Assembly (NCBI GenBank): GCA_023251255.1
Contig: JAHEZD010000023.1
Coordinates: forward strand, 1 to 64,000
Source: Chitinophagaceae bacterium
GTDB taxonomy: Bacteria > Bacteroidota > Bacteroidia > Chitinophagales > Chitinophagaceae
Length of the DNA stretch: 64,000 bases
Direction of reading: 5' to 3'
Both the position numbers and the translations under genes were made by a program. Under the pieces are notes generated by a model that saw nothing but the letters and a program-made list of their open reading frames with translations, was not told the DNA's origin and searched no databases. Position 1 is the stretch's first letter. Every line of letters starts with the position of its first letter. Positions 1 to 64,000 of the stretch are shown here, one piece after another.

Positions 1-579
1 CATTGTTCTTTTGCTGACAAGTAGAAAGTGCAATCGCACTTCATTACAATTGGGCAGGTCTGTTCTTGGTTTCTTCCTTCTTTGGCTGTTCAGTAACTTT
101 CCCTTCTAGAGATTGATTGTCAATACTAACAGGCTTTGTCCTTTTTTTTCTTGATAAAAAAAAGGACCAAAAAAAATCAAGGACAACCCGATGGCTCCGC
201 CCGTTTGTCCGCCAGCACTGCCCTAAGTGTAGCCCGCTGTATTTTATTGTTGAGAGGTTGCTTTTTAGGATTGCTTGCACACATGTATGGTTGGAATACA
301 TCTTCCAGCACTGCACCCGCATCTTTGATCCCGTATCCCAGAGGACGGGACCAATTCCGCCATAAGGCGGAACCGAAGCGGCTGATGTGCTTTGGAGATT
401 CTTTACTGTTGATGAATAGGCGAATGCTACTATTTATCGCAACGGGCCGATTTCTAATTTGGTTTAACATCCGTCCTTCCGGTCCTTGTCAGCAATGCTC
501 CGGAACTTGTATCCATTAAGGATTGCAGCGTTTTCCTACAGAAATTAGAGTGACGATAAGGATAAACCTTGCTGGTTTC
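1..579. other. Left-edge region without a supported gene
   Basis: No reading frame here has the look of a real protein on either strand. The stretch contains one perfect hairpin (138-167, listed separately) and a short palindromic GGAATTCCGCC-like motif around 350-370. It lies downstream of the leftward lipoprotein gene that ends at 580, so it may hold the end of a gene or transcript whose body lies outside the window. I can assign no function. Confidence 0.5.
138..167. repeat. A/T-rich perfect hairpin
   Basis: GTCCTTTTTTTT (138-149) pairs perfectly with AAAAAAAAGGAC (156-167) around a 6-base loop. It is followed by a second A-run. Such T-run/A-run hairpins are common as intergenic elements in Bacteroidota; it could act as a terminator on either strand, but the adjacent gene that would use it is not visible. 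Confidence 0.55.
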
Positions 580-1281
580 CTATGGTGTATCGAGGAAAGT
601 TTTGATCTTCTCGCCGATATCATTGATGGTAAGGAGCACGGCTTCCTGCTGGATGCGGTTCCGGGTTTCTGCATCGTCCACCTCTTCCTTCTTCTTCTGC
701 GATAGTACATCCTTGGTGACGATGGTGGAGAAAGGCACCAGCCCCGTTCTTACATCCAGTACAATCAACTGGGTGGTAGCAAATGCCTTGATATCGGGCT
801 TGGTAAAGAGCTTGTACCTTGCATAGATATCGCTGCTGATGGCATACACCACCACGATGTCTGCTTGCATGCGCACTGCTGCTTCCCTGATATTGGTGAA
901 GGATGGCGTTTTGGATACGAGCAGGTCGGGTATGATGGATGTCTTGGTAACCCTTGGGGAGCTTTTGAACTTGTCGGCAAACAGGTCCAGGTAGGATTGC
1001 TGGTTTTTCAGGTAGGCCTCATCGTTCCACCAGTCCCGGTTCCGGCTTTGGGGGTTGTCCAGTTTTACAATGGCCACCCTTAATTGCTGGGGCAGTTTGT
1101 AATGCCCGTCCAGTATTTTCTGGATGCCTTCTTCTGAAATGGTGGATGACCGGTCGCTGAACAAGGACTGTGTGATGCTGGTATCGCTGTTGGGGGCGTA
1201 ACCTGTGCTGGGCAATTGCTTGTAGGTGCCGCAGGAGGATAGTAGGATGGCTGCTATGGCCATGGCAATTAGTTGTTTCAT
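580..1281 (-). CDS. Predicted lipoprotein of unknown function (233 aa)
   Basis: The product starts MKQLIAMAIAAILLSSCG, a lipoprotein signal peptide with lipobox LSSC, so the mature protein should be lipid-anchored at Cys17. I chose the ATG at 1281 rather than the one nine codons upstream because the signal peptide begins there. The mature part is soluble and mixed alpha/beta, with a hydrophobic core strand (ADIVVVYAIS) resembling a nucleotide- or sugar-fold strand, then a basic/acidic helical C-terminus. I recognise no named family. It stands alone; the next gene upstream is more than 400 bases away across a repeat-bearing spacer. Confidence 0.75.
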   Translation of the reverse strand: MKQLIAMAIAAILLSSCGTYKQLPSTGYAPNSDTSITQSLFSDRSSTISEEGIQKILDGHYKLPQQLRVAIVKLDNPQSRNRDWWNDEAYLKNQQSYLDLFADKFKSSPRVTKTSIIPDLLVSKTPSFTNIREAAVRMQADIVVVYAISSDIYARYKLFTKPDIKAFATTQLIVLDVRTGLVPFSTIVTKDVLSQKKKEEVDDAETRNRIQQEAVLLTINDIGEKIKTFLDTP

Positions 1282-1345
1282 GATTGGCAGTTTTTTGTAA
1301 ATATCCAAACTGCAAATGGTAGAAAAAAGCTAAAACCAAGAAGCG

Positions 1346-1439
1346 ATGGTAAGAATGTTTGCTCCGCAAAATGGTCAAATTGGGAAAGGGGCGCCACGAA
1401 TAGGCACGAATGGCTTTATGATGCCTTCGCCATCATCTT
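1346..1439. repeat. Direct repeat, copy 1
   Basis: Copy 1 shares with 1514-1619 the blocks GTAAGAATGTTTGCT, CGCAAAA, CCACGAATAGGCACGAATGG and CGCCATCATCTT, in the same order. The end of each copy forms a small ATGATG/CATCAT hairpin. The CACGAAT words also occur in the repeats at 15.7 and 29.85 kb. Confidence 0.7.
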
Positions 1440-1513
1440 GCTATTGGGAACTTGCCTAACGGGAAGCAGGGAGAATTACTGTTATCCTACGACTTACGGG
1501 CAAAACCATCTAA

Positions 1514-1619
1514 TGGCAGTAAGAATGTTTGCTTCGCAAAACGGCCAAATGAGGAAGAGGTTGCCACGAATGCACGAATAGGCACGAATGGCTGAATGAT
1601 GGTTTCGCCATCATCTTTT
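1514..1619. repeat. Direct repeat, copy 2
   Basis: Second copy of the repeat at 1346-1439, about 168 bases downstream in the same orientation. It has an extra CACGAATG word inside, and its terminal hairpin ATGATGG/CCATCAT is perfect. No reading frame is kept between the copies, which argues against a coding origin. Confidence 0.7.
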
Positions 1620-1692
1620 GCAAGCAGGGTCTAGGAAACTAGGCATTACCATCCCGTCTTCCCGACTTTCGGCCTTTCCGTTTTCTTCCAAT

Positions 1693-3021
1693 CTACTTCG
1701 CTATTTCAATCTTTACCTTCTTGTTCTTAATCTTCTCGTTCTTAATGAGTTGCAGCACATAGCCCGCTTTTATTTTCTTAACGGCCACAAAGGAGAAGAA
1801 GTCCTTTACTTCAATAAGGCCGATGTCTTCTTTCTTCAGTTGGCCCTTGTTGCCCAGGAAACCCACAATGTCAATCTTGTTCACCTTGTCCTTTTTGCCG
1901 GCAGCAATGAAGAGGGTGGTCCACTTGGGCTTATCGGGCAGGGGGCTGTTATCGGGCAGGTCTATTTTCTCCACGTATTCCTTGATATAGCCGGGTATGG
2001 TTTCCTCGTCGTTCAGGATCAGGATGGCCGTACCACTTGCATCCATCCTGGCTGTTCTGCCATTCCTGTGCGTGAAGATATCTTCTGTATGGGGCAGGTG
2101 GAAATGGATGATGTAACGGATATGGGGTATATCTAGCCCACGTGCTGCCAGGTCGGTGGTCACCAGTACATTGGTGCTGCCGTTCCTGAACTTGCAGAGC
2201 GCACTGTCGCGTTCCTGCTGTTCCATGGCCCCATGGTAGAATTCGTTGATGATGCCCTTCTCCGCCAGCAGGTTGCTGGTCCTTTCAACGGATTCACGGT
2301 GGTTGCAGAACACAATGGTGGACTTGTCGCCCAAATAGCAGATCAGTTGGAACAGGGTCTGCACTTTGTCCTTGATGGGCGACATGACAGATTTGATGGC
2401 CAGCTTCTCTTCTGAAATGATTTCATCGGATAAAAAGTTGAGTTCTGTGGCATTGTTCATGGTGATGAATGAAGGCACTTCTACAGAAGCTGTTGCAGAA
2501 GTCAACATTCTTTTCTTCACGTTGGGCAGGGAGCCAATGATAAAGCCCATTTCTTCCTGGAAACCCAGTTCGAGGCTCTTGTCAAACTCGTCCAGGATCA
2601 AGGTTTCAATAGAGTCCACCGTAATATTGCCCCTGCGGATATGGTCGGCCAAGCGTCCGGGTGTGCCCACCAATAAAGCGGGTGGCTGTATGAGGTTGTT
2701 TTCTTCTGTTTCCCTTTTGTGCCCGCCATAGCAGCAGGTAATCTTGAGGCCCGTGCCCATTTGCTTGAACACCAGTTCTATTTGCTGTGCCAGTTCCCTG
2801 GAAGGTACTATGATCAATGCTTTTGTTTGCTTATCAGCAGTTTGCAGCAAGGGCAGTAAAGGCAATAGGAATGCTAGGGTTTTGCCTGAGCCAGTGGCCG
2901 ATAAAAGCAGCACATCCTTATCCTGTTCATTGGCCTGTATAGAAGCCAACTGCATCTCGTTCAGTGCATTGATCTTGAGGTTGGCAAGGATGGTGGCTGT
3001 TGAATATTTTTTCTGTTCCAT
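1693..3021 (-). CDS. DEAD-box-family RNA helicase with DbpA-type C-terminal RNA-binding domain
   Basis: ATP-dependent RNA helicase of 442 residues, likely acting on rRNA or structured mRNA in the cytoplasm. Visible motifs: Walker A ATGSGKT (about 42-48), PSRELAQQ (73-80), TPGRL (120-124), motif II as DEFD (144-147) instead of DEAD, SAT (175-177), and motif VI HRNGRTAR (318-325). The last 70 or so residues resemble the DbpA RNA-binding fold found in DbpA/CsdA-type helicases. The Ala-to-Phe change in motif II is unusual but leaves the catalytic D-E-x-D residues. A TACTTTCG element lies a few bases before the start, one mismatch from the Bacteroidota -7 box. It is a single-gene unit. Confidence 0.92.
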   Translation of the reverse strand: MEQKKYSTATILANLKINALNEMQLASIQANEQDKDVLLLSATGSGKTLAFLLPLLPLLQTADKQTKALIIVPSRELAQQIELVFKQMGTGLKITCCYGGHKRETEENNLIQPPALLVGTPGRLADHIRRGNITVDSIETLILDEFDKSLELGFQEEMGFIIGSLPNVKKRMLTSATASVEVPSFITMNNATELNFLSDEIISEEKLAIKSVMSPIKDKVQTLFQLICYLGDKSTIVFCNHRESVERTSNLLAEKGIINEFYHGAMEQQERDSALCKFRNGSTNVLVTTDLAARGLDIPHIRYIIHFHLPHTEDIFTHRNGRTARMDASGTAILILNDEETIPGYIKEYVEKIDLPDNSPLPDKPKWTTLFIAAGKKDKVNKIDIVGFLGNKGQLKKEDIGLIEVKDFFSFVAVKKIKAGYVLQLIKNEKIKNKKVKIEIAK

Positions 3022-3095
3022 TGCTGCGAAAGTACGGAAGATGGAAGGAGTGGGAGGGATTGTGTTATGGGCATGTTGCAGATAGCTTTATCCAC

Positions 3096-3130
3096 AAAGA
3101 AAAAAGCCGCTCCATAAAAATGGAACGGCT
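3096..3130 (-). terminator. Rho-independent terminator of the PKD protein gene
   Basis: On the minus strand an 11-bp stem with one mismatch (3105-3115 with 3120-3130, AGCCG.TCCAT arms) is followed by a run of T (A-rich 3096-3105 on the plus strand). It lies 24 bases after the stop of the PKD gene. Confidence 0.8.
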
Positions 3131-3153
3131 CGTGTATTATAACCTAAACTAAA

Positions 3154-5136
3154 CTACATTTTGTAAAAGGCCCTGCTCTTAACACCATAGCTGGTGGTAA
3201 CCCTGAAGAAATAGGGACCATTTGCCAGGAAGCCAGTAGGTATTACGGTAAAGTTGTTGCCCTGTAGCAGGGTCTTGTTCAAGCTCCATTTCTTCACGCC
3301 ATAAATATCATAGATGGACAGCTCTGCCGCCACATTGTTATTGTAGCTCCAAACAACCGTATTCATTTGTATGGTAACGGGGTTTGGATAGAGGCTGATG
3401 ATCTTGATGGGCTCATTGGTGCCTGCCGGTGGCTGAACGATGCTGTCCTGCACTATCACTGGTTTGCATACTTCATTCACGCATCCAAGAGCCGTTTTTA
3501 TCCTCAGGCAAACAGTATAGATACCATAATTGTTGTACTCATGTGTGGGGTTGGCAGTGGTGCCAGTTAAGGACACTCCATCACCAAAGGTCCATTTGCG
3601 TTCTATGATGCTATCGCCCACTGGTATCCAGCTCATGGTGCTATTGAAAGCCACTTTTTTCGGGGCAATCCTTTGATAGGTAAACTGCGGTACGCAGTTG
3701 CTGTTTACATTGGTGGCCGTAACAATGGCACAGAAAGTCCTCTCGCAGCCCTTGACTGTTTTGATGGTGAGGCATACATTGTAGATACCGGGGTGTGCAT
3801 ACTGGTGCTGGGGATCCACTACATTGCCTGTTAGCACAGTGCTATCGCCAAACACCCATTTGCGGCTGATGATGGTATCGTTGGCTCCCGGTGTGGAGAC
3901 ATTGCTGTTGAACTTTACCAAGGAAGAAACTGGGATGTAAGTGAATGCTGCTACTGCTGTGCAAACAAATGGAGGAGGAGCTACCACCACTGTTTTGCAA
4001 AGTTCACTGATGCAGCCACTTTGTGTTTTTACCCTTAGGCAAACTGTATAAGTGCCTGCATTGGCATAGGTATGTGTTGGGTTCTGTACATTGCCTGTTA
4101 AGCTGTCCCCATCACCGAACCTCCATTTGCGTTCCACAACGGGGTCGTTATTGGGGTAAGCTGTATTAACGCCTGCATAGAACCTTACCAGTTTGTAATT
4201 GGTAGGGGAATCGAGCGCAAACTGGAATTCCGCATTGCAGGCAGGTACCGGGTTGGTGATGGTAACGGTTTTGCAGATGCTGTCTATACAACCTGTTGAA
4301 CTTGCGATTCTCAAGCACACATTGTAATTGCCGGGTGCTGTATACACATGGACAGGGTTGGATATGGTGGAAGAACTACTGCCATCACCAAAATGCCAAC
4401 TGAACGTAGCAGCTGTGCCACCAGTTACAAAAGTGGATGTACTGGTAAACTGTATGGTACTGGGCGCTGCGCCTGCGCCTGATAATGTGAAGTTTGCGTG
4501 GCAATTCAGGACACTGCTGTCAATAAGCACTACCGTTTTGCATTCCGTTTTGGTGCAGCCAAAAGCAGTGGTGATTGTTAAACAGGTTTGGTAACTTCCG
4601 TAAGCTGGATAAACATGCGGAAATGGTGATGGACTTGTTGTACTATCGGAACTGCCATCGCCAAAGACCCACTTGTATTTGGTGATTAGGTCACCTGCGG
4701 TCGGCGTTGCTTGTGAAGAAAGGTAGGCCAGCGGGGTCCCACCAGCCGTGCTGGCACCAACAAAGAAGTTTGAAACGCAACCAGTAGGAGTGGTACAGCT
4801 AAGGTTGAAGTTGCTCTCGGCTGAAAAATTGGCGTTCACCTGGGTGGTATTTATGACTACGGCACCATTGCATCCATCAATACTGGTCTTTACTGTAGGG
4901 ATGTTCAGGTTGCAGTTCAGTGTATCGGCATACATACCGTTTGCATTGGTATACCTAAGGTGTATTTGGTAGCAGAAACCATTGGCTACTGATGAGTCCG
5001 CCCAAACCCGTACTGCTTTGTTCGCAACGGGAACACCGTTGTTTTTTACAACGCCGTATACATAAACAGTGTTGGCGTAACTGGTGAAGGCAAATAAAGT
5101 GGCAATAATGAGTAGGAGTGCGTAAATTTTTTTCAT
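3154..5136 (-). CDS. Secreted five-PKD-domain protein with T9SS type A sorting tail
   Basis: Exported surface protein of 660 residues. I chose the ATG at 5136 because it starts a Sec signal peptide (MKKIYALLLIIATLFAFTSY). An N-terminal beta domain (about 22-115) is followed by five PKD repeats (about 120-204, 212-293, 300-385, 392-475, 481-563), each with a W.FGD(G) core, a THxY-like strand and a conserved Cys pair (GC..xxC). The last 85 residues form a T9SS sorting domain: SLYPNPV, then an IYD-GVKKW segment and a C-terminal FYKM. The family fact is that such tails direct outer-membrane export and anchoring through T9SS; the binding target cannot be read from sequence. A terminator follows the gene. 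Confidence 0.9.
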   Translation of the reverse strand: MKKIYALLLIIATLFAFTSYANTVYVYGVVKNNGVPVANKAVRVWADSSVANGFCYQIHLRYTNANGMYADTLNCNLNIPTVKTSIDGCNGAVVINTTQVNANFSAESNFNLSCTTPTGCVSNFFVGASTAGGTPLAYLSSQATPTAGDLITKYKWVFGDGSSDSTTSPSPFPHVYPAYGSYQTCLTITTAFGCTKTECKTVVLIDSSVLNCHANFTLSGAGAAPSTIQFTSTSTFVTGGTAATFSWHFGDGSSSSTISNPVHVYTAPGNYNVCLRIASSTGCIDSICKTVTITNPVPACNAEFQFALDSPTNYKLVRFYAGVNTAYPNNDPVVERKWRFGDGDSLTGNVQNPTHTYANAGTYTVCLRVKTQSGCISELCKTVVVAPPPFVCTAVAAFTYIPVSSLVKFNSNVSTPGANDTIISRKWVFGDSTVLTGNVVDPQHQYAHPGIYNVCLTIKTVKGCERTFCAIVTATNVNSNCVPQFTYQRIAPKKVAFNSTMSWIPVGDSIIERKWTFGDGVSLTGTTANPTHEYNNYGIYTVCLRIKTALGCVNEVCKPVIVQDSIVQPPAGTNEPIKIISLYPNPVTIQMNTVVWSYNNNVAAELSIYDIYGVKKWSLNKTLLQGNNFTVIPTGFLANGPYFFRVTTSYGVKSRAFYKM

Positions 5137-5207
5137 ATTAGCCGGTTTTTGGTTGTTTATGCAAGTTAGATACAACCCAATAATCGACTGCTGCCTTTAA
5201 GGAAAAA

Positions 5208-5987
5208 TTAATTTTTGCCGTTGTTGGCCTCCATCATGCGCATCTGTTTGGCATCCTGCAAGAAGTCGGAGGCGAAGATGAAGTTGTTCAGTAGTTCGTC
5301 CTTGCTGAAGATAATGTCTTCCTTGGTGCCTTCCCATTGTTTCCTGCCCTGGTGCAGGTACATGATATGGTCGCCAATTTCCATAACGCTGTTCATATCG
5401 TGCGTTACCACAATGGTGGTCATATTGAATTCGGTCGTAATTTCCTTGATCAGCTTATCAATCAATAGGGAGGTCTGTGGATCCAGCCCGCTATTGGGCT
5501 CATCGCAGAAAAGGTATTTGGGGTTCAGCACTATGGCCCGGGCTATGCCCACCCGCTTCTTCATGCCCCCACTGATTTCAGCGGGGTATTTGTGGTTGGC
5601 CTCTTTGAGGTTTACCCTTGCCAGCACTTCATTGGCGCGTTTCTTCTTTTCGCCTGCCGTCATTTTGGTGAACATATCCAGCGGGAACAGGATGTTCTGC
5701 TCCACCGTCATGCTGTCAAACAGGGCACTGCCCTGGAACAGCATACCAATCTGCTGCCTGAGCACCTTCTGCTGGTCCTTCTCGGAATGGATCATGCTTA
5801 CGCCATCATAGAGCACATCGCCTTCCTCCGGGCTCATCAGGCCCACCATCACCTTGGTCATCACGCTCTTGCCGCTGCCGCTGGCCCCTATGACCAGGTT
5901 GCACTTGCCCGTTTCTATGGTGGCCGTGATACCGTTCAGGATATTCTTGTCGCCAAAGGTTTTTGATATGTTCTTGATCTCGATCAT
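5208..5987 (-). CDS. mlaF: MlaF-type ABC transporter ATPase
   Basis: ATP-binding subunit of a lipid-transport (Mla/MKL family) ABC system at the inner membrane. Walker A is GASGSGKS (about 35-42), the signature motif is SGGMKKR, Walker B runs into FCDEPNSGLD, and the H-loop is VTHDM. The SGGMKKR signature and EPNSGLD variant are typical of the MlaF branch rather than of sugar or amino-acid importers. It is 259 residues, normal for the family. The usual partner permease (MlaE) is not beside it here: lysA lies 154 bases upstream and a PKD protein downstream. So the partner must be elsewhere or outside the window. Confidence 0.85.
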   Translation of the reverse strand: MIEIKNISKTFGDKNILNGITATIETGKCNLVIGASGSGKSVMTKVMVGLMSPEEGDVLYDGVSMIHSEKDQQKVLRQQIGMLFQGSALFDSMTVEQNILFPLDMFTKMTAGEKKKRANEVLARVNLKEANHKYPAEISGGMKKRVGIARAIVLNPKYLFCDEPNSGLDPQTSLLIDKLIKEITTEFNMTTIVVTHDMNSVMEIGDHIMYLHQGRKQWEGTKEDIIFSKDELLNNFIFASDFLQDAKQMRMMEANNGKN

Positions 5988-6141
5988 GCCCGATAACCCT
6001 AAAGGGAAGTTTTAACGATTACTGAATATTGCTCTTGGATACGTGGCCGTTGCTAACCACTTCCTTCCAATCATTGCATTACTTCTTTATTTAGCAATGC
6101 CGATTTCTTGCAATTTACCACTCACGGTTCACCCTTCACCC

Positions 6142-7350
6142 TCAAATCACTACCACCTGGTTCCTCAACAAATCCTCAAACACATCCCGCTTCCTGATCA
6201 GCACTGCTTCTCCATCTTCTTTCACCAGTACTTCGGCAGGTTTGTAGCGGCTATTGAAATTGCTGCTCATTTCAAATCCGTATGCACCTGCATTGTGGAA
6301 CACAAGATAGTCCCCCTCATGCACTTCATTCAGTTTCCTGTCCCAAGCAAACGTATCCGTTTCACAGATATTCCCCACCACGGCATATTTCCTTTCTTCC
6401 CCACCGGGGTTGCTGATATTGCTTATTTTATGGTAGGAGTCATAGAACATGGGCCTGATGAGGTGGTTGAAGCCTGTATCGATGCCTACAAAAATGGCGG
6501 CCGCATTCTCCTTCATCACATTCACCTGTGCCACCAAATAGCCGGATTCACTTACCAGGAACTTGCCGGGCTCGAACCATATCTGCAAATGCTTGTCATG
6601 CGGATGGTTGTCAAATGCCTCCTTTACCTTTTCGGCCAGCAGTTGCATATCGGTTTCCGCATCACCTGCCTTGTAGGGCACTTTGAAGCCACCGCCCAGG
6701 TCTATGAATTCGAGGTCCCTGAACCTTGGAATCAGGTCAAACAGTACCTCAATACCCTTTACAAATACATCCACATCCTTTATCTCACTGCCCGTATGTA
6801 TGTGCAGGCCCTGGATGAAGATATTGTATTGGTTCACCAGTGCCACCACTTTCTCAATTTGTTCAACAGGGATCCCGAATTTGCTTTTATCGTGGCCTGT
6901 GGAAATTTTCAGGTTGCCACCGGCCAGTATGTTGGGCCTTAGCCTGATGCCAACAGGGTAAGCATGGCCAAACCGCTGACCGAACTTTTCCAGGTTGCTC
7001 AGGCTGTCGATATTGATGTGCACGCCCAGGCCTTGCGCTTCCTCGATTTCCTCGAAAGCAATGCCATTGGAAGTGTACAGCACCCTGCTGGGTTCAAAAC
7101 CGGCATGGAGGGCCAATTTCACTTCGTTGATGCTGCTGCAGTCAATATTGGCACCCAATGACTTGATATGCTTGAGTATATTGATATTGGTGAGTGCCTT
7201 GCAGGCATAGAAGAACACCACATCGCTTTTTTCGAAAGCGGACTTCAATTTTTGGTACTGCTTTGTAATGGTGGCTGCATGGTACACATACAGTGGTGTG
7301 CCATAGTTTTTTGCTATGGTAATCAGTTGCTCGTTGCTCAATTGCTGCAT
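6142..7350 (-). CDS. lysA: Diaminopimelate decarboxylase
   Basis: PLP-dependent enzyme that makes L-lysine from meso-diaminopimelate, the last step of lysine synthesis, in the cytoplasm. It has 402 residues, typical for LysA. The PLP lysine is in FYACKALTN (Lys51); HTGSE and the glycine-rich GGGF segment bind PLP phosphate; EPGKFLV and the active-site CETDTFAWDR cysteine segment are present, as is GAYGFEMSSNFNSR near the end. A TATCTTCG element, close to the Bacteroidota -7 box, sits a few bases before the start, implying a short leader. No other lysine pathway gene is next to it. Confidence 0.95.
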   Translation of the reverse strand: MQQLSNEQLITIAKNYGTPLYVYHAATITKQYQKLKSAFEKSDVVFFYACKALTNINILKHIKSLGANIDCSSINEVKLALHAGFEPSRVLYTSNGIAFEEIEEAQGLGVHINIDSLSNLEKFGQRFGHAYPVGIRLRPNILAGGNLKISTGHDKSKFGIPVEQIEKVVALVNQYNIFIQGLHIHTGSEIKDVDVFVKGIEVLFDLIPRFRDLEFIDLGGGFKVPYKAGDAETDMQLLAEKVKEAFDNHPHDKHLQIWFEPGKFLVSESGYLVAQVNVMKENAAAIFVGIDTGFNHLIRPMFYDSYHKISNISNPGGEERKYAVVGNICETDTFAWDRKLNEVHEGDYLVFHNAGAYGFEMSSNFNSRYKPAEVLVKEDGEAVLIRKRDVFEDLLRNQVVVI

Positions 7351-7731
7351 CTTGCGAAGATAAGGAGGGGCATGAATTATAGAAGAATATTGTGGGCATA
7401 CAGAACATCTCGTATGTACATAAAAATCCCTGCTTGCTTGGCAGGGATGCTGAAAGAGGATGGAATGGATTAATGATGTTCCGCAAAGATTGTGGGAATA
7501 ATGTCAGCCTGAGGGATGTCATAGTGAGCTTGCCGAGCTACCCGAAGGCGATTTCACGAAGAAAGATTTCGGCAGCCACATTTCGACAAGCTCCTGTGAC
7601 AATTAAGATTCCGTTTGATATTGCTTAATCCCGATGAAAATATCGGGACAGGCTAGGACATCAGTATTTGACATTTTGCATAACATCAGTGAATTATAAA
7701 CAAGGTACCCGATGTATAGCTACCTACTATA
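7351..7731. other. Spacer with a hairpin repeat element
   Basis: This 381-base gap between lysA and scpB has no supported gene. It contains the inverted-repeat element at 7517-7601 and, near 7622-7650, a small ATCCCGATGAAAATATCGGGA hairpin-like inverted repeat that could end the leftward scpB transcript. Confidence 0.5.
7517..7601. repeat. Dispersed imperfect inverted-repeat element, copy A
   Basis: Left arm TGTCATAGTGAGCTTGCCGA (7517-7536) pairs imperfectly with right arm TTTCGACAAGCTCCTGTGACA (7581-7601), giving a long foldback of about 85 bases. Related elements with the same GAGC..GTCGAA / TTCGAC..GCTC core occur at 15942-16021 and 36398-36524. It is a REP/MITE-like intergenic element. 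Confidence 0.7.
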
Positions 7732-8562
7732 TTATTCCTGTGGCTCCAGCGGTTCAATTGGGTTGCCTTCCTCGTCTGTTTCTTCTTCGAGGTTGTTTAC
7801 CTGCTCCTGGGTCTGTGCTGATTGTTCCGCTTCATCCGCATCCCTCAATGCAGCCTGCTCTTCTGCCTGTTCCTCTTCGGTCAGTTCTCCATCAAGGGTG
7901 ATGTCAAGGTCCAGTGGGAGCGTGGTTGCTTCTTCCAAGGTTTCCGTTTGTATTATTTCACCTTCATGGCTCCTGAAGTCTTCGGGGTTGATGAGCGTAC
8001 CTTCTATTACCTGTTCTGCCAGCACTTCCCTGATCTTCGGTAGGTCATCGGTGGAGTTCAGGCCAAAATAGTCCATGAAACTTTTGCTGGTCGTATAAAT
8101 CAATGGATGGCCCGGCATTTTCTCGTTCCTGCCACTGATCACAATCAGTTCCTTCTCCAATAGTTTCTGTACGCTGTAGTCACTGTTCACCCCGCGTATG
8201 CTTTCAATTTCACCTTTGGTAATGGGCTGTTTGTAGGCAATGATGGCCAGGCTTTCCAATGCGGCTGTGGACAGGCGCTTCAGGAACTTGTCGCCGTTCA
8301 GTTGGGCCAATGTTTTATGGAAGTCCTTCTTGGTGAGGAACTGCAGGCCGCCACCACTTTCCTTTACTTCAAAGGGATAGAACTCACTGTTGTATTTTTC
8401 CTTGATGCCCTCTATGCAGCTTTCCACTTGGTCAAGCGTTACCCTTTCTTCCAGGAACCCGAAAGCGTTGTTGATCAGCTCAACAATCTCCAATGCTGTC
8501 AGCGGTTTCTCGCTGGCAAAAATCAGGACTTCGATATGTGGTATGATGGAAGAAAGTTCCAT
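7732..8562 (-). CDS. scpB: Segregation and condensation protein ScpB
   Basis: Subunit of the SMC-ScpAB condensin complex that compacts and segregates the chromosome. The N-terminal two-thirds matches ScpB: two winged-helix domains, with EVLIFASEKPLT at the start and the conserved LAIIAYKQPITKGEIESIRGV segment around 105-125, then LLEKELIVISGR and the GHPLIYTTSKSFMDYFGL segment. The last 90 residues or so are a low-complexity acidic tail rich in Glu and Gln, which makes it longer (276 residues) than typical ScpB. Its partner scpA is not in the window. A repeat-bearing spacer separates it from atpG. Confidence 0.93.
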   Translation of the reverse strand: MELSSIIPHIEVLIFASEKPLTALEIVELINNAFGFLEERVTLDQVESCIEGIKEKYNSEFYPFEVKESGGGLQFLTKKDFHKTLAQLNGDKFLKRLSTAALESLAIIAYKQPITKGEIESIRGVNSDYSVQKLLEKELIVISGRNEKMPGHPLIYTTSKSFMDYFGLNSTDDLPKIREVLAEQVIEGTLINPEDFRSHEGEIIQTETLEEATTLPLDLDITLDGELTEEEQAEEQAALRDADEAEQSAQTQEQVNNLEEETDEEGNPIEPLEPQE

Positions 8563-8565
8563 AGA

Positions 8566-8648
8566 GCAAATGTGATGATGTGCTAATATGCCAATGTGCT
8601 AATGGGTGTTCATTAATTAGCAAATCAGCATATTGGCTTATTAGCTAA
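8566..8648. repeat. Intergenic copy related to the 56-bp repeat family
   Basis: This short spacer between scpB and atpG is built of GTGCTAAT/ATTAGC words (GATGTGCTAATATGCCAATG, TTAGCAAATCAGC, TTAGCTAAT) in both orientations. The same words make up the arrays at 37821-37949 and 38052-38358, so this looks like a rearranged single copy of that family. Confidence 0.55.
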
Positions 8649-9530
8649 TTATCCTTGAAGGGCTGCTGCTCCACTTACAATCTCGGTCAACTCGGTTGTA
8701 ATAGCTGCCTGCCTTGCACGGTTGTATGATAGTTTCAGGGCCTTCAGCAATTCATTGGCATTTTCACTTGCTTTGTCCATAGCGGTCATCCTTGCCCCAT
8801 GTTCGCTGGCATTGGCATCCAGTACTGCTTTGTACAATTGGGTGTTGAGTATCTTGGGCATCAGTTCGTTTACCAGCTCCTCTTCATTGGGTTCAAAAAT
8901 AAAGTCCGCCTTTTTGGCCCCGGTCTTTGCAACAATCTTGGGGATCGGCAAAAACGGTTCCGCCACAAATGTTTGCGTGGCAGCGTTCCTGAACTGGCTG
9001 TACACGATTTCTATGGCATCGAATTCATTGTTTTCAAAAGCCTTCATGGCAGCTTGTGCAGCAGCCTGAACGGTTTCGAATTTCAGGTTCAGGAATATAT
9101 CCTTATGTGCAGCATCCGTTTTGTAGCCGGATTTGGTCAATGATTCCCATCCTTTTTTACCAATGTTCCAAACGGCCACATTGCCTTTGGCAAATTGGGC
9201 AGGGTATTTTGTGGCGATGGTTTCCTTGGCCAGCTTCACCACGTTGGCATTGTAGGCACCGGCAAGGCCCCTATCGCTTGTAATAACAATCAGCAATACT
9301 TTTTCCACCACCCTTTCTTCTGCCAGTTTGAGGCTTGTTCCGCCATCAATATTGCTAACGATATTGCTGAGCATTTCCTGCAGTTTCTGGGCATAGGGCC
9401 TCATTTGTATGATGGCATCCTGTGCCCTGCGCAATTTTGCAGCACTCACCATTTTCATGGCCTTGGTAATTTGCTGGGTGCTCTGTACACTTTTGATCCT
9501 GTTGCGGACTTCTTTTAACTGACCTGCCAT
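8649..9530 (-). CDS. atpG: F1Fo ATP synthase gamma subunit
   Basis: Central rotor stalk of the membrane-bound ATP synthase, 293 residues. The N-terminal helix (LKEVRNRIKSVQSTQQITKA), the MKMVSAAKLRRAQ segment, the ITSDRGLAGAYN core around 84-95 and the C-terminal helix with ARQAAITTELTEIVSGAAAL are all diagnostic. The usual neighbour atpA is not next to it, so this gene is at least locally separated from the rest of the ATP synthase genes. Upstream on the same strand, TACTTTTG (plus strand 9609-9616) fits the Bacteroidota -7 consensus and is the likely promoter, giving a leader of about 70 bases. Confidence 0.97.
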   Translation of the reverse strand: MAGQLKEVRNRIKSVQSTQQITKAMKMVSAAKLRRAQDAIIQMRPYAQKLQEMLSNIVSNIDGGTSLKLAEERVVEKVLLIVITSDRGLAGAYNANVVKLAKETIATKYPAQFAKGNVAVWNIGKKGWESLTKSGYKTDAAHKDIFLNLKFETVQAAAQAAMKAFENNEFDAIEIVYSQFRNAATQTFVAEPFLPIPKIVAKTGAKKADFIFEPNEEELVNELMPKILNTQLYKAVLDANASEHGARMTAMDKASENANELLKALKLSYNRARQAAITTELTEIVSGAAALQG

Positions 9531-9915
9531 TCTTTGAAGTTTATAGTTTGGGAGCTTAAGTGGGGGTTACCAACCCTTTACCTTAAACCTTACGCCTTGT
9601 TTTGGCGGCAAAAGTAACAGAAACAGGCTAAAAATCCATTGCAGATTTTGAATGTGGGTAAAAGGAATATATAAGGCCTACGTAAAGCTTGTTTTCCACT
9701 ACTGCCTGTTCATGGCCACTACTGCTGCTGGGCCAAGGCTGACACTCAAGGTCACGACCGAATAGTAAAGGTTCCAAAGTTTGAATGTTCAAGGGGGGCG
9801 GCTGCAATTGAACATTCAAACTTTTCAGACAATCAAACCATAACGCTGGGGTATGGGGAGGAAGAAAAGATAGGACGGAATAAAAATTCAATACAGGAAT
9901 TTAAAGGAGTGTGCA
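9531..9915. other. Spacer upstream of atpG
   Basis: No gene is supported in these 385 bases. They hold the likely atpG promoter (-7 box at 9609-9616 on the minus strand) and a strong hairpin at 9776-9824. Confidence 0.55.
9776..9824. repeat. Perfect 17-bp inverted repeat
   Basis: AAAGTTTGAATGTTCAA (9776-9792) pairs perfectly with TTGAACATTCAAACTTT (9808-9824) around a 15-base G-rich loop. It may end the leftward transcript of the lipoprotein gene at 9916, though no T-run follows. Similar GAACATTCAAACCTT and GAACTTTTGAACCTT words occur before hscB and before the gene at 48570. Confidence 0.7.
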
Positions 9916-10611
9916 TTATCCTTTCAAAATTGTTTTCCTCGGCTTCAAGGTATAGCTCATGAAGATTTCGCCACCTTCCTGTGTACTTTGTTGCAATGGT
10001 CTTGTGCTGTACCTGTAAATGCTGATTGCCAAAGGTCCTTTTTTCAGTTGGCCCAGTTCGGCCGCCGTAACGATGGCCCGGTTGTTCTGGATGGTGAATT
10101 CCCTGCCGATATCCTCTGTTTTGGAAGAGGTATCGCTGATGGATATGTTTATTTTACTGCCATCATCCAGCCCCTCAAATACCAGGGGCCAATCTTTTCT
10201 GTTTATGGCAGGGGCAATTGCTGAAACAAGACTAAATGGCTTGAAAGTAAATGCTTCCTTTATGGTACTGCCATTGGCATTGAGGAAAGTAAATTCGTGC
10301 CTGCCTGCAAAGGAGGAAAACGGTTTTTCCACTTGGTAATAAGCACCTGAAAAAAGGCTGCTGTCCACCTTGATGCTTTCCCCGTCCAACAGGATCCTTG
10401 CTGGGCTGTTCAGCACCAGGGTAGTTCCCTTATTGCCCCCAAAACGGAATGTGGCCGTACAGCGCACTGTTGGTTGGCCCTCCGTGAAGTTGATGGAATA
10501 CAGGGTATGGATGGTTTCCGGGTTCACATCCTTGCTATTGGCTATTTCATTGCTTTGGCAGGATGCCAAAATTATCAGTGAAATGAGCATGCTTAGGGTT
10601 GTTGCTTTCAT
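9916..10611 (-). CDS. Predicted lipoprotein of unknown function (231 aa)
   Basis: The N-terminus MKATTLSMLISLIILASCQS is a lipoprotein signal with lipobox LASC, predicting lipidation at Cys18. The mature part looks like all-beta sandwich material (strand-rich, with repeated F.F and Y.V patterns), ending in a basic TLKPRKTILKG. I recognise no named family, but beta-sandwich lipoproteins of this size are common surface or periplasmic proteins in Bacteroidota. It is a single-gene unit on the minus strand, divergent from secA, with which it shares a 289-base upstream region. Confidence 0.7.
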   Translation of the reverse strand: MKATTLSMLISLIILASCQSNEIANSKDVNPETIHTLYSINFTEGQPTVRCTATFRFGGNKGTTLVLNSPARILLDGESIKVDSSLFSGAYYQVEKPFSSFAGRHEFTFLNANGSTIKEAFTFKPFSLVSAIAPAINRKDWPLVFEGLDDGSKINISISDTSSKTEDIGREFTIQNNRAIVTAAELGQLKKGPLAISIYRYSTRPLQQSTQEGGEIFMSYTLKPRKTILKG

Positions 10612-10762
10612 ATTTGTATAACTCTATTTGTACCTTCTGGATTTTTTGTAAATATGACAAAATGGACCTTAGGTAACAATACCCTATTAATGGTATCTAT
10701 GAAAAGGTTTTGTTAATCAAACCCTGTTTTTTATCATTCTCACAACCACAACCCAAAATCTT

Positions 10763-10900
10763 TACATTTGCCATCCTTCAAAAAGCTGTGCCATTTTGGC
10801 GAAAAAGGATTTGGTGCAAGGTTTTTGAAATCAAGGGATTGCTCAATTAAAATATACAATATCCCGCAGGTGCGGGACCCAGTACATAAACCAAAATAGT
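10763..10900 (+). promoter_or_regulatory. secA promoter and long leader
   Basis: TACATTTG at 10763-10770 matches the TAnnTTTG -7 box, predicting a start near 10777 and a leader of about 120 bases, long for this genome. The leader includes the hairpin TCCCGCA/TGCGGGA (10862-10868 with 10871-10877). No ATG-initiated leader peptide is present; a 20-codon GTG frame exists, but I would not call it a gene. The -33 box is poor. Confidence 0.55.
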
Positions 10901-13900
10901 ATGTTGAAATTCTTAGGTAAATTATTAGGAGGCAACAAGAGTGAAAAGGATGTTGCCCAAATAAGGCCCATTGTTGAAAAGATAAACGGTTTCTATCAGC
11001 AATACCAGCGCTTGACAAACGATGAACTGCGTAACAAGACTGTTGAGTTCAAGCAGCGCATCAAGGAGCACCTCAAGGAAATTGATGATGAAATTGCGGC
11101 CAAGCAAACCGAGGCCGAAGCATTGCCCGCAAGTGAGATCCATGTAAAGGACGAAATATACAAAGTAGTTGACAGCCTCAAAAAGGACCGTGACAAGAAA
11201 ATAGAAGAGGCCCTGAAAGATATACAGGCAGAGGCTTTTGCTGTAATGAAGGAAACTGCCCACCGTTTTACCATCCATACGGAACTGGAAGTTACCGCTA
11301 CCCAATTGGATAGGGACTTAAGTGTTAGGAAGGATTATATCAGCATCATTGGCGATAAGGCCATTTACAAAAACAGTTGGACCGCCGGTGGCGGTGCCAT
11401 TGTTTGGAACATGGTGCATTATGACGTGCAGTTAATTGGTGGTAGCGTGCTGCACAGTGGCAAGATTGCGGAAATGAGCACGGGTGAGGGTAAGACACTG
11501 GTTTCCACATTGCCTGCTTATTTGAATGCATTGGCTGGTGAAGGCGTACACGTGGTAACCGTGAATGACTACTTGGCCCGTCGTGATGGTGAATGGAACG
11601 GTACCTTGTTTGAATGGCTGGGCCTGACGGTGGACTGCATAGACAAGCATGAACCGAATACCGAAGCAAGGAGGAATGCTTATTTGGCAGATATTACTTA
11701 TGGTACCAACAACGAGTTCGGTTTTGATTACCTGCGTGACAACATGGTGCATACCCCCGATGAAATGGTACAGCGCAAGCACCACTTTGCCATGGTGGAT
11801 GAAGTGGACAGTGTATTGATCGATGATGCGAGGACTCCATTGATCATCTCCGGGCCTATAGGCCGCCAGGACAATATTGAACAGTTCTTTGAACTGAAAC
11901 CGAGGATCGAGAAACTGGTGGAAGCACAGAAACGTGCTACCAATCAGTTCCTGCAGGAAGCCAAGAAGAAGATTGCGGAAGGTAATGATGACCCTAAGGA
12001 TGGTGGGCTGGCCCTGTTCAGGGCACACCGTGGTTTGCCCAAGAACACGGCATTGATCAAGTTCCTAAGTGAACCGGGCATCCGTGTGAAACTGCAGAAA
12101 GCAGAAAACCACTATTTGGCCGACCAATCGCGTGAAATGCCAAAAGCTGATGAAGAACTTTATTTCTACATAGATGAAAAGAACAACTCGGTTGAGCTGA
12201 CAGATAAGGGCATACACTTAATTACCAAAGCGGGGGAGGACCCCAACTTTTTTATCATACCGGATATTAGTGTTGCCCTGGGTGATATTGAAAAAGATGC
12301 CAACCTTCCTGCTGAAGAAAAATTGCACCAGAAAGAAGCCATCATTAACGACTATTCAGTTAAGGCCGACAGGATCCATACGGTACAACAGTTACTGAAA
12401 TCCTATACGCTGTTTGACAAGGATGTGGAGTATGTGGTCATTGATGGTGCCGTTAAGATTGTGGATGAGCAAACCGGCCGTATCATGGAAGGCCGCCGTT
12501 ATTCTGATGGTCTGCACCAGGCCATTGAAGCCAAGGAAAACGTGAAGATTGAAGCTACCACCCAGACATACGCCACCGTTACCCTGCAGAACTATTTCAG
12601 GATGTACCATAAGCTTTGCGGCATGACCGGTACAGCGGAAACGGAAGCAGGTGAATTATGGGATATCTATAAATTGGATGTGGTCAATATTCCTACCAAT
12701 ATCCCTGCTATCCGTATTGACGAGCAGGACCTGGTGTACAAGACCAAACGTGAAAAGTTTGGGGCCGTGATTGAAGAAATCGTGAGGCTCCGTGAAGCTG
12801 GAAGGCCCTGCTTGGTGGGTACCACTTCTGTAGAAGTGAGTGAACTGCTCAGCAGGATGCTGCGCCAGAAACAGATTCCCCACAATGTACTGAACGCCAA
12901 ACAACATGCCCGTGAAGCACAGATTGTAGCCGAAGCAGGATTGGCAGGGGCCATTACCATTGCCACCAATATGGCTGGCCGTGGTACGGATATCAAGCTT
13001 GGGCCAGGTGTGAAGGAGGCTGGTGGCCTTGCCATCATTGGTACGGAAAGGCATGAAAGCCGCCGTGTGGACAGGCAGTTAAGGGGCCGTGCCGGCCGTC
13101 AGGGTGATCCGGGTTCTTCACAGTTCTTTGTGGCTTTGGAAGATGACCTGATGAGGATGTTTGGTAGCGAACGTATTGCCAAAGTGATGGACTTTGCGGG
13201 CTATAAGGAGGGTGAGGTTATACAGCATAGCATGATTACCAAATCCATTGAGCGCGCACAGAAAAAAGTGGAGGAGAACAACTTCGGTATCAGGAAGCGT
13301 TTGCTTGAATATGATGATGTAATGAACAAGCAACGTACCGTTATCTATACCAAACGACACCACGCCCTGTTTGGCGAAAGGCTGGCTTTGGACCTGGACA
13401 ATGCTTTCTATACAGTAGCAGAAGGGCTGGTAAACTCCTTCAAGGAGCAAGCTGACCATGAAGGTTTCCGATTGGCGGTAATCGTGAATTTTGGAATCGA
13501 TACAGCCATCACAGCAGATGAACTTACCCGGACAGCCGAACCCGTTCTTGCCGAAAAACTGTACAATGAGACCATGGGCAATTACCAGCGCAGGAAGGAT
13601 GAACTGTCTGTTCAGGCATTGCCGGTGTTCCAGAATATCAGGAAGGAACAGGGGCACCGTGTGGAGAACGTGGTAGTACCTTTTACCGATGGCAAGAAGC
13701 ACATGCAGGTATTGGCCAATATGGAAAAGACCCTTGATACAAAAGGCACCGAACTCGTGAACTCCCTTGAACGTAACGTAACGCTTGGTTTGATAGACGA
13801 TGCATGGAAGGAGCATTTAAGGGCGATGGACGACTTGAAGCAGAGCGTTCAAACAGCTACTTATGAGCAGAAGGACCCATTGGTCATCTATAAAATGGAG

Positions 13901-14206
13901 GCATTCAATTTGTTCAACAACATGAATTCCGAAATCAATAAGAACATTACCGAGTTCCTATGCCATGCTTCCATTCCTCTGGAAGATGGGGAGCAGGTAA
14001 AGGAAGGCCGCCAGCAGAAAACGGACCTGAGCAAGATGCGTACACAGCATGAAACAGTGGATGGTGCCAACCATGACAATGACTATATAGACCCCACACC
14101 TGCAAAGCAGGAGCCTATCAGGGTGGAGAAAATTGCTGGACGTAATGACCCCTGCCCTTGCGGAAGTGGTAAGAAGTTCAAGCAGTGCCATGGTAAGGAA
14201 GCATAA
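10901..14206 (+). CDS. secA: Preprotein translocase ATPase SecA
   Basis: Motor that drives unfolded preproteins through SecYEG. It has 1101 residues, longer than the roughly 900 of E. coli SecA, which is usual for Bacteroidota because of insertions in the motor region. Visible: Walker A in MSTGEGKT (about 192-199), VNDYLARRD, the DEVDSVLIDDARTPL Walker B region, GTTSVEVSE, the NMAGRGTDIKL and GRAGRQGDPGSSQF helicase motif, and a C-terminal zinc finger CPCGSGKKFKQCH (CxCx8CH) that binds SecB or ribosomes in known SecA. A terminator follows 20 bases after the stop. Confidence 0.98.
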   Translation: MLKFLGKLLGGNKSEKDVAQIRPIVEKINGFYQQYQRLTNDELRNKTVEFKQRIKEHLKEIDDEIAAKQTEAEALPASEIHVKDEIYKVVDSLKKDRDKKIEEALKDIQAEAFAVMKETAHRFTIHTELEVTATQLDRDLSVRKDYISIIGDKAIYKNSWTAGGGAIVWNMVHYDVQLIGGSVLHSGKIAEMSTGEGKTLVSTLPAYLNALAGEGVHVVTVNDYLARRDGEWNGTLFEWLGLTVDCIDKHEPNTEARRNAYLADITYGTNNEFGFDYLRDNMVHTPDEMVQRKHHFAMVDEVDSVLIDDARTPLIISGPIGRQDNIEQFFELKPRIEKLVEAQKRATNQFLQEAKKKIAEGNDDPKDGGLALFRAHRGLPKNTALIKFLSEPGIRVKLQKAENHYLADQSREMPKADEELYFYIDEKNNSVELTDKGIHLITKAGEDPNFFIIPDISVALGDIEKDANLPAEEKLHQKEAIINDYSVKADRIHTVQQLLKSYTLFDKDVEYVVIDGAVKIVDEQTGRIMEGRRYSDGLHQAIEAKENVKIEATTQTYATVTLQNYFRMYHKLCGMTGTAETEAGELWDIYKLDVVNIPTNIPAIRIDEQDLVYKTKREKFGAVIEEIVRLREAGRPCLVGTTSVEVSELLSRMLRQKQIPHNVLNAKQHAREAQIVAEAGLAGAITIATNMAGRGTDIKLGPGVKEAGGLAIIGTERHESRRVDRQLRGRAGRQGDPGSSQFFVALEDDLMRMFGSERIAKVMDFAGYKEGEVIQHSMITKSIERAQKKVEENNFGIRKRLLEYDDVMNKQRTVIYTKRHHALFGERLALDLDNAFYTVAEGLVNSFKEQADHEGFRLAVIVNFGIDTAITADELTRTAEPVLAEKLYNETMGNYQRRKDELSVQALPVFQNIRKEQGHRVENVVVPFTDGKKHMQVLANMEKTLDTKGTELVNSLERNVTLGLIDDAWKEHLRAMDDLKQSVQTATYEQKDPLVIYKMEAFNLFNNMNSEINKNITEFLCHASIPLEDGEQVKEGRQQKTDLSKMRTQHETVDGANHDNDYIDPTPAKQEPIRVEKIAGRNDPCPCGSGKKFKQCHGKEA

Positions 14207-14225
14207 TCTTTTTACTAGTTGAAAT

Positions 14226-14254
14226 AAAAAGCCCCGCAATTGTGGGGCTTTTTT
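14226..14254 (+). terminator. Rho-independent terminator of secA
   Basis: AAAAAGCCCC (14226-14235) pairs with GGGGCTTTTT (14244-14253) around an 8-base loop and runs into T. Confidence 0.9.
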
Positions 14255-14349
14255 ATGGTTGAACTTGACGCAGGACACTTAATGCCAAAGGGGTTCCATT
14301 GTGCCTTAATAAGTGGTGAATGAAAACTTTCCACCTTTATGAAAAAACC

Positions 14350-14382
14350 TTTGGCTGGTTTTATTCGCAAACCTTACATTTG
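14350..14382 (+). promoter_or_regulatory. Promoter of the SRP RNA gene
   Basis: TTTGG (14350-14354) and TACATTTG (14375-14382) are separated by 20 bases, an excellent Bacteroidota -33/-7 pair. The predicted start near 14388 coincides with the 5' end of the folded RNA. Confidence 0.8.
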
Positions 14383-14385
14383 CAG

Positions 14386-14483
14386 CCGGCAGGTCTTATA
14401 CGGCCAGCTCCTGCTGAACCTCCCCAGGGCAGGAATGCAGCAAGGATAGGCGGTTGAGCGGTGCGATGTGAGTAGCCTGCCGA
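14386..14483 (+). ncRNA. ffs: Small signal recognition particle RNA (4.5S type)
   Basis: A 98-base RNA of the short bacterial type. The end stem pairs CGGCAGG (14387-14393) with CCTGCCG (14476-14482), followed by a T-run. The apical part contains the conserved Ffh-binding region: CCCCAGG, then GC-A-GGAA-T-GC as the GNRA tetraloop with asymmetric loop, then AGCAAGG. SRP RNA binds Ffh to target nascent membrane proteins. It lies between secA and the aldolase gene, with its own promoter. Confidence 0.9.
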
Positions 14484-14654
14484 TTTTTAAAACATTTGAA
14501 ATGCAACAACTGGAAGTCCATAGCTGAGTTTCAATTGTTGCATTTTGTTTTATATGCTTTATAAGCTTGGCCGGTTACGCCTAATGGTTTCAAAACCGGA
14601 ACAGACAAGCTCAACCTAACGGCAACGTATTTATCATCTTATCAATTTACTTCC

Positions 14655-15305
14655 ATGAAATTTTTTATTGACACTGCCAATCTCGCCCAAATAAAGGAAG
14701 CCAATGATTTGGGTATCCTGGACGGCGTAACTACCAATCCATCTTTAATGGCCAAGGAAGGCATTAAGGGTGAGGAAGCCATTACCAACCATTACAAGAC
14801 CATCTGCGAAATGGTGGATGGCGACATCAGCGCCGAAGTACTGGGCGTTACTTTTGAAGGCATAGTGGAAGAGGGCAAGAAATTGGCTGCTATCCATCCA
14901 AACATTGTGGTAAAGGTTCCCATGATCAAAGATGGCATCAAGGCCATTAAATGGTTTACCGACAATGGTATCAAGACCAACTGTACATTGATTTTCAGTG
15001 CGGGCCAAGCTATACTGGCAGCCAAAGCTGGAGCTTCTTATATTTCACCGTTCATTGGACGTATTGACGATAGTGGATGGGATGGTGTCCAATTGATTTC
15101 GCAGATTGCACAGATATATGCAGTGCAGGGGTTCAAATCCGAAATATTGGCTGCCTCCATCAGGAATGCCAACCATATCATTGCCTGTGCAGAAGCTGGT
15201 GCCAACGTATGCACTTGTCCACTTGATTCTATTTTAGGGTTATTGAAACACCCATTGACAGATATTGGCCTTGCCAAGTTTCTGGAAGATGCGAAGAAGA
15301 TGTAG
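14655..15305 (+). CDS. fsa: Transaldolase-like fructose-6-phosphate aldolase
   Basis: Short transaldolase of the TalC/FSA class, 216 residues, in the cytoplasm. It uses a Schiff-base lysine in NIVVKVPM (Lys87). The start MKFFIDTANLAQI, the DGVTTNPSL segment and TNCTLIFSAGQA are diagnostic; SYISPFIGRIDD is the phosphate and active-site region. Sequence alone does not settle whether it acts as a transaldolase or as a fructose-6-phosphate aldolase; Bacteroidota often use this short form as transaldolase in the pentose phosphate pathway. It follows the SRP RNA and is ended by a terminator at 15381-15425. Confidence 0.93.
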   Translation: MKFFIDTANLAQIKEANDLGILDGVTTNPSLMAKEGIKGEEAITNHYKTICEMVDGDISAEVLGVTFEGIVEEGKKLAAIHPNIVVKVPMIKDGIKAIKWFTDNGIKTNCTLIFSAGQAILAAKAGASYISPFIGRIDDSGWDGVQLISQIAQIYAVQGFKSEILAASIRNANHIIACAEAGANVCTCPLDSILGLLKHPLTDIGLAKFLEDAKKM

Positions 15306-15380
15306 TGAGCAAGGCCTAAGGCATATATGGGGCATAGTGTCTAGGGTTTAAAAATAAATGGTTTGAGCCGAATGATACAG

Positions 15381-15425
15381 GGTTGGAGAATGGAAGCAAA
15401 GCTTTCAGTTCTTCAACCCTTTTTG
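15381..15425 (+). terminator. Terminator after the aldolase gene
   Basis: GGTTGGAGAA (15381-15390) pairs with TTCTTCAACC (15409-15418) with one mismatch, followed by CTTTTT. Confidence 0.65.
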
Positions 15426-15723
15426 CTTTTATGGACTTGTTAGCAATTCTTTGCAACATGTTAAAGTGACCGAACTATTTGGCCTTCTCACACTACTGAT
15501 AATAAGCAGTGCTTGTCATGCATCTTTCATTTTAACATGTGCTGTACAGCGTATTTACTGGTTAAATGTTTTGCCAAGGCTGATCAGTTACTTCATAAAT
15601 AGCGGCCTGTCCCTAAGAAACTGTTTGGATTCAATTCACAGGATTTTATATGATGCCTTCGGCATCTGCTTTTAGCACATCCTGTCCCAATTTTTCGGGA
15701 AATCACACAAATGGGCATGAATG

Positions 15724-15856
15724 CTTTTCACGAATAACCAATATTTGATTCATTATTGCCGCTTGCGGTATCAATTCGTGAAAAGATTCCTGTGGATTAG
15801 TGCAATTAGTGGCTAAAGAGAGGCAACTCAATTTGCATAGCAAATTCCTGAAATCG
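15724..15856. repeat. Dispersed repeat, copy 1 (related to 29848-30020)
   Basis: It begins with a perfect 12-bp inverted repeat, CTTTTCACGAAT (15724-15735) with ATTCGTGAAAAG (15774-15785), enclosing GCCGCTTGCGG. Its tail GATTAGTGC ... GTGGCTAAA ... TTTGCATAGCAAATTCCTG recurs almost word for word at 29.94-30.01 kb. Confidence 0.7.
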
Positions 15857-15941
15857 TTTTTAAACAGTCTCTAAAGCAATTGGTTGGCTATTGAAAAATT
15901 TATACTGACTATCCATATGAAGGAACGCATTGACGATTTCC

Positions 15942-16021
15942 GTTGTCAGCCAGAGCCTGTCGAAGGTGTCCTACGAAGCGACATTCTCTCAGTCTCATTT
16001 CGACGAGCTCAACGTGACAAC
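15942..16021. repeat. Dispersed imperfect inverted-repeat element, copy B
   Basis: GTTGTCA ... GAGCCTGTCGAA (15942-15964) folds back on TTTCGACGAGCTCAACGTGACAAC (15998-16021). It has the same core as the elements at 7517-7601 and 36398-36524. Confidence 0.7.
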
Positions 16022-16043
16022 GAGCCTATAGTTATAAACAACA

Positions 16044-16742
16044 TCACGAAGGAATCACTTTCAATTTCTTAGCATGGCTTCCCCATTTGTACTTGTGCGT
16101 ACTGTACACCAGTTTGGTAGCCAGTATGCCCACCCCGGCACCCACCAGCACATCACTGATATAGTGCTTGTTGTTCAGTACGCGGCAAGTGCCCACAGAT
16201 GCCGCTAGTGTGTAGGCCACATAAGGTGCCCATTTGTACCGCTGCCCCAGTTCCTCACTCATAAAGGTAGCCGCTGTAAAGGCCTGTGCAGTATGTCCGG
16301 AAGGGAAGGAGTTATTGCCCGTTCTGTCGGGCCGCTCCGTATTGATGATGAGTTTGGCGGAGGTAACAATAGCCGTCATCAGCAAATGGCTTTTCAGGCA
16401 GATCACTGTGCGGTTCAGCAAATCGGTTTTGCATTTCATGCCCATAGCATCAAAGGCATAGGTAAGCGCCACGGGTGAAAATTGCAGGTAGTCGTCCGCA
16501 TCCGTTTTGAAATGAGGAATGTCCTTGTTCCTTTGATTGCACATCCTTTTGTCAAAGGAAGCAGTATGGGGCAGTTTAACACTGGCAGCCACGCCTGCTG
16601 CAATAAAAAAGGAAGGCACTACCATTTGTTTGGTGGTAAACCTTTTCTCCGTGGGCTGCTGCGCAGCAGTTTCCATTTTTTGCGCGTGTGCCTGGCAAAG
16701 CAGCAACGCAAAGAGGGCGACCGAACAAATGTATTTTCTCAT
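16044..16742 (-). CDS. PAP2-superfamily phosphatase, second gene of a pair
   Basis: Lipid or diphosphate phosphatase of 232 residues, with signal peptide MRKYICSVALFALLLCQAHA; I chose the ATG at 16742 because it begins that signal. PAP2 motifs: KLIINTERPD (motif 1, Lys and Arg-Pro), PSGHTAQAF (motif 2, catalytic-relay His), and CRVLNNKHYISDV (motif 3, where SR is CR but the nucleophile His and Asp are kept). The start overlaps the stop of the upstream PAP2 gene as TAATG, implying translational coupling. Possible substrates are undecaprenyl diphosphate or lipid A phosphates; the sequence does not decide. Confidence 0.85.
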   Translation of the reverse strand: MRKYICSVALFALLLCQAHAQKMETAAQQPTEKRFTTKQMVVPSFFIAAGVAASVKLPHTASFDKRMCNQRNKDIPHFKTDADDYLQFSPVALTYAFDAMGMKCKTDLLNRTVICLKSHLLMTAIVTSAKLIINTERPDRTGNNSFPSGHTAQAFTAATFMSEELGQRYKWAPYVAYTLAASVGTCRVLNNKHYISDVLVGAGVGILATKLVYSTHKYKWGSHAKKLKVIPS

Positions 16743-17656
16743 TACACTTTGTTTTTGATATTGATGATGGGTTTGGGTTGCTTCACAAAAATTTGGTGGC
16801 GCTGGGTAATGATTTTGGCAGTGAGGTAGCCTATACCAATGGCCAATGGATAGTCCCCTGCCCAGTGTACACCATTGTTCACCATGCTGAACGCGGAAAG
16901 GCCCATCAATGAATAGCCAACAGGCCTGATCCATTTTTTATTGGGATAGTTATCTGCCAGGATGGTAATGGTAGCCATGAGGGTTGACAAATGCCCGGAG
17001 GGGAAGGCATCGTATTTGGGCTTGTTGTTCTGGAAATCACTGTAGGAAGGGAAAGGCCTGAAAGCACCGTTTCGCTGCGTGGCATCGGAAGGGGTTTCCC
17101 TTCCCGTGGCATATTTCAGCAATTGCGTGCTTACGCCCAGCGCAATGAAGGATTCCGTGAGGTCGCTGGCCGTTTGCAGCGATGCCGGCCTCTTGGCCAG
17201 TACACCGTCAATGGCCAGCCCGCCTGCGAGCAGCAAACTGGTGAAGCCCTGCCCAAGCGTATAAAAAGCGGTGTTCAGGTTTTTCGGAACCTTCAGCAGC
17301 ACCGTTTCCTTCTCGCCGCTTTTGATGCTCAGCAATATCTTATTTGACTCGTCGGGTTGCAGGTGGATATGGTCGCTGAAGTTCCTTACGCCATCATAAA
17401 TAGCTTGGTCGCTCAGTATCAGCACCGCACTGGCAGCGCCCAAGATGACCGTCGTTTTAAGGTTCTTTTTACTGAAGGGCTGCACAGAGGTTTTGCCCAG
17501 GTCGTTCGGTACATTGGTGACGAAATGGAATGGCTTTGTTTTCTTTACGGGCATTGCCGCCACTGCGGTGTCTACGGGAAGGGTGGGGCGGGCACTATCT
17601 GCCTGCGTATGGCCCAGTACTGGCAAAGCAAAAAGGAACAGGAAAGGAATTTTCAA
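16742..17656 (-). CDS. PAP2-superfamily phosphatase, first gene of a pair
   Basis: Exported or membrane-associated phosphatase of 304 residues, with signal MKIPFLFLFALPVLGHTQA. Residues 60-170 form hydrophobic helices that frame a PAP2 core: KYATGRETPSD (motif 1, with Glu-Thr in place of the usual Arg-Pro), FPSGHLSTLMA (motif 2), and NNGVHWAGDYPL (motif 3, His and Asp kept). It is paralogous in layout to the gene it overlaps (TAATG junction at 16740-16744). The two probably act in the same envelope compartment. Confidence 0.85.
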   Translation of the reverse strand: MKIPFLFLFALPVLGHTQADSARPTLPVDTAVAAMPVKKTKPFHFVTNVPNDLGKTSVQPFSKKNLKTTVILGAASAVLILSDQAIYDGVRNFSDHIHLQPDESNKILLSIKSGEKETVLLKVPKNLNTAFYTLGQGFTSLLLAGGLAIDGVLAKRPASLQTASDLTESFIALGVSTQLLKYATGRETPSDATQRNGAFRPFPSYSDFQNNKPKYDAFPSGHLSTLMATITILADNYPNKKWIRPVGYSLMGLSAFSMVNNGVHWAGDYPLAIGIGYLTAKIITQRHQIFVKQPKPIINIKNKV

Positions 17657-17990
17657 GCGTTACGGGTTTAAGGGTGCAAAATATAGGCGCTTGGTGGCTT
17701 AGGGCTTTAACTAGGTTTAAATAAAAATTGCAATTGCCTTAAAATCGGTTACTGCAGCCCCAACAACAGGATGTGTTATCCTAAGCCAATAAAAATAAAA
17801 GCATGAAAAGTTTGCTGAAAAAAGGGATACCACATAAAAAAAGTTTTCGCAGTTTGGCACCGTACCCAATGCCACAAAAGAATTTCCAATAACAATTGCA
17901 ACTGTGACCAACTGGTTGTGACCAACCGGTTGGTCACAGTTGGTTTGTCACAACCTGAAAAAGAACTATTTTACTGTCAAATGGCGTAAA
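17657..17990. other. Divergent intergenic region with symmetrical operator
   Basis: These 334 bases separate the leftward PAP2 pair from the rightward Xre-type regulator. They contain the 48-bp operator at 17904-17951 and a 29-codon ATG frame at 17803-17892 whose product would be basic (MKSLLKKGIPHKKSF start). I regard that frame as possible but unproven. Confidence 0.55.
17904..17951. promoter_or_regulatory. 48-bp two-fold symmetrical operator
   Basis: Four half-sites are arranged with exact symmetry about 17927/17928: GTGACCAAC at 17904-17912 and 17918-17926, then GTTGGTCAC at 17929-17937 and GTTTGTCAC (one mismatch) at 17943-17951. The centre, GTGACCAACCGGTTGGTCAC, is a perfect 20-bp palindrome. 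It ends 39 bases before the start of the regulator gene, as expected for autoregulation. Confidence 0.75.
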
Positions 17991-18545
17991 ATGAAGAAGA
18001 GGAAAACAACCCTGGCCGCTCAATTGGGCATCACGCAGCAATTCCTGTCCAGGTTTTTGGGCATTGCCCGCAGTTCCATTACCATGTTCGAAATGGGGCA
18101 CCGGAACCTGCCCCATGCGGGAGCCTTCAAGACCAGCCTGTTAATGCAGGCATTTTCCAGCGACCGGAAGCCCGCTTCCTGGGAAGGCCATGCAGCGCAG
18201 GAAACTGCCGAAGTGCGCCAAATGCTGGAAAACAGTATCCAAGTGAACGAGGCCAAACTGTTCCTTTTACAGGCCAAACTAAAAAAATGCTGCGGGAACT
18301 ATGATAGGGAAGCAAATGCCATGCGGACAGCAGGGCTGCTACTGGAAAGCCTGCCCCCGGTTTCCGGCCCACCCGATGAGGATCAAAAGTGGCTGGAAAA
18401 CTTCGAGGCGGATGCACGGTACAGGATGCAGAAGTATAGCAAGGCCGTGCAGGCCAACCTGCAACTGAAAATAGAAGCACTTGACTTTGAGGTAGCTGCT
18501 GCCAGGAAAAAACTGGCCGAACTTGATCCCAATAATATTGGTTGA
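17991..18545 (+). CDS. Small Xre-type DNA-binding protein with helical C-terminus
   Basis: A 184-residue predicted cytoplasmic regulator. Residues about 5-45 (TTLAAQLGITQQFLSRFLGI, then ARSSITMFEMGHRNLP) read as a Cro/CI-like helix-turn-helix, with the recognition helix at SSITMFEMG. The rest is charged and helical, with heptad-like runs (QVNEAKLFLLQAKLKK and a Lys/Glu-rich C-terminus), suggesting a coiled-coil dimerisation part. I chose the ATG at 17991; a TTG 17 codons upstream would put the start inside the operator. The 48-bp symmetrical operator just upstream suggests that it binds its own promoter. No known partner gene is adjacent. No toxin-like gene is visible. Confidence 0.75.
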   Translation: MKKRKTTLAAQLGITQQFLSRFLGIARSSITMFEMGHRNLPHAGAFKTSLLMQAFSSDRKPASWEGHAAQETAEVRQMLENSIQVNEAKLFLLQAKLKKCCGNYDREANAMRTAGLLLESLPPVSGPPDEDQKWLENFEADARYRMQKYSKAVQANLQLKIEALDFEVAAARKKLAELDPNNIG

Positions 18546-18591
18546 AATTCCATATAGCCAAGGCATGTGCAGCTATGTGCCCGCAAGTCTC

Positions 18592-19785
18592 TTAACTTAC
18601 ATATTCGTTCAAATATTGGTAAGCACCAGTTAGTTTCCCCTCTTTTACCATGGTGGCCCTGGTAATGATATCGCTGCCGCCATTAATGATGTCTTCCAGC
18701 ACGTACTTCAGCAATTGCTCGCCAAAATAGCTGCTTGCATCCCTTGGCAGTTCATTGGGCAGGTTGCCCACGGCCATGATATCGATACTGCTGGATAAAT
18801 AAGGGGCGGTTTTAGTGAAGGTTTTACGGTCAATGCCATACACCGGATTTTCTATGGTTTGGTCGCCAATATTGATGGGAATGCTGCCATGCTCATCATC
18901 CGTAATGTCTGCAATGGTCTGTATGGAAAAATGTTCATCAACATCGGCCTGCTCAAATAAACGGGGAATGGTACTGTCCCAATAAATTCCGTTCATCAGT
19001 ATATCCGTGCATTGGGTGAAGGGCAGGAACAGGCTCCTGTATTCATTGGCGTGCTCATGGAAATGCTCACGCTTGTAAACGCCCGTTTCCTGATGTACAT
19101 AAAGGTCTGCACCCTTCAACTGTACATAAACAGGGTAGGAGAATTTCCTTTTTAAATAGTCTTCCTTTTCCACTTCATGGATGCCCATCAGCCCCATCAC
19201 TTCCACAATGCCATGGGCCACACGGCCGCTTCCCGTAACCGCAATTTTTATATTGGGCAGGCGCAGCCCGAAATAGGCATGGATCAATGAGCGGTAGTCC
19301 CTACTTTCCATCACCCTTGGCAAATGGAATTCCTTGGTCCTGTTGCCATAGGCCATGATGCCATTGTGGGCACCCACCACACCGGCAAAGAAACCGAAGC
19401 CAATGATGCGCTGGCCGTCTTCATGTTCCAGGCATTCGTAATCGATCAGTGTGATGCTTTTGGCAATGATGGCCTTCAGCAGTTCCCGGTTATGCGGCTG
19501 CTGCTTTTTGGTATGCGAAAAGAACAGGTAGGTCTTATTGGCCATCAGTTGGTCCACAGGCACTTCCTTGATGCCCAACAGTATATCGCAGGCAGCCATA
19601 TCTTCCACCACCTCAATGCCAGCCCTCCTGTATTCATCATCGGTAAAGCACCTGTTTGTACAACTTTGTACAAACACTTTCACGTTTGGCCGGTGCTGCT
19701 TCATCCACCTGCATTGTGCGGGCGTGAGCGCCACGCGGTTATCGGCAGGTATTTTTCCTTCTCTAATAAGTCCTATAACAAGCAT
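18592..19785 (-). CDS. Lysine-forming saccharopine dehydrogenase / alanine dehydrogenase-like oxidoreductase
   Basis: NAD(P)-dependent oxidoreductase of 397 residues. The N-terminus (LVIGLIREGKIPADNRVALTP) is the AlaDH/PNT N-domain signature; IAVTGSGRVAHGIVEVM near 180-200 is the Rossmann GxGxxxxG loop. The later part, GSIPINIGDQTIENPVYGID and SSIDIMAVGNLPNELPRDAS, resembles LYS1-type saccharopine dehydrogenases (NAD+, L-lysine forming) more than alanine dehydrogenases. I chose the ATG at 19785. Its actual substrate in this organism is uncertain, since lysA already provides lysine by the DAP route; it may act in lysine breakdown or on another imino-linked substrate. Confidence 0.8.
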   Translation of the reverse strand: MLVIGLIREGKIPADNRVALTPAQCRWMKQHRPNVKVFVQSCTNRCFTDDEYRRAGIEVVEDMAACDILLGIKEVPVDQLMANKTYLFFSHTKKQQPHNRELLKAIIAKSITLIDYECLEHEDGQRIIGFGFFAGVVGAHNGIMAYGNRTKEFHLPRVMESRDYRSLIHAYFGLRLPNIKIAVTGSGRVAHGIVEVMGLMGIHEVEKEDYLKRKFSYPVYVQLKGADLYVHQETGVYKREHFHEHANEYRSLFLPFTQCTDILMNGIYWDSTIPRLFEQADVDEHFSIQTIADITDDEHGSIPINIGDQTIENPVYGIDRKTFTKTAPYLSSSIDIMAVGNLPNELPRDASSYFGEQLLKYVLEDIINGGSDIITRATMVKEGKLTGAYQYLNEYVS

Positions 19786-19820
19786 TCGTCTAATTTTGGA
19801 ATGTGAATATAAGGAAGGAC

Positions 19821-19865
19821 GGTTGATAGTAGACAGTGGACAGTAGAGTGGATAGTAGATAGTTG
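19821..19865. repeat. Low-complexity tandem repeat
   Basis: The words GATAGTAGA, CAGTGGACAGTAGAG and GGATAGTAGATAGT follow one another between two divergent genes. Such strings are frequent intergenic filler in Bacteroidota; no function is implied. Confidence 0.5.
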
Positions 19866-19967
19866 GTTTCAACTTGTGAACAATCTAAACAATGGAACAT
19901 TCAAACCTTCCTCACGACCTCCACCTCAACATTCATCATTCAAAATTCTGCATTTAAAATAATAAGA

Positions 19968-20477
19968 TTGGATTACTTCGAACTATACAACCTGCCAGTT
20001 TCATTGAAGCCAGACCCTGCACTGGTGAAGCAGCAATTCTATGAACTCAGCAGGAAATACCATCCCGATTTTTTTGCCTCGGCCACGGAGGACGAACAGG
20101 CCGATGTGCTGGAAAAATCTTCGTTGGTGAACAAGGCCTTCAAGACCTTCAGCAATGTGGACGAGACCATCAAATATGTGCTGACGCAAAAGGGACTGCT
20201 GGAGGAGGAGGAAAAATACCAATTGCCCAATGCCTTCCTCATGGAAGTGATGGACATCAACGAAGCCCTGATGGACGCCAAAATGGAAGGCGATGCAGAA
20301 CAGCTTCAGCAACTAACATCCAATATCCAACATCTAACATCCAACATTTATGAACCTGTTAAACAAATTGTGGAGCATTATCAGGAAGGTACTGTTTCCC
20401 AAGAAGAACTGTTGCAAGTGAAGGAATACTATTTCAAGAAAAAATACCTCAACAGAATTTTGGCTGGTTTGAACTGA
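19968..20477 (+). CDS. hscB: Fe-S cluster co-chaperone HscB (J-protein)
   Basis: J-domain co-chaperone that stimulates HscA during iron-sulfur cluster transfer from IscU. The start is most likely the TTG at 19968 (LDYFELYNLPVSLKPD), because that is where HscB homology begins; there is no nearby ATG in frame. HPD is present in KYHPDFF (about 30-32), followed by the C-terminal helical domain ending YYFKKKYLNRILAGL. The length, 169 residues, is usual. Between the J-domain and the C-terminal helices a 21-bp near-repeat at 20313-20348 encodes LTSNIQ-H-LTSNIY, an in-frame captured repeat. The tRNA-Leu promoter overlaps its end. Confidence 0.88.
   Translation: MDYFELYNLPVSLKPDPALVKQQFYELSRKYHPDFFASATEDEQADVLEKSSLVNKAFKTFSNVDETIKYVLTQKGLLEEEEKYQLPNAFLMEVMDINEALMDAKMEGDAEQLQQLTSNIQHLTSNIYEPVKQIVEHYQEGTVSQEELLQVKEYYFKKKYLNRILAGLN
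20313..20348 (+). repeat. 21-bp direct repeat inside hscB
   Basis: CTAACATCCAA occurs at 20313-20323 and again at 20334-20344, in the reading frame, producing LTSNI twice. The wording resembles the low-complexity CATCCAACATC filler seen between genes in this group. Confidence 0.65.
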
Positions 20478-20491
20478 TGCCTTTATATTTG
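20459..20491 (+). promoter_or_regulatory. Promoter of tRNA-Leu
   Basis: TTTGG (20459-20463) and TATATTTG (20484-20491) are 20 bases apart, a full -33/-7 match. It overlaps the 3' end of hscB. The leader to the tRNA is about 95 bases and contains two perfect hairpins: CCTTGCT/AGCAAGG (20526-20543) and GAATGACAAA/TTTGTCATTC (20545-20578). Confidence 0.75.
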
Positions 20492-20591
20492 CAACCCGCT
20501 TCGATAGTCACTACCAAGTAGCGGGCCTTGCTTAATAGCAAGGAGAATGACAAAAACAAAAAAATGAATTTGTCATTCATAAAAAACAAAA

Positions 20592-20675
20592 GCCCATGTG
20601 GCGGAATTGGTAGACGCAGCAGACTCAAAATCTGCCATTCGCAAGGGTGTGAAGGTTCGATTCCTTTCGTGGGCA
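20592..20675 (+). tRNA. tRNA-Leu (CAA anticodon)
   Basis: The acceptor stem GCCCATG pairs with CGTGGGC; the anticodon stem GCAGA/TCTGC encloses the loop CTCAAAA with anticodon CAA. A long variable arm (CATTCGCAAGGGTG) marks the class II tRNA, and the T-loop GTTCGATTC is standard. The 3' CCA is not encoded. It decodes UUG. Confidence 0.95.
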
Positions 20676-20677
20676 CA

Positions 20678-20704
20678 AGCTGGAGATTTTCTCCAGCTTT
20701 TTTT
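20678..20704 (+). terminator. Terminator after tRNA-Leu
   Basis: AGCTGGAG (20678-20685) pairs with CTCCAGCT (20691-20698), then a T-run. Confidence 0.9.
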
Positions 20705-20743
20705 ATGCTCCTACTTAGGTATGATTGCTAGCTACAGTAGCTT

Positions 20744-22468
20744 TTAATTGATGTTTTTCAGGATATTACCAAGATCACTGTTTTCTTTTGCCTTCAGTTC
20801 AATCTTTTTCTTCAACCTGTACCTTGCCTTAATAATTGAATCAGGGGAAATGCCCTGCAATTCTGCCATTTCCTTTGTGGACAAACCTAGTTTGGTGAGG
20901 GCCAGTAAACGCATTTCCGAAGGGCTTATGTCTGGGATCTGTTCTTTGATGTTCGAGAAGAAATTTTTATAGACCCTTTCAAAATCTTCTTTGAAAAGGT
21001 TCCTGCCCTCTTCCGTAAGCAAGGTTCGTGTCCTTAACTTCTTAAAAATTTCATCTGTATCCAGTTCAATCCTCCCGGGCTGGTTTTTTAGCTGCTCCAT
21101 TTCATTTTTAAAATGCTCTATGAGTTGGTTATTGGCCACTAGCCTGTTGGTGTATTCTATCAATTTGTTTTCGCTGATTTTTGTTTTCTGTTTTTGCTGG
21201 TGCAGGACCAATAATACGATAGCAATAATCAGTATGCATAGAATTATTAGCGTATTCCTAAATAGGATATTCCTTTTCTCCTCACTCTTAATGAGTTTAA
21301 GCTGGAATTCATTGTTTTCGGTAATCAGTTTTATCTGCACTGCAGCCTGCTCCTTTGCATCTTTGGTAAAAAACATTTTGTCTTTATAGTACAGCAATGA
21401 ATCCTGTGATGAAATAACATCTTGTGCTGTGCCTGAGCGTTTGTTTAAATCGGTAAGGTTTAGATAGAGCGTAGCATAAATAACGTAATAGGCTTTCTTT
21501 GTAATAATGGCTCTTTTTGTTTCTACCAACAATTTGGTTTCATCGATCAGGGCCCTTGCTTCTGCTAGTTTGCCTTTCTTCAAGTATATACTGGACATGA
21601 TCAGCTTTGTGAGGCATGCACTGGTCCAGTTACTTTTTAGGTAACTATATTCATAGTCTTTCTGCATCAGTAACATGGCAGAATCCAGTTTGCCTTCCTT
21701 GTACAAATTATAACCGATATTACCTGAAATCTCCCCAATATTAACCGTATCCTTTTGGGCCAAAGCTTTAGCCATGGCAATTATAAACTGCTCCCTTGAT
21801 TTTTCAAATTTGCCCATTTCCCGGTAAACAAGCCCCAGCATATTATAGGATAAGGTCTCTATCTTGGGGTCGCTTATTGGAAATGAAAGCGCTTTGTTGA
21901 TATATAGTTCAGCAGAAGAGAAATCTTCATAGTAATAAGCATAGGCATACCCAAGGTCATACAGATATTCCGATGCGTTCGGGAAAAAAGCGAACCCGAT
22001 CCTTTCCATCAACATGTTTGCTTTAATAAGATTTTCCAGGCCTAAGGCATTCTGGTCATTTTTATAGTACAGGTCACCCAGTTCATGTAAGATGGCGGGT
22101 TCCATATATGGATACTTCCCATTGACCAGTTTTAAAGCTGCCTGGTATTCTTTTATGGATCCGGTGATTTCATTTTTCTGTTTGAGCATCCTTCCCAGAA
22201 AAATATAGACTGCTATTTGATTGAATTGGTTATTGTTTTTTGTAGCTGCAGTTAGTTCATTTTCTAAAAGGCCTTTCGTTTCTTCAAAGGTTTTGTGGGT
22301 AAAATTCAGTTGAACTACCCGGTCAATATAGGGTATGACTTCATATTCCTTAAGATGGGGGATGCTATCGAGGTAACCGCAATGACCTTTGATAGAAATA
22401 CAGCAAAGTAAGAAAACCAGGACACTAGCTAGTATATATATTTTGGAGTTTCGGGGAATACGCATCAA
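20744..22468 (-). CDS. TPR-repeat membrane regulator with LuxR-type helix-turn-helix
   Basis: A 574-residue regulator of the kind widespread in Bacteroidota. An N-terminal membrane or signal segment (IYILASVLVFLLCCISI) leads into TPR-like helical repeats (about 60-390; for example YEAL/ALGLENLI and ELYINKALSFP patterns). A single transmembrane helix follows (about 395-415, TLIILCILIIAIVLLVL), then a coiled-coil linker and a C-terminal HTH (ISPSEMRLLALTKLGLSTKE plus MAELQGISPDSIIKARYRL). So sensing is likely periplasmic and DNA binding cytoplasmic. It is divergent from the T9SS cargo/porV genes across 168 bases, which makes those genes its most obvious candidate targets. Confidence 0.85.
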   Translation of the reverse strand: MMRIPRNSKIYILASVLVFLLCCISIKGHCGYLDSIPHLKEYEVIPYIDRVVQLNFTHKTFEETKGLLENELTAATKNNNQFNQIAVYIFLGRMLKQKNEITGSIKEYQAALKLVNGKYPYMEPAILHELGDLYYKNDQNALGLENLIKANMLMERIGFAFFPNASEYLYDLGYAYAYYYEDFSSAELYINKALSFPISDPKIETLSYNMLGLVYREMGKFEKSREQFIIAMAKALAQKDTVNIGEISGNIGYNLYKEGKLDSAMLLMQKDYEYSYLKSNWTSACLTKLIMSSIYLKKGKLAEARALIDETKLLVETKRAIITKKAYYVIYATLYLNLTDLNKRSGTAQDVISSQDSLLYYKDKMFFTKDAKEQAAVQIKLITENNEFQLKLIKSEEKRNILFRNTLIILCILIIAIVLLVLHQQKQKTKISENKLIEYTNRLVANNQLIEHFKNEMEQLKNQPGRIELDTDEIFKKLRTRTLLTEEGRNLFKEDFERVYKNFFSNIKEQIPDISPSEMRLLALTKLGLSTKEMAELQGISPDSIIKARYRLKKKIELKAKENSDLGNILKNIN

Positions 22469-22602
22469 TCAAAAAAATTATAGTCCTTCTTTATGCTTGT
22501 CCATGCTTGAATAGAAAAAGAGTGTAAGTATTTGAAAATCAGTGTGCTAAAATGTCCGATAAATATATACAAGGCTTTTATTACCCTACCTAGATATAAA
22601 AA

Positions 22603-22610
22603 TAGATTTG
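22603..22610 (+). promoter_or_regulatory. -7 box upstream of the T9SS cargo/porV operon
   Basis: TAGATTTG matches TAnnTTTG and would give a start near 22616, about 20 bases before the ATG at 22637. No good -33 box is visible, consistent with a need for an activator. Confidence 0.5.
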
Positions 22611-22636
22611 TAAAATAACAAAAACTACTCACGCTC

Positions 22637-24550
22637 ATGAAATTTTTTACAAACAGATTTTTGCGGAACCCTATCGTATTCCTTTGTTTTTTTTGCTGTA
22701 TTTCACAAAAAAGTAGGGCACAGTGGGCAGCGGTAGGTGCCAATGGGGGGCAAACAGTTCTAGGAACTGGTTCTATTGGCACTAACTCCCAAGGTAGTGA
22801 TTATACCGTATTGGTCGTTGATACGTTGACCGGAACTTTATATACGGCCTATTCCGATTTGGGCAATAGCAGTAAAATAGCCGTGAAAAAATTTGATGGT
22901 ACCAACTGGGTATTTGTTGGCACACCCTATTTTTCAACTGGTGCAGCCAGGTATATTGATATGGCATTTGACCCTTCAGGTGTCCCCTATGTTTTTTATG
23001 TGGATGGTTCGTTGGGCAGCAAGTCGGCAGTAAAGAAATTTGATGGTACCAGTTGGGTAAATGTTGGGCCTGCAACCGGGATGAATAGCGGGAACAGTGC
23101 GTTCGATAAAATTACATTCAGCAAAACGGGAACACCTTATGTAGCTTTTGTGGATTATTCTTCAGTGATTAATGGGAGAATGACAGCAATGACCTTTAAT
23201 GGCACTGCTTGGGTAACTGTAGGCACTGCTGGTTTTTCTACTGGGGCAGGTAATTCCTGCACAATTAAAACAGATGCAGCAGGTAAGCCTTATGTTGCTT
23301 ACGGGAATGCGGCCAACACCAACAAAATGACCGTTAGCAGGTTCAATGGGACAGCGTGGGAGGCTGTTGGGCCCGCCACTGGTTTCTCGGCCGCTGCTGC
23401 CTTAAATGGAACCATGAGTATTGCCGATGATGGGACCCTGTACACTGCTTATGCGGATGGCACACGGTCCAATAGGATTACCGTAAAAAAATACGATGGT
23501 ACCAATTGGGTATCCGTAGGTACGGACGGATTTACTGCCAGTGCCGTAACAACACAGGCAGTGTACAAACAATTATCCCTAACGATTGACAAGAATATTT
23601 TTCCTGTAGTAGCTTATGCAGATGCTGGTGCTGCAAGCAAGGCCTCTGCCATGCGTTTTGACGGAACAGCTTGGAGCCTTGTAGGTAATGCTGGTTTTTC
23701 CAATAATACAAATACGGTAAAATACGTGAACCTGGTACAGTATAGGAATACTTTGTACAGTTCTTTTGTTGATGTAACCAACTGGACTTCTGCTGTCATG
23801 AAATATGTGCTGTGTACACAATCAACAGCGGCAACAGTTGCAGCAAGTAAAACAACTGTTTGCTTGGGCGACAATGTAATCCTTAGTGTAACTGCTGGAA
23901 CATTGAACGATGCCACCAACTGGGTTTGGTATACGGGTTCATGCGGCGGTACACTGGTAGGGACCGGTACGCAGATCAACGTATCACCAACCGTTCCAAC
24001 AACCTATTATGTTCGTGGAGAAGGTGGCTGTACTTCATCAACACCTTGTGCATCCATAGCCATTGATGTGCTGCCTTTACCGGTTAAACCTGTTGTATCA
24101 CTTATAACAGGTGTAAGTGGCGGATTGAGCTCCAGCTATGCCAATAATAACCAATGGGCATTTAACGGAACTGATATAACCGCTGCCGATCAGCAATTGT
24201 ATGCACCTACACAAACGGGCAATTATACAGTAACCTATACGAATGATAAGGGTTGCAAGAATACTTCTTTGCCCTATCTGGCAACGGTGAACAGTGCTGT
24301 GAATGCAGATGGGATAGACTTGTTTCCCAACCCTGCAAAGAAATATGTACGCATCAAGTTTCCCTATATCATTCCCAATTTTTATGTAACAATCTATAGT
24401 TTGGAAAGGGAGAAGATCCAAACAACACAGTTCCAGAATACCAGCCTTGTTACGTTGGATATTGAGAAACTTCAGCCAGGCGTTTACCTTGTTAAGGTAT
24501 TCAGTGCCGATGGAAGCACAAAAACATTCAGGCTCGTAAAAGGCAATTAA
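22637..24550 (+). CDS. Secreted T9SS protein with beta-propeller-like repeats
   Basis: Exported protein of 637 residues. After a signal peptide (FFCCISQKSRA region) there are about seven repeats of 50 residues with the pattern VKKFDGTNWVxVG ... FSTGA ... I..D..G.PYVAY.D, which looks like a propeller built of short sheets (about 40-390). Then comes an Ig-like domain rich in Cys (about 395-470), and a C-terminal T9SS sorting domain (IDLFPNPAKKYVRIKF, ending KTFRLVKGN). The gene is 20 bases upstream of porV, so cargo and export component are co-transcribed. Confidence 0.88.
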   Translation: MKFFTNRFLRNPIVFLCFFCCISQKSRAQWAAVGANGGQTVLGTGSIGTNSQGSDYTVLVVDTLTGTLYTAYSDLGNSSKIAVKKFDGTNWVFVGTPYFSTGAARYIDMAFDPSGVPYVFYVDGSLGSKSAVKKFDGTSWVNVGPATGMNSGNSAFDKITFSKTGTPYVAFVDYSSVINGRMTAMTFNGTAWVTVGTAGFSTGAGNSCTIKTDAAGKPYVAYGNAANTNKMTVSRFNGTAWEAVGPATGFSAAAALNGTMSIADDGTLYTAYADGTRSNRITVKKYDGTNWVSVGTDGFTASAVTTQAVYKQLSLTIDKNIFPVVAYADAGAASKASAMRFDGTAWSLVGNAGFSNNTNTVKYVNLVQYRNTLYSSFVDVTNWTSAVMKYVLCTQSTAATVAASKTTVCLGDNVILSVTAGTLNDATNWVWYTGSCGGTLVGTGTQINVSPTVPTTYYVRGEGGCTSSTPCASIAIDVLPLPVKPVVSLITGVSGGLSSSYANNNQWAFNGTDITAADQQLYAPTQTGNYTVTYTNDKGCKNTSLPYLATVNSAVNADGIDLFPNPAKKYVRIKFPYIIPNFYVTIYSLEREKIQTTQFQNTSLVTLDIEKLQPGVYLVKVFSADGSTKTFRLVKGN

Positions 24551-24570
24551 TCATCATCAAAAAAATAGTC

Positions 24571-25671
24571 ATGAGAAAATTATATATACGGTTAACAGTA
24601 CTTTGCTCCATTTTTTTAATAAGCAGCTATGCCCAGCAAACACTCACCACTTCTGCAGCTTTTCTAAAAGTGTCACCTGATATTAGGGGTGCAGGATTGG
24701 GCGATGCTGGGATTGCCAATACCCCGGATGCGTATTCAACTTTTAGGAACATTGCAAAAATACCTTTTGCAGAAAACCGGGCCAGCATTGCCGCTTCCTA
24801 TACACCTTGGATGCAGAATATTGCCAATGATATCTATATGGCAGCTTTGAACGGGTTTATTAGGTTAGACGATAACCAAGCGTTAACGGCATCGCTCCGG
24901 TTCTTTAAAGTAGGGGAAGCTACATTTAGGGATGATGCGGGCAACTATATAGGCACTTTTAGCCCAAGGGATTTTTCGATTGATGCTGGCTATTCAAGAA
25001 AAATAGCTGCCAAGCTTGGTGTTGGCGTTACCTTAAGGTATATCAATTCACGTATTGCTTCTGGAAACCTAAATGGGGATACCTATAAAACAGGAAGTTC
25101 CATAGCAGGTGATGCTTCCCTGTACTACAACGGTATCAAAGAAGGCTCAGGGTTTACTGCAGGAATCAACTTATCCAATCTGGGTTCAAAAATTAGCTAC
25201 AATACTACCAATAGTGGTGGTTTTTTGCCGGCAGCACTTGGTATTGGCGTGGGATATACGATAAAAATAGGGGAGGATAAGTTTACCATGATTGCTGAAG
25301 TTGATAAAACATTGGTTCCTGTAACGCCAGAAGACAATGCGTCTATGGAAGCATACAATAACATGAGCCTGCCTGAAAGCTGGTTCAAATCCTTCAATAG
25401 TGGCAATATAAAATGGATGCAATACAAGGCTGGTATTGAATATAACTGGAATGACTTACTGTTTTTAAGGGCAGGTGGCCTTATTGATGGAAAGGCGAGA
25501 ACCCATGCTGATGAAAAATTGTATTTCACATTAGGTGCTGGTCTTAAGTACAAATCGGCACAGGTAGACTTTTCTCTTCTGGGTGGCGATTTTGTGGGCA
25601 CTGATGGGTTGCCCTACGTTAATACATTTCGAGTGGGTATTTCCTACAATATTTTCGGTACCGCAAAATAA
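24571..25671 (+). CDS. porV: Type IX secretion outer-membrane protein PorV
   Basis: A beta-barrel of 366 residues that, in known T9SS, shuttles folded cargo from the SprA channel to the surface and to the attachment machinery. Diagnostic features are the signal MRKLYIRLTVLCSIFLISS, the mature start SAAFLKVSPDIRGAGLGDAG, then ANTPDAYSTFRNIAKIPF and a long series of amphipathic strands ending RVGISYNIFG. It belongs to the PorV/FadL-like group. A strong terminator follows (25707-25749), closing the two-gene operon with the upstream cargo gene. The genome may contain further PorV paralogues, so whether this is the main one is unknown. Confidence 0.85.
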   Translation: MRKLYIRLTVLCSIFLISSYAQQTLTTSAAFLKVSPDIRGAGLGDAGIANTPDAYSTFRNIAKIPFAENRASIAASYTPWMQNIANDIYMAALNGFIRLDDNQALTASLRFFKVGEATFRDDAGNYIGTFSPRDFSIDAGYSRKIAAKLGVGVTLRYINSRIASGNLNGDTYKTGSSIAGDASLYYNGIKEGSGFTAGINLSNLGSKISYNTTNSGGFLPAALGIGVGYTIKIGEDKFTMIAEVDKTLVPVTPEDNASMEAYNNMSLPESWFKSFNSGNIKWMQYKAGIEYNWNDLLFLRAGGLIDGKARTHADEKLYFTLGAGLKYKSAQVDFSLLGGDFVGTDGLPYVNTFRVGISYNIFGTAK

Positions 25672-25706
25672 ACGGTGCAATAAGCCTTCCTGCCTGCAAA
25701 ACTTAT

Positions 25707-25749
25707 CCATCGTGCAACACATGCTTACACTGTCGCACGATGGTTTTTT
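25707..25749 (+). terminator. Terminator after porV
   Basis: CCATCGTGC (25707-25715) pairs perfectly with GCACGATGG (25735-25743) and is followed by six T. Confidence 0.9.
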
Positions 25750-25770
25750 AGTAATGCCAAAGTGATGTAA

Positions 25771-28700
25771 ATGACAAAGTTTTTATGCTTGTTCCTTTTT
25801 ATTGGTGTTTGCATAACGGGCAAAACGCAGGACTATTCCAATAAGGGAAGGGATTTCTGGTTGTGTTTCCCATCGCATGTGCCTACTGATATTACCACAC
25901 TTGCAAAAATGGGGCTGTTCATTACTTCTGACAAAAATTCGTCCGGTACAGTTAGTGTAAATGGATGGTCCTATAATTTTACGGTCTTGGCCAACCAGGT
26001 AACTGGGCCAATTGATGTGCCATACAGTGTTGCCAATATAAGTGGTAGCAGCAATGGGACACCTGTAGCAAAAGGCATACGTGTAACGGTAGATGCAAAC
26101 CAGCCCCCTATAGTTTTGTATGCACATATATATGCCGATGCTCGGTCGGAAGCATCCCTTATTCTTCCTGTAAATGTGCTTGGTAAAAAATACTTCAGTA
26201 TGAATTACTACCAAGATTACTTGTCTGTTTCCAAAGGGGGGAGGTCGCAGTTTGATATAGTGGCTACTGAACCCAATACTACCATACAATACCAATTGAG
26301 GTTGGATGGTATACTGGATCCAGTTGTGCACACGGTTTTTATACCCAATGCTGGCGATGTGGTCCAGGTGCAAAATACAAAGGACCTTACGGGCAGCGTT
26401 ATAGAATCCATTTCCACTGCAACGGAAACCTGTAAGAAAATTGCAGTATTTAGTGGGAGCTCTGCCGTTTTTATACAGAAAAATGGCTGTAACTATCCCA
26501 ATGTTTCTTCAATGGATCCCTTGTTCCAGCAATGCTATGCTACCAATTCCTGGGGCAAGAATTATGGCGTGCTTCCATTGGCAGGTAATCCAGGTGGTTT
26601 TCACGCAAGGGTAGTAGCGTCTGAAGACAATACACTTATAGATTTTGGTGGCACCTCCGTATTGCTCAATGCTGGTGAATGTTATCCCGCTACTGTGATT
26701 GACGCCTTTGCCTATAGCGATGCTTTTTCGGTCACTGCCGACAAGCCTATCTGTTTGGCAGAATATATGATGTCTGTTTACTGTGCCACAGGTATAGCTT
26801 TTGGTGGCAATGGGGATCCGGATATGGTTATTTTGAATCCTATTGAACAGAACATTTCAGACATATCCCTTTTTTCTTCGAACTTGGAAGCTATACACAA
26901 TAAATACATTTCGGTATATATAAAAACCATAGCTGCCGGCTCATTTAGAATAAATGGGGCCAGTCCTTCCGGGAGTTTTATACCCATAACTCCCAATAAT
27001 GGTTACTCTTATTTAACACAGGAACTGCCTTTGGCAACCCAAGGTTTTAGGTTGACTGCGGATAGTGGCTTCAATGCAATCGCCTATGGTTTAGGAACAG
27101 CAGAAAGTTATGCTTACTCCGCAGGAACCTTTGTGAAGAACAGGTACCAGTACCTTTCAACGGATAACAATGGCATACTCACAGACAAAGCCATTTCATG
27201 TGTGGGTACGGCCTTTACCTTATACAGTGTATTCCCTTTTCAACCTGCACAAATAACCTGGGATTTTAATGGTTTGTTTCCGAACCAAATAGTGAATAAT
27301 CCAGTGTATGAATCCACAGTGGTTGTTGATGGTAAAACCTTGTACCGTTACAAACTATCCACGCCATTTACGATAAATATTGCGGGATTCTATCCAATAA
27401 AGGTCAAGTCAGTTAACACCTCGGCAAATGGTTGCAGTGGTGTGCAGGAAGCAGATTACGACTTAGAAATAATGGCTGCACCTGTTGCCGACTTCAGTTT
27501 TGTAAGTGAAAACTGCAATGCACAGAACATCCATTTTACAGGCCAAATTGATGCTGCTTCAATGCCGGGTTATAAATGGTTCTGGAGCTTTAGCGATGGT
27601 GGCGCTTCTTCCTTGCAAAGCCCGCTTCATGCCTTTGCCTTGTCGGGTAGTTTCACTGCTGATTTCTATTCCATTTCCAACCTTGGTTGCCGTTCCAATA
27701 CGGTAAGTAAAAATGTGGTTGTTCAACAAGGGTTATCGGCTTCTTTTACGTTACCATCTACTTTTTGTAAGGGGGAGAACCTTGTTTTTGTTAATACTTC
27801 CAGCATCCCTGCTGGTACAGTAGTGCAGGAAATCAAGTGGAACTTTGGAGACAATACGCCTGATGTTGTTGGGGCTGGCAACATGTCGCACGTTTTTACA
27901 GCAGCCAATATTTTTACTGTACGTTTAAGCATAACAACCGATCAGGGATGTAGCAGCTCTTTTGCAAAAGCTATTACTATTGATCCTTTGCCACAACTAT
28001 CGTTTATGGTACCTGTTGTTTGTTTCCCAGATGGCCAAGCTGTATTTACTGCCCAGTCTGATATTGCAGCAATGAATTATAATTGGGCATTTAGTGACGG
28101 GGGAACGGTACTTAACAATGTATCGGCAAACCACGTATATGCAAATGATGGGAATTATAGTGTTGCACTTTCTGCTACCTCCACAAAAGGATGTGCGGGC
28201 AGTGTTCAGAAAAATATCACTGTCCTACCTGCTCCTGTTGCATCATTTGCAACAGCCGCTACAGAAATATTTTCCGGCAATGCATTGGGTGTAACCAATA
28301 CCACTGTACCTGTAAGCGGGATACAGGATTATATATGGTCCTGGGGCGATGGCAATACACAAACGGTTGTTACCAACCTGCCACTGCAGCATACATACTA
28401 TGCGTCTAATGAAACGCTGTTTACCATTCACTTAACGGCCGTAGGTGTTAATGGTTGCAAAGCAGAAGGGACTTCAGTAATAAGGGTGAAACCGCCTACT
28501 CAGCTACCACTGCCCGTAATACCCAATGCCTTTTCGCCCAATGGGGATGGGGTCAATGATTATTGGGAAATAACTGGGCTGAACCTTTATGCTGCTATCC
28601 ATATAAGTGTGTACAACAGGTATGGGCAGTTGGTTTATTTGAGTACAAATTACAATCAGCCATGGAACGGTTCCTTTAAAGAAAAAAAATTGCCCATTGG

Positions 28701-28773
28701 CACATACTATTATGTGTTGGACTTGAAGAAAGGAGGAAAAAAACTTTCAGGTTCAGTTGCAATAATAAAATAG
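25771..28773 (+). CDS. Large surface protein: IgGFc-binding-like N-domain, PKD repeats, gliding-type C-terminus
   Basis: A 1000-residue exported protein. Signal peptide MTKFLCLFLFIGVCITGKTQ; residues about 20-470 match the IgGFc-binding-type domain (start DYSNKGRDFWLCFPSHV, later KIAVFSGSSAVFI and NSWGKNYGVLPLAG); about 570-900 holds PKD-like repeats (W.FSDGG, WNFGD, WSWGDG); the last 85 residues are a T9SS type B (gliding motility-associated) tail, PNAFSPNGDGVNDYW then YNRYGQLVY and W.G. Surface display through T9SS is well supported; the ligand is not. A paralogue starts at 62819. The name IgGFc-binding reflects the domain family, not shown antibody binding. Confidence 0.9.
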   Translation: MTKFLCLFLFIGVCITGKTQDYSNKGRDFWLCFPSHVPTDITTLAKMGLFITSDKNSSGTVSVNGWSYNFTVLANQVTGPIDVPYSVANISGSSNGTPVAKGIRVTVDANQPPIVLYAHIYADARSEASLILPVNVLGKKYFSMNYYQDYLSVSKGGRSQFDIVATEPNTTIQYQLRLDGILDPVVHTVFIPNAGDVVQVQNTKDLTGSVIESISTATETCKKIAVFSGSSAVFIQKNGCNYPNVSSMDPLFQQCYATNSWGKNYGVLPLAGNPGGFHARVVASEDNTLIDFGGTSVLLNAGECYPATVIDAFAYSDAFSVTADKPICLAEYMMSVYCATGIAFGGNGDPDMVILNPIEQNISDISLFSSNLEAIHNKYISVYIKTIAAGSFRINGASPSGSFIPITPNNGYSYLTQELPLATQGFRLTADSGFNAIAYGLGTAESYAYSAGTFVKNRYQYLSTDNNGILTDKAISCVGTAFTLYSVFPFQPAQITWDFNGLFPNQIVNNPVYESTVVVDGKTLYRYKLSTPFTINIAGFYPIKVKSVNTSANGCSGVQEADYDLEIMAAPVADFSFVSENCNAQNIHFTGQIDAASMPGYKWFWSFSDGGASSLQSPLHAFALSGSFTADFYSISNLGCRSNTVSKNVVVQQGLSASFTLPSTFCKGENLVFVNTSSIPAGTVVQEIKWNFGDNTPDVVGAGNMSHVFTAANIFTVRLSITTDQGCSSSFAKAITIDPLPQLSFMVPVVCFPDGQAVFTAQSDIAAMNYNWAFSDGGTVLNNVSANHVYANDGNYSVALSATSTKGCAGSVQKNITVLPAPVASFATAATEIFSGNALGVTNTTVPVSGIQDYIWSWGDGNTQTVVTNLPLQHTYYASNETLFTIHLTAVGVNGCKAEGTSVIRVKPPTQLPLPVIPNAFSPNGDGVNDYWEITGLNLYAAIHISVYNRYGQLVYLSTNYNQPWNGSFKEKKLPIGTYYYVLDLKKGGKKLSGSVAIIK

Positions 28774-29004
28774 TGGTTTTAATTAAAATTTGTTAGATTG
28801 TATTTCCGTTCCACTGTTCCTTTGCCAAGAATATTAACCAGGTTCGCATTTATTGGAATCCTTTCATCTGTTTCGGCATCAGGGTTTCTTTGATGGAATC
28901 TCCCCTTCATTTCCAATTATATTCCCAACCAATCCTTGTTTCCACTTTTCTGAAACCATAGACATTCCCAGCAACTATCTTTGCCACCTAAAAATTCATC
29001 CATT

Positions 29005-29793
29005 ATGGACCTGCAATTGAAGGACAAAGTCATTATTGTTACGGGCGGTGCCAAGGGAATTGGCGAGGGCATTGCGCATGTGCTGGCGGCAGAAGGAGCT
29101 ATTGTGGCCATTGTGGGCAGGAAGGATGCTGACAATTTGAAAGTGGTGCATGCCATTGAAGCCAATGGCGGCAAGGCATTATCGGTGGTGGCAGAACTGT
29201 CAAGCCCCGATGATTGCAAAAAAGCGGTTGACTTTGTTGTCTCCACCTATCACCGGATTGATGGGCTGGTAAACAATGCAGGCGTGAACGATGGGGTGGG
29301 ACTGGAACACGGCAATTATGAAAGGTTCATGGAAAGCCTGCATAAAAATGTGGTGCATTATTATTTGATGGCACACCATGCTTTACCTGAACTGATCAGG
29401 GGCAAGGGCGCCATTGTGAACATTACTTCCAAAACGGCGGAAACCGGGCAGGGAAATACCTCTGCCTATGCGGCTGCCAATGGTGGGCGCAATGCGCTCA
29501 CGAGGGAGTGGGCCGTGGAACTGCTCAAATATGGCATCCGCGTAAACGCCGTGGTGGTGGCAGAGTGTTATACACCCGCTTATGATACCTGGATCAAGAC
29601 ATTGAACAATGCGGAAGAGAAACTGAAGGAAATTGTTTCCAAGATCCCTTTGGAAAACCGTATGACCACGGCCGAGGAAATTGCCAACGCTGTAGCCTTT
29701 TTGATCAGCCATAAATCATCGCATACTACGGGACAGATCATCCATGTGGATGGGGGCTATGTGCATTTGGACAGGGCACTTGCCAATGCTTGA
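29005..29793 (+). CDS. SDR-family oxidoreductase with YxxxN in place of YxxxK
   Basis: NAD(P)-dependent dehydrogenase of the classical short-chain family, 262 residues, likely acting on a sugar or sugar acid. Visible: TGGAKGIGEG nucleotide loop (13-22), NNAG (90-93), Ser142 in NITSK, Tyr155 in SAYAAANGG, and a C-terminal DGGYVHLDRALA. The catalytic Lys four residues after Tyr155 is Asn159. The ATG at 29005 is used; TATCTTTG at 28976-28983 just upstream is a good -7 box. It is followed after 285 bases, across a repeat, by a zinc alcohol dehydrogenase on the same strand; in other Bacteroidota, similar pairs belong to deoxy-sugar (fucose-type) breakdown, so that role is inferred. Confidence 0.85.
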   Translation: MDLQLKDKVIIVTGGAKGIGEGIAHVLAAEGAIVAIVGRKDADNLKVVHAIEANGGKALSVVAELSSPDDCKKAVDFVVSTYHRIDGLVNNAGVNDGVGLEHGNYERFMESLHKNVVHYYLMAHHALPELIRGKGAIVNITSKTAETGQGNTSAYAAANGGRNALTREWAVELLKYGIRVNAVVVAECYTPAYDTWIKTLNNAEEKLKEIVSKIPLENRMTTAEEIANAVAFLISHKSSHTTGQIIHVDGGYVHLDRALANA

Positions 29794-29847
29794 TTGTAAG
29801 GGCCGTTAAAAATTGTTGAAGGGATTTGCAGGAAGGTGCCGGCACCT

Positions 29848-30020
29848 TTTCACGCCACTAATTGCACGAATGGTTTCACGAATATCGAAGGCCATTCACA
29901 ATCGCCACTTGCGGCAACAATTAGTGAAAAAAAATCGTATAGATTAGTGCCATTTCCCGAGAAGTCGGGGCAAGCTGTGGCTAAAAAGGCAATTGAATTT
30001 GCATAGCAAATTCCTGGAAT
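29848..30020. repeat. Dispersed repeat, copy 2 (related to 15724-15856)
   Basis: It contains TTTTCACG..ACTAATTG facing CAATTAGTGAAAA, the GCCACTTGCGGC centre and the same tail (GATTAGTGC, GTGGCTAAA, TTTGCATAGCAAATTCCTG) as the copy at 15.7 kb. An extra CCCGAGAAGTCGGGG hairpin lies inside it. It fills the gap between the SDR and alcohol dehydrogenase genes. Confidence 0.7.
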
Positions 30021-30078
30021 CAAATTCACACAGCTTCTTGGTTGGAAGAAAATATACTTGAAGCCATAAAAATATACA

Positions 30079-31089
30079 ATGAAAACATTAACCTGCACAG
30101 TGCCCGGTACATTTGAGTATTCACAAACAGAGAAGCCCGTGCTGGCCGAAGGCCATACCATCCTGAAAATAAAACGCATTGGTATCTGTGGCACGGACCT
30201 CCATGCTTTTGAAGGTACGCAGCCCTTCTTCAATTACCCGAGGGTACTGGGCCATGAACTGGCTGCGGAAATTGAGGAAACCTCCAGCACGGATTTTACC
30301 AAGGGTGAAGCCGTTACCATCATTCCCTATTTCAATTGCGGCACCTGCATTGCCTGCCTCAACGGCAAGCCAAACTGTTGCGCAGCCATCCAGGTTTTTG
30401 GTGTGCATGTGGATGGCGGTATGCGGGAATATGTTTCCGTGCCCAACTATTCATTGGTCAAGGGCAATGGACTGGGCTTTGACGAACTGGCACTGGTGGA
30501 ACCATTGGCCATTGGTGCCCATGGTGTGCGCAGGGCAGGCGTACAGCCCGATGAATTTGTACTGGTAATCGGTGCCGGTCCCATTGGTTTGGGCATCATT
30601 GAATTTGCAGGGATTGCGGGGGCGAAAGTGATAGCCATGGACGTAAACGAAAAACGATTGGCCTTCTGCAAGGACAACCTGGGTGTTGTATTTACCATCA
30701 ACCCCATGAATGGGGATGTTACGGAGCAACTCAAGGAAATAACCAATGGAAATATGCCCACCGTAATCATAGATGCCACGGGAAACCTGAAGGCCATCAA
30801 CAGTGCCTTCCTTTACCTGGCACATGGTGGGCGCTACGTGCTGGTGGGACTGCAGAAGGAGAACCTTTCGTTCAGCCATCCGGAATTCCACAAACGTGAA
30901 AGCACTTTAATGAGCAGCCGGAACGCTACAAGGGACGATTTCAACTGGGTGATTGACAGCATGCAGCAACAACTGGTGAAGCCGTCCAACTATATTACCC
31001 ACCGTGTGCAGTTTGATGAAGTGAAGGATAATTTTGAAGGCTGGTTGAACCCCGCCAATGGTGTTGTCAAGGCTATGGTGGAGATGTAA
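30079..31089 (+). CDS. Zinc-dependent alcohol dehydrogenase family protein
   Basis: Medium-chain dehydrogenase of 336 residues, cytoplasmic. Catalytic zinc ligands: Cys in IGICGTDLHAFEG and His-Glu in VLGHELAAEI. Structural zinc: the four cysteines of NCGTCIACLNGKPNCC (CxxCxxCx7C). Nucleotide loop: VIGAGPIGLGIIEFAG. It fits the sorbitol/threonine/sugar-acid dehydrogenase branch. Next to the SDR gene, it most likely oxidises or reduces an intermediate of sugar or sugar-acid breakdown; the substrate cannot be read from sequence. The long spacer after it argues that it ends its transcription unit. Confidence 0.88.
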   Translation: MKTLTCTVPGTFEYSQTEKPVLAEGHTILKIKRIGICGTDLHAFEGTQPFFNYPRVLGHELAAEIEETSSTDFTKGEAVTIIPYFNCGTCIACLNGKPNCCAAIQVFGVHVDGGMREYVSVPNYSLVKGNGLGFDELALVEPLAIGAHGVRRAGVQPDEFVLVIGAGPIGLGIIEFAGIAGAKVIAMDVNEKRLAFCKDNLGVVFTINPMNGDVTEQLKEITNGNMPTVIIDATGNLKAINSAFLYLAHGGRYVLVGLQKENLSFSHPEFHKRESTLMSSRNATRDDFNWVIDSMQQQLVKPSNYITHRVQFDEVKDNFEGWLNPANGVVKAMVEM

Positions 31090-31727
31090 TCAAATAATGC
31101 TAACCTAACTTAAGCACCTGTTCCTGGTTTTCCATTTCAATGTTTGCCTATTTTGAAAGGTACCTGTTGCATCCTTGCATTAATCGAAACCCAGTATGGA
31201 CATTTCTGCTCCTTATATGTGTTACGGCCATTCTTACTGGTTCCCCTCGTTGAAGAACACCAGTATCCTCCAAAAAATGATAGTTTAATCCTCCGTCGGT
31301 CCTTGGCCGTACCTTCAAAATATCGATTCTCAATTTGGGCATCTGTAGTCTTTTGAACCACAGCAGTAAATGCTGGAACTACATTTTTTAGACTTTATCA
31401 ACTATAGATAGTAAGCCTTGAATGTTATCTTTTTGCATTGTGATTGAGATGAACAGGTTTGTTAAATCTTCCACTCGGTCCCCGTTTTAAAAAACACCAA
31501 TTATGAGCATTTGGAAATCCTGCTTTGCAATCATGCGGCTACCTGCTGACCTTGCTTACAAACAAGCTAATTTTTGTGGACCAGTACTGGAGCAGTGTAG
31601 CTTAAGGTTAATGTAGATAATGATTGGTTGTCATTGAAATTGTTTTCACCATTGTTTCAATGCTGCACCAATGAAAAACAATATTTCCACACCTTATTCT
31701 GCAAGACCATTCTCCAATACTAATGTC
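31090..31727. other. Spacer without a supported gene
   Basis: The 638 bases between the alcohol dehydrogenase and the small secreted-protein gene show no convincing gene. Minus-strand open frames around 31137-31361 have no signal, domain or codon pattern to support them; they could be remnants of an old gene. A small CAGCA/TGCTG hairpin lies near 31363-31377, before a T-run. Confidence 0.5.
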
Positions 31728-32216
31728 ATGAAAACACACCATCAAAAATTACTGCTACTATTAATTGCATGGCTACCTTGCGGCATTTTTGCTCAGATGG
31801 GAGCGCTTACTGTAAGCCCTATTTGGGGCAGCAGCACACAAAACACGCTGGCAGCACCCATTAGCAACGACCCTAATTGGGGGACACTTCCATCGCAACA
31901 GACCCAAAATTCCAATACGAACAATTTTGGGAGGAACACCAATGCCACTCCAAGAAGAACTTACAGGGATGTTTACAACAATCCCATACTTACCGATCTG
32001 CAAGGCAATATAATATATGACGCCAATGGCAATCCTGCAATTGACTCCTTTGCACTGGGCCAGCAATCCGTGTCAGGAACTACCAGTGAAGATAATTCGG
32101 GCATTGCACCACCTCCAGACGATCCTGTAGATGTGCCAATAGATAGTGGCGTGGAAATCCTATTGATCATAGGTGTAGGAATAGGATACCGTAACAGTGG
32201 TAAAAAAGGGATGTAA
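31728..32216 (+). CDS. Small secreted protein with PID-CTERM-like sorting tail
   Basis: A 162-residue exported protein, start chosen at 31728 because the signal peptide begins there (MKTHHQKLLLLLIAWLPCGI, cleaved after FAQ). The middle is Asn/Thr/Pro-rich and low complexity. The C-terminus reads PPPDDPVDVPIDSGVEILL, then IIGVGIGYRNSGKKGM: a Pro-rich stretch, the PID(S/G)G motif, a hydrophobic helix and a basic end. This is the pattern of the PID-CTERM protein-sorting tails described in Bacteroidota, thought to be handled by an exosortase-like enzyme; no such enzyme is in the window. It ends 12 bases from the convergent esterase gene. Confidence 0.75.
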   Translation: MKTHHQKLLLLLIAWLPCGIFAQMGALTVSPIWGSSTQNTLAAPISNDPNWGTLPSQQTQNSNTNNFGRNTNATPRRTYRDVYNNPILTDLQGNIIYDANGNPAIDSFALGQQSVSGTTSEDNSGIAPPPDDPVDVPIDSGVEILLIIGVGIGYRNSGKKGM

Positions 32217-32228
32217 ACAGACAGCTTC

Positions 32229-33362
32229 TTACCATTTAATTTTCTTCTTAATAAACCCGATTAAACTATTGGCCATGATTTGCTGTTCCGCAACATTGGG
32301 GTGTCCGGCCGTGCCTTTGTAATCAAAGAAAAGCGTGTATATTTTTAGGTCATGCAATTGCTGTACGGCCCGCTCCACATAACCGGGCCATGGCGAGCCC
32401 TTCTTTGTGGCATCCATACTGCCCAGTGCGCAGATGATACGGGCCTTGGGATATTTACTGCGGATGGTCTTCACGAAATTCCTGTATGATTCAATGATGG
32501 TTTTTTCACTGGGAGCTGTTGTGTCGAACCTGTGCTTGAACTCCTTGTTCTTCGGCAGTTTCACGATCCATGAATCGTTCTGGAAAAGGTTCACCACCAC
32601 CACATCGGGTGTGTATTGTGAAAAGTCCCATGTGGAAGTGGAATCGCCCCCCTCCGTAAGGTTGTACATTTCCGGCATGATCTGCGGGAACCAGCTCACC
32701 ATGATGCCGATGCCGCTCCTGGCAATACAGGAATACTGTGCATTGAAATGCCTGGCCGTGACGGCCGCATAGCTCCGGTAATTGTTTTCAAAATAGCCCT
32801 TGCCCGAATCATTGCCGCTACTGTCTTCAATGGCATAGCCGCAAGTGATGGAATTACCATAAAATTCTATTTTCCTTTTGGGGGCGGCAACCGGCGGCAA
32901 TAGTTTGGTGGAAGAAGGAACTTCAAAACCGTAGAACCAGGTCTTGCCCTTTGTCCATTCCGTACGCTTGAACAATTGCACCGTATGGTTTCCGTCTGGC
33001 AGGTCCGTAGCCAGCGCATAGGTTTTCTTACTGGTCTCCGTATGGATTTTGAAAGGCTCCTTGCCATCTACAATTACATTGTAATAATTGGCCGTATCCG
33101 TATCCTGCAAAATGGCAGCAATGGCTGTTCCCTTGAAATGCACGGTAACCGAACTGCCGGACCAGGTAAGTGCAGCGGCATCAGCAGTACGGGAAATGCG
33201 GCCCTGGTAATATAGCTCGGGACTGTTGGGCGAAAGCAGTTTGGTTTGTGCATTGGCCGTGCACAGTAAGGCAATCAAGCAGGAACTGGTAAATGAAAAA
33301 CGGTAGGCGATGGCCCGTTGTAAAAAACTGAACTGTAGCATCCTTATTTTTTTAGTGTTCAT
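32229..33362 (-). CDS. Carbohydrate esterase family 2-type SGNH hydrolase
   Basis: Exported esterase of 377 residues, likely removing acetyl groups from plant polysaccharides. After an N-terminal signal (SFTSSCLIALLCTANAQT) comes the jelly-roll-like CE2 N-domain (about 45-150; YYQGRISRTADAAAL, FKGTAIAAIL), then the SGNH hydrolase: nucleophile Ser in FYGNSITCGYAIED, a Gly-containing block II (RSGIGIMV), Asn in NLFQNDSW and a C-terminal catalytic His in GTAGHPNVAEQ. Domain order is that of CE2 acetylxylan esterases. It is convergent with the PID-CTERM-like gene. Confidence 0.88.
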   Translation of the reverse strand: MNTKKIRMLQFSFLQRAIAYRFSFTSSCLIALLCTANAQTKLLSPNSPELYYQGRISRTADAAALTWSGSSVTVHFKGTAIAAILQDTDTANYYNVIVDGKEPFKIHTETSKKTYALATDLPDGNHTVQLFKRTEWTKGKTWFYGFEVPSSTKLLPPVAAPKRKIEFYGNSITCGYAIEDSSGNDSGKGYFENNYRSYAAVTARHFNAQYSCIARSGIGIMVSWFPQIMPEMYNLTEGGDSTSTWDFSQYTPDVVVVNLFQNDSWIVKLPKNKEFKHRFDTTAPSEKTIIESYRNFVKTIRSKYPKARIICALGSMDATKKGSPWPGYVERAVQQLHDLKIYTLFFDYKGTAGHPNVAEQQIMANSLIGFIKKKIKW

Positions 33363-33861
33363 TCATTTTCTTCATCCGGTAACGGATCGAGGCCGTCAGC
33401 CGATAATTATCGGCTGCGACGAAGGAAGCAATCCGGCCGTTTCGTGAGCGGCAATCCCCAACGCAGATTGCTTCGTAGCTCGCACCTCCCCGTATCCGAT
33501 GGCTGGCTATCCGATTACAGGAAACTCCAACCCGTTCCGCACTAAATGTAAAAACAATTCCCGATAGCCATTGCTAATATTGTTTGGAAAACTGCGCCCC
33601 TGCTAGGGAAATATTTTCAAAATAAAATCCTAGCAATCCTGTTATGATTTTTTATAACAAGCGTTGAAGGGTGCCACATTAAAACAATGACTGCAAGGGT
33701 AGGAGTTCAATGATGGGAGAAACGGCATCCGCCCCTTTTAAGATGACAAATGATGGCTTTGCCTTCGTCGTTCTTACCGACAAAAACATCTGCCATTGAC
33801 AGCAATGTTATACAGGACCTGCATCTACTGGTAGGCTGGCTTGTTGAATGGCCAAAGGCAA
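33363..33861. other. Spacer with palindromes, no gene
   Basis: The 499 bases hold a perfect 20-bp palindrome CAGCCGATAATTATCGGCTG (33397-33416) and, further on, GAAGCAATC facing GATTGCTTC (about 33426-33469), a foldback whose ATTGCTTCGT wording is common between genes in this group. No reading frame is convincing. Confidence 0.55.
33397..33416. repeat. Perfect 20-bp palindrome upstream of the esterase gene
   Basis: CAGCCGATAATTATCGGCTG is identical to its reverse complement. It lies 35 bases upstream of the esterase start and could be an operator, or half of the larger foldback that continues to 33469. Confidence 0.6.
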
Positions 33862-34590
33862 TCATATTTTTTGCAGGACATCCTCGGCAAGCTTCCTTGT
33901 TTTTTGATTGGAAGCGGGAACCCCATTGGACAAAGCTGCAATCCGCTGCTTCTGAGAAACCAGCAACTGTTTGGAGAATGAGGGCAGGAGGGCGAATGCA
34001 TTATATACGCCGTCATTGCAGTTGGCCGAACTGCCATCATTGCCCAGGCATTTTTCGGTCCTGTTCAGGAGTTCAACCAGCATCTGGTTGTCGGAGGCCC
34101 AGTTGGAGATGATTTCATTGGCGGCCACCAGCCGCACCTGTTTCTGGTCGGAAAAAAGATTTTCTATCAGGTCCAATCTTTTACTGCTCAGTGCATCGAT
34201 GGCAAAGGCCCTTGTTTGCTTATCGTTTGACCTGGACAGTACTTCCACAATTTTTTTGCCCGGTGTTGGTGCTGCATAAAGGATGGCTTCAATGGCAATA
34301 TTCCTTGCCGCAGTATCCTTACTGGTGAGGTGCTGCATAAAATCCTTGATCAGTTCGGACTGCCCCACATTGGAGTTGACCAATGCCACTTGGAACTGGT
34401 TCTCGTTGTTGAGCTTTTGTATTTCTAGTTGGCTCTTGTTGTGTTCATTGGTAAAGTACCAGCCCAGTACAGCAATGGTAATGGGAATAAGCAGGCCCGT
34501 AAAAATGGGCAGCTTGTCCCAAATGTCTTTCTGCTTGCTGCCCAAGGCTTTTTCCATTTTGTCGAACCGTTCCTTGATGTCGTTTTCCAT
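33862..34590 (-). CDS. Single-pass membrane protein with HEAT-like repeats, unknown function
   Basis: A 242-residue protein from the ATG at 34590. A charged N-terminal helix (MENDIKERFDKMEKALGSKQ) precedes one membrane segment (about 29-46, LPIFTGLLIPITIAVLGWYF); the rest is helical with HEAT-like pairs (DTAARNIAIEAILYAAP, DKQTRAFAIDALSSKRLDLI, QVRLVAANEIISNWA). Such proteins usually scaffold other proteins at the membrane. I recognise no named family. A second gene on the same strand lies upstream (nuclease at 34704), 113 bases away; they may be co-transcribed. Confidence 0.65.
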   Translation of the reverse strand: MENDIKERFDKMEKALGSKQKDIWDKLPIFTGLLIPITIAVLGWYFTNEHNKSQLEIQKLNNENQFQVALVNSNVGQSELIKDFMQHLTSKDTAARNIAIEAILYAAPTPGKKIVEVLSRSNDKQTRAFAIDALSSKRLDLIENLFSDQKQVRLVAANEIISNWASDNQMLVELLNRTEKCLGNDGSSANCNDGVYNAFALLPSFSKQLLVSQKQRIAALSNGVPASNQKTRKLAEDVLQKI

Positions 34591-34703
34591 GTGTGATTGA
34601 TGAAAGGTGAACAGGTTGTTTACAACTAAAAAATAGGCCACCGGAATTTTTGCTAGGGTGACAGTTTGATTTTGAGGCATCAACAGGTTCCCCAAGGTTA
34701 CCC

Positions 34704-35387
34704 CTATTCAAACCGTAGGCCCGTTTTCGCTTCAATATCGCTCACTTTCTCCTTGATGGTGTCCGGTTGATTACTGCTCGGCTTTTTGTTCTGCCCCAGC
34801 CATGCTGCTTTTTTGCCGCCATCATAAATAATTACTTTCCAGTAGGCCGTAGGTATGGCAATGCCATCCAATCTCTTGTTGCCATAGAGGCATCCTGTGA
34901 AAACCTTAATATTGCCGTATTGTCGGCAACTGTCCCTTGTGGCTTCTTCCACGGCTTCCCACAAGTGCTCATTGAAATATTCCTGCTGCGGTGCGGTATT
35001 GGTATAGTACATGACCTGGCGATAGGCCTTGGCGTTGAAGCAGAAATCGGCGGCGGGGCTCAGGTGGCCCTTGTCGTACACGCCATTGTTTTTGTACACA
35101 CCGTTGAATGCCTGCAGGTTGTTGCCCACCAGTTCATCTGCATAGAAAGTGGATTTCCGTTTGATGACCGCTTTCAAGTGGGCCTTGGTCAAGGTGTAGG
35201 TGGTGTAAATAGGTGCTTTTTTTACCGTGTCGTAAACGGTGGTATAATACGTATGTTTCAAGGTGATGGTCTGTGCGCTGGCCATGGGTGCGAGAAAGCC
35301 AAGGAGTGCAACAATGGCTATTGTTTGGAGGTATTTGCTTGCTGGGATGCAAACAAATGTGACCGGAGCAATGGTTTGTTTGGACAT
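34704..35387 (-). CDS. Exported DNA/RNA non-specific endonuclease
   Basis: A NucA/EndA-like beta-beta-alpha-metal nuclease of 227 residues. The signal peptide lies at about 15-35 (YLQTIAIVALLGFLAPMASA). The catalytic block is DKGHLSPAADFCFN, in which the family's usual DRGH is DKGH, with the His base kept; metal-binding Asn in YYTNTAPQQEYFNEHLWEAVE and the VFTGC strand follow. It probably degrades nucleic acids in the periplasm or outside the cell. The Arg-to-Lys change at the first motif is conservative. I used the ATG at 35387; another Met lies 7 codons upstream. Confidence 0.82.
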   Translation of the reverse strand: MSKQTIAPVTFVCIPASKYLQTIAIVALLGFLAPMASAQTITLKHTYYTTVYDTVKKAPIYTTYTLTKAHLKAVIKRKSTFYADELVGNNLQAFNGVYKNNGVYDKGHLSPAADFCFNAKAYRQVMYYTNTAPQQEYFNEHLWEAVEEATRDSCRQYGNIKVFTGCLYGNKRLDGIAIPTAYWKVIIYDGGKKAAWLGQNKKPSSNQPDTIKEKVSDIEAKTGLRFE

Positions 35388-35638
35388 ACAGTTGGGTTTT
35401 GAATGCACAACAAGTTATACATGATCCCGTGCATTCAAAACTTTTTGGGAGGTATTTTCAAAAATTGCGTGCTACTACCTAGTTGCCTGCGTAGCATTAC
35501 CTAAGCGGCAATCCGAATAGGGTGCAAATTTTTTGGGTTATGCCATATTGCTCCAATTATTTTTCAAGGTGGGGAGGAAGAAAACAGCAGAAAATAATTT
35601 TTGTCAATTTTTATAACGAGACATTCTTGTTGCCAGCA

Positions 35639-36181
35639 TCAATACAGTTTTGCCCGCAGGAGTTTTGCATACTGCTTGGCCGATGCCAGGAAGCCTGCTG
35701 CATCCTTGCTCTTCATTTTATTTTTTTGCTTGTCGGAAAGGATGGTATCGAACAATTGTTCGTTGTCAAAGTAATAGCGCCCCGAAGATTGCAGGTTCAG
35801 CTTCGTATAATCAAAAGACTGGGTGGAATCATTGATTGGATAAACACTTGTTGTGGCGTACACAAAAAACAATTTGCCTTTATCAAAATAGTATTCGTTC
35901 TGCAACACTTTATTGGAAAGGCCAATCCATTCCACTAGCTTTTTTAAGCTGTCCCCTTTGAAATAACCTGTTAAACTGGCGCCATTGTCTGTATTATGGC
36001 CCAAGAAGGTTTCTGCATCCTTGATGGTTTCCAGTCTGTAGGGTTTGTCCTTGTTAATGGCCGTATACTTTAACCGGATGTCAAATAATTTTTTGGTGAA
36101 GTCTTCCTTGCCCTGAGCGAAGGAGGAAGTGATGGTGAACGTGAGGAACAGGGCAAGGGATAAGTGTTTGAAGATGGGCAT
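35639..36181 (-). CDS. Secreted protein of unknown function (180 aa)
   Basis: Signal peptide MPIFKHLSLALFLTFTITSSFAQ with cleavage after FAQ. The mature part is small, Tyr- and Lys-rich and mixed alpha/beta (YYFDKGKLFFVYATTS, RYYFDNEQLFD), with a basic helical end. No named family is recognised. It stands between two short spacers, leftward, downstream of a repeat-bearing region; an AATTTTGCC element upstream is close to a -7 box. Confidence 0.65.
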   Translation of the reverse strand: MPIFKHLSLALFLTFTITSSFAQGKEDFTKKLFDIRLKYTAINKDKPYRLETIKDAETFLGHNTDNGASLTGYFKGDSLKKLVEWIGLSNKVLQNEYYFDKGKLFFVYATTSVYPINDSTQSFDYTKLNLQSSGRYYFDNEQLFDTILSDKQKNKMKSKDAAGFLASAKQYAKLLRAKLY

Positions 36182-36638
36182 GAATGGAAATATTTACTTG
36201 GGCAAAATTCGGGGAACTTGTTTTGTTGTTGACTTTTTTATCATTAATAACGTTCATGGAGTTATTTCTGGTTCCAGACGTTGTTCCAAGTATTGACACT
36301 GATGAGCAACCTTCCCGTTAGTAAAATTTAAAAAAATAACAACCCTAACAAAATGACAAGGTAATTAAACTGATACTTAAAGCAGGAGATTGGGAAGGGT
36401 AGTGACTCATTTTGAATATTCCTTCTTCCAAAGAATGGCAGGCTTGTCGAAGGTGTTTTATATGAGAAGCTACTGGTTTCGACAGGGCTCAACCTGACAC
36501 AAAAAATCAAAATGAGTCACCACCTTGGAAGTATAATTTTATCGGAGTATCTTATTGGCAGATATTTGCGCCTCGCACTGCTTATTAAGTAGATAAGTTA
36601 ACACGGCGCAATAGGCCCTAACAAAAAATACTTCAAGG
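36182..36638. other. Spacer upstream of uxuA with a MITE-like element
   Basis: The 457 bases contain the inverted-repeat element 36398-36524 and otherwise nothing that I can identify as a gene. The uxuA promoter must lie in the last 100 bases (ATATTTGCGCC near 36561 is a candidate -7 region). Confidence 0.5.
36398..36524. repeat. Dispersed inverted-repeat element, copy C, with 18-bp outer arms
   Basis: GGTAGTGACTCATTTTGA (36398-36415) faces TCAAAATGAGTCACCACC (36507-36524) with a single mismatch. Inside, GGCTTGTCGAAGGTG faces TTTCGACAGGGCTCAACCTG, the same core as the elements at 7.5 and 15.9 kb. The nested arrangement over about 127 bases looks like a miniature inverted-repeat element with no coding capacity. 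Confidence 0.75.
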
Positions 36639-37817
36639 ATGAATTATGCTTTCAAACAGACCATGCGCTGGTATGGTCCCAATGACTCGGTTAGTTTAAG
36701 TGATATCAGGCAGGCTGGCTGCAGTGGCGTGGTAACGGCCCTGCACCATGTACCCAATGGAACCGTATGGAGTACGGACGAAATAAAGAAACGCATAGCG
36801 GAAGTGTCCGCAGCGGGACTGGAATGGAAAGTGATTGAAAGTATCCCCGTGCACGAGAACATCAAAACGCAATCGGGCAATTTTGAACAGTATATAGAGA
36901 ATTATAAGCAGAGCATCAGGAATGTGGCAGCCTGCGGTATTGAAGTGATCACTTACAACTTCATGCCCGTACTTGACTGGACAAGGACCGACCTTGCCTA
37001 CACGGTGGAAGACGGCAGCAAGGCACTCCGTTTTGAAAAAGCGGCTTTCGTGGCTTTTGATGCTTTTATTTTGAAGAGGGAAGGGGCTTTGACCGAATAC
37101 ACAGCCGAACAATTGGCCAAGGCCAAGCAACGTTTGGAAGCCATGAGCGGTGAAGAAAGGGAATTATTGGTGAGGAACATCATTGCAGGTTTACCGGGCA
37201 GCGAGGAAAGCTTTACGGTGGAACAGTTTGCTGATGTACTGAAAACCTACGCTGGCATAGATGCCGAAAGGCTCCGCAATAATTTGATCTATTTCCTGCA
37301 ACAAGTGGTGCCAGTGGCTGAAGAAGCCGGTGTGGTGATGGCCATCCATCCGGATGATCCGCCTTATCCGATCCTTGGCCTGCCAAGGGTGGTAAGCACG
37401 GCTGCTGATGTGGAAGCCCTCATCAAGGGCGTACCTTCCGTGGCCAATGGGCTCTGTTTCTGCACTGGTAGCTACGGTGTGCGTGCAGACAATGACCTAC
37501 CTGCTATGGTGAAGCAGTTTGGGGAGCGGATCCATTTTGTGCATTTACGCAGTACGCACCGGAATGCGGAAGGTGATTTTTATGAAGACAACCATTTGGA
37601 AGGCGATGTGGACATGTACAGCGTGGTGAAGGAACTGGTGGGCGTGATGCAGCAACGTAAACTGGGTATCCCCATGCGACCCGATCATGGTCACCAGATG
37701 CTGGATGACCTGAAGAAGAAAACCAATCCAGGTTACAGCGGCATTGGCAGGTTAAGGGGCCTTGCAGAACTTAGAGGATTGGAAATGGGCATTTCAAGGG
37801 CCCTGTTCCACGGTTAA
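36639..37817 (+). CDS. uxuA: Mannonate dehydratase
   Basis: Converts D-mannonate to 2-keto-3-deoxy-D-gluconate in glucuronate breakdown, in the cytoplasm. It has 392 residues, normal for UxuA. Diagnostic segments are [19 protein letters not shown] at the start, [22 protein letters not shown], the metal and substrate residues around [29 protein letters not shown], and [12 protein letters not shown]. No uxaC or uxuB is next to it in the window; the SDR at 29 kb is a possible but unproven partner. A strong hairpin terminator and repeat arrays follow. Confidence 0.96.
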
Positions 37818-37820
37818 AAT

Positions 37821-37949
37821 AATGTGCTGATTAGCTAATTCGATAATTTGCTAATGAATATTGCAGGGTGGCGAGCAATGTGCTAATATGCTAATTCGAT
37901 AATTTGCTAATGAATATTGCAAAATGGCGAACAATGTACTGATTGGCTA
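37821..37949. repeat. Tandem 56-bp repeats, left array
   Basis: Two complete units (37821-37876 and 37877-37932) and a 17-base partial unit (37933-37949). Each begins AATGTGCTRAT and contains AATTCGATAATTTGCTAATG and ATTGC. Read as its reverse complement, the unit matches those of the right array (38052-38358), so the two arrays face each other. Confidence 0.85.
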
Positions 37950-37976
37950 TAATGCATATACAATGCGAAGATGTGG

Positions 37977-38017
37977 CAAGGAAAACCATTTGCAATACAA
38001 ATGGTTTTCCTTGTTTT
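37977..38017. terminator. Perfect 16-bp hairpin between the two repeat arrays
   Basis: CAAGGAAAACCATTTG (37977-37992) pairs perfectly with CAAATGGTTTTCCTTG (37998-38013) around a 5-base loop and is followed by TTTT on the plus strand. It is placed to end transcription of uxuA and probably of the convergent lipoprotein gene. Confidence 0.85.
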
Positions 38018-38051
38018 ATGAAAAATATTATTTATTGAATTATGACTAATA

Positions 38052-38358
38052 ATTAGCACATCAGCTAATCAGCACATTGCCTACCAGTCCGCACCTACAA
38101 TTATCAAATCATCAAATTATCCCATTATCTAATTGCCCTCCACTTCGCACCGATCATTAGCAAATTAGCACATCAGCTAATCAGCACATTGCCGTTCACT
38201 TCGCATCAATCATTATCACATCATCCCATTATCCAATCACCACATTGCCCCCCACTTCGCATCAATCATTATCACATCATCCAATTATCGAATCACCACA
38301 TTGCCCCCACCTTCGCACCGAGCATTAGCAAATTAGCACATTGGCTAATCAGCACATT
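38052..38358. repeat. Tandem 56-bp repeats, right array
   Basis: One shortened unit (38052-38099, 48 bp), four units of exactly 56 bp (38100-38155, 38156-38211, 38212-38267, 38268-38323) and a 35-base partial unit (38324-38358). The unit is ATTAKCAMATYAKC..., AATCASCACATTGCC..., CACTTCGCAYC. Units alternate between two versions, suggesting duplication and conversion. The last unit overlaps the stop codon of the lipoprotein gene. There is no separate spacer class, so this is not CRISPR. Confidence 0.88.
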
Positions 38359-38842
38359 AATGAAGACTTACCACCCTTGCTATTTGCCAGCCCGCTTTTG
38401 TCCGTTGCCATAGGATCACAAACTTGCTGGGATGTGGCGTGTCGGGATTGTTCTGGCTATTGTGGAACTGGTGCATGCCCATTTCCACCGCACCATAATC
38501 CTTAATGGGATACACTTCAATGCTGCCCTTGATCAGTTCCCTTGTCACTTTTCCGCAGATATGTTTCCTGGTGCTCTCAAGGATTTCGTTTTTTGAGGTC
38601 ATCAGCCCCCCTTGGTCATGGTAAAACTCGATGCTATCGGAGTAGATGGTGGATTGCTTGCCAATATTGCAACTATTGTAGGCATCAAAGAAGATACTGT
38701 CCAGCTTTACGATGGAATCATAGAGTTCTTGCGAATCTGGCTTGTACGTCTTTGTTTCATCCATTGGCTTTTCCTTTTTTTCGGAACAGGATAGAACAAC
38801 AAGACAGCAGCATAAGGAAACGAGGGACAATGTTTTTTTCAT
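38357..38842 (-). CDS. NTF2-like (DUF4440-type) lipoprotein
   Basis: A 161-residue lipid-anchored protein: MKKTLSLVSLCCCLVVLSCSEKK, with the probable lipidated Cys in LSCS. The mature part has the SnoaL/DUF4440 pattern of an alpha-beta cone fold: a helix ending DAYNSCNIGKQ, YSDSIEFYHDQGGLMTSKNE, then ILESTRKHICGK, and the closing strands FVILWQRTKAGWQIARVVSLH. Family members are ligand-binding proteins or enzymes; no catalytic residues can be assigned. Its stop codon lies in the last unit of the 56-bp repeat array. Confidence 0.8.
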   Translation of the reverse strand: MKKTLSLVSLCCCLVVLSCSEKKEKPMDETKTYKPDSQELYDSIVKLDSIFFDAYNSCNIGKQSTIYSDSIEFYHDQGGLMTSKNEILESTRKHICGKVTRELIKGSIEVYPIKDYGAVEMGMHQFHNSQNNPDTPHPSKFVILWQRTKAGWQIARVVSLH

Positions 38843-39322
38843 CTTGACTATAGATTTGAAATAAATGTAGGGCTTATTGTAACTAAACCGCCACTAGAGC
38901 TGCAATGTTTTGGTAACCCAATCTTAAAAGATGGCAAGCCCCCTAGTAGGAATCGGTCTAGAATTATTAGATGGAGTGATATGCAAGCGGTTGCAGAACT
39001 GAACTAAGCAGCCTGTGACAAAATTCCCGTGGCAGTTTAGAAGGACAGAAATCCTACGAAAGAATTGTGGTAAATTTTTTGTGGCAAAAAAAATTGCCAC
39101 AAAAAAATTGCCACAAAAAGAGGCTGCCTGGAATTCAGTGTAGTGGTGAGATAGTTTAAGTTGGTATCCAATGTTGTGACATGCAGTTTGTTGAACCTCT
39201 TTCCAAAACGCCCCATTTTCCCTGTAAACCCAAATAGTGGATTCCCATCGCATTCAAGTACCAACTATTGAATGCATAAGCAAATTTTTATCCCTTATTT
39301 TGCAATGTGTAAATTTGACACT
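38843..39322. other. Spacer upstream of the GH31 gene
   Basis: The 480 bases hold the TTGCCACAAAAA repeat at 39075-39119 and no convincing gene. Near the end, TAAATTTG (39310-39317) is a perfect -7 box only 5 bases from the GH31 ATG; if used, the transcript would be almost leaderless. TTATTTTGC at 39296-39304 is an alternative. Confidence 0.5.
39075..39119. repeat. TTTTTTGTGGCAA hairpin plus third copy
   Basis: TTTTTTGTGGCAA (39075-39087) pairs with TTGCCACAAAAAA (39094-39106) around AAAAAA; a further TTGCCACAAAAA follows at 39108-39119. The three copies suggest slippage-type duplication. Confidence 0.7.
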
Positions 39323-41668
39323 ATGAAGAAAATATTGCTTGCCGCCCTCACCATATCCTATATGGCTGCCCATGCGCAGAACCGTCTAAGTGAACAGATT
39401 GGCAGCATAAGAAGAGTAGTTCCCATTACGGGCGGCTACGAGTTTGAACTTTCCAATGCCTACGCAAGGATAACTTGCTACAATGCTACCACTGTAAGGA
39501 TAAGAGTGAGTAAGGGGAAATTTACAGATGATTTCTCCTATGCCATTGATGAACTGGCTGCGAAAGGGAAAATCATCAATCCCAACAATTCGGGCAGCAA
39601 ACGTTTTTATGAAACGGATTCATTGCGGATCACCGTTGAAGGGGAACCTTTCCGTGTGAGTATCTACAACAGTAGGAACGAACTGTTGAACGCAGATGAA
39701 GCGGCTTTGGGCATTTCATGGTTCGGCAACCAGGTAAGCTGCTACAAGCAGTTGCACAAAGATGAAAAATTCATCGGACTGGGGGAGAAGACAGGAGGCA
39801 TTGACCGTCGTGGTAGTTTCTTGCAGCACTGGAACAGCGATGTACCCGGCTATGGACTGAATGCCGATCCCTTGTATTCTACCATACCTTTTTTTATTGG
39901 CCTACAGAACAAGCTCTCTTATGGGATATTCTTTGACAATACGCACAGGTCCTATTTCAATTTTGGTGGCGGTGCCGATGAGAACCTGTTCCATTTTGGC
40001 GCAGATGATGGGGAAATGAACTATTATTTTTTTGGTGGTTCATCTGTGCAGCAGATCATTAAGGACTACACTGCCCTCACTGGCCGCACGCCCATGCCAC
40101 CACTGTGGAGCCTTGGCTTCCAACAGTCACGCTGGGGCTATGACAACCAGGAACAATTACTGACCATTGCCAAAACATTCCGCGAAAAGCAAATGCCTGC
40201 CGATGTAATCGTAAGCGACATCAATTACATGGACAATTTCAAGATATTTACCTGGAGCAGCAAGTTCCCTTCCGTGAAAAACATGCTGGGCCAAATGAAA
40301 GGGATGGGTTTTGATATGGTCACCATCATTGATCCGGGTATCAAGGTAGAAAAGGGCTACAAAGTCTATGAAGAAGGACTGGCACAGGACCTTTTTGTAA
40401 AGTATCCCAATGGTAAGACCTTTATAGGTTCGGTATGGCCGGGCCGCTGCCATTTCCCCGATTTTACCAAACAGGCAGCGAGGACATGGTGGGGCAACAA
40501 TTTCAAGGAAGCCTATGTGGACAATGGTGTAAAAGGTTTCTGGAACGATATGAACGAGCCTGCAGTATGGGGCAGGGAGTTCCCCAACCTGATTGAATTT
40601 GGCGAGGGCAAGGACAGGAAAACATTGTACAGCGTGAAGAATGCCTATGGGCTGTTGATGGCCAAAGCAACTTACGAAGGAACGAGGCGTTTGTTAAACG
40701 GGCAAAGACCATTTGTGCTCACAAGGGCATCCTACAGTGGCGTGCAGAAATATTCGGCCCAGTGGACAGGTGATAATGTGAGCACTGACGAGCACATGCT
40801 ATTGGGCTTCCGTTTGCTGAACAGCATGGGCTTAAGTGGCGTACCTTATGTGGGCATGGACATTGGTGGTTTCATGGGCAATCCATCCCCTGAATTGTTT
40901 GTCCGCTGGATGAGTTTGGGCATCTACTCCCCACTCTTCAGGAACCATACCCATTTTGGCTACAATTACCGCGAACCTTGGTTGTTTGGTGAATACAATA
41001 CCGAGAAGATCAGGAAAATCCTGGAACACCGCTACCAGTTGCTACCTTATTTATATTCCTCTTTCTATCAAGCACATCAAACAGGCATGCCCATCAACAG
41101 GATGCTTCCCATCAACTATACATTCGATGAAAAAGTGTACGATGGCAAGTTTGAGAACCAGTTCCTCTTTGGCGACAATATGCTGGTAGCTCCATGTGCT
41201 TCCACACAGTCAACAACCGAAGTTTATTTTCCGGGCAGTGGCAAATGGTACAGGTTGAGCAATGATAAGATATATGAAGGTGGGCAATCAGCTTATGTGC
41301 CTTCGCCCATTGAGGACCTGCCAGTGTTTGTAAGGGCTGGTGCCATTATTCCTATGCAGTCCATCATCCAGAACACCAAGGAAAAAACAGACGGGATCCT
41401 GTACCTGCATATCTGGAAGGGAACGGAGAAAACTTCTTTCGATTATTATGAGGATGATGGCGAGACCTATGGTTATGAGAAAGGTGGTTTCTACCAGCGG
41501 AATATCCTCTATGATGCACGCTCCAACAAAATAATGCTGGAGAAAAAGGAAGGCAGTTATGCTTCCAAGTTCAACAAGTTGAAAATCATTTTGCATGGCT
41601 TTGATAAATCCGATAATTTAGATTTTTCCCTAACGGACGCTTCCATGATTATTGATTTGAAAAACTAA
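39323..41668 (+). CDS. Exported GH31 family glycoside hydrolase (alpha-glucosidase type)
   Basis: A 781-residue enzyme with signal MKKILLAALTISYMAAHAQ, likely periplasmic. The N-terminal beta-sandwich (about 30-260, with NRLSEQIGSIRRV and FIGLGEKTGGIDRRG) precedes the catalytic barrel: PPLWSLGFQQSRWGY, nucleophile Asp in GVKGFWNDMNEPAVWG, acid/base Asp in SAQWTGDNVS, and LFRNHTHFG. C-terminal beta domains follow, including YEDDGETYGYEKG. Substrate is an alpha-glucan or a related alpha-glycoside. The stop codon is 4 bases from the ATG of the next gene, so the two are co-transcribed. Confidence 0.94.
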   Translation: MKKILLAALTISYMAAHAQNRLSEQIGSIRRVVPITGGYEFELSNAYARITCYNATTVRIRVSKGKFTDDFSYAIDELAAKGKIINPNNSGSKRFYETDSLRITVEGEPFRVSIYNSRNELLNADEAALGISWFGNQVSCYKQLHKDEKFIGLGEKTGGIDRRGSFLQHWNSDVPGYGLNADPLYSTIPFFIGLQNKLSYGIFFDNTHRSYFNFGGGADENLFHFGADDGEMNYYFFGGSSVQQIIKDYTALTGRTPMPPLWSLGFQQSRWGYDNQEQLLTIAKTFREKQMPADVIVSDINYMDNFKIFTWSSKFPSVKNMLGQMKGMGFDMVTIIDPGIKVEKGYKVYEEGLAQDLFVKYPNGKTFIGSVWPGRCHFPDFTKQAARTWWGNNFKEAYVDNGVKGFWNDMNEPAVWGREFPNLIEFGEGKDRKTLYSVKNAYGLLMAKATYEGTRRLLNGQRPFVLTRASYSGVQKYSAQWTGDNVSTDEHMLLGFRLLNSMGLSGVPYVGMDIGGFMGNPSPELFVRWMSLGIYSPLFRNHTHFGYNYREPWLFGEYNTEKIRKILEHRYQLLPYLYSSFYQAHQTGMPINRMLPINYTFDEKVYDGKFENQFLFGDNMLVAPCASTQSTTEVYFPGSGKWYRLSNDKIYEGGQSAYVPSPIEDLPVFVRAGAIIPMQSIIQNTKEKTDGILYLHIWKGTEKTSFDYYEDDGETYGYEKGGFYQRNILYDARSNKIMLEKKEGSYASKFNKLKIILHGFDKSDNLDFSLTDASMIIDLKN

Positions 41669-41672
41669 CTGA

Positions 41673-42362
41673 ATGTCCCATCAAAAGCAGCAGCAGCACC
41701 ATGATTTATTTGAAAACAGGAAGCAGTTCCAATTGGAAAGATTGATTTTGTTCAGTGATGCGGTTTTTGCCATCGCCATTACATTGTTGATCATAGAAAT
41801 AAAAGTGCCCGAGATACACCATAGCACAGACCTTACCCATGACCTGAAAGAAGCCCTATCTGAAAAGTTCCCGGAATTTTTTGGATTGGTGCTGAGCTTT
41901 GCTGTAATTGGCCAATTTTGGCACAACCATCACCGCCTATTTGGTTTCGTGAGCAATTACAATGGCAGTTTGGTGTGGCTGAACCTGCACATGCTTTTTT
42001 GGATTATCCTTGTACCATTTACTACTGGGCTCAATTCAAGGTATGGCAATCTCAATTTGGTCTGGCAGATATACAGCTTCAACCTTTTCATGATTGGTAT
42101 TTCATTGTTCCTACTGTACAGGTATATTGGCAACCCCAAACACAGCTTATCTGACCTGGCCAATGACCAATTGAACAAGCGCTTCTCCATGTACAGGAGC
42201 CTGTCTGTAGCTTTTATCTTTTTATTGGGTGTTGTGCTTGCCAATTGGGATGGACAATTGATTTCCAATATCTCCAGGTTCGTTTACTTCCTGATTCCCG
42301 TTGCCATTGGCATTATTAATAGGCGTTACCATCATGCAAGGAAAAAGGTTCATCACAATTAA
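41673..42362 (+). CDS. TMEM175-family potassium channel protein
   Basis: A 229-residue inner-membrane protein with about six transmembrane helices. The first helix carries the family signature RLILFSDAVFAIAITLL, the (R/K)xxxFSD pore motif of bacterial TMEM175 (DUF1211). Known members are K+-permeable channels that lack the classical TVGYG filter. It follows the GH31 gene by 4 bases and is surely on the same mRNA, an odd pairing for which I know no functional reason. Confidence 0.88.
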   Translation: MSHQKQQQHHDLFENRKQFQLERLILFSDAVFAIAITLLIIEIKVPEIHHSTDLTHDLKEALSEKFPEFFGLVLSFAVIGQFWHNHHRLFGFVSNYNGSLVWLNLHMLFWIILVPFTTGLNSRYGNLNLVWQIYSFNLFMIGISLFLLYRYIGNPKHSLSDLANDQLNKRFSMYRSLSVAFIFLLGVVLANWDGQLISNISRFVYFLIPVAIGIINRRYHHARKKVHHN

Positions 42363-42453
42363 TTGTACAGGAACCTAGCTTTCCTTTCTTTGCGGATATT
42401 TTGTTTTACCCATTATCTATGGGTAACTGCTAACAAATGAAATCAAATTATCT

Positions 42454-43707
42454 ATGGCATTGGAAAAAAGCAAGGTAGTGGACAAGTTCTCGTCCTATCA
42501 AATATTGGTAATTGTATGCTTGGCCCTTACGCAACTTACGGTGGTGCTGGATTTTATGGTAATGTCGCCCCTAGGCGATTTGCTCATGAAATCCATGAGC
42601 CTAAGTACCAAGCAGTTTGGCTTGGCCGTTTCGGGTTATGCATTCAGTGCAGGCATTTCGGGCCTGCTGACTGCTGGCTTTGCGGACAGGTTCGACCGTA
42701 AGAAATTGTTGCTGTTCTTTTACATTGGGTTCATTGTGGGAACCTTATTGTGCGGCCTGTCTACTTCCTATATCATGTTGCTTGGTGCCAGGATCGTTAC
42801 CGGATTGTTTGGTGGTGTGATTGGTTCCATAGCCATGGCCATTGTGGCCGACCTGTTCCCCATAGAAAAACGTGGACGTGTAATGGGGTTTATGCAGATG
42901 GGCTTTGGTGCAAGCCAGGTACTGGGTATCCCCATCAGTTTGCGCCTCGCCGATCATTGGGGCTGGCAGGCACCGTTCCTGATGATTGTGGGGCTGTCAA
43001 CTGCCATATGGCTCATTGTCATGTTCAAGATGCAGCCAATTACCAAGCACCTTGAAGTTAAATCCGATCGTAACCCCTTTCAGCACCTGAAACATACGGT
43101 ATTGCAGCGGAGGTACCGTATCGGTTTCCTGGCCACTGCATTCCTTTCATTGGGCGGTTTCATGATGATGCCTTGGGGAAGCTCATTTTCCGTTAACAAC
43201 CTGCATGTAAGGCAGGACCAATTGTTCATATTGTTCATGGTTTCAGGTGTGGCCTCGTTGATCATCATGCCATTGATGGGGAGGCTGAGTGATAGGATAG
43301 ACAAGTTCACCATTTTTGCCTGTGCATCAATTTGGATGATTGTCATGGTGCTTATTTATACCAATCTTACGCCGGTACCTTTTTGGGTGGTTATGGCGAT
43401 GAATATTTGTTTCATGGTAGGTATCATGAGCAGGATGGTGCCAGCTATGGCATTGACCAGTGCATTGCCCAATATGCAGGATAGGGGAGCATTCATGAGC
43501 ATCAATTCATCATTGCAGCAGTTGGCGGGCGGAGTGGCCGCTGCGGTGGGCGGCATGGTGGTGGTGCAGAAAACGAAGTTCAGCCCCTTGGAGCATTACA
43601 ATACATTGGGGTATATCATTGTGGGGCTTACCATTATTGGCGTGTTCCTAGTGTACAGGGTGAGCAGGATGGTGAAGGCAGAAAAAGCGGAGAAGATGAA
43701 ATTGTAA
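42454..43707 (+). CDS. MFS transporter
   Basis: Major facilitator superfamily carrier of 417 residues with 12 predicted helices. The loop 2-3 motif is GFADRFDRKKLL (from GxxxDRxGRKx), the loop 8-9 equivalent is MGRLSDRIDKF, and the proline/glycine motif C-like segment lies in helix 5 (GFMQMGFGASQVLGIPIS). It resembles drug:proton antiporter-1 (arabinose efflux permease-like) proteins; the cargo is not evident. It lies 91 bases after the TMEM175 gene on the same strand. Confidence 0.9.
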   Translation: MALEKSKVVDKFSSYQILVIVCLALTQLTVVLDFMVMSPLGDLLMKSMSLSTKQFGLAVSGYAFSAGISGLLTAGFADRFDRKKLLLFFYIGFIVGTLLCGLSTSYIMLLGARIVTGLFGGVIGSIAMAIVADLFPIEKRGRVMGFMQMGFGASQVLGIPISLRLADHWGWQAPFLMIVGLSTAIWLIVMFKMQPITKHLEVKSDRNPFQHLKHTVLQRRYRIGFLATAFLSLGGFMMMPWGSSFSVNNLHVRQDQLFILFMVSGVASLIIMPLMGRLSDRIDKFTIFACASIWMIVMVLIYTNLTPVPFWVVMAMNICFMVGIMSRMVPAMALTSALPNMQDRGAFMSINSSLQQLAGGVAAAVGGMVVVQKTKFSPLEHYNTLGYIIVGLTIIGVFLVYRVSRMVKAEKAEKMKL

Positions 43708-43854
43708 TTGGCTTATTATCGCAATTGAAAAAGCCCGGCATTTTGCAGACCTGAATGATACTTCTATTGGATTGAATTCCATACTGCCGCCTACTGGTCA
43801 AGCCTGTGGAGAAGGGCCCGAACTTTGCGCCTTCTTTCTTATATTCGTTATCCT

Positions 43855-46113
43855 ATGAGCGAAGAGCAAGCAATAGTTACAGATTTACCGGTTCCCAAAT
43901 ACTCCCTTGATGCCGAGCAGGAAAAAAAGGAGATACTCAGGCATTACCGTTCCCTGATGAAGGCCTTGCGGCCCAAGCTCAAGAAAGGCGACAAGGAAAT
44001 GGTGCGTACCGCTTTTGAAATGGCGGCCGATGCACACAAGACCATGCGTAGAAAGAGTGGGGAACCCTATATACTGCATCCTTTGGCCGTGGCCATGATC
44101 TGTGTGGAAGAAATTGGTTTGGGGGTAAGGAGCACCATTTGTGCACTGCTGCACGATACGGTGGAGGATACTGATTTGACATTGGAAGATGTGGAGCGTG
44201 AATTTGGTAGCGAGATAGCCAAGATTGTGGACGGGCTTACCAAGATCTCGAATGTTATAGATACCAATACTTCCCAGCAGGCAGAGAACTTCAAGAAGAT
44301 CCTGTTAACGCTGACCGACGATCCAAGGGTAATACTGATCAAGCTGGCCGACAGGTTGCACAACATGCGCACCATGGATTCCATGAAACGCGAAAAACAG
44401 TTGAAAATTTCCAGCGAAACGGTTTGGGTATATGCCCCTTTGGCACATCGGATGGGGCTGTACAATATCAAGTCCGAACTGGAAGACTTGGCCATGAAGT
44501 ACATGGAGCCGGAAGCCTATAAGGACATAGCTAGGAAACTGGCTGAAACAAAAAGGGAGCGTACCAGGTTCATCAATGAATTTATCCGCCCAATCAAGGA
44601 GAAACTACAAGCTGGCCATTACGATTTCGAAATTTATGGCAGGCCAAAAAGCATCCACTCCATCTGGCACAAAATCAAGTCCAAGGGGGTAAGCTTTGAT
44701 GAAGTGTACGATTTGTTTGCCATTAGGATCATCCTGAACTCCCCACCTGAAAATGAGAAATCGGATTGCTGGAAAGTATATTCCATGATTACGGATGAAT
44801 ACAATCCGAGCCCTGAACGTTTGCGCGACTGGCTGAGCAACCCCAAGAGTAATGGCTACGAAGCCCTGCATACAACGGTGATGGGACCGCAGGGTAAATG
44901 GGTGGAAATACAGATCCGCACCAAGCGGATGAACGAGATTGCGGAAAAGGGGCTTGCTGCCCATTTCAAGTACAAGGAAGGCAGTGACACCGAGGACCGC
45001 TTTGATAAATGGTTCGGGCAGATACGTGAGGTGCTGGCACAGGACGATACGGACAGTGTGAACTTCCTGCAGGATTTCAAGACATCCTTTTTGGGCGAGG
45101 AAATTTATGTGTACACCCCCAAGGGTGAAGTGAAAATGTTGCCGATGGGAAGCACTGCACTTGACTTTGCCTTCGCCATCCACTCAGCCATCGGCAGTAA
45201 ATGTATCGGTGCCAAAGTACACCATAAGCTGGTGCCCATTTCGCACAAGCTCCGCAGTGGTGACCAGATAGAAATCATCACCAGCAATAAGCAGAAACCC
45301 AGCGAGGACTGGCTGAACATTGTAGTTACGGCCAAGGCGAGGAACAAGATCAAGGATGCGCTGCGTGAGGAAAAAAGGAAGATTGCCGATGATGGCAAGT
45401 ACATACTGCAAAGGAAGATAGAAGGGCTTGGTGCTGCTTACAGCCCCGGCAATATTGATGAAGTGGTTTCTTTTTATAAACTGCCCAGCCAGTTGGACCT
45501 GTTTTACCAGATTGCTATCAAGAACCTTGATTTAAAGGAACTGAAAGAATTCCAGGTGCTGGGCGACAGGCTTGAGCCCCCCAAACCCAAAGTGGTGGTA
45601 ACCGAAGTAAATGTGGACCATCACCATAAGCCGGCCAATAAAAAGGACAGTGAACTGATCATCTTTGGTGAAAGCAGCGACAAGATTGTTTATCAATTGG
45701 CCAAGTGCTGCAATCCCATTCCGGGCGATACGGTTTTTGGTTATGTAAGTGTGGGCAAGGGCTTGGTAATCCACAGGACAAGTTGTCCCAATGCCCCGCA
45801 GTTACTGGCCAATTATGGGCACAGGATCGTGAAAACAAAGTGGGCCAAGAATAAGGAAATTTCCTTCCTCACAGGCCTGAAGATTATCGGGCTGGACGAT
45901 GTGGGCGTGATCCACAAAATCACCAATATTATTAGCGGCGACCTTAAGATAAATATTGCGGGCCTCACCATTGAAAGTGGTGAAGGCATTTTTGAAGGTA
46001 CAATTAAAGTGTTTGTTCATGACAAGGAAGAACTGGAAGAACTGGTGGACAGGTTGAAACAATTGAGTGGTATCCAAAGGGTTGACAGATTTGATACGGA
46101 GGAAGTGGAGTAG
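43855..46113 (+). CDS. rel: Bifunctional (p)ppGpp synthetase/hydrolase
   Basis: Makes and degrades the stringent-response alarmone. The ATG at 43855 gives 752 residues. The HD hydrolase domain is intact (HPLAVAMICVEE, then LLHDTVEDT with His100-Asp101). The synthetase domain has GRPKSIHSIWHKIK, YDLFAIRI, RLRDWLSNPKSNGYEALHT and EIQIRT; the basic RLRD matches the bifunctional type rather than the acidic motif of synthetase-only RelA. TGS (IYVYTPKGEVKMLPMGSTALD) and a C-terminal ACT domain (EISFLTGLKIIGLDDVGVIH) complete the long-Rel layout. A 19-bp perfect hairpin follows. Confidence 0.96.
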   Translation: MSEEQAIVTDLPVPKYSLDAEQEKKEILRHYRSLMKALRPKLKKGDKEMVRTAFEMAADAHKTMRRKSGEPYILHPLAVAMICVEEIGLGVRSTICALLHDTVEDTDLTLEDVEREFGSEIAKIVDGLTKISNVIDTNTSQQAENFKKILLTLTDDPRVILIKLADRLHNMRTMDSMKREKQLKISSETVWVYAPLAHRMGLYNIKSELEDLAMKYMEPEAYKDIARKLAETKRERTRFINEFIRPIKEKLQAGHYDFEIYGRPKSIHSIWHKIKSKGVSFDEVYDLFAIRIILNSPPENEKSDCWKVYSMITDEYNPSPERLRDWLSNPKSNGYEALHTTVMGPQGKWVEIQIRTKRMNEIAEKGLAAHFKYKEGSDTEDRFDKWFGQIREVLAQDDTDSVNFLQDFKTSFLGEEIYVYTPKGEVKMLPMGSTALDFAFAIHSAIGSKCIGAKVHHKLVPISHKLRSGDQIEIITSNKQKPSEDWLNIVVTAKARNKIKDALREEKRKIADDGKYILQRKIEGLGAAYSPGNIDEVVSFYKLPSQLDLFYQIAIKNLDLKELKEFQVLGDRLEPPKPKVVVTEVNVDHHHKPANKKDSELIIFGESSDKIVYQLAKCCNPIPGDTVFGYVSVGKGLVIHRTSCPNAPQLLANYGHRIVKTKWAKNKEISFLTGLKIIGLDDVGVIHKITNIISGDLKINIAGLTIESGEGIFEGTIKVFVHDKEELEELVDRLKQLSGIQRVDRFDTEEVE

Positions 46114-46155
46114 TTTTTGGCGGGAAGTAAATAAAGTATAAAAGTAACCAAGGTA

Positions 46156-46197
46156 TACAATGAATAAGGAGCAAGAAATTGCTCCTTATTCATTGTA
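46156..46197. terminator. Bidirectional terminator between rel and the ABC exporter
   Basis: TACAATGAATAAGGAGCAA (46156-46174) pairs perfectly with TTGCTCCTTATTCATTGTA (46179-46197) around a GAAA loop. It lies between convergent genes. No long T-run is present. Confidence 0.8.
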
Positions 46198-46227
46198 AGT
46201 AATCCAATATCAAACATCAGCCATCTA

Positions 46228-48057
46228 TTATTTCACCTCCTGCATATCCACCAATCTCCTGTAAATACCATTGGCTGCAAGCAGTTGCTCATGGGAACCA
46301 CGTTCAGCAATCTCGCCTTTCTGCAACACAATGATTTCATCTGCATGGCGTATGGTGGAAAGCCGGTGGGCAATAACAAGGCTGGTCCTGTTCTGCATCA
46401 TGTTGTTGATGGCATCCTGTACCAGGCGTTCGCTCTCCGTATCCAATGAGGAAGTGGCTTCATCCAGGATCAGGATGGGAGGGTTCTTCAGCACGGCCCG
46501 TGCAATGGTCAGGCGTTGACGTTCACCACCACTGAGCTTGCTGCCCCTGTCGCCAATATTGGTATCAAAACCCTCTTCCTTGTGCATGATGAAATCATAG
46601 GCATTGGCCACTTTGGCTGCATGTTCAATTTCTGCCCTTGTAGCATTGGGCTTGGCAAGGGCAATATTGTTGGCAATGGTATCATTGAACAAAATGGGCT
46701 CCTGTGTTACGATGCTTATTTGGCTGCGCAGGCTTTCCAATGAATACTCCTTGATATTTGTCCCATCCACCAATAACTCGCCACCTGTAACATCATGGAA
46801 CCTTGGCACAAGGTCGGCCAAGGAGCTTTTGCCTGCGCCACTGCTACCAACAAGCGCAATGGTCTTTCCTTTTTCCACTTTAAGGTTGATGTTTTTCAGG
46901 ATGCCTATTTCTTCATAACCGAAGTTCACGTTCCTGAATTCGATGCTATCATTGAAGGCAGACAATTGTTTTCCATCTGGTTTGTCAATCACCATGATGG
47001 GTGTATGTATAATCTCCTCGATTCTTCCTAAAGAAGCAGTGCCACGCTGCATATTATAAAATGCGGTACTCAATGATTTGGCAGGGTTGATAATCTGGCT
47101 GAAAATGGCTATGTAGGCTATGAAGCCTGCCCCATTCAAACCAAAATCGCCGCCCCCCAGGATTAGGCTCCCTCCAAACCATAAAATGATGCTCAGTACA
47201 ACAATGCCGAGGAACTCGCTAACGGGACTGGCTAGGTCCCTCCTGAAATTCATTTTGTTCTTTACATGGAACAAAGCGTCATTCGCATCAAGGAATTTTG
47301 AACGCACATGGTTCTCCGCATTGAATGCTTTTATTACCCTCATGCCCGATAATGTTTCTTCGAGGACGGATAAACCATCGGCAGATTTCTCTGCAGCAAT
47401 GCCACTCTGCTTTTTTAAGCTTTTACTGATGCGCCCAATAATCAGTCCAGCCACCGGCAACAATACGAGGAGCATCAGTGATAATTGGGGACTCAAAAAA
47501 ATCAATGTGCCCAAGTAAAAAATGATACTGATGGGTTCCTTGATCAGGCCGTCTAGGGTATTGGCAACAGCACTTTCCAGTTCCCAGGTATCAGTGGTCA
47601 TTCTGCTCATGATATCCCCCTTACGTTGCTCACTAAAGAAACCGATGGGCAAGGTCAGTATCTTATTGTACAGGTCATTTCGTAACTGGATCATCATGCC
47701 ATTCCTAATTGGGCTCATGGCATAGTAACTGAGGTAAACAAATACATTCTTCAGGAAAATGGATGCTACAATACCAATGCAGATTACCCCCAGAGCATAC
47801 AGCTTATTATTGTTATGGTCAATGATAATTTGGCTCAACCAGTATTTCAACAATTCCAAAAAAGATTTAGCAGTAAAGGCCACTTCGGGTTTTACGGTAA
47901 CCAGTTTGTCTCCATTGAAAATGATTTCCATAAAAGGAAAAAGCATTGCCACGGAAACGATACTGAACACAACTGACAGGACCACAAAAATCAAATACTG
48001 TACAATATTGCCTTTATAGGGTTTCAGGTATTTTACTAATCCAAGGTATTTCTTCAT
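46228..48057 (-). CDS. MsbA-like ABC exporter (fused permease and ATPase)
   Basis: A half-transporter of 609 residues that works as a homodimer in the inner membrane. Six transmembrane helices occupy about 1-330; the ATPase has Walker A GSSGAGKSS (about 400-408), signature LSGGERQRLTIARAVL, Walker B ILILDEATSSLD and the H-loop IAHRLST. It belongs to the MsbA/multidrug type; the lipid A or lipid-linked cargo is an inference. Its likely promoter, TACTTTTG on the minus strand (48111-48118), overlaps that of the divergent rbfA. Confidence 0.9.
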   Translation of the reverse strand: MKKYLGLVKYLKPYKGNIVQYLIFVVLSVVFSIVSVAMLFPFMEIIFNGDKLVTVKPEVAFTAKSFLELLKYWLSQIIIDHNNNKLYALGVICIGIVASIFLKNVFVYLSYYAMSPIRNGMMIQLRNDLYNKILTLPIGFFSEQRKGDIMSRMTTDTWELESAVANTLDGLIKEPISIIFYLGTLIFLSPQLSLMLLVLLPVAGLIIGRISKSLKKQSGIAAEKSADGLSVLEETLSGMRVIKAFNAENHVRSKFLDANDALFHVKNKMNFRRDLASPVSEFLGIVVLSIILWFGGSLILGGGDFGLNGAGFIAYIAIFSQIINPAKSLSTAFYNMQRGTASLGRIEEIIHTPIMVIDKPDGKQLSAFNDSIEFRNVNFGYEEIGILKNINLKVEKGKTIALVGSSGAGKSSLADLVPRFHDVTGGELLVDGTNIKEYSLESLRSQISIVTQEPILFNDTIANNIALAKPNATRAEIEHAAKVANAYDFIMHKEEGFDTNIGDRGSKLSGGERQRLTIARAVLKNPPILILDEATSSLDTESERLVQDAINNMMQNRTSLVIAHRLSTIRHADEIIVLQKGEIAERGSHEQLLAANGIYRRLVDMQEVK

Positions 48058-48091
48058 GAGCTATAACATAAATTGCCAATGGCAATAGATA

Positions 48092-48125
48092 ATAAGATAT
48101 TTTTGCCCGACAAAAGTAACAGATA
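48092..48125. promoter_or_regulatory. Overlapping divergent promoters of rbfA and the ABC exporter
   Basis: TATTTTTG (48098-48105, plus strand) and TACTTTTG (48111-48118, minus strand) are both full -7 boxes, 5 bases apart and facing each other. Predicted starts are near 48111 and 48104. Two polymerases could not sit there together, so use of one promoter should exclude the other. Confidence 0.6.
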
Positions 48126-48493
48126 TGGAGGAAGGAAAACGTCAGAAACAAGTAGCAGCGGTATTGCAGGATGAATTCAATGATATCATGCGGAGGCTTG
48201 GCCTGAGCATGATTGGTGGGGGCATGGTTTCCATTTCATCTGTTAAAGTTACGCCAGACCTGCTGGAAGCAAGGATATACCTCAGTTTTTTCCAAGTGGC
48301 AGATACGGCGGCAGCCATGAAACTTATCGATAACAAGGCCTGGGAAATAAAGAAGGCATTGGCGGATAGGGTGAAGCACCAATTGCGCCGTATACCGGTA
48401 CTGCAGTTCTATTTGGATGATACATTGGACCATGTGTTCAAAATGGAGGAACTGTTCAAAAAGATCGAAGAAGAGAAGAAAGGAAGTGAGTAA
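48125..48493 (+). CDS. rbfA: Ribosome-binding factor A
   Basis: KH-type 30S maturation factor of 122 residues that acts on the 5' end of 16S rRNA. The N-terminus has RQKQVAAVLQDEFNDIMRRL, the core has SISSVKVTPDLLEARIYLSF, and the C-terminus contains LRRIPVLQFYLDDTLDHVFKMEELFKKI, which is the RbfA hallmark. It is 76 bases upstream of the FtsX-type permease gene on the same strand, an arrangement seen in other Bacteroidota. Confidence 0.95.
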   Translation: MEEGKRQKQVAAVLQDEFNDIMRRLGLSMIGGGMVSISSVKVTPDLLEARIYLSFFQVADTAAAMKLIDNKAWEIKKALADRVKHQLRRIPVLQFYLDDTLDHVFKMEELFKKIEEEKKGSE

Positions 48494-48569
48494 ATGGAAT
48501 TAGGGATTTGGAATTAGTAATCAGTTCTACAACTAAATAACTTCTTGAATTTTTTAAACTTGTGAACTT

Positions 48570-49790
48570 TTGAACCTTCTTTTCGCTTGGCGGTATTTCA
48601 AATCAAAAAAAACGACCAATGCTGTTAACATCATTGCATGGATAAGTGTTACGGCCATTGCGGTAGGAGCAGGCGCCTTGATTGTGGTGCTGAGTGTGTT
48701 CAATGGGTTCGAGGACCTAGTGAAAAGTCTTTATGGTGATTTCTACGCTGATGTACGCATTGCCCCGGTTACGGGGAAAACCATGAACCTGGATACTGTT
48801 CAGTTGAATAGGATCAAACAAACAAAGGGGGTCCTGCAAACAAGTTTGGTCGCAGAAGAAAAGGCCCTACTGTCCAATGGCGACAATAACCAAACAATTG
48901 TCTTCGTAAAGGGCGTGGATGAAAATTATACCTCCGTTAACAACCTGACCAAGCATATCATAAGGGGCAGTTTCGATGCAGGCAAATCCGATGCCCCCAA
49001 GCTCATTATTGGTGCCGGTATAGAGAATGCTACAGGCATTGATCCCATCAGGCCAGGCATTCCTGCAACAATCTATTTGCCCAATAAAAAGGCCGAGAAC
49101 CTTAATTCCGTGAATGAGGCTTTCAACTCTTACCGATTGAATGCTTCAGGGACCTTTTTGGTGCAGCAGGAATTTGACAATAAGTATGTCTTCACCAACC
49201 TCGGGTTTATGAAGTTCATGCTGGACATGGGGAATGATGAATATTCTTCTGTTGAACTGAGGATAGACAGTTCAGAAACCGAGAATACGGCTAACCAACT
49301 GCAAAGCTTATTGGGCAGCAAATACAAGGTGGAGACACGTTACCAGCAGAACAAAAGTCTGTACACTGTTATGAAGATGGAGAAATGGGTCATCTATGGC
49401 ATACTTTCCCTGATACTTGTTGTTGCAGCTTTCAACATGATTGGGGCGTTGACCATGCTGGTGCTGGAAAAGCAAAAAGACATTGCGGTGCTGAAAGCAA
49501 TGGGGGCAAGCAATTCCACTATCAGGAATATCTTTTTGAATGAGGGATTCTTGTTGGCTGGTATCGGCGGCTTGGCAGGCATCCTGCTGGCAAGCCTTAT
49601 CTGTTGGCTCCAGTTGAAATTCCATCTAATCAAATTGCAGGGTGGCAGCTTCATCATAGATTATTACCCAGTAAAAATGAACCTCTTTGATTTTGCTTTG
49701 GTTACGGGTACCATTTTGTTTGTGGCTTTACTCGCCTCATGGATACCTGCTAGGAAAGCAAGTACGCAGGAGTTTTCATTGAAAAGTTAG
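48570..49790 (+). CDS. FtsX-like permease, LolC/LolE type
   Basis: Membrane subunit of a lipoprotein-release type ABC system, 406 residues. There is an N-terminal transmembrane helix (NIIAWISVTAIAVGAGALIVV) after MNLLFAWRYFKSKKT, a large periplasmic domain (about 50-270), and three C-terminal helices with the FtsX motif (LTMLVLEKQKDIAVLKAMGA, SIIDYY..KMN, ASWIPARKAS). The start is a TTG at 48570; the GTG just upstream runs into a stop. Its ATPase (LolD) is not adjacent. Given the many lipoproteins here, a role in their sorting is plausible. Confidence 0.88.
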   Translation: MNLLFAWRYFKSKKTTNAVNIIAWISVTAIAVGAGALIVVLSVFNGFEDLVKSLYGDFYADVRIAPVTGKTMNLDTVQLNRIKQTKGVLQTSLVAEEKALLSNGDNNQTIVFVKGVDENYTSVNNLTKHIIRGSFDAGKSDAPKLIIGAGIENATGIDPIRPGIPATIYLPNKKAENLNSVNEAFNSYRLNASGTFLVQQEFDNKYVFTNLGFMKFMLDMGNDEYSSVELRIDSSETENTANQLQSLLGSKYKVETRYQQNKSLYTVMKMEKWVIYGILSLILVVAAFNMIGALTMLVLEKQKDIAVLKAMGASNSTIRNIFLNEGFLLAGIGGLAGILLASLICWLQLKFHLIKLQGGSFIIDYYPVKMNLFDFALVTGTILFVALLASWIPARKASTQEFSLKS

Positions 49791-49964
49791 TTACCCTCCT
49801 GAACAGCCCCTTTTCTTTCGCTAGAATGGCAACAATCCTTTCGGTTTTTACGCAAAAAATCCCGTAGTACCACGCTTGTGCGGGCAGGCCAAAGGTCCTA
49901 TTTTGTGATGGTCAAGACATTGCCCTGCAATGCCCATTCACCAATGCTAAACCAATACTACATT

Positions 49965-51410
49965 ATGAAAAAGACCCTTGTAGCGGTAGCCGTTCTGCTG
50001 CCATTTTTGTTCATGCTAATGGCCTGCCCAGGAAAGCAGGAAAAACCAGATGTCGTATCCAGTAATAATGCTACTCCATGGATGGTACCAGTGGAAGTAG
50101 CAGACACACCCAATGCTACGGAAAACGACTATTATAATTTTGGCTGGCAAACATTTATTGCGCTTAACTGGCCCGCATCACTGTCCTACCGGGGGAAGCC
50201 TGATTCATCCCTTGCTTTGGGAGCAAAGGATGCAACAGGTAATATGTATCCTGCTGTTTGGGAAACATGGAAGGAGCAGTACGATATTTTTCTTGCCAAT
50301 GCTATTAACCCTGGCCCATGGAACTGGATGCTACAAAATAATGCTGCCCCAGTTAAGGTGCTGCGTATGTTTTCCAAGAACGATAGCAACAGGGTATTCG
50401 ATGCCTTCAACCAGGCCACGGGCGAACCCTTAATTGATCAGGACTCCCAGTTTGTACGCTATGAGGTCAGGACCAATGAATCGGAATACACTTATTACCT
50501 TAACAATAAGTATTACAATGCCGACTCGCAGATCAATGCTGTTGCTAACAACCGTTTTGTGGGCTTCCCTAAAGGCAATGATTCCCTGAGCAAGAGCCTG
50601 CCTGCATGGGCACAGTTCGGGGCCACAGAAATAAAAGCTTCCTGGAAAGTGTTCAAGCCCAATACGCCTGCTACTATATTGGAGCGGTACTTTCACCGTT
50701 CTGCTATATTGATAGACCAATATGGCAATAAGGGGGCACCGGTGGAAGTGGGGTTAGTGGGCCTCCATATATTGAGGCTGACACCTACAACAGGGTCATC
50801 TTGGTACTGGGCCAGTTTTGAGCAGGTGGATAATTTGGAACTCCAGCCTCAATATGGAGGCACATTGCCGCCAAGTCCTACTTTCAATACCAATCCAGTA
50901 AAACTATATGGTGATTCAGGTTATTCCTACAAACCCGCATCCATAACGTTTGGAAAGCCATTGCCCCCAGCGATTCCAGTAGGTGTTTGCAGCCCTCCCT
51001 TTTTACAGAGCAATCCACAATTGGATTCCATCAACAAACTGTACACACAATCTGTAAAAGGAACACCTTTCCAGTACTACCAAATGATTGGTACGGTAAA
51101 TCCGCCAGGCAAAGGTGGTAGTAGCTATACCAACGTGGATTCCAGGAACAAATACCCGTCCGTTACGGTAAACACATCATGGTTGGCCAATAGTACCATG
51201 GAAACCTATATGATACCCAGCGGTGTGCAACTTGCCAACAATAATTGCATCACTTGCCATATCAGCGGCTATCCACAAATGCCTGCCAATACACCTACGC
51301 CCTATAGTGGCAATTATCAGATTTTTACTTTCTTGCCAAGACTGGCACAGAGCAGCAGCATGAAAAAAGTGATGCCCGTGGACTTTGTACTGGTAAGGGG
51401 CAAGAAATAA
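49965..51410 (+). CDS. Lipoprotein with a single c-type haem motif (481 aa)
   Basis: The signal MKKTLVAVAVLLPFLFMLMACPGK has a lipobox-like LMAC, so lipid anchoring at Cys21 is likely; the ATG at 49965 begins it. The only family hint is CITCH at residues 428-432 (CxxCH), a covalent haem c site, with surrounding NNCITCHISGYPQMP and a later Met-rich segment that could supply the axial ligand. The N-terminal 400 residues (FGWQTFIALNWP, WETWKEQYDIFL and others) match nothing I can name. It is probably a periplasmic or surface redox protein. It stands alone in its unit. Confidence 0.75.
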   Translation: MKKTLVAVAVLLPFLFMLMACPGKQEKPDVVSSNNATPWMVPVEVADTPNATENDYYNFGWQTFIALNWPASLSYRGKPDSSLALGAKDATGNMYPAVWETWKEQYDIFLANAINPGPWNWMLQNNAAPVKVLRMFSKNDSNRVFDAFNQATGEPLIDQDSQFVRYEVRTNESEYTYYLNNKYYNADSQINAVANNRFVGFPKGNDSLSKSLPAWAQFGATEIKASWKVFKPNTPATILERYFHRSAILIDQYGNKGAPVEVGLVGLHILRLTPTTGSSWYWASFEQVDNLELQPQYGGTLPPSPTFNTNPVKLYGDSGYSYKPASITFGKPLPPAIPVGVCSPPFLQSNPQLDSINKLYTQSVKGTPFQYYQMIGTVNPPGKGGSSYTNVDSRNKYPSVTVNTSWLANSTMETYMIPSGVQLANNNCITCHISGYPQMPANTPTPYSGNYQIFTFLPRLAQSSSMKKVMPVDFVLVRGKK

Positions 51411-51536
51411 CTAACCAAGGATAACCGATATTCTCCCTTCCTCTTAATAATACCAATTGTTAAAAAGGAAGGAAGAATTTTATGAAATAATGGCACAGGA
51501 TTGGAATATGGGTAGGCATAACAAAATCTATCAGTT

Positions 51537-51944
51537 ATGAAAAAGCTATCGGTATTCTTAACAACATTGGTAATAATGTTTTTTCTTAGCAGTGAAGTAA
51601 GTGCGCAACCACCTTGGGCAAAAGCTTATGGTAAAAGGAACAAGGAATGGAAAGAGGATAGGAAACATCGGGACAAGCATTTTGTGCAGCAGCGGAGGGC
51701 GTATTACTATTACCCAGCTTCAAATGTATATTATAGCCCTGTTTACCATAATTACTGGTACCCAAGAAATGGGGCATGGGTAAACGTAAATGTGCTGCCT
51801 AGGAACATAGTGGTAGTAAACGAGCCAAGGTATGATGTATACTATGATGGTGATGATGTATGGAGGGACAATAGGGTGCACTATGAAAGGTACAGGCCGG
51901 TACCAAAGCCAGGTGTTAGCGTAGACATACACGCAAGATTCTAA
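51537..51944 (+). CDS. Small Tyr-rich secreted protein
   Basis: A 135-residue exported protein with signal MKKLSVFLTTLVIMFFLSSEVSAQ. The mature part begins PPWAKAYGKRNKEWKED, continues RKHRDKHFVQQ, and is rich in Tyr, Arg and Pro (YYYYPASNVYYSPVYHNYWY). A similar pattern, basic then aromatic, is seen in small outer-envelope proteins of the group, but no function is known. It is followed by a bidirectional terminator. Confidence 0.7.
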   Translation: MKKLSVFLTTLVIMFFLSSEVSAQPPWAKAYGKRNKEWKEDRKHRDKHFVQQRRAYYYYPASNVYYSPVYHNYWYPRNGAWVNVNVLPRNIVVVNEPRYDVYYDGDDVWRDNRVHYERYRPVPKPGVSVDIHARF

Positions 51945-51998
51945 TGAAAATGTATTGTATGATTAGGACGCATCCTATACAGGATGCCATACATGCCC

Positions 51999-52053
51999 AA
52001 TAAATAGAAAAGGAGGAAATAAACCTTGGTTATTCCTCCTTTTTCTATTTATT
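51999..52053. terminator. Bidirectional terminator before etfA
   Basis: AATAAATAGAAAAGGAGGAA (51999-52018) pairs with TTCCTCCTTTTTCTATTTATT (52033-52053) with one bulged T. It lies between the convergent Tyr-rich protein gene and etfA. Confidence 0.85.
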
Positions 52054-52069
52054 GAAATTAGTTTTTTGT

Positions 52070-53038
52070 TTATGCTATACCCTTGAGTTTCTTGATTTCT
52101 GCGGTCATCTGCGGTAATATGTCAAAGGCATCCCCAACAATTCCATAATCGGCAGCTTTGAAGAACGGTGCTTCGGGGTCCTTGTTAATAACGACAATCA
52201 CCTTGCTCCGGTTTACGCCTGCCAAGTGCTGAATGGCACCACTAATGCCTACCGCAATATACAGGTTGGGCGCAATCTGTATACCCGTTTGGCCAACATG
52301 TTCATGATGTGGCCTCCAATGTGCATCCCCAACAGGACGGCTGCAAGCCGTTGCAGCACCTAGTACTTTGGCAAGGTCCAGGATAATGCCCCAGTTTTCT
52401 GGTCCTTTCAATCCCCTTCCACCACTCACCACAATATCGGCTTCGGTCAACGGCACTTCTCCACTGATTTTGTTTACAGCAGTTACTTTAACTTTCGGGG
52501 TGTCAATAGCCGCAGTAACAGCAATCACTTCAGCTATCCCTTCGCCCTCAATTACATGGAAACTATTGGGATTTAAGGAGATTATTTTTATGGGTGAAGT
52601 AATGGTGATGTTTGCGTAGGCTTTACCACTGAAAACCGTTTTCTTCACCGTAAAGCCATTACTGGTCTCCGGCAATGCGATGGCCCCAGCCACAAGACCA
52701 GCTTTCAATCTTGCAGATACACGGCCTGCGATGGCCTTGCCTGTCTGGTTGTGCGAAATAACAATGACAGTTGCCCCTGTATTTGTTGCAGTATCGGCAA
52801 TGGCTTTTGCATATACCTGTGCATCTACGTGGTTCAATATTTCATTGTTGATGTGGTGTACTTTTTTCACTCCATACTTGCCTAGTGCAGAAAGCTGCTC
52901 ATCATTGATTGTTCCCAATGCAACGGCTTCAGCGGTTGCACCAATTTGTTCTGCGAGCTTGGCCCCGTAGGAAAGTACTTCGAAAGAAGACTTCTTGATA
53001 TGACCTTCTGATTGGTCAACGAATATTAGAACTGACAT
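52070..53038 (-). CDS. etfA: Electron transfer flavoprotein alpha subunit
   Basis: FAD-carrying subunit of ETF, which accepts electrons from acyl-CoA and related dehydrogenases. It has 322 residues. The C-terminal FAD domain is clear: GGRGLKGPENW, CSRPVGDAHW, EHVGQTGIQIAPNLYIAVGI, SGAIQHLAG, NKDPEAPFF and ADYGIVGDAFD. It lies 94 bases downstream of etfB in the same operon. Confidence 0.97.
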   Translation of the reverse strand: MSVLIFVDQSEGHIKKSSFEVLSYGAKLAEQIGATAEAVALGTINDEQLSALGKYGVKKVHHINNEILNHVDAQVYAKAIADTATNTGATVIVISHNQTGKAIAGRVSARLKAGLVAGAIALPETSNGFTVKKTVFSGKAYANITITSPIKIISLNPNSFHVIEGEGIAEVIAVTAAIDTPKVKVTAVNKISGEVPLTEADIVVSGGRGLKGPENWGIILDLAKVLGAATACSRPVGDAHWRPHHEHVGQTGIQIAPNLYIAVGISGAIQHLAGVNRSKVIVVINKDPEAPFFKAADYGIVGDAFDILPQMTAEIKKLKGIA

Positions 53039-53132
53039 GGTTTGAATGTTTAATTATTTGATTGTTGGTATCCAACTTTGGAACGCTTGGGCCTGATTGC
53101 TGGGCAGGTGCATTGAAATTTCCTGAACTTTC

Positions 53133-53876
53133 TTAAAATGCTTTTGCTTCTTCATGAAGCAACCTCACCAGTTCTGCCACATTATCCGCAGCCACCAGCT
53201 TAACACCAGCTTTAGCAGGCGGAAGCTCATAACTGGATACACTTGTCAAAGTTTCCACAGTGGCAGGCTCCACAACTTTTAAGGGTTTGGTCCTTGCCGC
53301 CATAATGCCACGCATATTGGGTATGCGCTGTTCGGCTACACCCTTTTGACAGCTAACAACCAAGGGCAATGGAACTTCAGCCACTTCCTCGCCTCCTTCA
53401 ATTTCCCTTGATACTGTTGCCACTGTTCCTGCAACATCAAATTTGGTGGCCAATGAAATATAAGGAATATCCATTAGTTCCGCCACCATTGCACCAACTG
53501 AAGAGCCATTGTAGTCAATCGTCTCCTTGCCAGTGAATACCAAATCATAAGCACCCTGTTTGGCCACTTCAGCAATTTGTGCAGCAGTATAGTAACTGTC
53601 ACTATTGTCTGTGTTCACACGTATGGCTTCATCACCACCCAAGGCCAGGGCCTTGCGGATAATGGGCTCTGCATCTGCAGTGCCAACTGTTACCAAATGG
53701 ATAATGGTAGCAGGTTCCTTTTCTTTCAATTCAATGGCACGCACCAATGAGTACCACTCATCATAAGGATTGATGATCCATTGAACACCATTGTCCTCAA
53801 ACTTTGTATTTCCATCCTTGAAGGCAATTTTTGAAGTGGTATCCGGTGCTTTACTTACACAAACTAAGATTTTCAT
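53133..53876 (-). CDS. etfB: Electron transfer flavoprotein beta subunit
   Basis: AMP-binding partner of EtfA, 247 residues. Diagnostic parts: MKILVCVSKAPDTTSKIAF at the start, WIINPYDEWYSLVRAIELKE, LVFTGKETIDYNGSSVGAMVAE, and PNMRGIMAARTKPLKVVEP near the end. It is the first gene of the etfBA operon. The promoter on the minus strand has TATATTTG (53968-53975) preceded by TTTG (53994-53997), giving a leader of about 85 bases. Confidence 0.97.
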   Translation of the reverse strand: MKILVCVSKAPDTTSKIAFKDGNTKFEDNGVQWIINPYDEWYSLVRAIELKEKEPATIIHLVTVGTADAEPIIRKALALGGDEAIRVNTDNSDSYYTAAQIAEVAKQGAYDLVFTGKETIDYNGSSVGAMVAELMDIPYISLATKFDVAGTVATVSREIEGGEEVAEVPLPLVVSCQKGVAEQRIPNMRGIMAARTKPLKVVEPATVETLTSVSSYELPPAKAGVKLVAADNVAELVRLLHEEAKAF

Positions 53877-53967
53877 ATATTGTAATTAATTCGTTCCGCA
53901 ATGTTTTTTTCTTCATTCAACTTCCCAATAAAAATGGCCCGCAAATTAGTTGCATAAACAACCATTG

Positions 53968-53997
53968 CAAATATAAGGCTGATTTATTTGCGGCAAA
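53968..53997 (-). promoter_or_regulatory. Promoter of the etfBA operon
   Basis: On the minus strand TTTG and TATATTTG are separated by 18 bases, slightly short of the usual 19-21. Predicted start near 53961. Confidence 0.6.
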
Positions 53998-54114
53998 GGT
54001 TAAGCAAAAAAATTGGAAAGAAAGTTTTGTTGACCGCCTGTGGATACTTTGGGGAACATTGTTGGCACTGCATATTTCAGCCGTTCTGAACATGCTGCAT
54101 CCTACATTTGCTAC

Positions 54115-54426
54115 ATGGATAGAATTGAAAAACTGAAGTCATTCTTGGAAACAAGCCCAAAGGATAATTTCCTCCGCCATGCTTTGGCCCTGGAATATAT
54201 CAAAACGGGGGAGGTGAAGAGTGCTAGGGTTTTATTTGAGAATATTTTAACCGAATCGCCTGATTATATTGGTTCCTACTACCACCTTGCAAAACTGCTC
54301 GAAAGCTTGCAGGAAACGGAATTGGCCATTGAATGGTACGAGAAGGGAATGATCGCTGCAAAGGTTGCTAAAGATAACCATGCTTACAATGAACTGCAGG
54401 CAGCTTATGAAGATTTAGTGTATTAA
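54115..54426 (+). CDS. Small TPR-repeat protein
   Basis: A 103-residue soluble protein from the ATG at 54115, made of TPR-like helix pairs: DNFLRHALALEYIKTGEVKS, ARVLFENILTESPDYIGSYY, HLAKLLESLQETELAIEWYE, ending ELQAAYEDLVY. Such proteins are adaptors for protein-protein contact. A TACATTTG element (54103-54110) lies only 4 bases before the ATG. It is divergent from etfBA and convergent with the small basic protein gene. Confidence 0.82.
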   Translation: MDRIEKLKSFLETSPKDNFLRHALALEYIKTGEVKSARVLFENILTESPDYIGSYYHLAKLLESLQETELAIEWYEKGMIAAKVAKDNHAYNELQAAYEDLVY

Positions 54427-54433
54427 TGTGTGA

Positions 54434-54485
54434 AAGTCCTCTATTGCCCTTGTTCCGTAAGTTTCGGCAGGTAAATAGAGGACTT
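54434..54485. terminator. Bidirectional hairpin between the TPR gene and the small basic protein gene
   Basis: AAGTCCTCTATT (54434-54445) pairs perfectly with AATAGAGGACTT (54474-54485) around a 28-base loop. It is placed to end both convergent genes. Confidence 0.7.
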
Positions 54486-54494
54486 GTCCATTGA

Positions 54495-54650
54495 TCAACT
54501 TCCCCTGGAACCGCCAGTTTTAATAGGCTTCTTGCTTACACCAACAGATTTCGTTCCAGGCTTGGCAATGAACTTGGATGCACTGGCATTGTTCTTCTGG
54601 TTGCCACCCCCAATCTTGCCCTTGTTCTTATCATTTACAGGTAATCCCAT
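54495..54650 (-). CDS. Small basic protein, 51 residues
   Basis: The minus-strand frame from the ATG at 54650 to the TGA at 54495 reads MGLPVNDKNKGKIGGGNQKN, continues NASASKFIAKPGTKSVGVSK and ends KPIKTGGSRGS. It is very rich in Lys, Gly, Asn and Ser, with no hydrophobic stretch, so it should be a soluble, probably disordered, nucleic-acid- or ribosome-binding type of protein. I recognise no named family. Support comes from a full ATG-to-stop frame, a -7 box TACATTTG on the minus strand (54671-54678), a 16-bp palindrome further upstream (54692-54707) and a terminator right after the stop. Confidence 0.65.
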   Translation of the reverse strand: MGLPVNDKNKGKIGGGNQKNNASASKFIAKPGTKSVGVSKKPIKTGGSRGS

Positions 54651-54691
54651 GGTTAAATGTTTTGTTCATTCAAATGTAATGCAGTTGTGCT

Positions 54692-54707
54692 TAACTGCAT
54701 GCAGTTA
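54692..54707. promoter_or_regulatory. 16-bp palindrome upstream of the small basic protein gene
   Basis: TAACTGCATGCAGTTA is a perfect palindrome. An extra half-site ATGCAGTT lies at 54679-54686, next to the minus-strand -7 box TACATTTG (54671-54678). The arrangement suggests a repressor or activator site. Confidence 0.6.
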
Positions 54708-54949
54708 GTTAATGGAACTTGTGGAAAGGTAGCTGGCCAATTGCATTTATAAAGCCGCACATATATGCAAGGACAAACACTTCCAATAAAATCCAGGATA
54801 AGGTTCTGGGGCAGGCTATTACTAATCGTTCAAAGCTCAAAGAAGGGATTGATTGCAATTGATAATGTAAATCACTATTGGCATTAACGGTTAGTTGGGG
54901 CAAGGCCAACTGTTAAAAAAAATAAAATAAACCGGTAACCATAACATTG

Positions 54950-54987
54950 TACGAATCTAATCGTATATTTGTACGACAATGTTCGTA
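54950..54987 (+). promoter_or_regulatory. Twin TACGA-N6-TCGTA operators around a -7 box
   Basis: TACGA-N6-TCGTA occurs at 54950-54965 and again at 54972-54987, exactly 22 bases (two helical turns) apart. The -7 box TATATTTG (54964-54971) lies between them. A dimeric repressor bound there would cover the promoter of the coiled-coil gene. Candidate regulator families are BlaI/MecI or PadR, but none is encoded next to it. Confidence 0.75.
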
Positions 54988-55016
54988 AAACGATTACCAC
55001 ACTAAAAAATACCATC

Positions 55017-55805
55017 ATGAACCATGAAACAAAATCATTCAAACCATTATTGGCCATTGCTTTACTGGTTATGTGTGCTACCTTTTCAGCTTGGCAATAC
55101 CTACCAGAAAGAAACGCCGAAACCAATAAAACAGGTGGCGAACCAAGAGACACCACCAAGCCCCGCAAACATCATCATTCTAAAGATGAATATAGAATAG
55201 GTGACATTGATGAAGCCATGAAAAGCCTTGACATGGAGATGGCCAGCCTTGATGCCCAATTGAAGAAATTGGATTTTTCAAAAATGGAGCAGGACATGAA
55301 GCAAGCGATGAAGGAAATCGAGAAGGTTGATTTTGCAAAAATTGAAAGAGAAGTCAATGAATCGCTCAAGAATGTGGACTGGAAAAAAATGCAGGCTGAT
55401 ATTGATAAGGCCATGCAGGAAGTTGATGTTCATATGCAGGAACTGAACCTTGAAAAGATGCATGTCAATTTGGAGAAGATGAAAGTAAACCTTGGCAAGC
55501 AGCAGCTTAAGATGAGCCTTGACGCTGGCAAGATCCGCAAGCAGGTTGAAGAAGGCATGGAGCATGCAAAAGACGGTTTGGATAAGGCAAAAGAAGAATT
55601 ACAGAACCTGAAAGCTTTTACTAATGAATTGGAAAAAGATGGCCTCATCAATAAGAAGAAAGGCTATTTCATCAAAGTAGATAGCGGAAAACTGTACATC
55701 AATGGCAAGGAGCAGTCCACTGAAACCTACGAAAAATATAAACAGTATTACCACAAGGGAAGCTTCACCATTAAAAGCGACGGGGAAAATAATACCTCCA
55801 TATAA
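55017..55805 (+). CDS. Exported coiled-coil protein (262 aa)
   Basis: From the ATG at 55017: a short N-terminal cytoplasmic or signal segment with one hydrophobic stretch (about 12-26, LLAIALLVMCATFSAW), then a Lys/Thr-rich linker and a long helical region (about 58-205) with 11-residue-type repeats such as DFSKMEQDMKQAMKEIEKVD, DFAKIEREVNESLKNVDWKK and MQADIDKAMQEVDVHMQELN. The C-terminus (GYFIKVDSGKLYINGKEQS) is a small beta motif. Similar repeats occur in the extracytoplasmic parts of BlaR1/M56-type sensor proteins in Bacteroidota, without the peptidase here. A terminator follows. Confidence 0.8.
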   Translation: MNHETKSFKPLLAIALLVMCATFSAWQYLPERNAETNKTGGEPRDTTKPRKHHHSKDEYRIGDIDEAMKSLDMEMASLDAQLKKLDFSKMEQDMKQAMKEIEKVDFAKIEREVNESLKNVDWKKMQADIDKAMQEVDVHMQELNLEKMHVNLEKMKVNLGKQQLKMSLDAGKIRKQVEEGMEHAKDGLDKAKEELQNLKAFTNELEKDGLINKKKGYFIKVDSGKLYINGKEQSTETYEKYKQYYHKGSFTIKSDGENNTSI

Positions 55806-55826
55806 ATTCGGCCCCCTATTTTTAAG

Positions 55827-55857
55827 AAGGCCCATTGGAAATCAATGGGCCTTTTCT
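55827..55857 (+). terminator. Terminator after the coiled-coil gene
   Basis: AAGGCCCATTG (55827-55837) pairs perfectly with CAATGGGCCTT (55843-55853), followed by T. Confidence 0.9.
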
Positions 55858-55930
55858 TTACGGTTGCTATGTGAACAAGTATTGATTTTTTGTGGATTGC
55901 GATATGTGCAAAGCCATTTATCTTTCCACT

Positions 55931-56239
55931 ATGGATAACCGATATTCAACGCTGCAGGTTCTTTATGAGATTGTAAAAGAGGCATCGCACCCAGCTCAAT
56001 ACTTATGTACACCGAGGGAAATGATCCTCCATTCCACTTTTGATTGGGCATTGATCAATAAACATTTATACCTGCTCCAAGAAGATTCCATGGTATTGAT
56101 CAAGCAATCGGATCCCATTTCTTTTTCCATAACAGAAAAGGGCATCGAATACATTCAACTGCTGCCGGTCTTCCAGCCAAAAGAAATCATGCCCACCCTT
56201 TCTTTCAAACAAGATGAGGACAAGGTTTGCGGTTTATAG
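55931..56239 (+). CDS. Small winged-helix-like protein (102 aa)
   Basis: From the ATG at 55931 (GTG and ATG upstream in the same frame are alternatives). The pattern STLQVLYEIVKEASHPAQYL then LINKHLYLLQEDSMVLIKQS and ISFSITEKGIEYIQLLPVF matches a short winged helix: three helices, then a beta wing whose ITEKGIEYIQ is typical of DNA-binding wHTH proteins of MarR/PadR-like shape. I cannot name the family. It follows the coiled-coil gene after a terminator, and its 3' end overlaps by 6 bases the end of the convergent large T9SS gene. It is a candidate for the regulator of the twin operators upstream. Confidence 0.65.
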   Translation: MDNRYSTLQVLYEIVKEASHPAQYLCTPREMILHSTFDWALINKHLYLLQEDSMVLIKQSDPISFSITEKGIEYIQLLPVFQPKEIMPTLSFKQDEDKVCGL

Positions 56240-59200
56240 TTTTACCAGTCTTTGTGTTATCCTCTCATTGTCCCAAATTAGGGTTATTTGATAATCACCA
56301 ACTTTCAAATTGGTGGCACTGATGGTGCATGATTGATTCCCTTTAACCAGATTAATTGAGCTACTGCTGATTGTCCTTCCGGAAATATCTGTAATAAGCA
56401 CTGTTGCTTTTGTTGCAATAACGGAACTGATGTTCAGTGTCAGCAAGTCCTTTACAGGATTTGGATAAAGGCTAAAAGCATTAATACTGCTTTTGTTCAA
56501 ATTAACCGAAACGATATTGGAGTAAGTGAAACTACCGTTCCTGTCCAATTGTTTCAATCGGTAATAATTAATGCCATCAAATGGTTGTGCATCTGTCAGG
56601 TTATAATTGTTGATGGATGATGAGCCATTCCTTGCTGCAATGGAATCCATGGTAATGAACGACACGCCATTGGTGGACCTTTCAACAATAAACCATTGGT
56701 TGTTGATTTCATTGGTAGTTTTCCATTGCAATTGGACGGTCCTGTTATTGTTCAACGAAGCGTTGAAAGACAATAGTGTTACCGGTACCGCAGCGTTCCT
56801 TGTGTACCAGATAGGGGAGGTGATTGTCCTGTTTCCATTGATGGTTATATCAGCATAATAATAGGCAGTTGCACCTATGGCTGTTGTATTATCCGTAAAT
56901 GATAATGTGGAACCTGTTATGCTGGTCAATTGAACAGGCAATACACTGCTTCCTGCAACTCCATACATTATTTTTATAGTTGGTGTGGAAGATGGGCTTG
57001 TTGGGTCTGTGGCATAGACACTGATGGCCGGTGCAATGGTACCTGTAAAAATACTGCCCATCAATTGGTTGTTGATGGTGAAGTTGACCCTTGTATCACA
57101 GTCTTCTGTGGCATAAAAATGCCTTGCCTTCATAGCCGCATAGAAACTCGCACTGTTAAGGGTAGTGCCAACCACTGCTAACCTATTATTGCTACTGCGG
57201 CCAAAATTGGTATAGTGGGTATCATGGTCCATGAAGGGGCCGATATGGTAACCTTTTGAAAGCAATTTGTTGTAATAGTCCAAGTAAGCCATGGCCGATG
57301 GGGGATCATTGTAAGTAGTGCTGGTGGAGAAAGCGGGCCCGCTTGCAACAGCGGTCCCAATTAATGCACTGTCGGCTACCGCATTGAAAGGAATGCTGGC
57401 CAAGCTATTGTAATCGGAAAAATCAGGATGCGCACAGGATGCAAAAACAGTTCCGCCTGCATTATTGAGGTTGTTCACTGTTCTGAAAAGCCCTGTTGTA
57501 CCAGTGGATTCAGGCGTTCCTATATAATCGCTTTTAGGAACATAGATATTGTAATTGTTCGTTTCCCAACCAATTAATTGGTTGCTCCCATAAATCAATA
57601 CATGCCCACCATTACTGATAACCCCATACTCCATGCCGTACAGGGCCAGGAAGTTGGACGTAGTTGCTGCGGCTGCTTGGGTCATGCCGGGTTGCCAATT
57701 GCTCAAATGCATACCGGCTTCTGCATGGTTGTGCTCGGATATGCCCAGAAAGTCCATGCATAATGAGTTTTTTGCATAGGCATAATCATCAGCAGGAGTA
57801 AAGGTTGAGTTGTCCTTGTTGCCATCCGAATAGTAGGAATGCGCATGGAGGTTACCGAAATAATAATTGTTCACTGCAATTGCAGTTGTTGTGGCATTGC
57901 CCGTTAGGGGGCTTGTAACAAGATAAAATGGGCCACCGCCAGTGCAATTGCTGTTCCTTGAAAAAATGAAATAATAATATTGGGTACTGGCTGTCAATCC
58001 AATATCTATAAATGAAGTGGATGATGCATTGGCTATAATGGTTCCGTTCCCCAAAGTATTCCCTATTGTATAGGTAGTGCCATTGGTCGGTGTTGATGAC
58101 AAACTGGATGAGGTGCTCCTTACAACGAGGTAGCCATCTGCGGCAGCGGCCTGCACAAAGAAACCATTGATGGTATTGTTACCGGCAGACAGGTTCAGTT
58201 GTGTTGGTTGTGCAGAAGGAGTTGTACAAGCTGGTAGGGCAACTGTTGTTACACTGTTGGTCAATGGCGATGTTGAGTTATAGACAGGTCCACCATTGCA
58301 GTTCTGACTGTTGATCCCAAAGACAAAGAAATAGTACAGCGTACCACTAGAAAGGCTAGAGGAAATGAAGGTGGTCCCTGTTGTCCTGCTTACAACAATG
58401 CCGTTACCCAGGGTATTCCCACTGTTGTAGGTGGTGCCGTTATTCAGGGTTCCTGTAAATGTGGCTGAAGTGGTCCTTACAATCAAATATTCATCAGTGC
58501 TTGCTGCTGCTGTAAAGCTTCCCGAAATGCTTGATGTGGTAATATTACTGAAGGTCAATGATGTTGGTTGCGCTGTTGGCGCGGCGCAGGGCAATGGCCC
58601 TGCTAGGGTTGTTGCAGAACCATGTAGGGGGCTGGTGCCTGAATACAAGGGACCGCCTGTACAAACATTGTTCATGGAAAAAACAAAAAAATGGTAAGTG
58701 GTGGAATTGGTCAGTCCCGTTGCTGTAACTGTTGTTCCACTGGTCACGGCAATGACAGTGCCATCACCAAGGTTATCACCAATATTATAGATAGTATTGT
58801 TTACGGGGTTGGAACTCAACGAACTGTTATTGCTCATTACCACTAAATAGTTCTGTGGTGCAGGGCTTGCTGCGGTATAGGAGAACTGTATGGAATTATT
58901 GATGACTGTCCCTAGCACAAAGGAAGTTGGTTGTGCTGTAGGCGCTGTGCAGGCAGTGGTGGGTACAGCTGTTATTTTAATATTGTCAAGATTAAGTCTT
59001 GGCCTTGAACCAGTTGTGCCACCTGTTGCATTATAATAATAGAAACGCAAACGCGCCGTGGCCGAACCATCGAAAGATGAAGGCAATGCTACATTGGTGA
59101 TGCTACCTGCAGTTGGGCTGTTATTGGTAAAATTCAGCACCTGTGCTGCCGTGATTTCTGTAAAAGTGGTACCATCCGTTGAAGCATAGACTTTTAAGCT

Positions 59201-59668
59201 ACTGTTCCTGTTGCCTGTGCTGTTACTGAGCGAGGCCCAATCAAAACTCAGAACGCCTGCGTTAACGCTGGTGAAATCCAGGAAGAAATCCATGGCTACG
59301 GAGGTAGAATTGTCCGTTGTGCCTGTGGACAATAACACCATACTTTGCGTACCCTTGTAAACGCCGCCACTGTAGCCCCCGCCACCAGTGGGCGGTGTTT
59401 GGAAAAAATTGGAGAGGGTGGTTATCCTTGTTGCGTTGGGAACGGTAGGTGTTGCGGTCACGGCATCCATACCTTTCCAGGCTGCGGCACCTGTGCCTGA
59501 CGTAAATGTTCCGTCAGTGGGGCTGGCATTGAACGTCCAGTTATTGATGTCTGCAAAGGTTTCCGTATAGGTCAGGCTAGGCTGGGCAGAAAGATGGATG
59601 GCTGTCTGGCTGTTACTATTGAACAAAAGGCAAAGCATTAGCTGAGCCAATAAGAATATTTTCTTCAT
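56234..59668 (-). CDS. Large T9SS-exported protein with Fn3-like repeats and a PHP metal-hydrolase domain
   Basis: A 1144-residue exported protein from the ATG at 59668 (MKKIFLLAQLMLCLLFNSNS signal). Order: an all-beta N-terminal domain (about 30-240), three 115-residue Fn3-like repeats starting TAPTAQPTSF, AAPTAQPTSL and TTPSAQPTQL (about 245-595), a PHP-type domain of CehA/McbA kind from about residue 603 (GNLHAHSYYSDG, LGISEHNHAEAG, FASCAHPDFSD, GPFMDHDTHYTN), an Fn3-like segment (PVTLLSFNASLNNN, IVERSTNGVSF) and a T9SS tail (FSLYPNPVKDLLTLN to RITQRLVKL). The metal-binding His residues are all present, suggesting an active phosphoesterase or other hydrolase displayed at the surface. Confidence 0.9.
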   Translation of the reverse strand: MKKIFLLAQLMLCLLFNSNSQTAIHLSAQPSLTYTETFADINNWTFNASPTDGTFTSGTGAAAWKGMDAVTATPTVPNATRITTLSNFFQTPPTGGGGYSGGVYKGTQSMVLLSTGTTDNSTSVAMDFFLDFTSVNAGVLSFDWASLSNSTGNRNSSLKVYASTDGTTFTEITAAQVLNFTNNSPTAGSITNVALPSSFDGSATARLRFYYYNATGGTTGSRPRLNLDNIKITAVPTTACTAPTAQPTSFVLGTVINNSIQFSYTAASPAPQNYLVVMSNNSSLSSNPVNNTIYNIGDNLGDGTVIAVTSGTTVTATGLTNSTTYHFFVFSMNNVCTGGPLYSGTSPLHGSATTLAGPLPCAAPTAQPTSLTFSNITTSSISGSFTAAASTDEYLIVRTTSATFTGTLNNGTTYNSGNTLGNGIVVSRTTGTTFISSSLSSGTLYYFFVFGINSQNCNGGPVYNSTSPLTNSVTTVALPACTTPSAQPTQLNLSAGNNTINGFFVQAAAADGYLVVRSTSSSLSSTPTNGTTYTIGNTLGNGTIIANASSTSFIDIGLTASTQYYYFIFSRNSNCTGGGPFYLVTSPLTGNATTTAIAVNNYYFGNLHAHSYYSDGNKDNSTFTPADDYAYAKNSLCMDFLGISEHNHAEAGMHLSNWQPGMTQAAAATTSNFLALYGMEYGVISNGGHVLIYGSNQLIGWETNNYNIYVPKSDYIGTPESTGTTGLFRTVNNLNNAGGTVFASCAHPDFSDYNSLASIPFNAVADSALIGTAVASGPAFSTSTTYNDPPSAMAYLDYYNKLLSKGYHIGPFMDHDTHYTNFGRSSNNRLAVVGTTLNSASFYAAMKARHFYATEDCDTRVNFTINNQLMGSIFTGTIAPAISVYATDPTSPSSTPTIKIMYGVAGSSVLPVQLTSITGSTLSFTDNTTAIGATAYYYADITINGNRTITSPIWYTRNAAVPVTLLSFNASLNNNRTVQLQWKTTNEINNQWFIVERSTNGVSFITMDSIAARNGSSSINNYNLTDAQPFDGINYYRLKQLDRNGSFTYSNIVSVNLNKSSINAFSLYPNPVKDLLTLNISSVIATKATVLITDISGRTISSSSINLVKGNQSCTISATNLKVGDYQITLIWDNERITQRLVKL

Positions 59669-59737
59669 TGGAGCGGGATTGTGCAAATGCGAATATCGTT
59701 AAAGAAAATGGGAGTGAGGTTAAATTAAAATGAACAA

Positions 59738-59757
59738 GCCCCACTGTTTTGTGGGGC
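59738..59757 (-). terminator. Terminator after tRNA-Gln
   Basis: GCCCCAC (59738-59744) pairs with GTGGGGC (59751-59757); on the minus strand it is followed by TTGTTCATTTT. Confidence 0.75.
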
Positions 59758-59765
59758 CTGTTTGT

Positions 59766-59834
59766 TGTTCCATAAGGATTCGAACCTTAACTGAATGAAC
59801 CAAAATCACTAGTGCTACCGTTACACCATGGAAC
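59766..59834 (-). tRNA. tRNA-Gln (UUG anticodon)
   Basis: On the minus strand GTTCCAT pairs with ATGGAAC in the acceptor stem; AGTGA/TCATT forms the anticodon stem around TTTTGGT with anticodon TTG; the T-arm is TAAGG-TTCGAAT-CCTTA. CCA is not encoded. At 69 bases it is short but complete. It decodes CAA and probably CAG. Confidence 0.92.
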
Positions 59835-59864
59835 AATCCGGGTTCCATTATTTCTAATGGGTTG

Positions 59865-59896
59865 CAAAAATAAAGGCAGGATACTATCGTTCCAAA
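59865..59896 (-). promoter_or_regulatory. Promoter of tRNA-Gln
   Basis: On the minus strand TTTGG (59892-59896) and TATTTTTG (59865-59872) are 19 bases apart, a full -33/-7 match. The short leader contains the hairpin CCATTA-GAAA-TAATGG. Confidence 0.8.
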
Positions 59897-60185
59897 AGTT
59901 TTTCTTTATTTGTGGAATTATTTATGGCACTTGTTGGTATTGTACAATTGCATGGTGGGTAGTACTTGTCATACTGCGTATTATTTCCCTTGATTAAATA
60001 AGAGAGGAACTGATTCTTTGAAGCTTTTTAGGTAACCATTCGATGCTTATTCGAAGTCCTTCGAGTGTTGTTCCGTGCCCTCATTCAGTTACTACCAAAG
60101 AAGACCGAACAAATAATGAAGTAAATTCGATGTAATGTGCATACATATGCAAGCACAAATCCGAAGCAGTCTTTTAATACACAGA

Positions 60186-60351
60186 AGCTGTTTGAACTTT
60201 TTCAAAACGCTCTTTTAAACAGCATGTGTCTATGTTTCCACAAGGCTCCTACATGATAAATACTGTTAGCCTGGGGTGCCCGGAGGCAACCTTTACGAAC
60301 GAATTCTACGTTTATAAAAGTGCTAACAGCTTCATTGTGCGTTTTGGTTGC
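60186..60351. repeat. Diverged direct repeat, copy 1
   Basis: It shares with 60496-60657 the ordered blocks AAAACGCTCTTT, AAACAGCATGTGTC, CCACA.GG, ATGAT.AAT, CCGGAGGC, TTTACGAACGAA, CTA(C/T)GTTT and AACAGCTTCA, spread over about 165 bases. Confidence 0.75.
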
Positions 60352-60396
60352 TTCCGGTCCAGCACATAAATAAACCGTCAAAAACACAGCTTTTTT

Positions 60397-60446
60397 TGTA
60401 ACCTTTTTTTTGTAAACTTTTAAAAGTTTACAAAAAAAAGGTTACA
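60397..60446. repeat. 50-bp perfect palindrome
   Basis: The sequence from TGTAACC through eight T, GTAAACTTTT to AAAAGTTTAC, eight A and GGTTACA is exactly self-complementary about 60421/60422, with no central loop. It sits between the two direct repeats. Confidence 0.9.
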
Positions 60447-60495
60447 TTTTATTCCTTGATGTTTTAATTCTTTATGTGGGATATTGTTTTTCATT

Positions 60496-60657
60496 GAAGT
60501 TGTTTAAATTTTTTAAAACGCTCTTTCAAACAGCATGTGTCGATATTCCCACAGGGCCTAAAATGATGAATAGTGTCAGCCGGAGGCGCTCGAAAGCGAT
60601 TTTTACGAACGAAATCTATGTTTTTAGAAAGGTTAAACAGCTTCACAGTTTTTGATT
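60496..60657. repeat. Diverged direct repeat, copy 2
   Basis: Second copy of the block at 60186-60351, about 308 bases downstream in the same orientation. It ends at the stop codon of the T9SS gene at 60660. It carries an extra CGCTCGAAAGCG foldback. No frame is conserved between copies. Confidence 0.75.
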
Positions 60658-60659
60658 GC

Positions 60660-62621
60660 TTACTGCAAAATTATTTTCTTGTAAAACATTTCGTTTGTAT
60701 TGCTTAATATTTTTACTATATACAGGCCCCTTGCCCACGAACTGCAATCTATTAGCAAGTTGTTTTTGCCATTGCTTTTCTTGGTCAGCATAATTTGTCC
60801 AGCACTATTAAAAACCTCTATATCCTTAATGTTTGCGCCATTTACCATAAAAAAATCATGCGAGGGGTTGGGATATATTTTCACTTCATTTTCATTGCCG
60901 GCTTTTGCAGATGTCAAAAACTCTTTTGTTCCCAGATTTTTCTCCCATGGAATAAGTACCATATTGCCACACTGTCTCCACAGCACTGGCACTATTTCAT
61001 TTTGATAAAGTATTTCACATTCTTCTGGTGTAGTGGGTATTGGTACCTTTAGGGAATTGGTATTCAAATCTTTTATGCTATTGCTTCCATCATCTTCTTT
61101 TGAAGCTGCTGCCCGATAAACATTACAGGCAACATTGTTGGTACTCAATGTGATATCATATTGATTAATCGATATGCTGGACAAAACGGGTAGGGGCCCA
61201 TTGTTAAAGGAGAATTGATTGTATGAAATTGGTAAACTAAATGGAACTTCCACAGCAGTCGTTGGAGGTAAGCATGTATTGTAATCTGCTCTTTTTAAAT
61301 AATAGAACTTTGCTAAATCGTCAGTACCCGCTCCATGACGTTGACAAACAATCCTAGTAGAAGAGCCTTGAAAAGGAATGGAAGAAGGTGTACTTGAAAT
61401 TTCAGAAGCCATTCCAAAGGTTGAGCTAGGGCCTAGATTCTGACCTATAAACGGAAAGTTATACATAGGGGCAGAAGTTATTTGCACCAATTCACCCCAA
61501 AAATAGAATGTATATGTTTTTGCCAAAGGTGCTGAATAAGGTGGTACTGAAAGTCCGGTAAACCCGTCACCGCTTCCGTTCCCATTACCTCCATGTTGAT
61601 ACTTTGTAGGGAAAGTTGTATTTGGTTCATCTGGAATGTATTCATGACCATCCCAAAGTGATACCGGCGATGGCTGCCCCAAATCAAATGAGGCAGCGAA
61701 AATATTGTTATTCCACTTTTGGCCCAACATTAGAATATTGCCATCATTATATTCAGCCGTAATTGATCGAAGGCCTGAACCAGAAGGGTCACTAATTGAT
61801 ATTGAACGTTGAAAATTAGGGCAATTATTCCCAAATTGAACTTGAGCTAAGAAACCAAATCTAGCAGGGTCTCCAATTGATTCGGAACCTGTGAAGCCAC
61901 AAATGAATACGCCATCGTATCCGGCATCGTATGTGTAATTGGCCTTGAATAGCCTTACACCATTTAAAATAAGTGGATTGCCTGGTATAAATATTTCTGT
62001 GTTAAGATTGTTTGCTGGATTATCGAAATCGATATGAAGATAATTGAGTTTCGGCACCTCAGTCGTAATGGTACTTGCGGTACTGATAAGAATTTCGAAT
62101 TTCGTTCCATTCGTTTCCATATCGACTGGAAGAATGCCCCCATAATTGGTAAACCCATCAATTCTAAAGGAATTGAGGATAGTTCCATTGACTGGATCTA
62201 ACCATAAAATTACTGGGGTATGCTTATACACCAAAATACCAGTAACAGGATTATAAGAAGTAGCTTCTTGGAAGCTTGCAATGGCAATCAATTGATGAAC
62301 ATGGGATGTGTTCCATGGAGCATCTGCGGGCACGTCGACAATTTTCCTGATTCGGGTTGCAAACCCCGCATTTATGTATGCTGTGGCGAAGATATTATTG
62401 TCATTAGATCTATCTTTTTTTAGTACGCAGCCAAGAATATTATTGTTTTGCATCTGTGCATTAAACACAATGTTGTTGTCATTTACAGAACTTGGGATAA
62501 TTTGTTTAAATAAATTCCCATTATTTAAATTAACTGGTTGGATTATTTCCCTGTCTTGAGCAAGTAAGGTATTGGTAATGAACAATAAACCAAAAAGAGG
62601 TAAAAGGTTGTTTTTCTTCAT
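60660..62621 (-). CDS. Secreted T9SS cargo protein of unknown function (653 aa)
   Basis: The ATG at 62621 begins the signal MKKNNLLPLFGLLFITNTLLAQ. The mature protein (DREIIQPVNLNNGNLF...) is rich in Asn, Gly and Thr and strand-like, with motifs reminiscent of a beta-propeller (EYNDGNILMLGQKWN, YDGVFICGFTGS); no catalytic family is recognised. The C-terminus is a T9SS type A tail: VKIYPNPSHDFFMVNG, DIEVFNSAGQIML, SSWARGLYIVKIL, ending YKKIILQ. It is divergent from the IgGFc-like gene at 62819 across 197 bases, in which both promoters must lie. Confidence 0.85.
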   Translation of the reverse strand: MKKNNLLPLFGLLFITNTLLAQDREIIQPVNLNNGNLFKQIIPSSVNDNNIVFNAQMQNNNILGCVLKKDRSNDNNIFATAYINAGFATRIRKIVDVPADAPWNTSHVHQLIAIASFQEATSYNPVTGILVYKHTPVILWLDPVNGTILNSFRIDGFTNYGGILPVDMETNGTKFEILISTASTITTEVPKLNYLHIDFDNPANNLNTEIFIPGNPLILNGVRLFKANYTYDAGYDGVFICGFTGSESIGDPARFGFLAQVQFGNNCPNFQRSISISDPSGSGLRSITAEYNDGNILMLGQKWNNNIFAASFDLGQPSPVSLWDGHEYIPDEPNTTFPTKYQHGGNGNGSGDGFTGLSVPPYSAPLAKTYTFYFWGELVQITSAPMYNFPFIGQNLGPSSTFGMASEISSTPSSIPFQGSSTRIVCQRHGAGTDDLAKFYYLKRADYNTCLPPTTAVEVPFSLPISYNQFSFNNGPLPVLSSISINQYDITLSTNNVACNVYRAAASKEDDGSNSIKDLNTNSLKVPIPTTPEECEILYQNEIVPVLWRQCGNMVLIPWEKNLGTKEFLTSAKAGNENEVKIYPNPSHDFFMVNGANIKDIEVFNSAGQIMLTKKSNGKNNLLIDCSSWARGLYIVKILSNTNEMFYKKIILQ

Positions 62622-62818
62622 AGAGAGGTTGTTTTGATTCCTTAAAAATAACAATATTAAATTGTTTGTCAAATCAGTTAAGAAAATATGAGACTCTTTG
62701 CATGATAAAGTCGGCAGCATTTATCAATGTTAAGGCATCTTTAATCTTATATTGGGACTACGTTAAACCGAACCGAGTAAATTGCGTCTGTTTGTTTGCT
62801 ATAACTAACTACCCCTAA

Positions 62819-64000
62819 ATGAAAAAGATATTTCTATCCTTGCTGATTTGCTGGTTTTCATTGCCGGCTTATTCCCAGGATTTCTCTAATAAAGGAAAGG
62901 ATTTTTGGTTAGGCTATGGTTACCATGTTAATATGGGGGCAGGGGTTGCTGCCAACCAGCAGAACTTACAAGACATGGTTCTTTATTTCACCTCCAACCA
63001 GAATGCCCAAGTAACCGTTGAAATCCCATCTGTAGGTTATTCTCAGACTTACACAGTTATAGCAAACCAAGTGACGATATCCAGCCCATTACCAAAGTCA
63101 GGAACACAAGATTCAAGAATTCTGGATACAGGCTATTACAACAGAGGAATACATGTTTTTAGCAATGTGCCTATTGTTGCTTATGCCCATATTTATAATG
63201 CAAGTGTCTCGGGCGCTTCTTTACTTTTTCCAACCAATACTTTAGGACAGCAATACTATGCCATTAGCTATACGCAGGCTTCAAATGCATCTTACGCAAA
63301 CAATTTCTTTTTTGTAGTAGCTACTGAAGATAATACCACCGTTGAAATAACGCCTTCTGTTGCAAACAAAAATGGCAAGCCAGCGGGAGTGCCGTTTAAC
63401 GTTACCTTAAACAAAGGACAGATTTACAGTGTTTTTGGAACCACAAATGGTAATACAGGAACAGATTTAACGGGTTCAAAAATAAGGTCTGTAAACGTAG
63501 GTACGGGTGGATGCAAAAGAATTGCAGTATTTTCCGGGTCTGGCAAAATGAGTATAGGTGTTAGTCCGACTGGTGGAAGTGGAACAGCAAGTGGCAGTGC
63601 TGACAATCTTTTTGCCCAAGCATTTCCTTCAACTGCGTGGGGGAAGAAGTATTTAACTTCTCCTACTGGTTCCCAGCCTAATAATTTTTATAGAGTTTGT
63701 GTTTCCGATCCTACAACTGTCGTAAAATTAAATGGCATAACCATTCCTTCATCCAGTTTAATTAATGGTTTTTATTATCAGTTTAGAAACAGTAGTACCA
63801 GCATAACTACAAGTACTGCACAACCCAATTTAATTGAAGCAGATAAGCCTGTAATCGTTGCACAATATTGTACCACGCAGGGTTTGGAAGGCAATCCTAC
63901 AACTGGTGATCCTGAAATGATTTTTTTGAGCCCTGTTGAACAAACAATAAATAATATTACACTTTATTCAGCATCAGCTTATCAAATTACTTTAAATTAT
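62819..64000 (+). CDS. IgGFc-binding-like surface protein, 5' part (cut by window end)
   Basis: The frame is open from the ATG at 62819 to the window end (394 codons seen, no stop). The signal is MKKIFLSLLICWFSLPAYSQ, then DFSNKGKDFWLGYGYHV, matching the start of the 1000-residue protein at 25771 (DYSNKGRDFWLCFPSHV). Further shared words are IVAYAHIYNA/IVLYAHIYAD, VVATEDNTTVEI, CKRIAVFSGSGKM, AFPSTAWGKKYLTSP and GDPEMIFLSPVEQTINNITL. By analogy the rest should hold PKD repeats and a T9SS tail, but that part lies outside the window. Confidence 0.88.
   Translation, partial: MKKIFLSLLICWFSLPAYSQDFSNKGKDFWLGYGYHVNMGAGVAANQQNLQDMVLYFTSNQNAQVTVEIPSVGYSQTYTVIANQVTISSPLPKSGTQDSRILDTGYYNRGIHVFSNVPIVAYAHIYNASVSGASLLFPTNTLGQQYYAISYTQASNASYANNFFFVVATEDNTTVEITPSVANKNGKPAGVPFNVTLNKGQIYSVFGTTNGNTGTDLTGSKIRSVNVGTGGCKRIAVFSGSGKMSIGVSPTGGSGTASGSADNLFAQAFPSTAWGKKYLTSPTGSQPNNFYRVCVSDPTTVVKLNGITIPSSSLINGFYYQFRNSSTSITTSTAQPNLIEADKPVIVAQYCTTQGLEGNPTTGDPEMIFLSPVEQTINNITLYSASAYQITLNY

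Follow-up and report, generated by a model that had tools for sequence, protein, structure and literature searches.

We found that a 50-bp site directly upstream of a gene for an XRE-like helix-turn-helix (HTH) protein is probably the gene's own operator. HTH domains joined through their tails would bind the site cooperatively and repress transcription, and the paralogues of the gene would have diverged together with their operators. The site is located in the window, by which we mean the whole 64,000-nucleotide stretch analyzed here. Its locus comprises the following features.

16742-17656, minus strand: PAP2 gene, neighbour (Pfam)
17887-18573, plus strand: sharply bounded duplicated unit made up solely of putative operator and gene; its 687 bp match contig C169 (locus L057) at 93.3% identity
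17903-17952, plus strand: putative operator, an array of four half-sites TGTGACCA, forward at 17903 and 17917, reverse at 17931 and 17945 (the last with one mismatch)
17917-17938, no strand: perfect 22-bp palindrome, core of the array with the two inner half-sites (read from the sequence)
17991-18545, plus strand: gene for a 184-residue XRE-like HTH and helical-tail protein (ORF list, Pfam, structure model) with the recognition-helix residues R27, T31 and M32
18592-19872, minus strand: AlaDH/PNT-like (alanine dehydrogenase/PNT-like) gene, neighbour (Pfam)

The four half-sites, each of 8-9 bp, follow each other in steps of 14 bp in the order > > < <, with the rightmost one reading TGTGACAA, one base off TGTGACCA. 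The array has a four-site score of 45 out of 48, compared with a mean of 28.1 (sd 2.5, maximum 36) for 100 shuffles, and three shuffled windows contained no array scoring at least 40. The gap between the end of the array and the ATG of the 184-residue gene is 38 bp. A preceding sequence-only reading had described four near-identical half-sites with outer-to-inner steps of 14 bp, and these are indeed present at this place and stand out from shuffled sequence. It had also claimed exact two-fold symmetry over 48 bp. The symmetry is good, but exactness was overstated given the one-base mismatch, the asymmetric linkers and arms of 25 nt each that are 80% complementary over 50 bp. The central palindrome is perfect as claimed, although its length is 22 bp instead of 20 bp.

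An AlphaFold2 model of the window protein, built from five sequences only, showed a mean pLDDT of 76 and a pTM of 0.52. It places HTH helices within residues 8 to 56 (8-12, 16-23, 27-34 and 42-56; block pLDDT 55-72), followed by a tail consisting of a 57-residue helix (64-120) and helices 130-148 and 151-178. This is in agreement with the small HTH gene with a coiled-coil tail that had been proposed directly 3' of the site. The predicted fold is a helix-turn-helix, as in HTH_3/XRE proteins. In case of Pfam HTH_3 (PF01381), the match to the window protein reached 21 bits (E 3.5e-4), below the gathering cut-off of 23 bits, and we therefore refer to the protein as XRE-like and not as a Pfam member; all five siblings tested (L038, L043, L046, L064 and L066) scored 23.6-32.4. 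Searches with a family profile returned the C.BclI and C.AhdI chains, and others, with hits in the HTH part, as well as chain 8bny, an 'Immunity repressor protein' which we take to be a mycobacteriophage repressor, while HipB-like antitoxin models matched weakly and below cut-off. A Foldseek search of the whole model against the PDB gave no match at E ≤ 1e-3, with 434 Cro among the weak matches, and PADLOC, NCBIfam, PHROGs and Pfam contained no full-length family model for the members tested. The ORF list also contains an alternative TTG start at 17940, but the 93% identical copy lacks any in-frame start upstream of its ATG.

Together with its divergent paralogues, the window gene forms a family of about 25 in its own Chitinophagaceae genome (G000; 6.1 Mb, 188 contigs). 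Searching this genome with the window protein yielded 28 matches at E ≤ 1, and a profile of 28 members yielded 35 matches at ≤ 0.1, 24 of them near full length at ≤ 2.2e-16, followed by a near full-length match on contig C155 (1.8e-10) and ten that are fragments, partial or weak. The window protein belongs to this family, here called F0, by full-length alignment of HTH and tail together with an upstream four-site array. F0 is rare outside its own genome. With the single window protein as query, it was detected in 4 of 196 genomes, and a profile search of the order, scoring no more than eight candidates per genome, found 5 of 396 genomes to have matches that cover most of the profile (own genome included in both cases), while 11 further genomes matched only within the first 62 profile positions or less. 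The few relatives outside G000 include one genome of the same genus and two full-length proteins in a Chitinophagales MAG; of 46 loci, the other 42 showed similarity in the first part alone, extending to residues 1-122 at most. No paper on the family was found in the open-licence PMC literature. A phage origin was rejected, as viral contigs contained no relative with the window protein as query and only five matches with a five-member profile, all confined to the first 40 residues.

Clustering of neighbouring ORFs showed that two families, F1 and F6, recur directly beside F0 members; response-regulator-like and unnamed clusters recur as well. F1 (136 aa) was present at eight fetched loci, with 11 copies in G000 and a single further copy elsewhere among 196 genomes, and F6 (ca. 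200 aa) at four fetched loci, at three of them directly before the family gene. Sampled members of both carry no Pfam, NCBIfam or PADLOC name (two F1 proteins in case of Pfam), and homology of F1 to the F0 tail was rejected based on an hhalign probability of 0.7%. F1 and F6 may modulate some family members. Proteins of the F1 family (136-141 aa) were also seen beside regulators at L045:4577-4987, L046:6091-6501, L047:3833-4243, L051:4709-5131 and others. Separately, arrays at L045:6778 and L051:7668 lie upstream of ORFs that by eye resemble LytTR-type response regulators, divergent to F6-F0-F1 clusters.

Arrays of this kind are found upstream of most family members. For the four-site score, with a maximum of 48, we allowed any 8-mer as half-site and looked for a repeat of it 13-15 bp away plus a pair of reverse complements at the same spacing, all within 170 bp upstream; a count of repeated 7-mers had separated poorly from shuffles and was replaced. 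Scores of 35-48 were obtained for 22 of 28 family upstream regions, and none of 100 shuffles of each reached its score, while 220 upstream regions of other genes averaged 27.6 (sd 2.6, 99% quantile 36). Twenty of the 28 exceed 37, the best control once a divergent neighbour in a member's intergenic region is set aside, and L034 (35) and L030 (36) fall inside the control tail. Six members score low. Of these, L013, L015 and L019 each follow immediately after another ORF, the perfect array of L008 lies further upstream than the 170 bp tested, L007 carries four sites arranged in another geometry and L023 shows no clear array upstream. Further, 6 of 11 additional relatives score at least 35, taken here as the highest value among as many as four candidate starts and without shuffles, with the array of one more (L102) partly outside the tested 170 bp.

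Spacing was counted in 35 genes for distances up to 24 bp and with words picked by hand or eye, so that the resulting grammar is descriptive. Neighbouring sites of the > > type are 14 bp apart in 28 of 40 cases and those of the < < type in 35 of 52, while > < pairs are separated by 13-14 bp (33 of 47) and < > pairs by 12 bp (16 of 25), with up to eight sites per array. Even sites at a fixed direct-repeat distance suggest that neighbouring proteins may contact each other both along the DNA and across the dyad. The words themselves differ. Across 26 members there are 20 distinct half-site words, usually of the form TGTnnnnA; TGTGACAA is common to five members, each in a different genome, and TGTGGTAA to three genes of G000. 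Half-sites are thus private for most members, not all. The sequence-only reading had expected the half-sites to recur before orthologues, and in this respect GTGACCAAC was kept only in close copies, whereas the architecture recurs with other words in 22 of 28 members and these words track the recognition helix. Its proposal that the site is the operator of the adjacent gene therefore gains support from both the family-wide architecture and the tracking of residues and bases. The Bacteroidetes promoter motif (-33/-7) occurred in 3 of 34 family upstream regions, as in shuffles (mean 3.1), and no promoter was found by motif, which speaks against the operator reading.

Co-variation was scanned in 26 related members, where 1002 residue-base pairs could be tested. 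Mutual information was scored against permutations in a common TGT register, with register and words picked by hand. The three highest-ranking pairs were T31 with base 5 (z 6.4), R27 with base 6 (z 6.3) and M32 with base 4 (z 5.8). Ala31 is accompanied by A5 in 14 of 14 members and Ser31 by a base other than A5 in 9 of 9 (Fisher 1.2e-6), with the three remaining members carrying T, G or W at residue 31 and all having A5. Arg27 goes with C6 in 17 of 17 cases compared with 1 of 9 for other residues (5.8e-6), and M32 with G4 in 14 of 16 compared with 2 of 10 (p 0.001). Helix-3 positions 1, 5 and 6 contact bases in 434-type repressors, and residues 27, 31 and 32 of the family correspond to these positions and pair with three adjacent bases. 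In a FastTree tree built from the sequence beyond residue 41 and used without support values, seven parsimony changes are required for residue 31 and likewise seven for base 5, and one ancient split therefore does not explain their association. As evidence against, some pairs outside the helix also ranked high, among them M1 with base 4 (z 5.2, mostly due to alignment gaps) and L135 with base 8 (z 4.2), and the helix residues as a group lie only moderately above the rest (mean z 0.90 vs 0.28, p 0.011).

The set initially comprised 27 members, with L017 dropped as a near-duplicate of L010. Left out were near-duplicates (L005 and L021), mixed half-sites (L012), fragments (L024, L025 and L031), members with other geometry or unclear register (L090, L093 and L096), partial ones (L036 and L076) and those without a clear own array (L013, L015, L019, L023 and L034). 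In an unblinded check on left-out members, carried out with the rule already known, L096, the gene at C23:3706, a fragment on C154 and L012 agreed at both 27/base 6 and 31/base 5 (4 of 4 each). Residue 32 and base 4 follow the rule in L096, C23, C154 and L024, while L012 gives a mixed picture. For the L024 type, the outer half-sites fit Arg27-C6, while the inner ones (TGTGAAC) carry A6, against the rule. These patterns are best read as recognition helix and half-sites having changed together, with paralogues that would have diverged in specificity.

Array and gene are duplicated as a small unit. The similarity between the window and C169 starts 16 bp ahead of the array and ends 28 bp past the stop codon, and blastn detected none beyond these 687 bp. 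The dN/dS ratio of the window gene and the C169 copy was 0.27, and four other pairs showed ratios of 0.22-0.39, two of them with dS > 1.2 and thus near saturation. Another subfamily is broken at contig ends; two 5' pieces are 96% alike up to ca. 106 bp ahead of the ATG, and a pair of 3' pieces is 98% alike up to the stop codon. The exact inverted pair of the window occurs at three loci, namely the window, the 93% copy and a remnant, and C177 holds a one-mismatch relative. Window-type remnants that kept the array and lost most or all of the gene are located at C43:158378 and C177, and a sister type (outer TGTGACCA, inner TGTGAAC) is found without intact gene on C60, C63, C136, C150 and C159. 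Two side observations were made: a further dispersed repeat at L057:5876-6181 (with an inverted end repeat) and L188:2685 directly adjoins window-type operator copies, and in the gene-less operators at L184:2798 and L187:757 the outer arms are symmetric past the half-sites with differing letters (GACC..GGTC vs GATG..CATC).

Arrays were also found away from family genes. A sequence-free scan of the window returned two more, neither with a family gene within about 2 kb.

39065-39116, no strand: second window array, half-sites TGTGGTAA/TGTGGCAA (scan; no family gene within 37001-42000)
60397-60446, no strand: third window array, a 50-bp palindrome, half-sites TGTAACCT/TGTAAACT (scan; no family gene within 58001-63000)

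The former lies within a possibly spurious minus-strand ORF of 109 aa, between divergent ORFs of 161 aa (222 bp away) and 798 aa (155 bp away); the latter is flanked by direct repeats of ca. 170 bp (60184-60353 and 60496-60661) that are 77% alike. A sample of 239 kb of G000 (20 round-numbered contigs, not including C65 and C80 with their family genes) contained three arrays, all of them lacking a family gene on the retrieved stretch. This corresponds to ca. 13 per Mb, a density that is very uncertain with three events. The same scan found none in G002 (140 kb), G013 (140 kb) and G008 (92 kb) and none in shuffles. Arrays lacking a nearby family gene speak against the operator reading, and some of them have words that match no family member found. 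Arrays with TGTACCAA exist in two copies, identical over 50 bp with unrelated flanks, and those with TGTGCCAA in three copies with different centres, two of which share some ten flanking bases. In the sister genome G002, the only place where the TGTAGCAA array was found is upstream of its own gene, and gene-less copies are therefore not a demonstrated general property of the family. At L194:2179-2803, four different arrays lie within about 620 bp with no family gene recognised.

One type of array is part of a mobile-looking element. A repeat of ca. 540 bp carries an eight-site TGTGGTAA array and the end of a gene (remnant) at loci L274-L283 (C12, C36, C65, C126, C136, C5, C175 and C141), with six copies having both terminal inverted repeats (TIRs) and four more cut by contig ends. 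In the six two-ended copies the TIRs contain AACGCAAGTTGCTAGTT with no or one mismatch; four of these copies are 96-98.5% alike and the other two ca. 86-92% to them over the main matches, and in four of the six a 4-bp A/T target-site duplication can be seen by eye. This element, the C107 gene unit with its flanking 24-bp inverted repeat and the gene-less arrays of the 239-kb sample would all fit an explanation in which the arrays are primarily palindromic mobile DNA, similar to dispersed repeats or MITE-like hairpins, and the HTH gene is cargo or passenger. Identical inverted linkers point in the same direction, as they were observed in 15 of 25 arrays without intact gene compared with 4 of 13 beside a family gene or cluster, many of which could form hairpins, with half-site agreement among these 38 arrays stemming partly from the scan's own selection. 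However, linkers are asymmetric in several gene-linked arrays (window, L042, L043 and L054), no TIRs were found around the window unit, dN/dS is well below 1 and half-sites co-vary with the adjacent recognition helix, which makes this explanation unlikely. The sequence-only reading had named occurrence of the same repeat at many unrelated loci as evidence for a REP-type element. The outcome was mixed, in that the exact pair occurs at three loci, whereas sister-type and other arrays are dispersed, one of them in the TIR-bounded repeat. A REP-only reading of the window site is disfavoured by the few exact loci and the residue-base co-variation.

Two further explanations concern the gene leader and the identity of the regulator. 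Inverted repeats upstream of the start, A/T-rich linkers and gene-less copies between genes might be expected from a hairpin acting at the RNA level as attenuator or terminator. Such a hairpin would need neither pairs in the same direction at 14 bp nor eight-site arrays, linkers are often unpaired, and the bases co-vary with protein residues, rendering this explanation extremely unlikely. The gene could also encode the controller or antitoxin of a restriction-modification or toxin-antitoxin system, given the profile hits to C.BclI and C.AhdI, the weak HipB-like matches and the operators for two dimers known for C proteins (PMC4321490, available part). Yet the window gene lies between the PAP2 and AlaDH/PNT-like genes with no endonuclease or methyltransferase adjoining, neither immediate neighbour matches a Pfam toxin family, and the F1 and F6 neighbours of other members are without library names in the sampled copies (most neighbour ORFs lying outside the library runs). 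We consider this assignment very unlikely.

The preferred reading, an own operator bound by the adjacent gene product, shares features with several known systems. Controllers of restriction-modification systems (C.AhdI, C.BclI and C.Csp231I) resemble F0 in having an XRE-like HTH, and their operator before the own gene would have its putative counterpart in the four half-sites of F0. The C.BclI and C.AhdI chains, of 77 and 74 aa, lack the roughly 120-residue tail of F0, and C proteins work with restriction-modification genes. According to the available part of PMC4321490, C proteins have an operator upstream of their own gene that is bound by two dimers, and the C.Csp231I sites consist of two palindromes with an 18-bp spacer, whereas F0 arrays contain four even > > < < half-sites. 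Proteins of the 434/lambda Cro and CI type (HTH_3, PF01381) have the same kind of DNA-binding domain, and F0 differs in tail, operator grammar and paralogue expansion. In a study of mycobacteriophage repressors, stoperator sites were reportedly asymmetric and bound by a monomer. For cluster A immunity repressors, the part of PMC6550527 available describes repressor and stoperator motifs that diverge in a correlated fashion and many dispersed 13-bp sites, and F0 is similar in both respects. Cluster A repressors are phage-encoded with asymmetric single sites, in contrast to the many paralogues in one chromosome and symmetric four-site arrays of F0. MITEs and REP elements share with F0 arrays that they are short, dispersed palindromic repeats, one F0 array type having TIRs, while the window unit has an intact constrained gene, few copies found and no TIRs found. 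By this comparison, F0 seems to resemble C proteins at the own promoter and cluster A repressors in divergence while missing defining features of each, and we file it as a putative new variant of XRE-like autoregulation.

In conclusion, we propose that four HTH domains, joined by helical tails in a presumed tetramer, would bind four evenly spaced half-sites cooperatively and that the bound protein would switch transcription of its own gene, most likely as repressor given the position of the array upstream of the gene. Small operator-plus-gene units would have been duplicated to ca. 25 copies, after which helix and half-sites would have changed together to give mostly separate sites for each paralogue. 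A more far-reaching version, which we put forward tentatively and regard as possible rather than probable, would see in the genome a resident and partly mobile set of ca. 25 largely orthogonal repressor-operator modules with a three-residue/three-base code and a fixed 14-bp four-site grammar, where gene-less arrays spread by duplication and TIR elements would plug new genes into the circuits. If true, the grammar (> > < <, 14/14/14, 12 bp to the next four) would represent a new higher-order mode of HTH assembly on DNA. Duplicated repressor-operator pairs have been treated computationally (PMC1464816, available part). Cross-talk is to be expected between duplicated repressors as long as protein and operator have not changed together, and one genome would show some two dozen outcomes of this process. 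Because most paralogues keep their operators attached, an XRE-type recognition code may be readable from sequences and testable by three-residue swaps. The family could further supply natural, largely orthogonal repressor-operator pairs for Bacteroidota circuits and would offer a case for studying the joint spread of regulators and dispersed binding sites.
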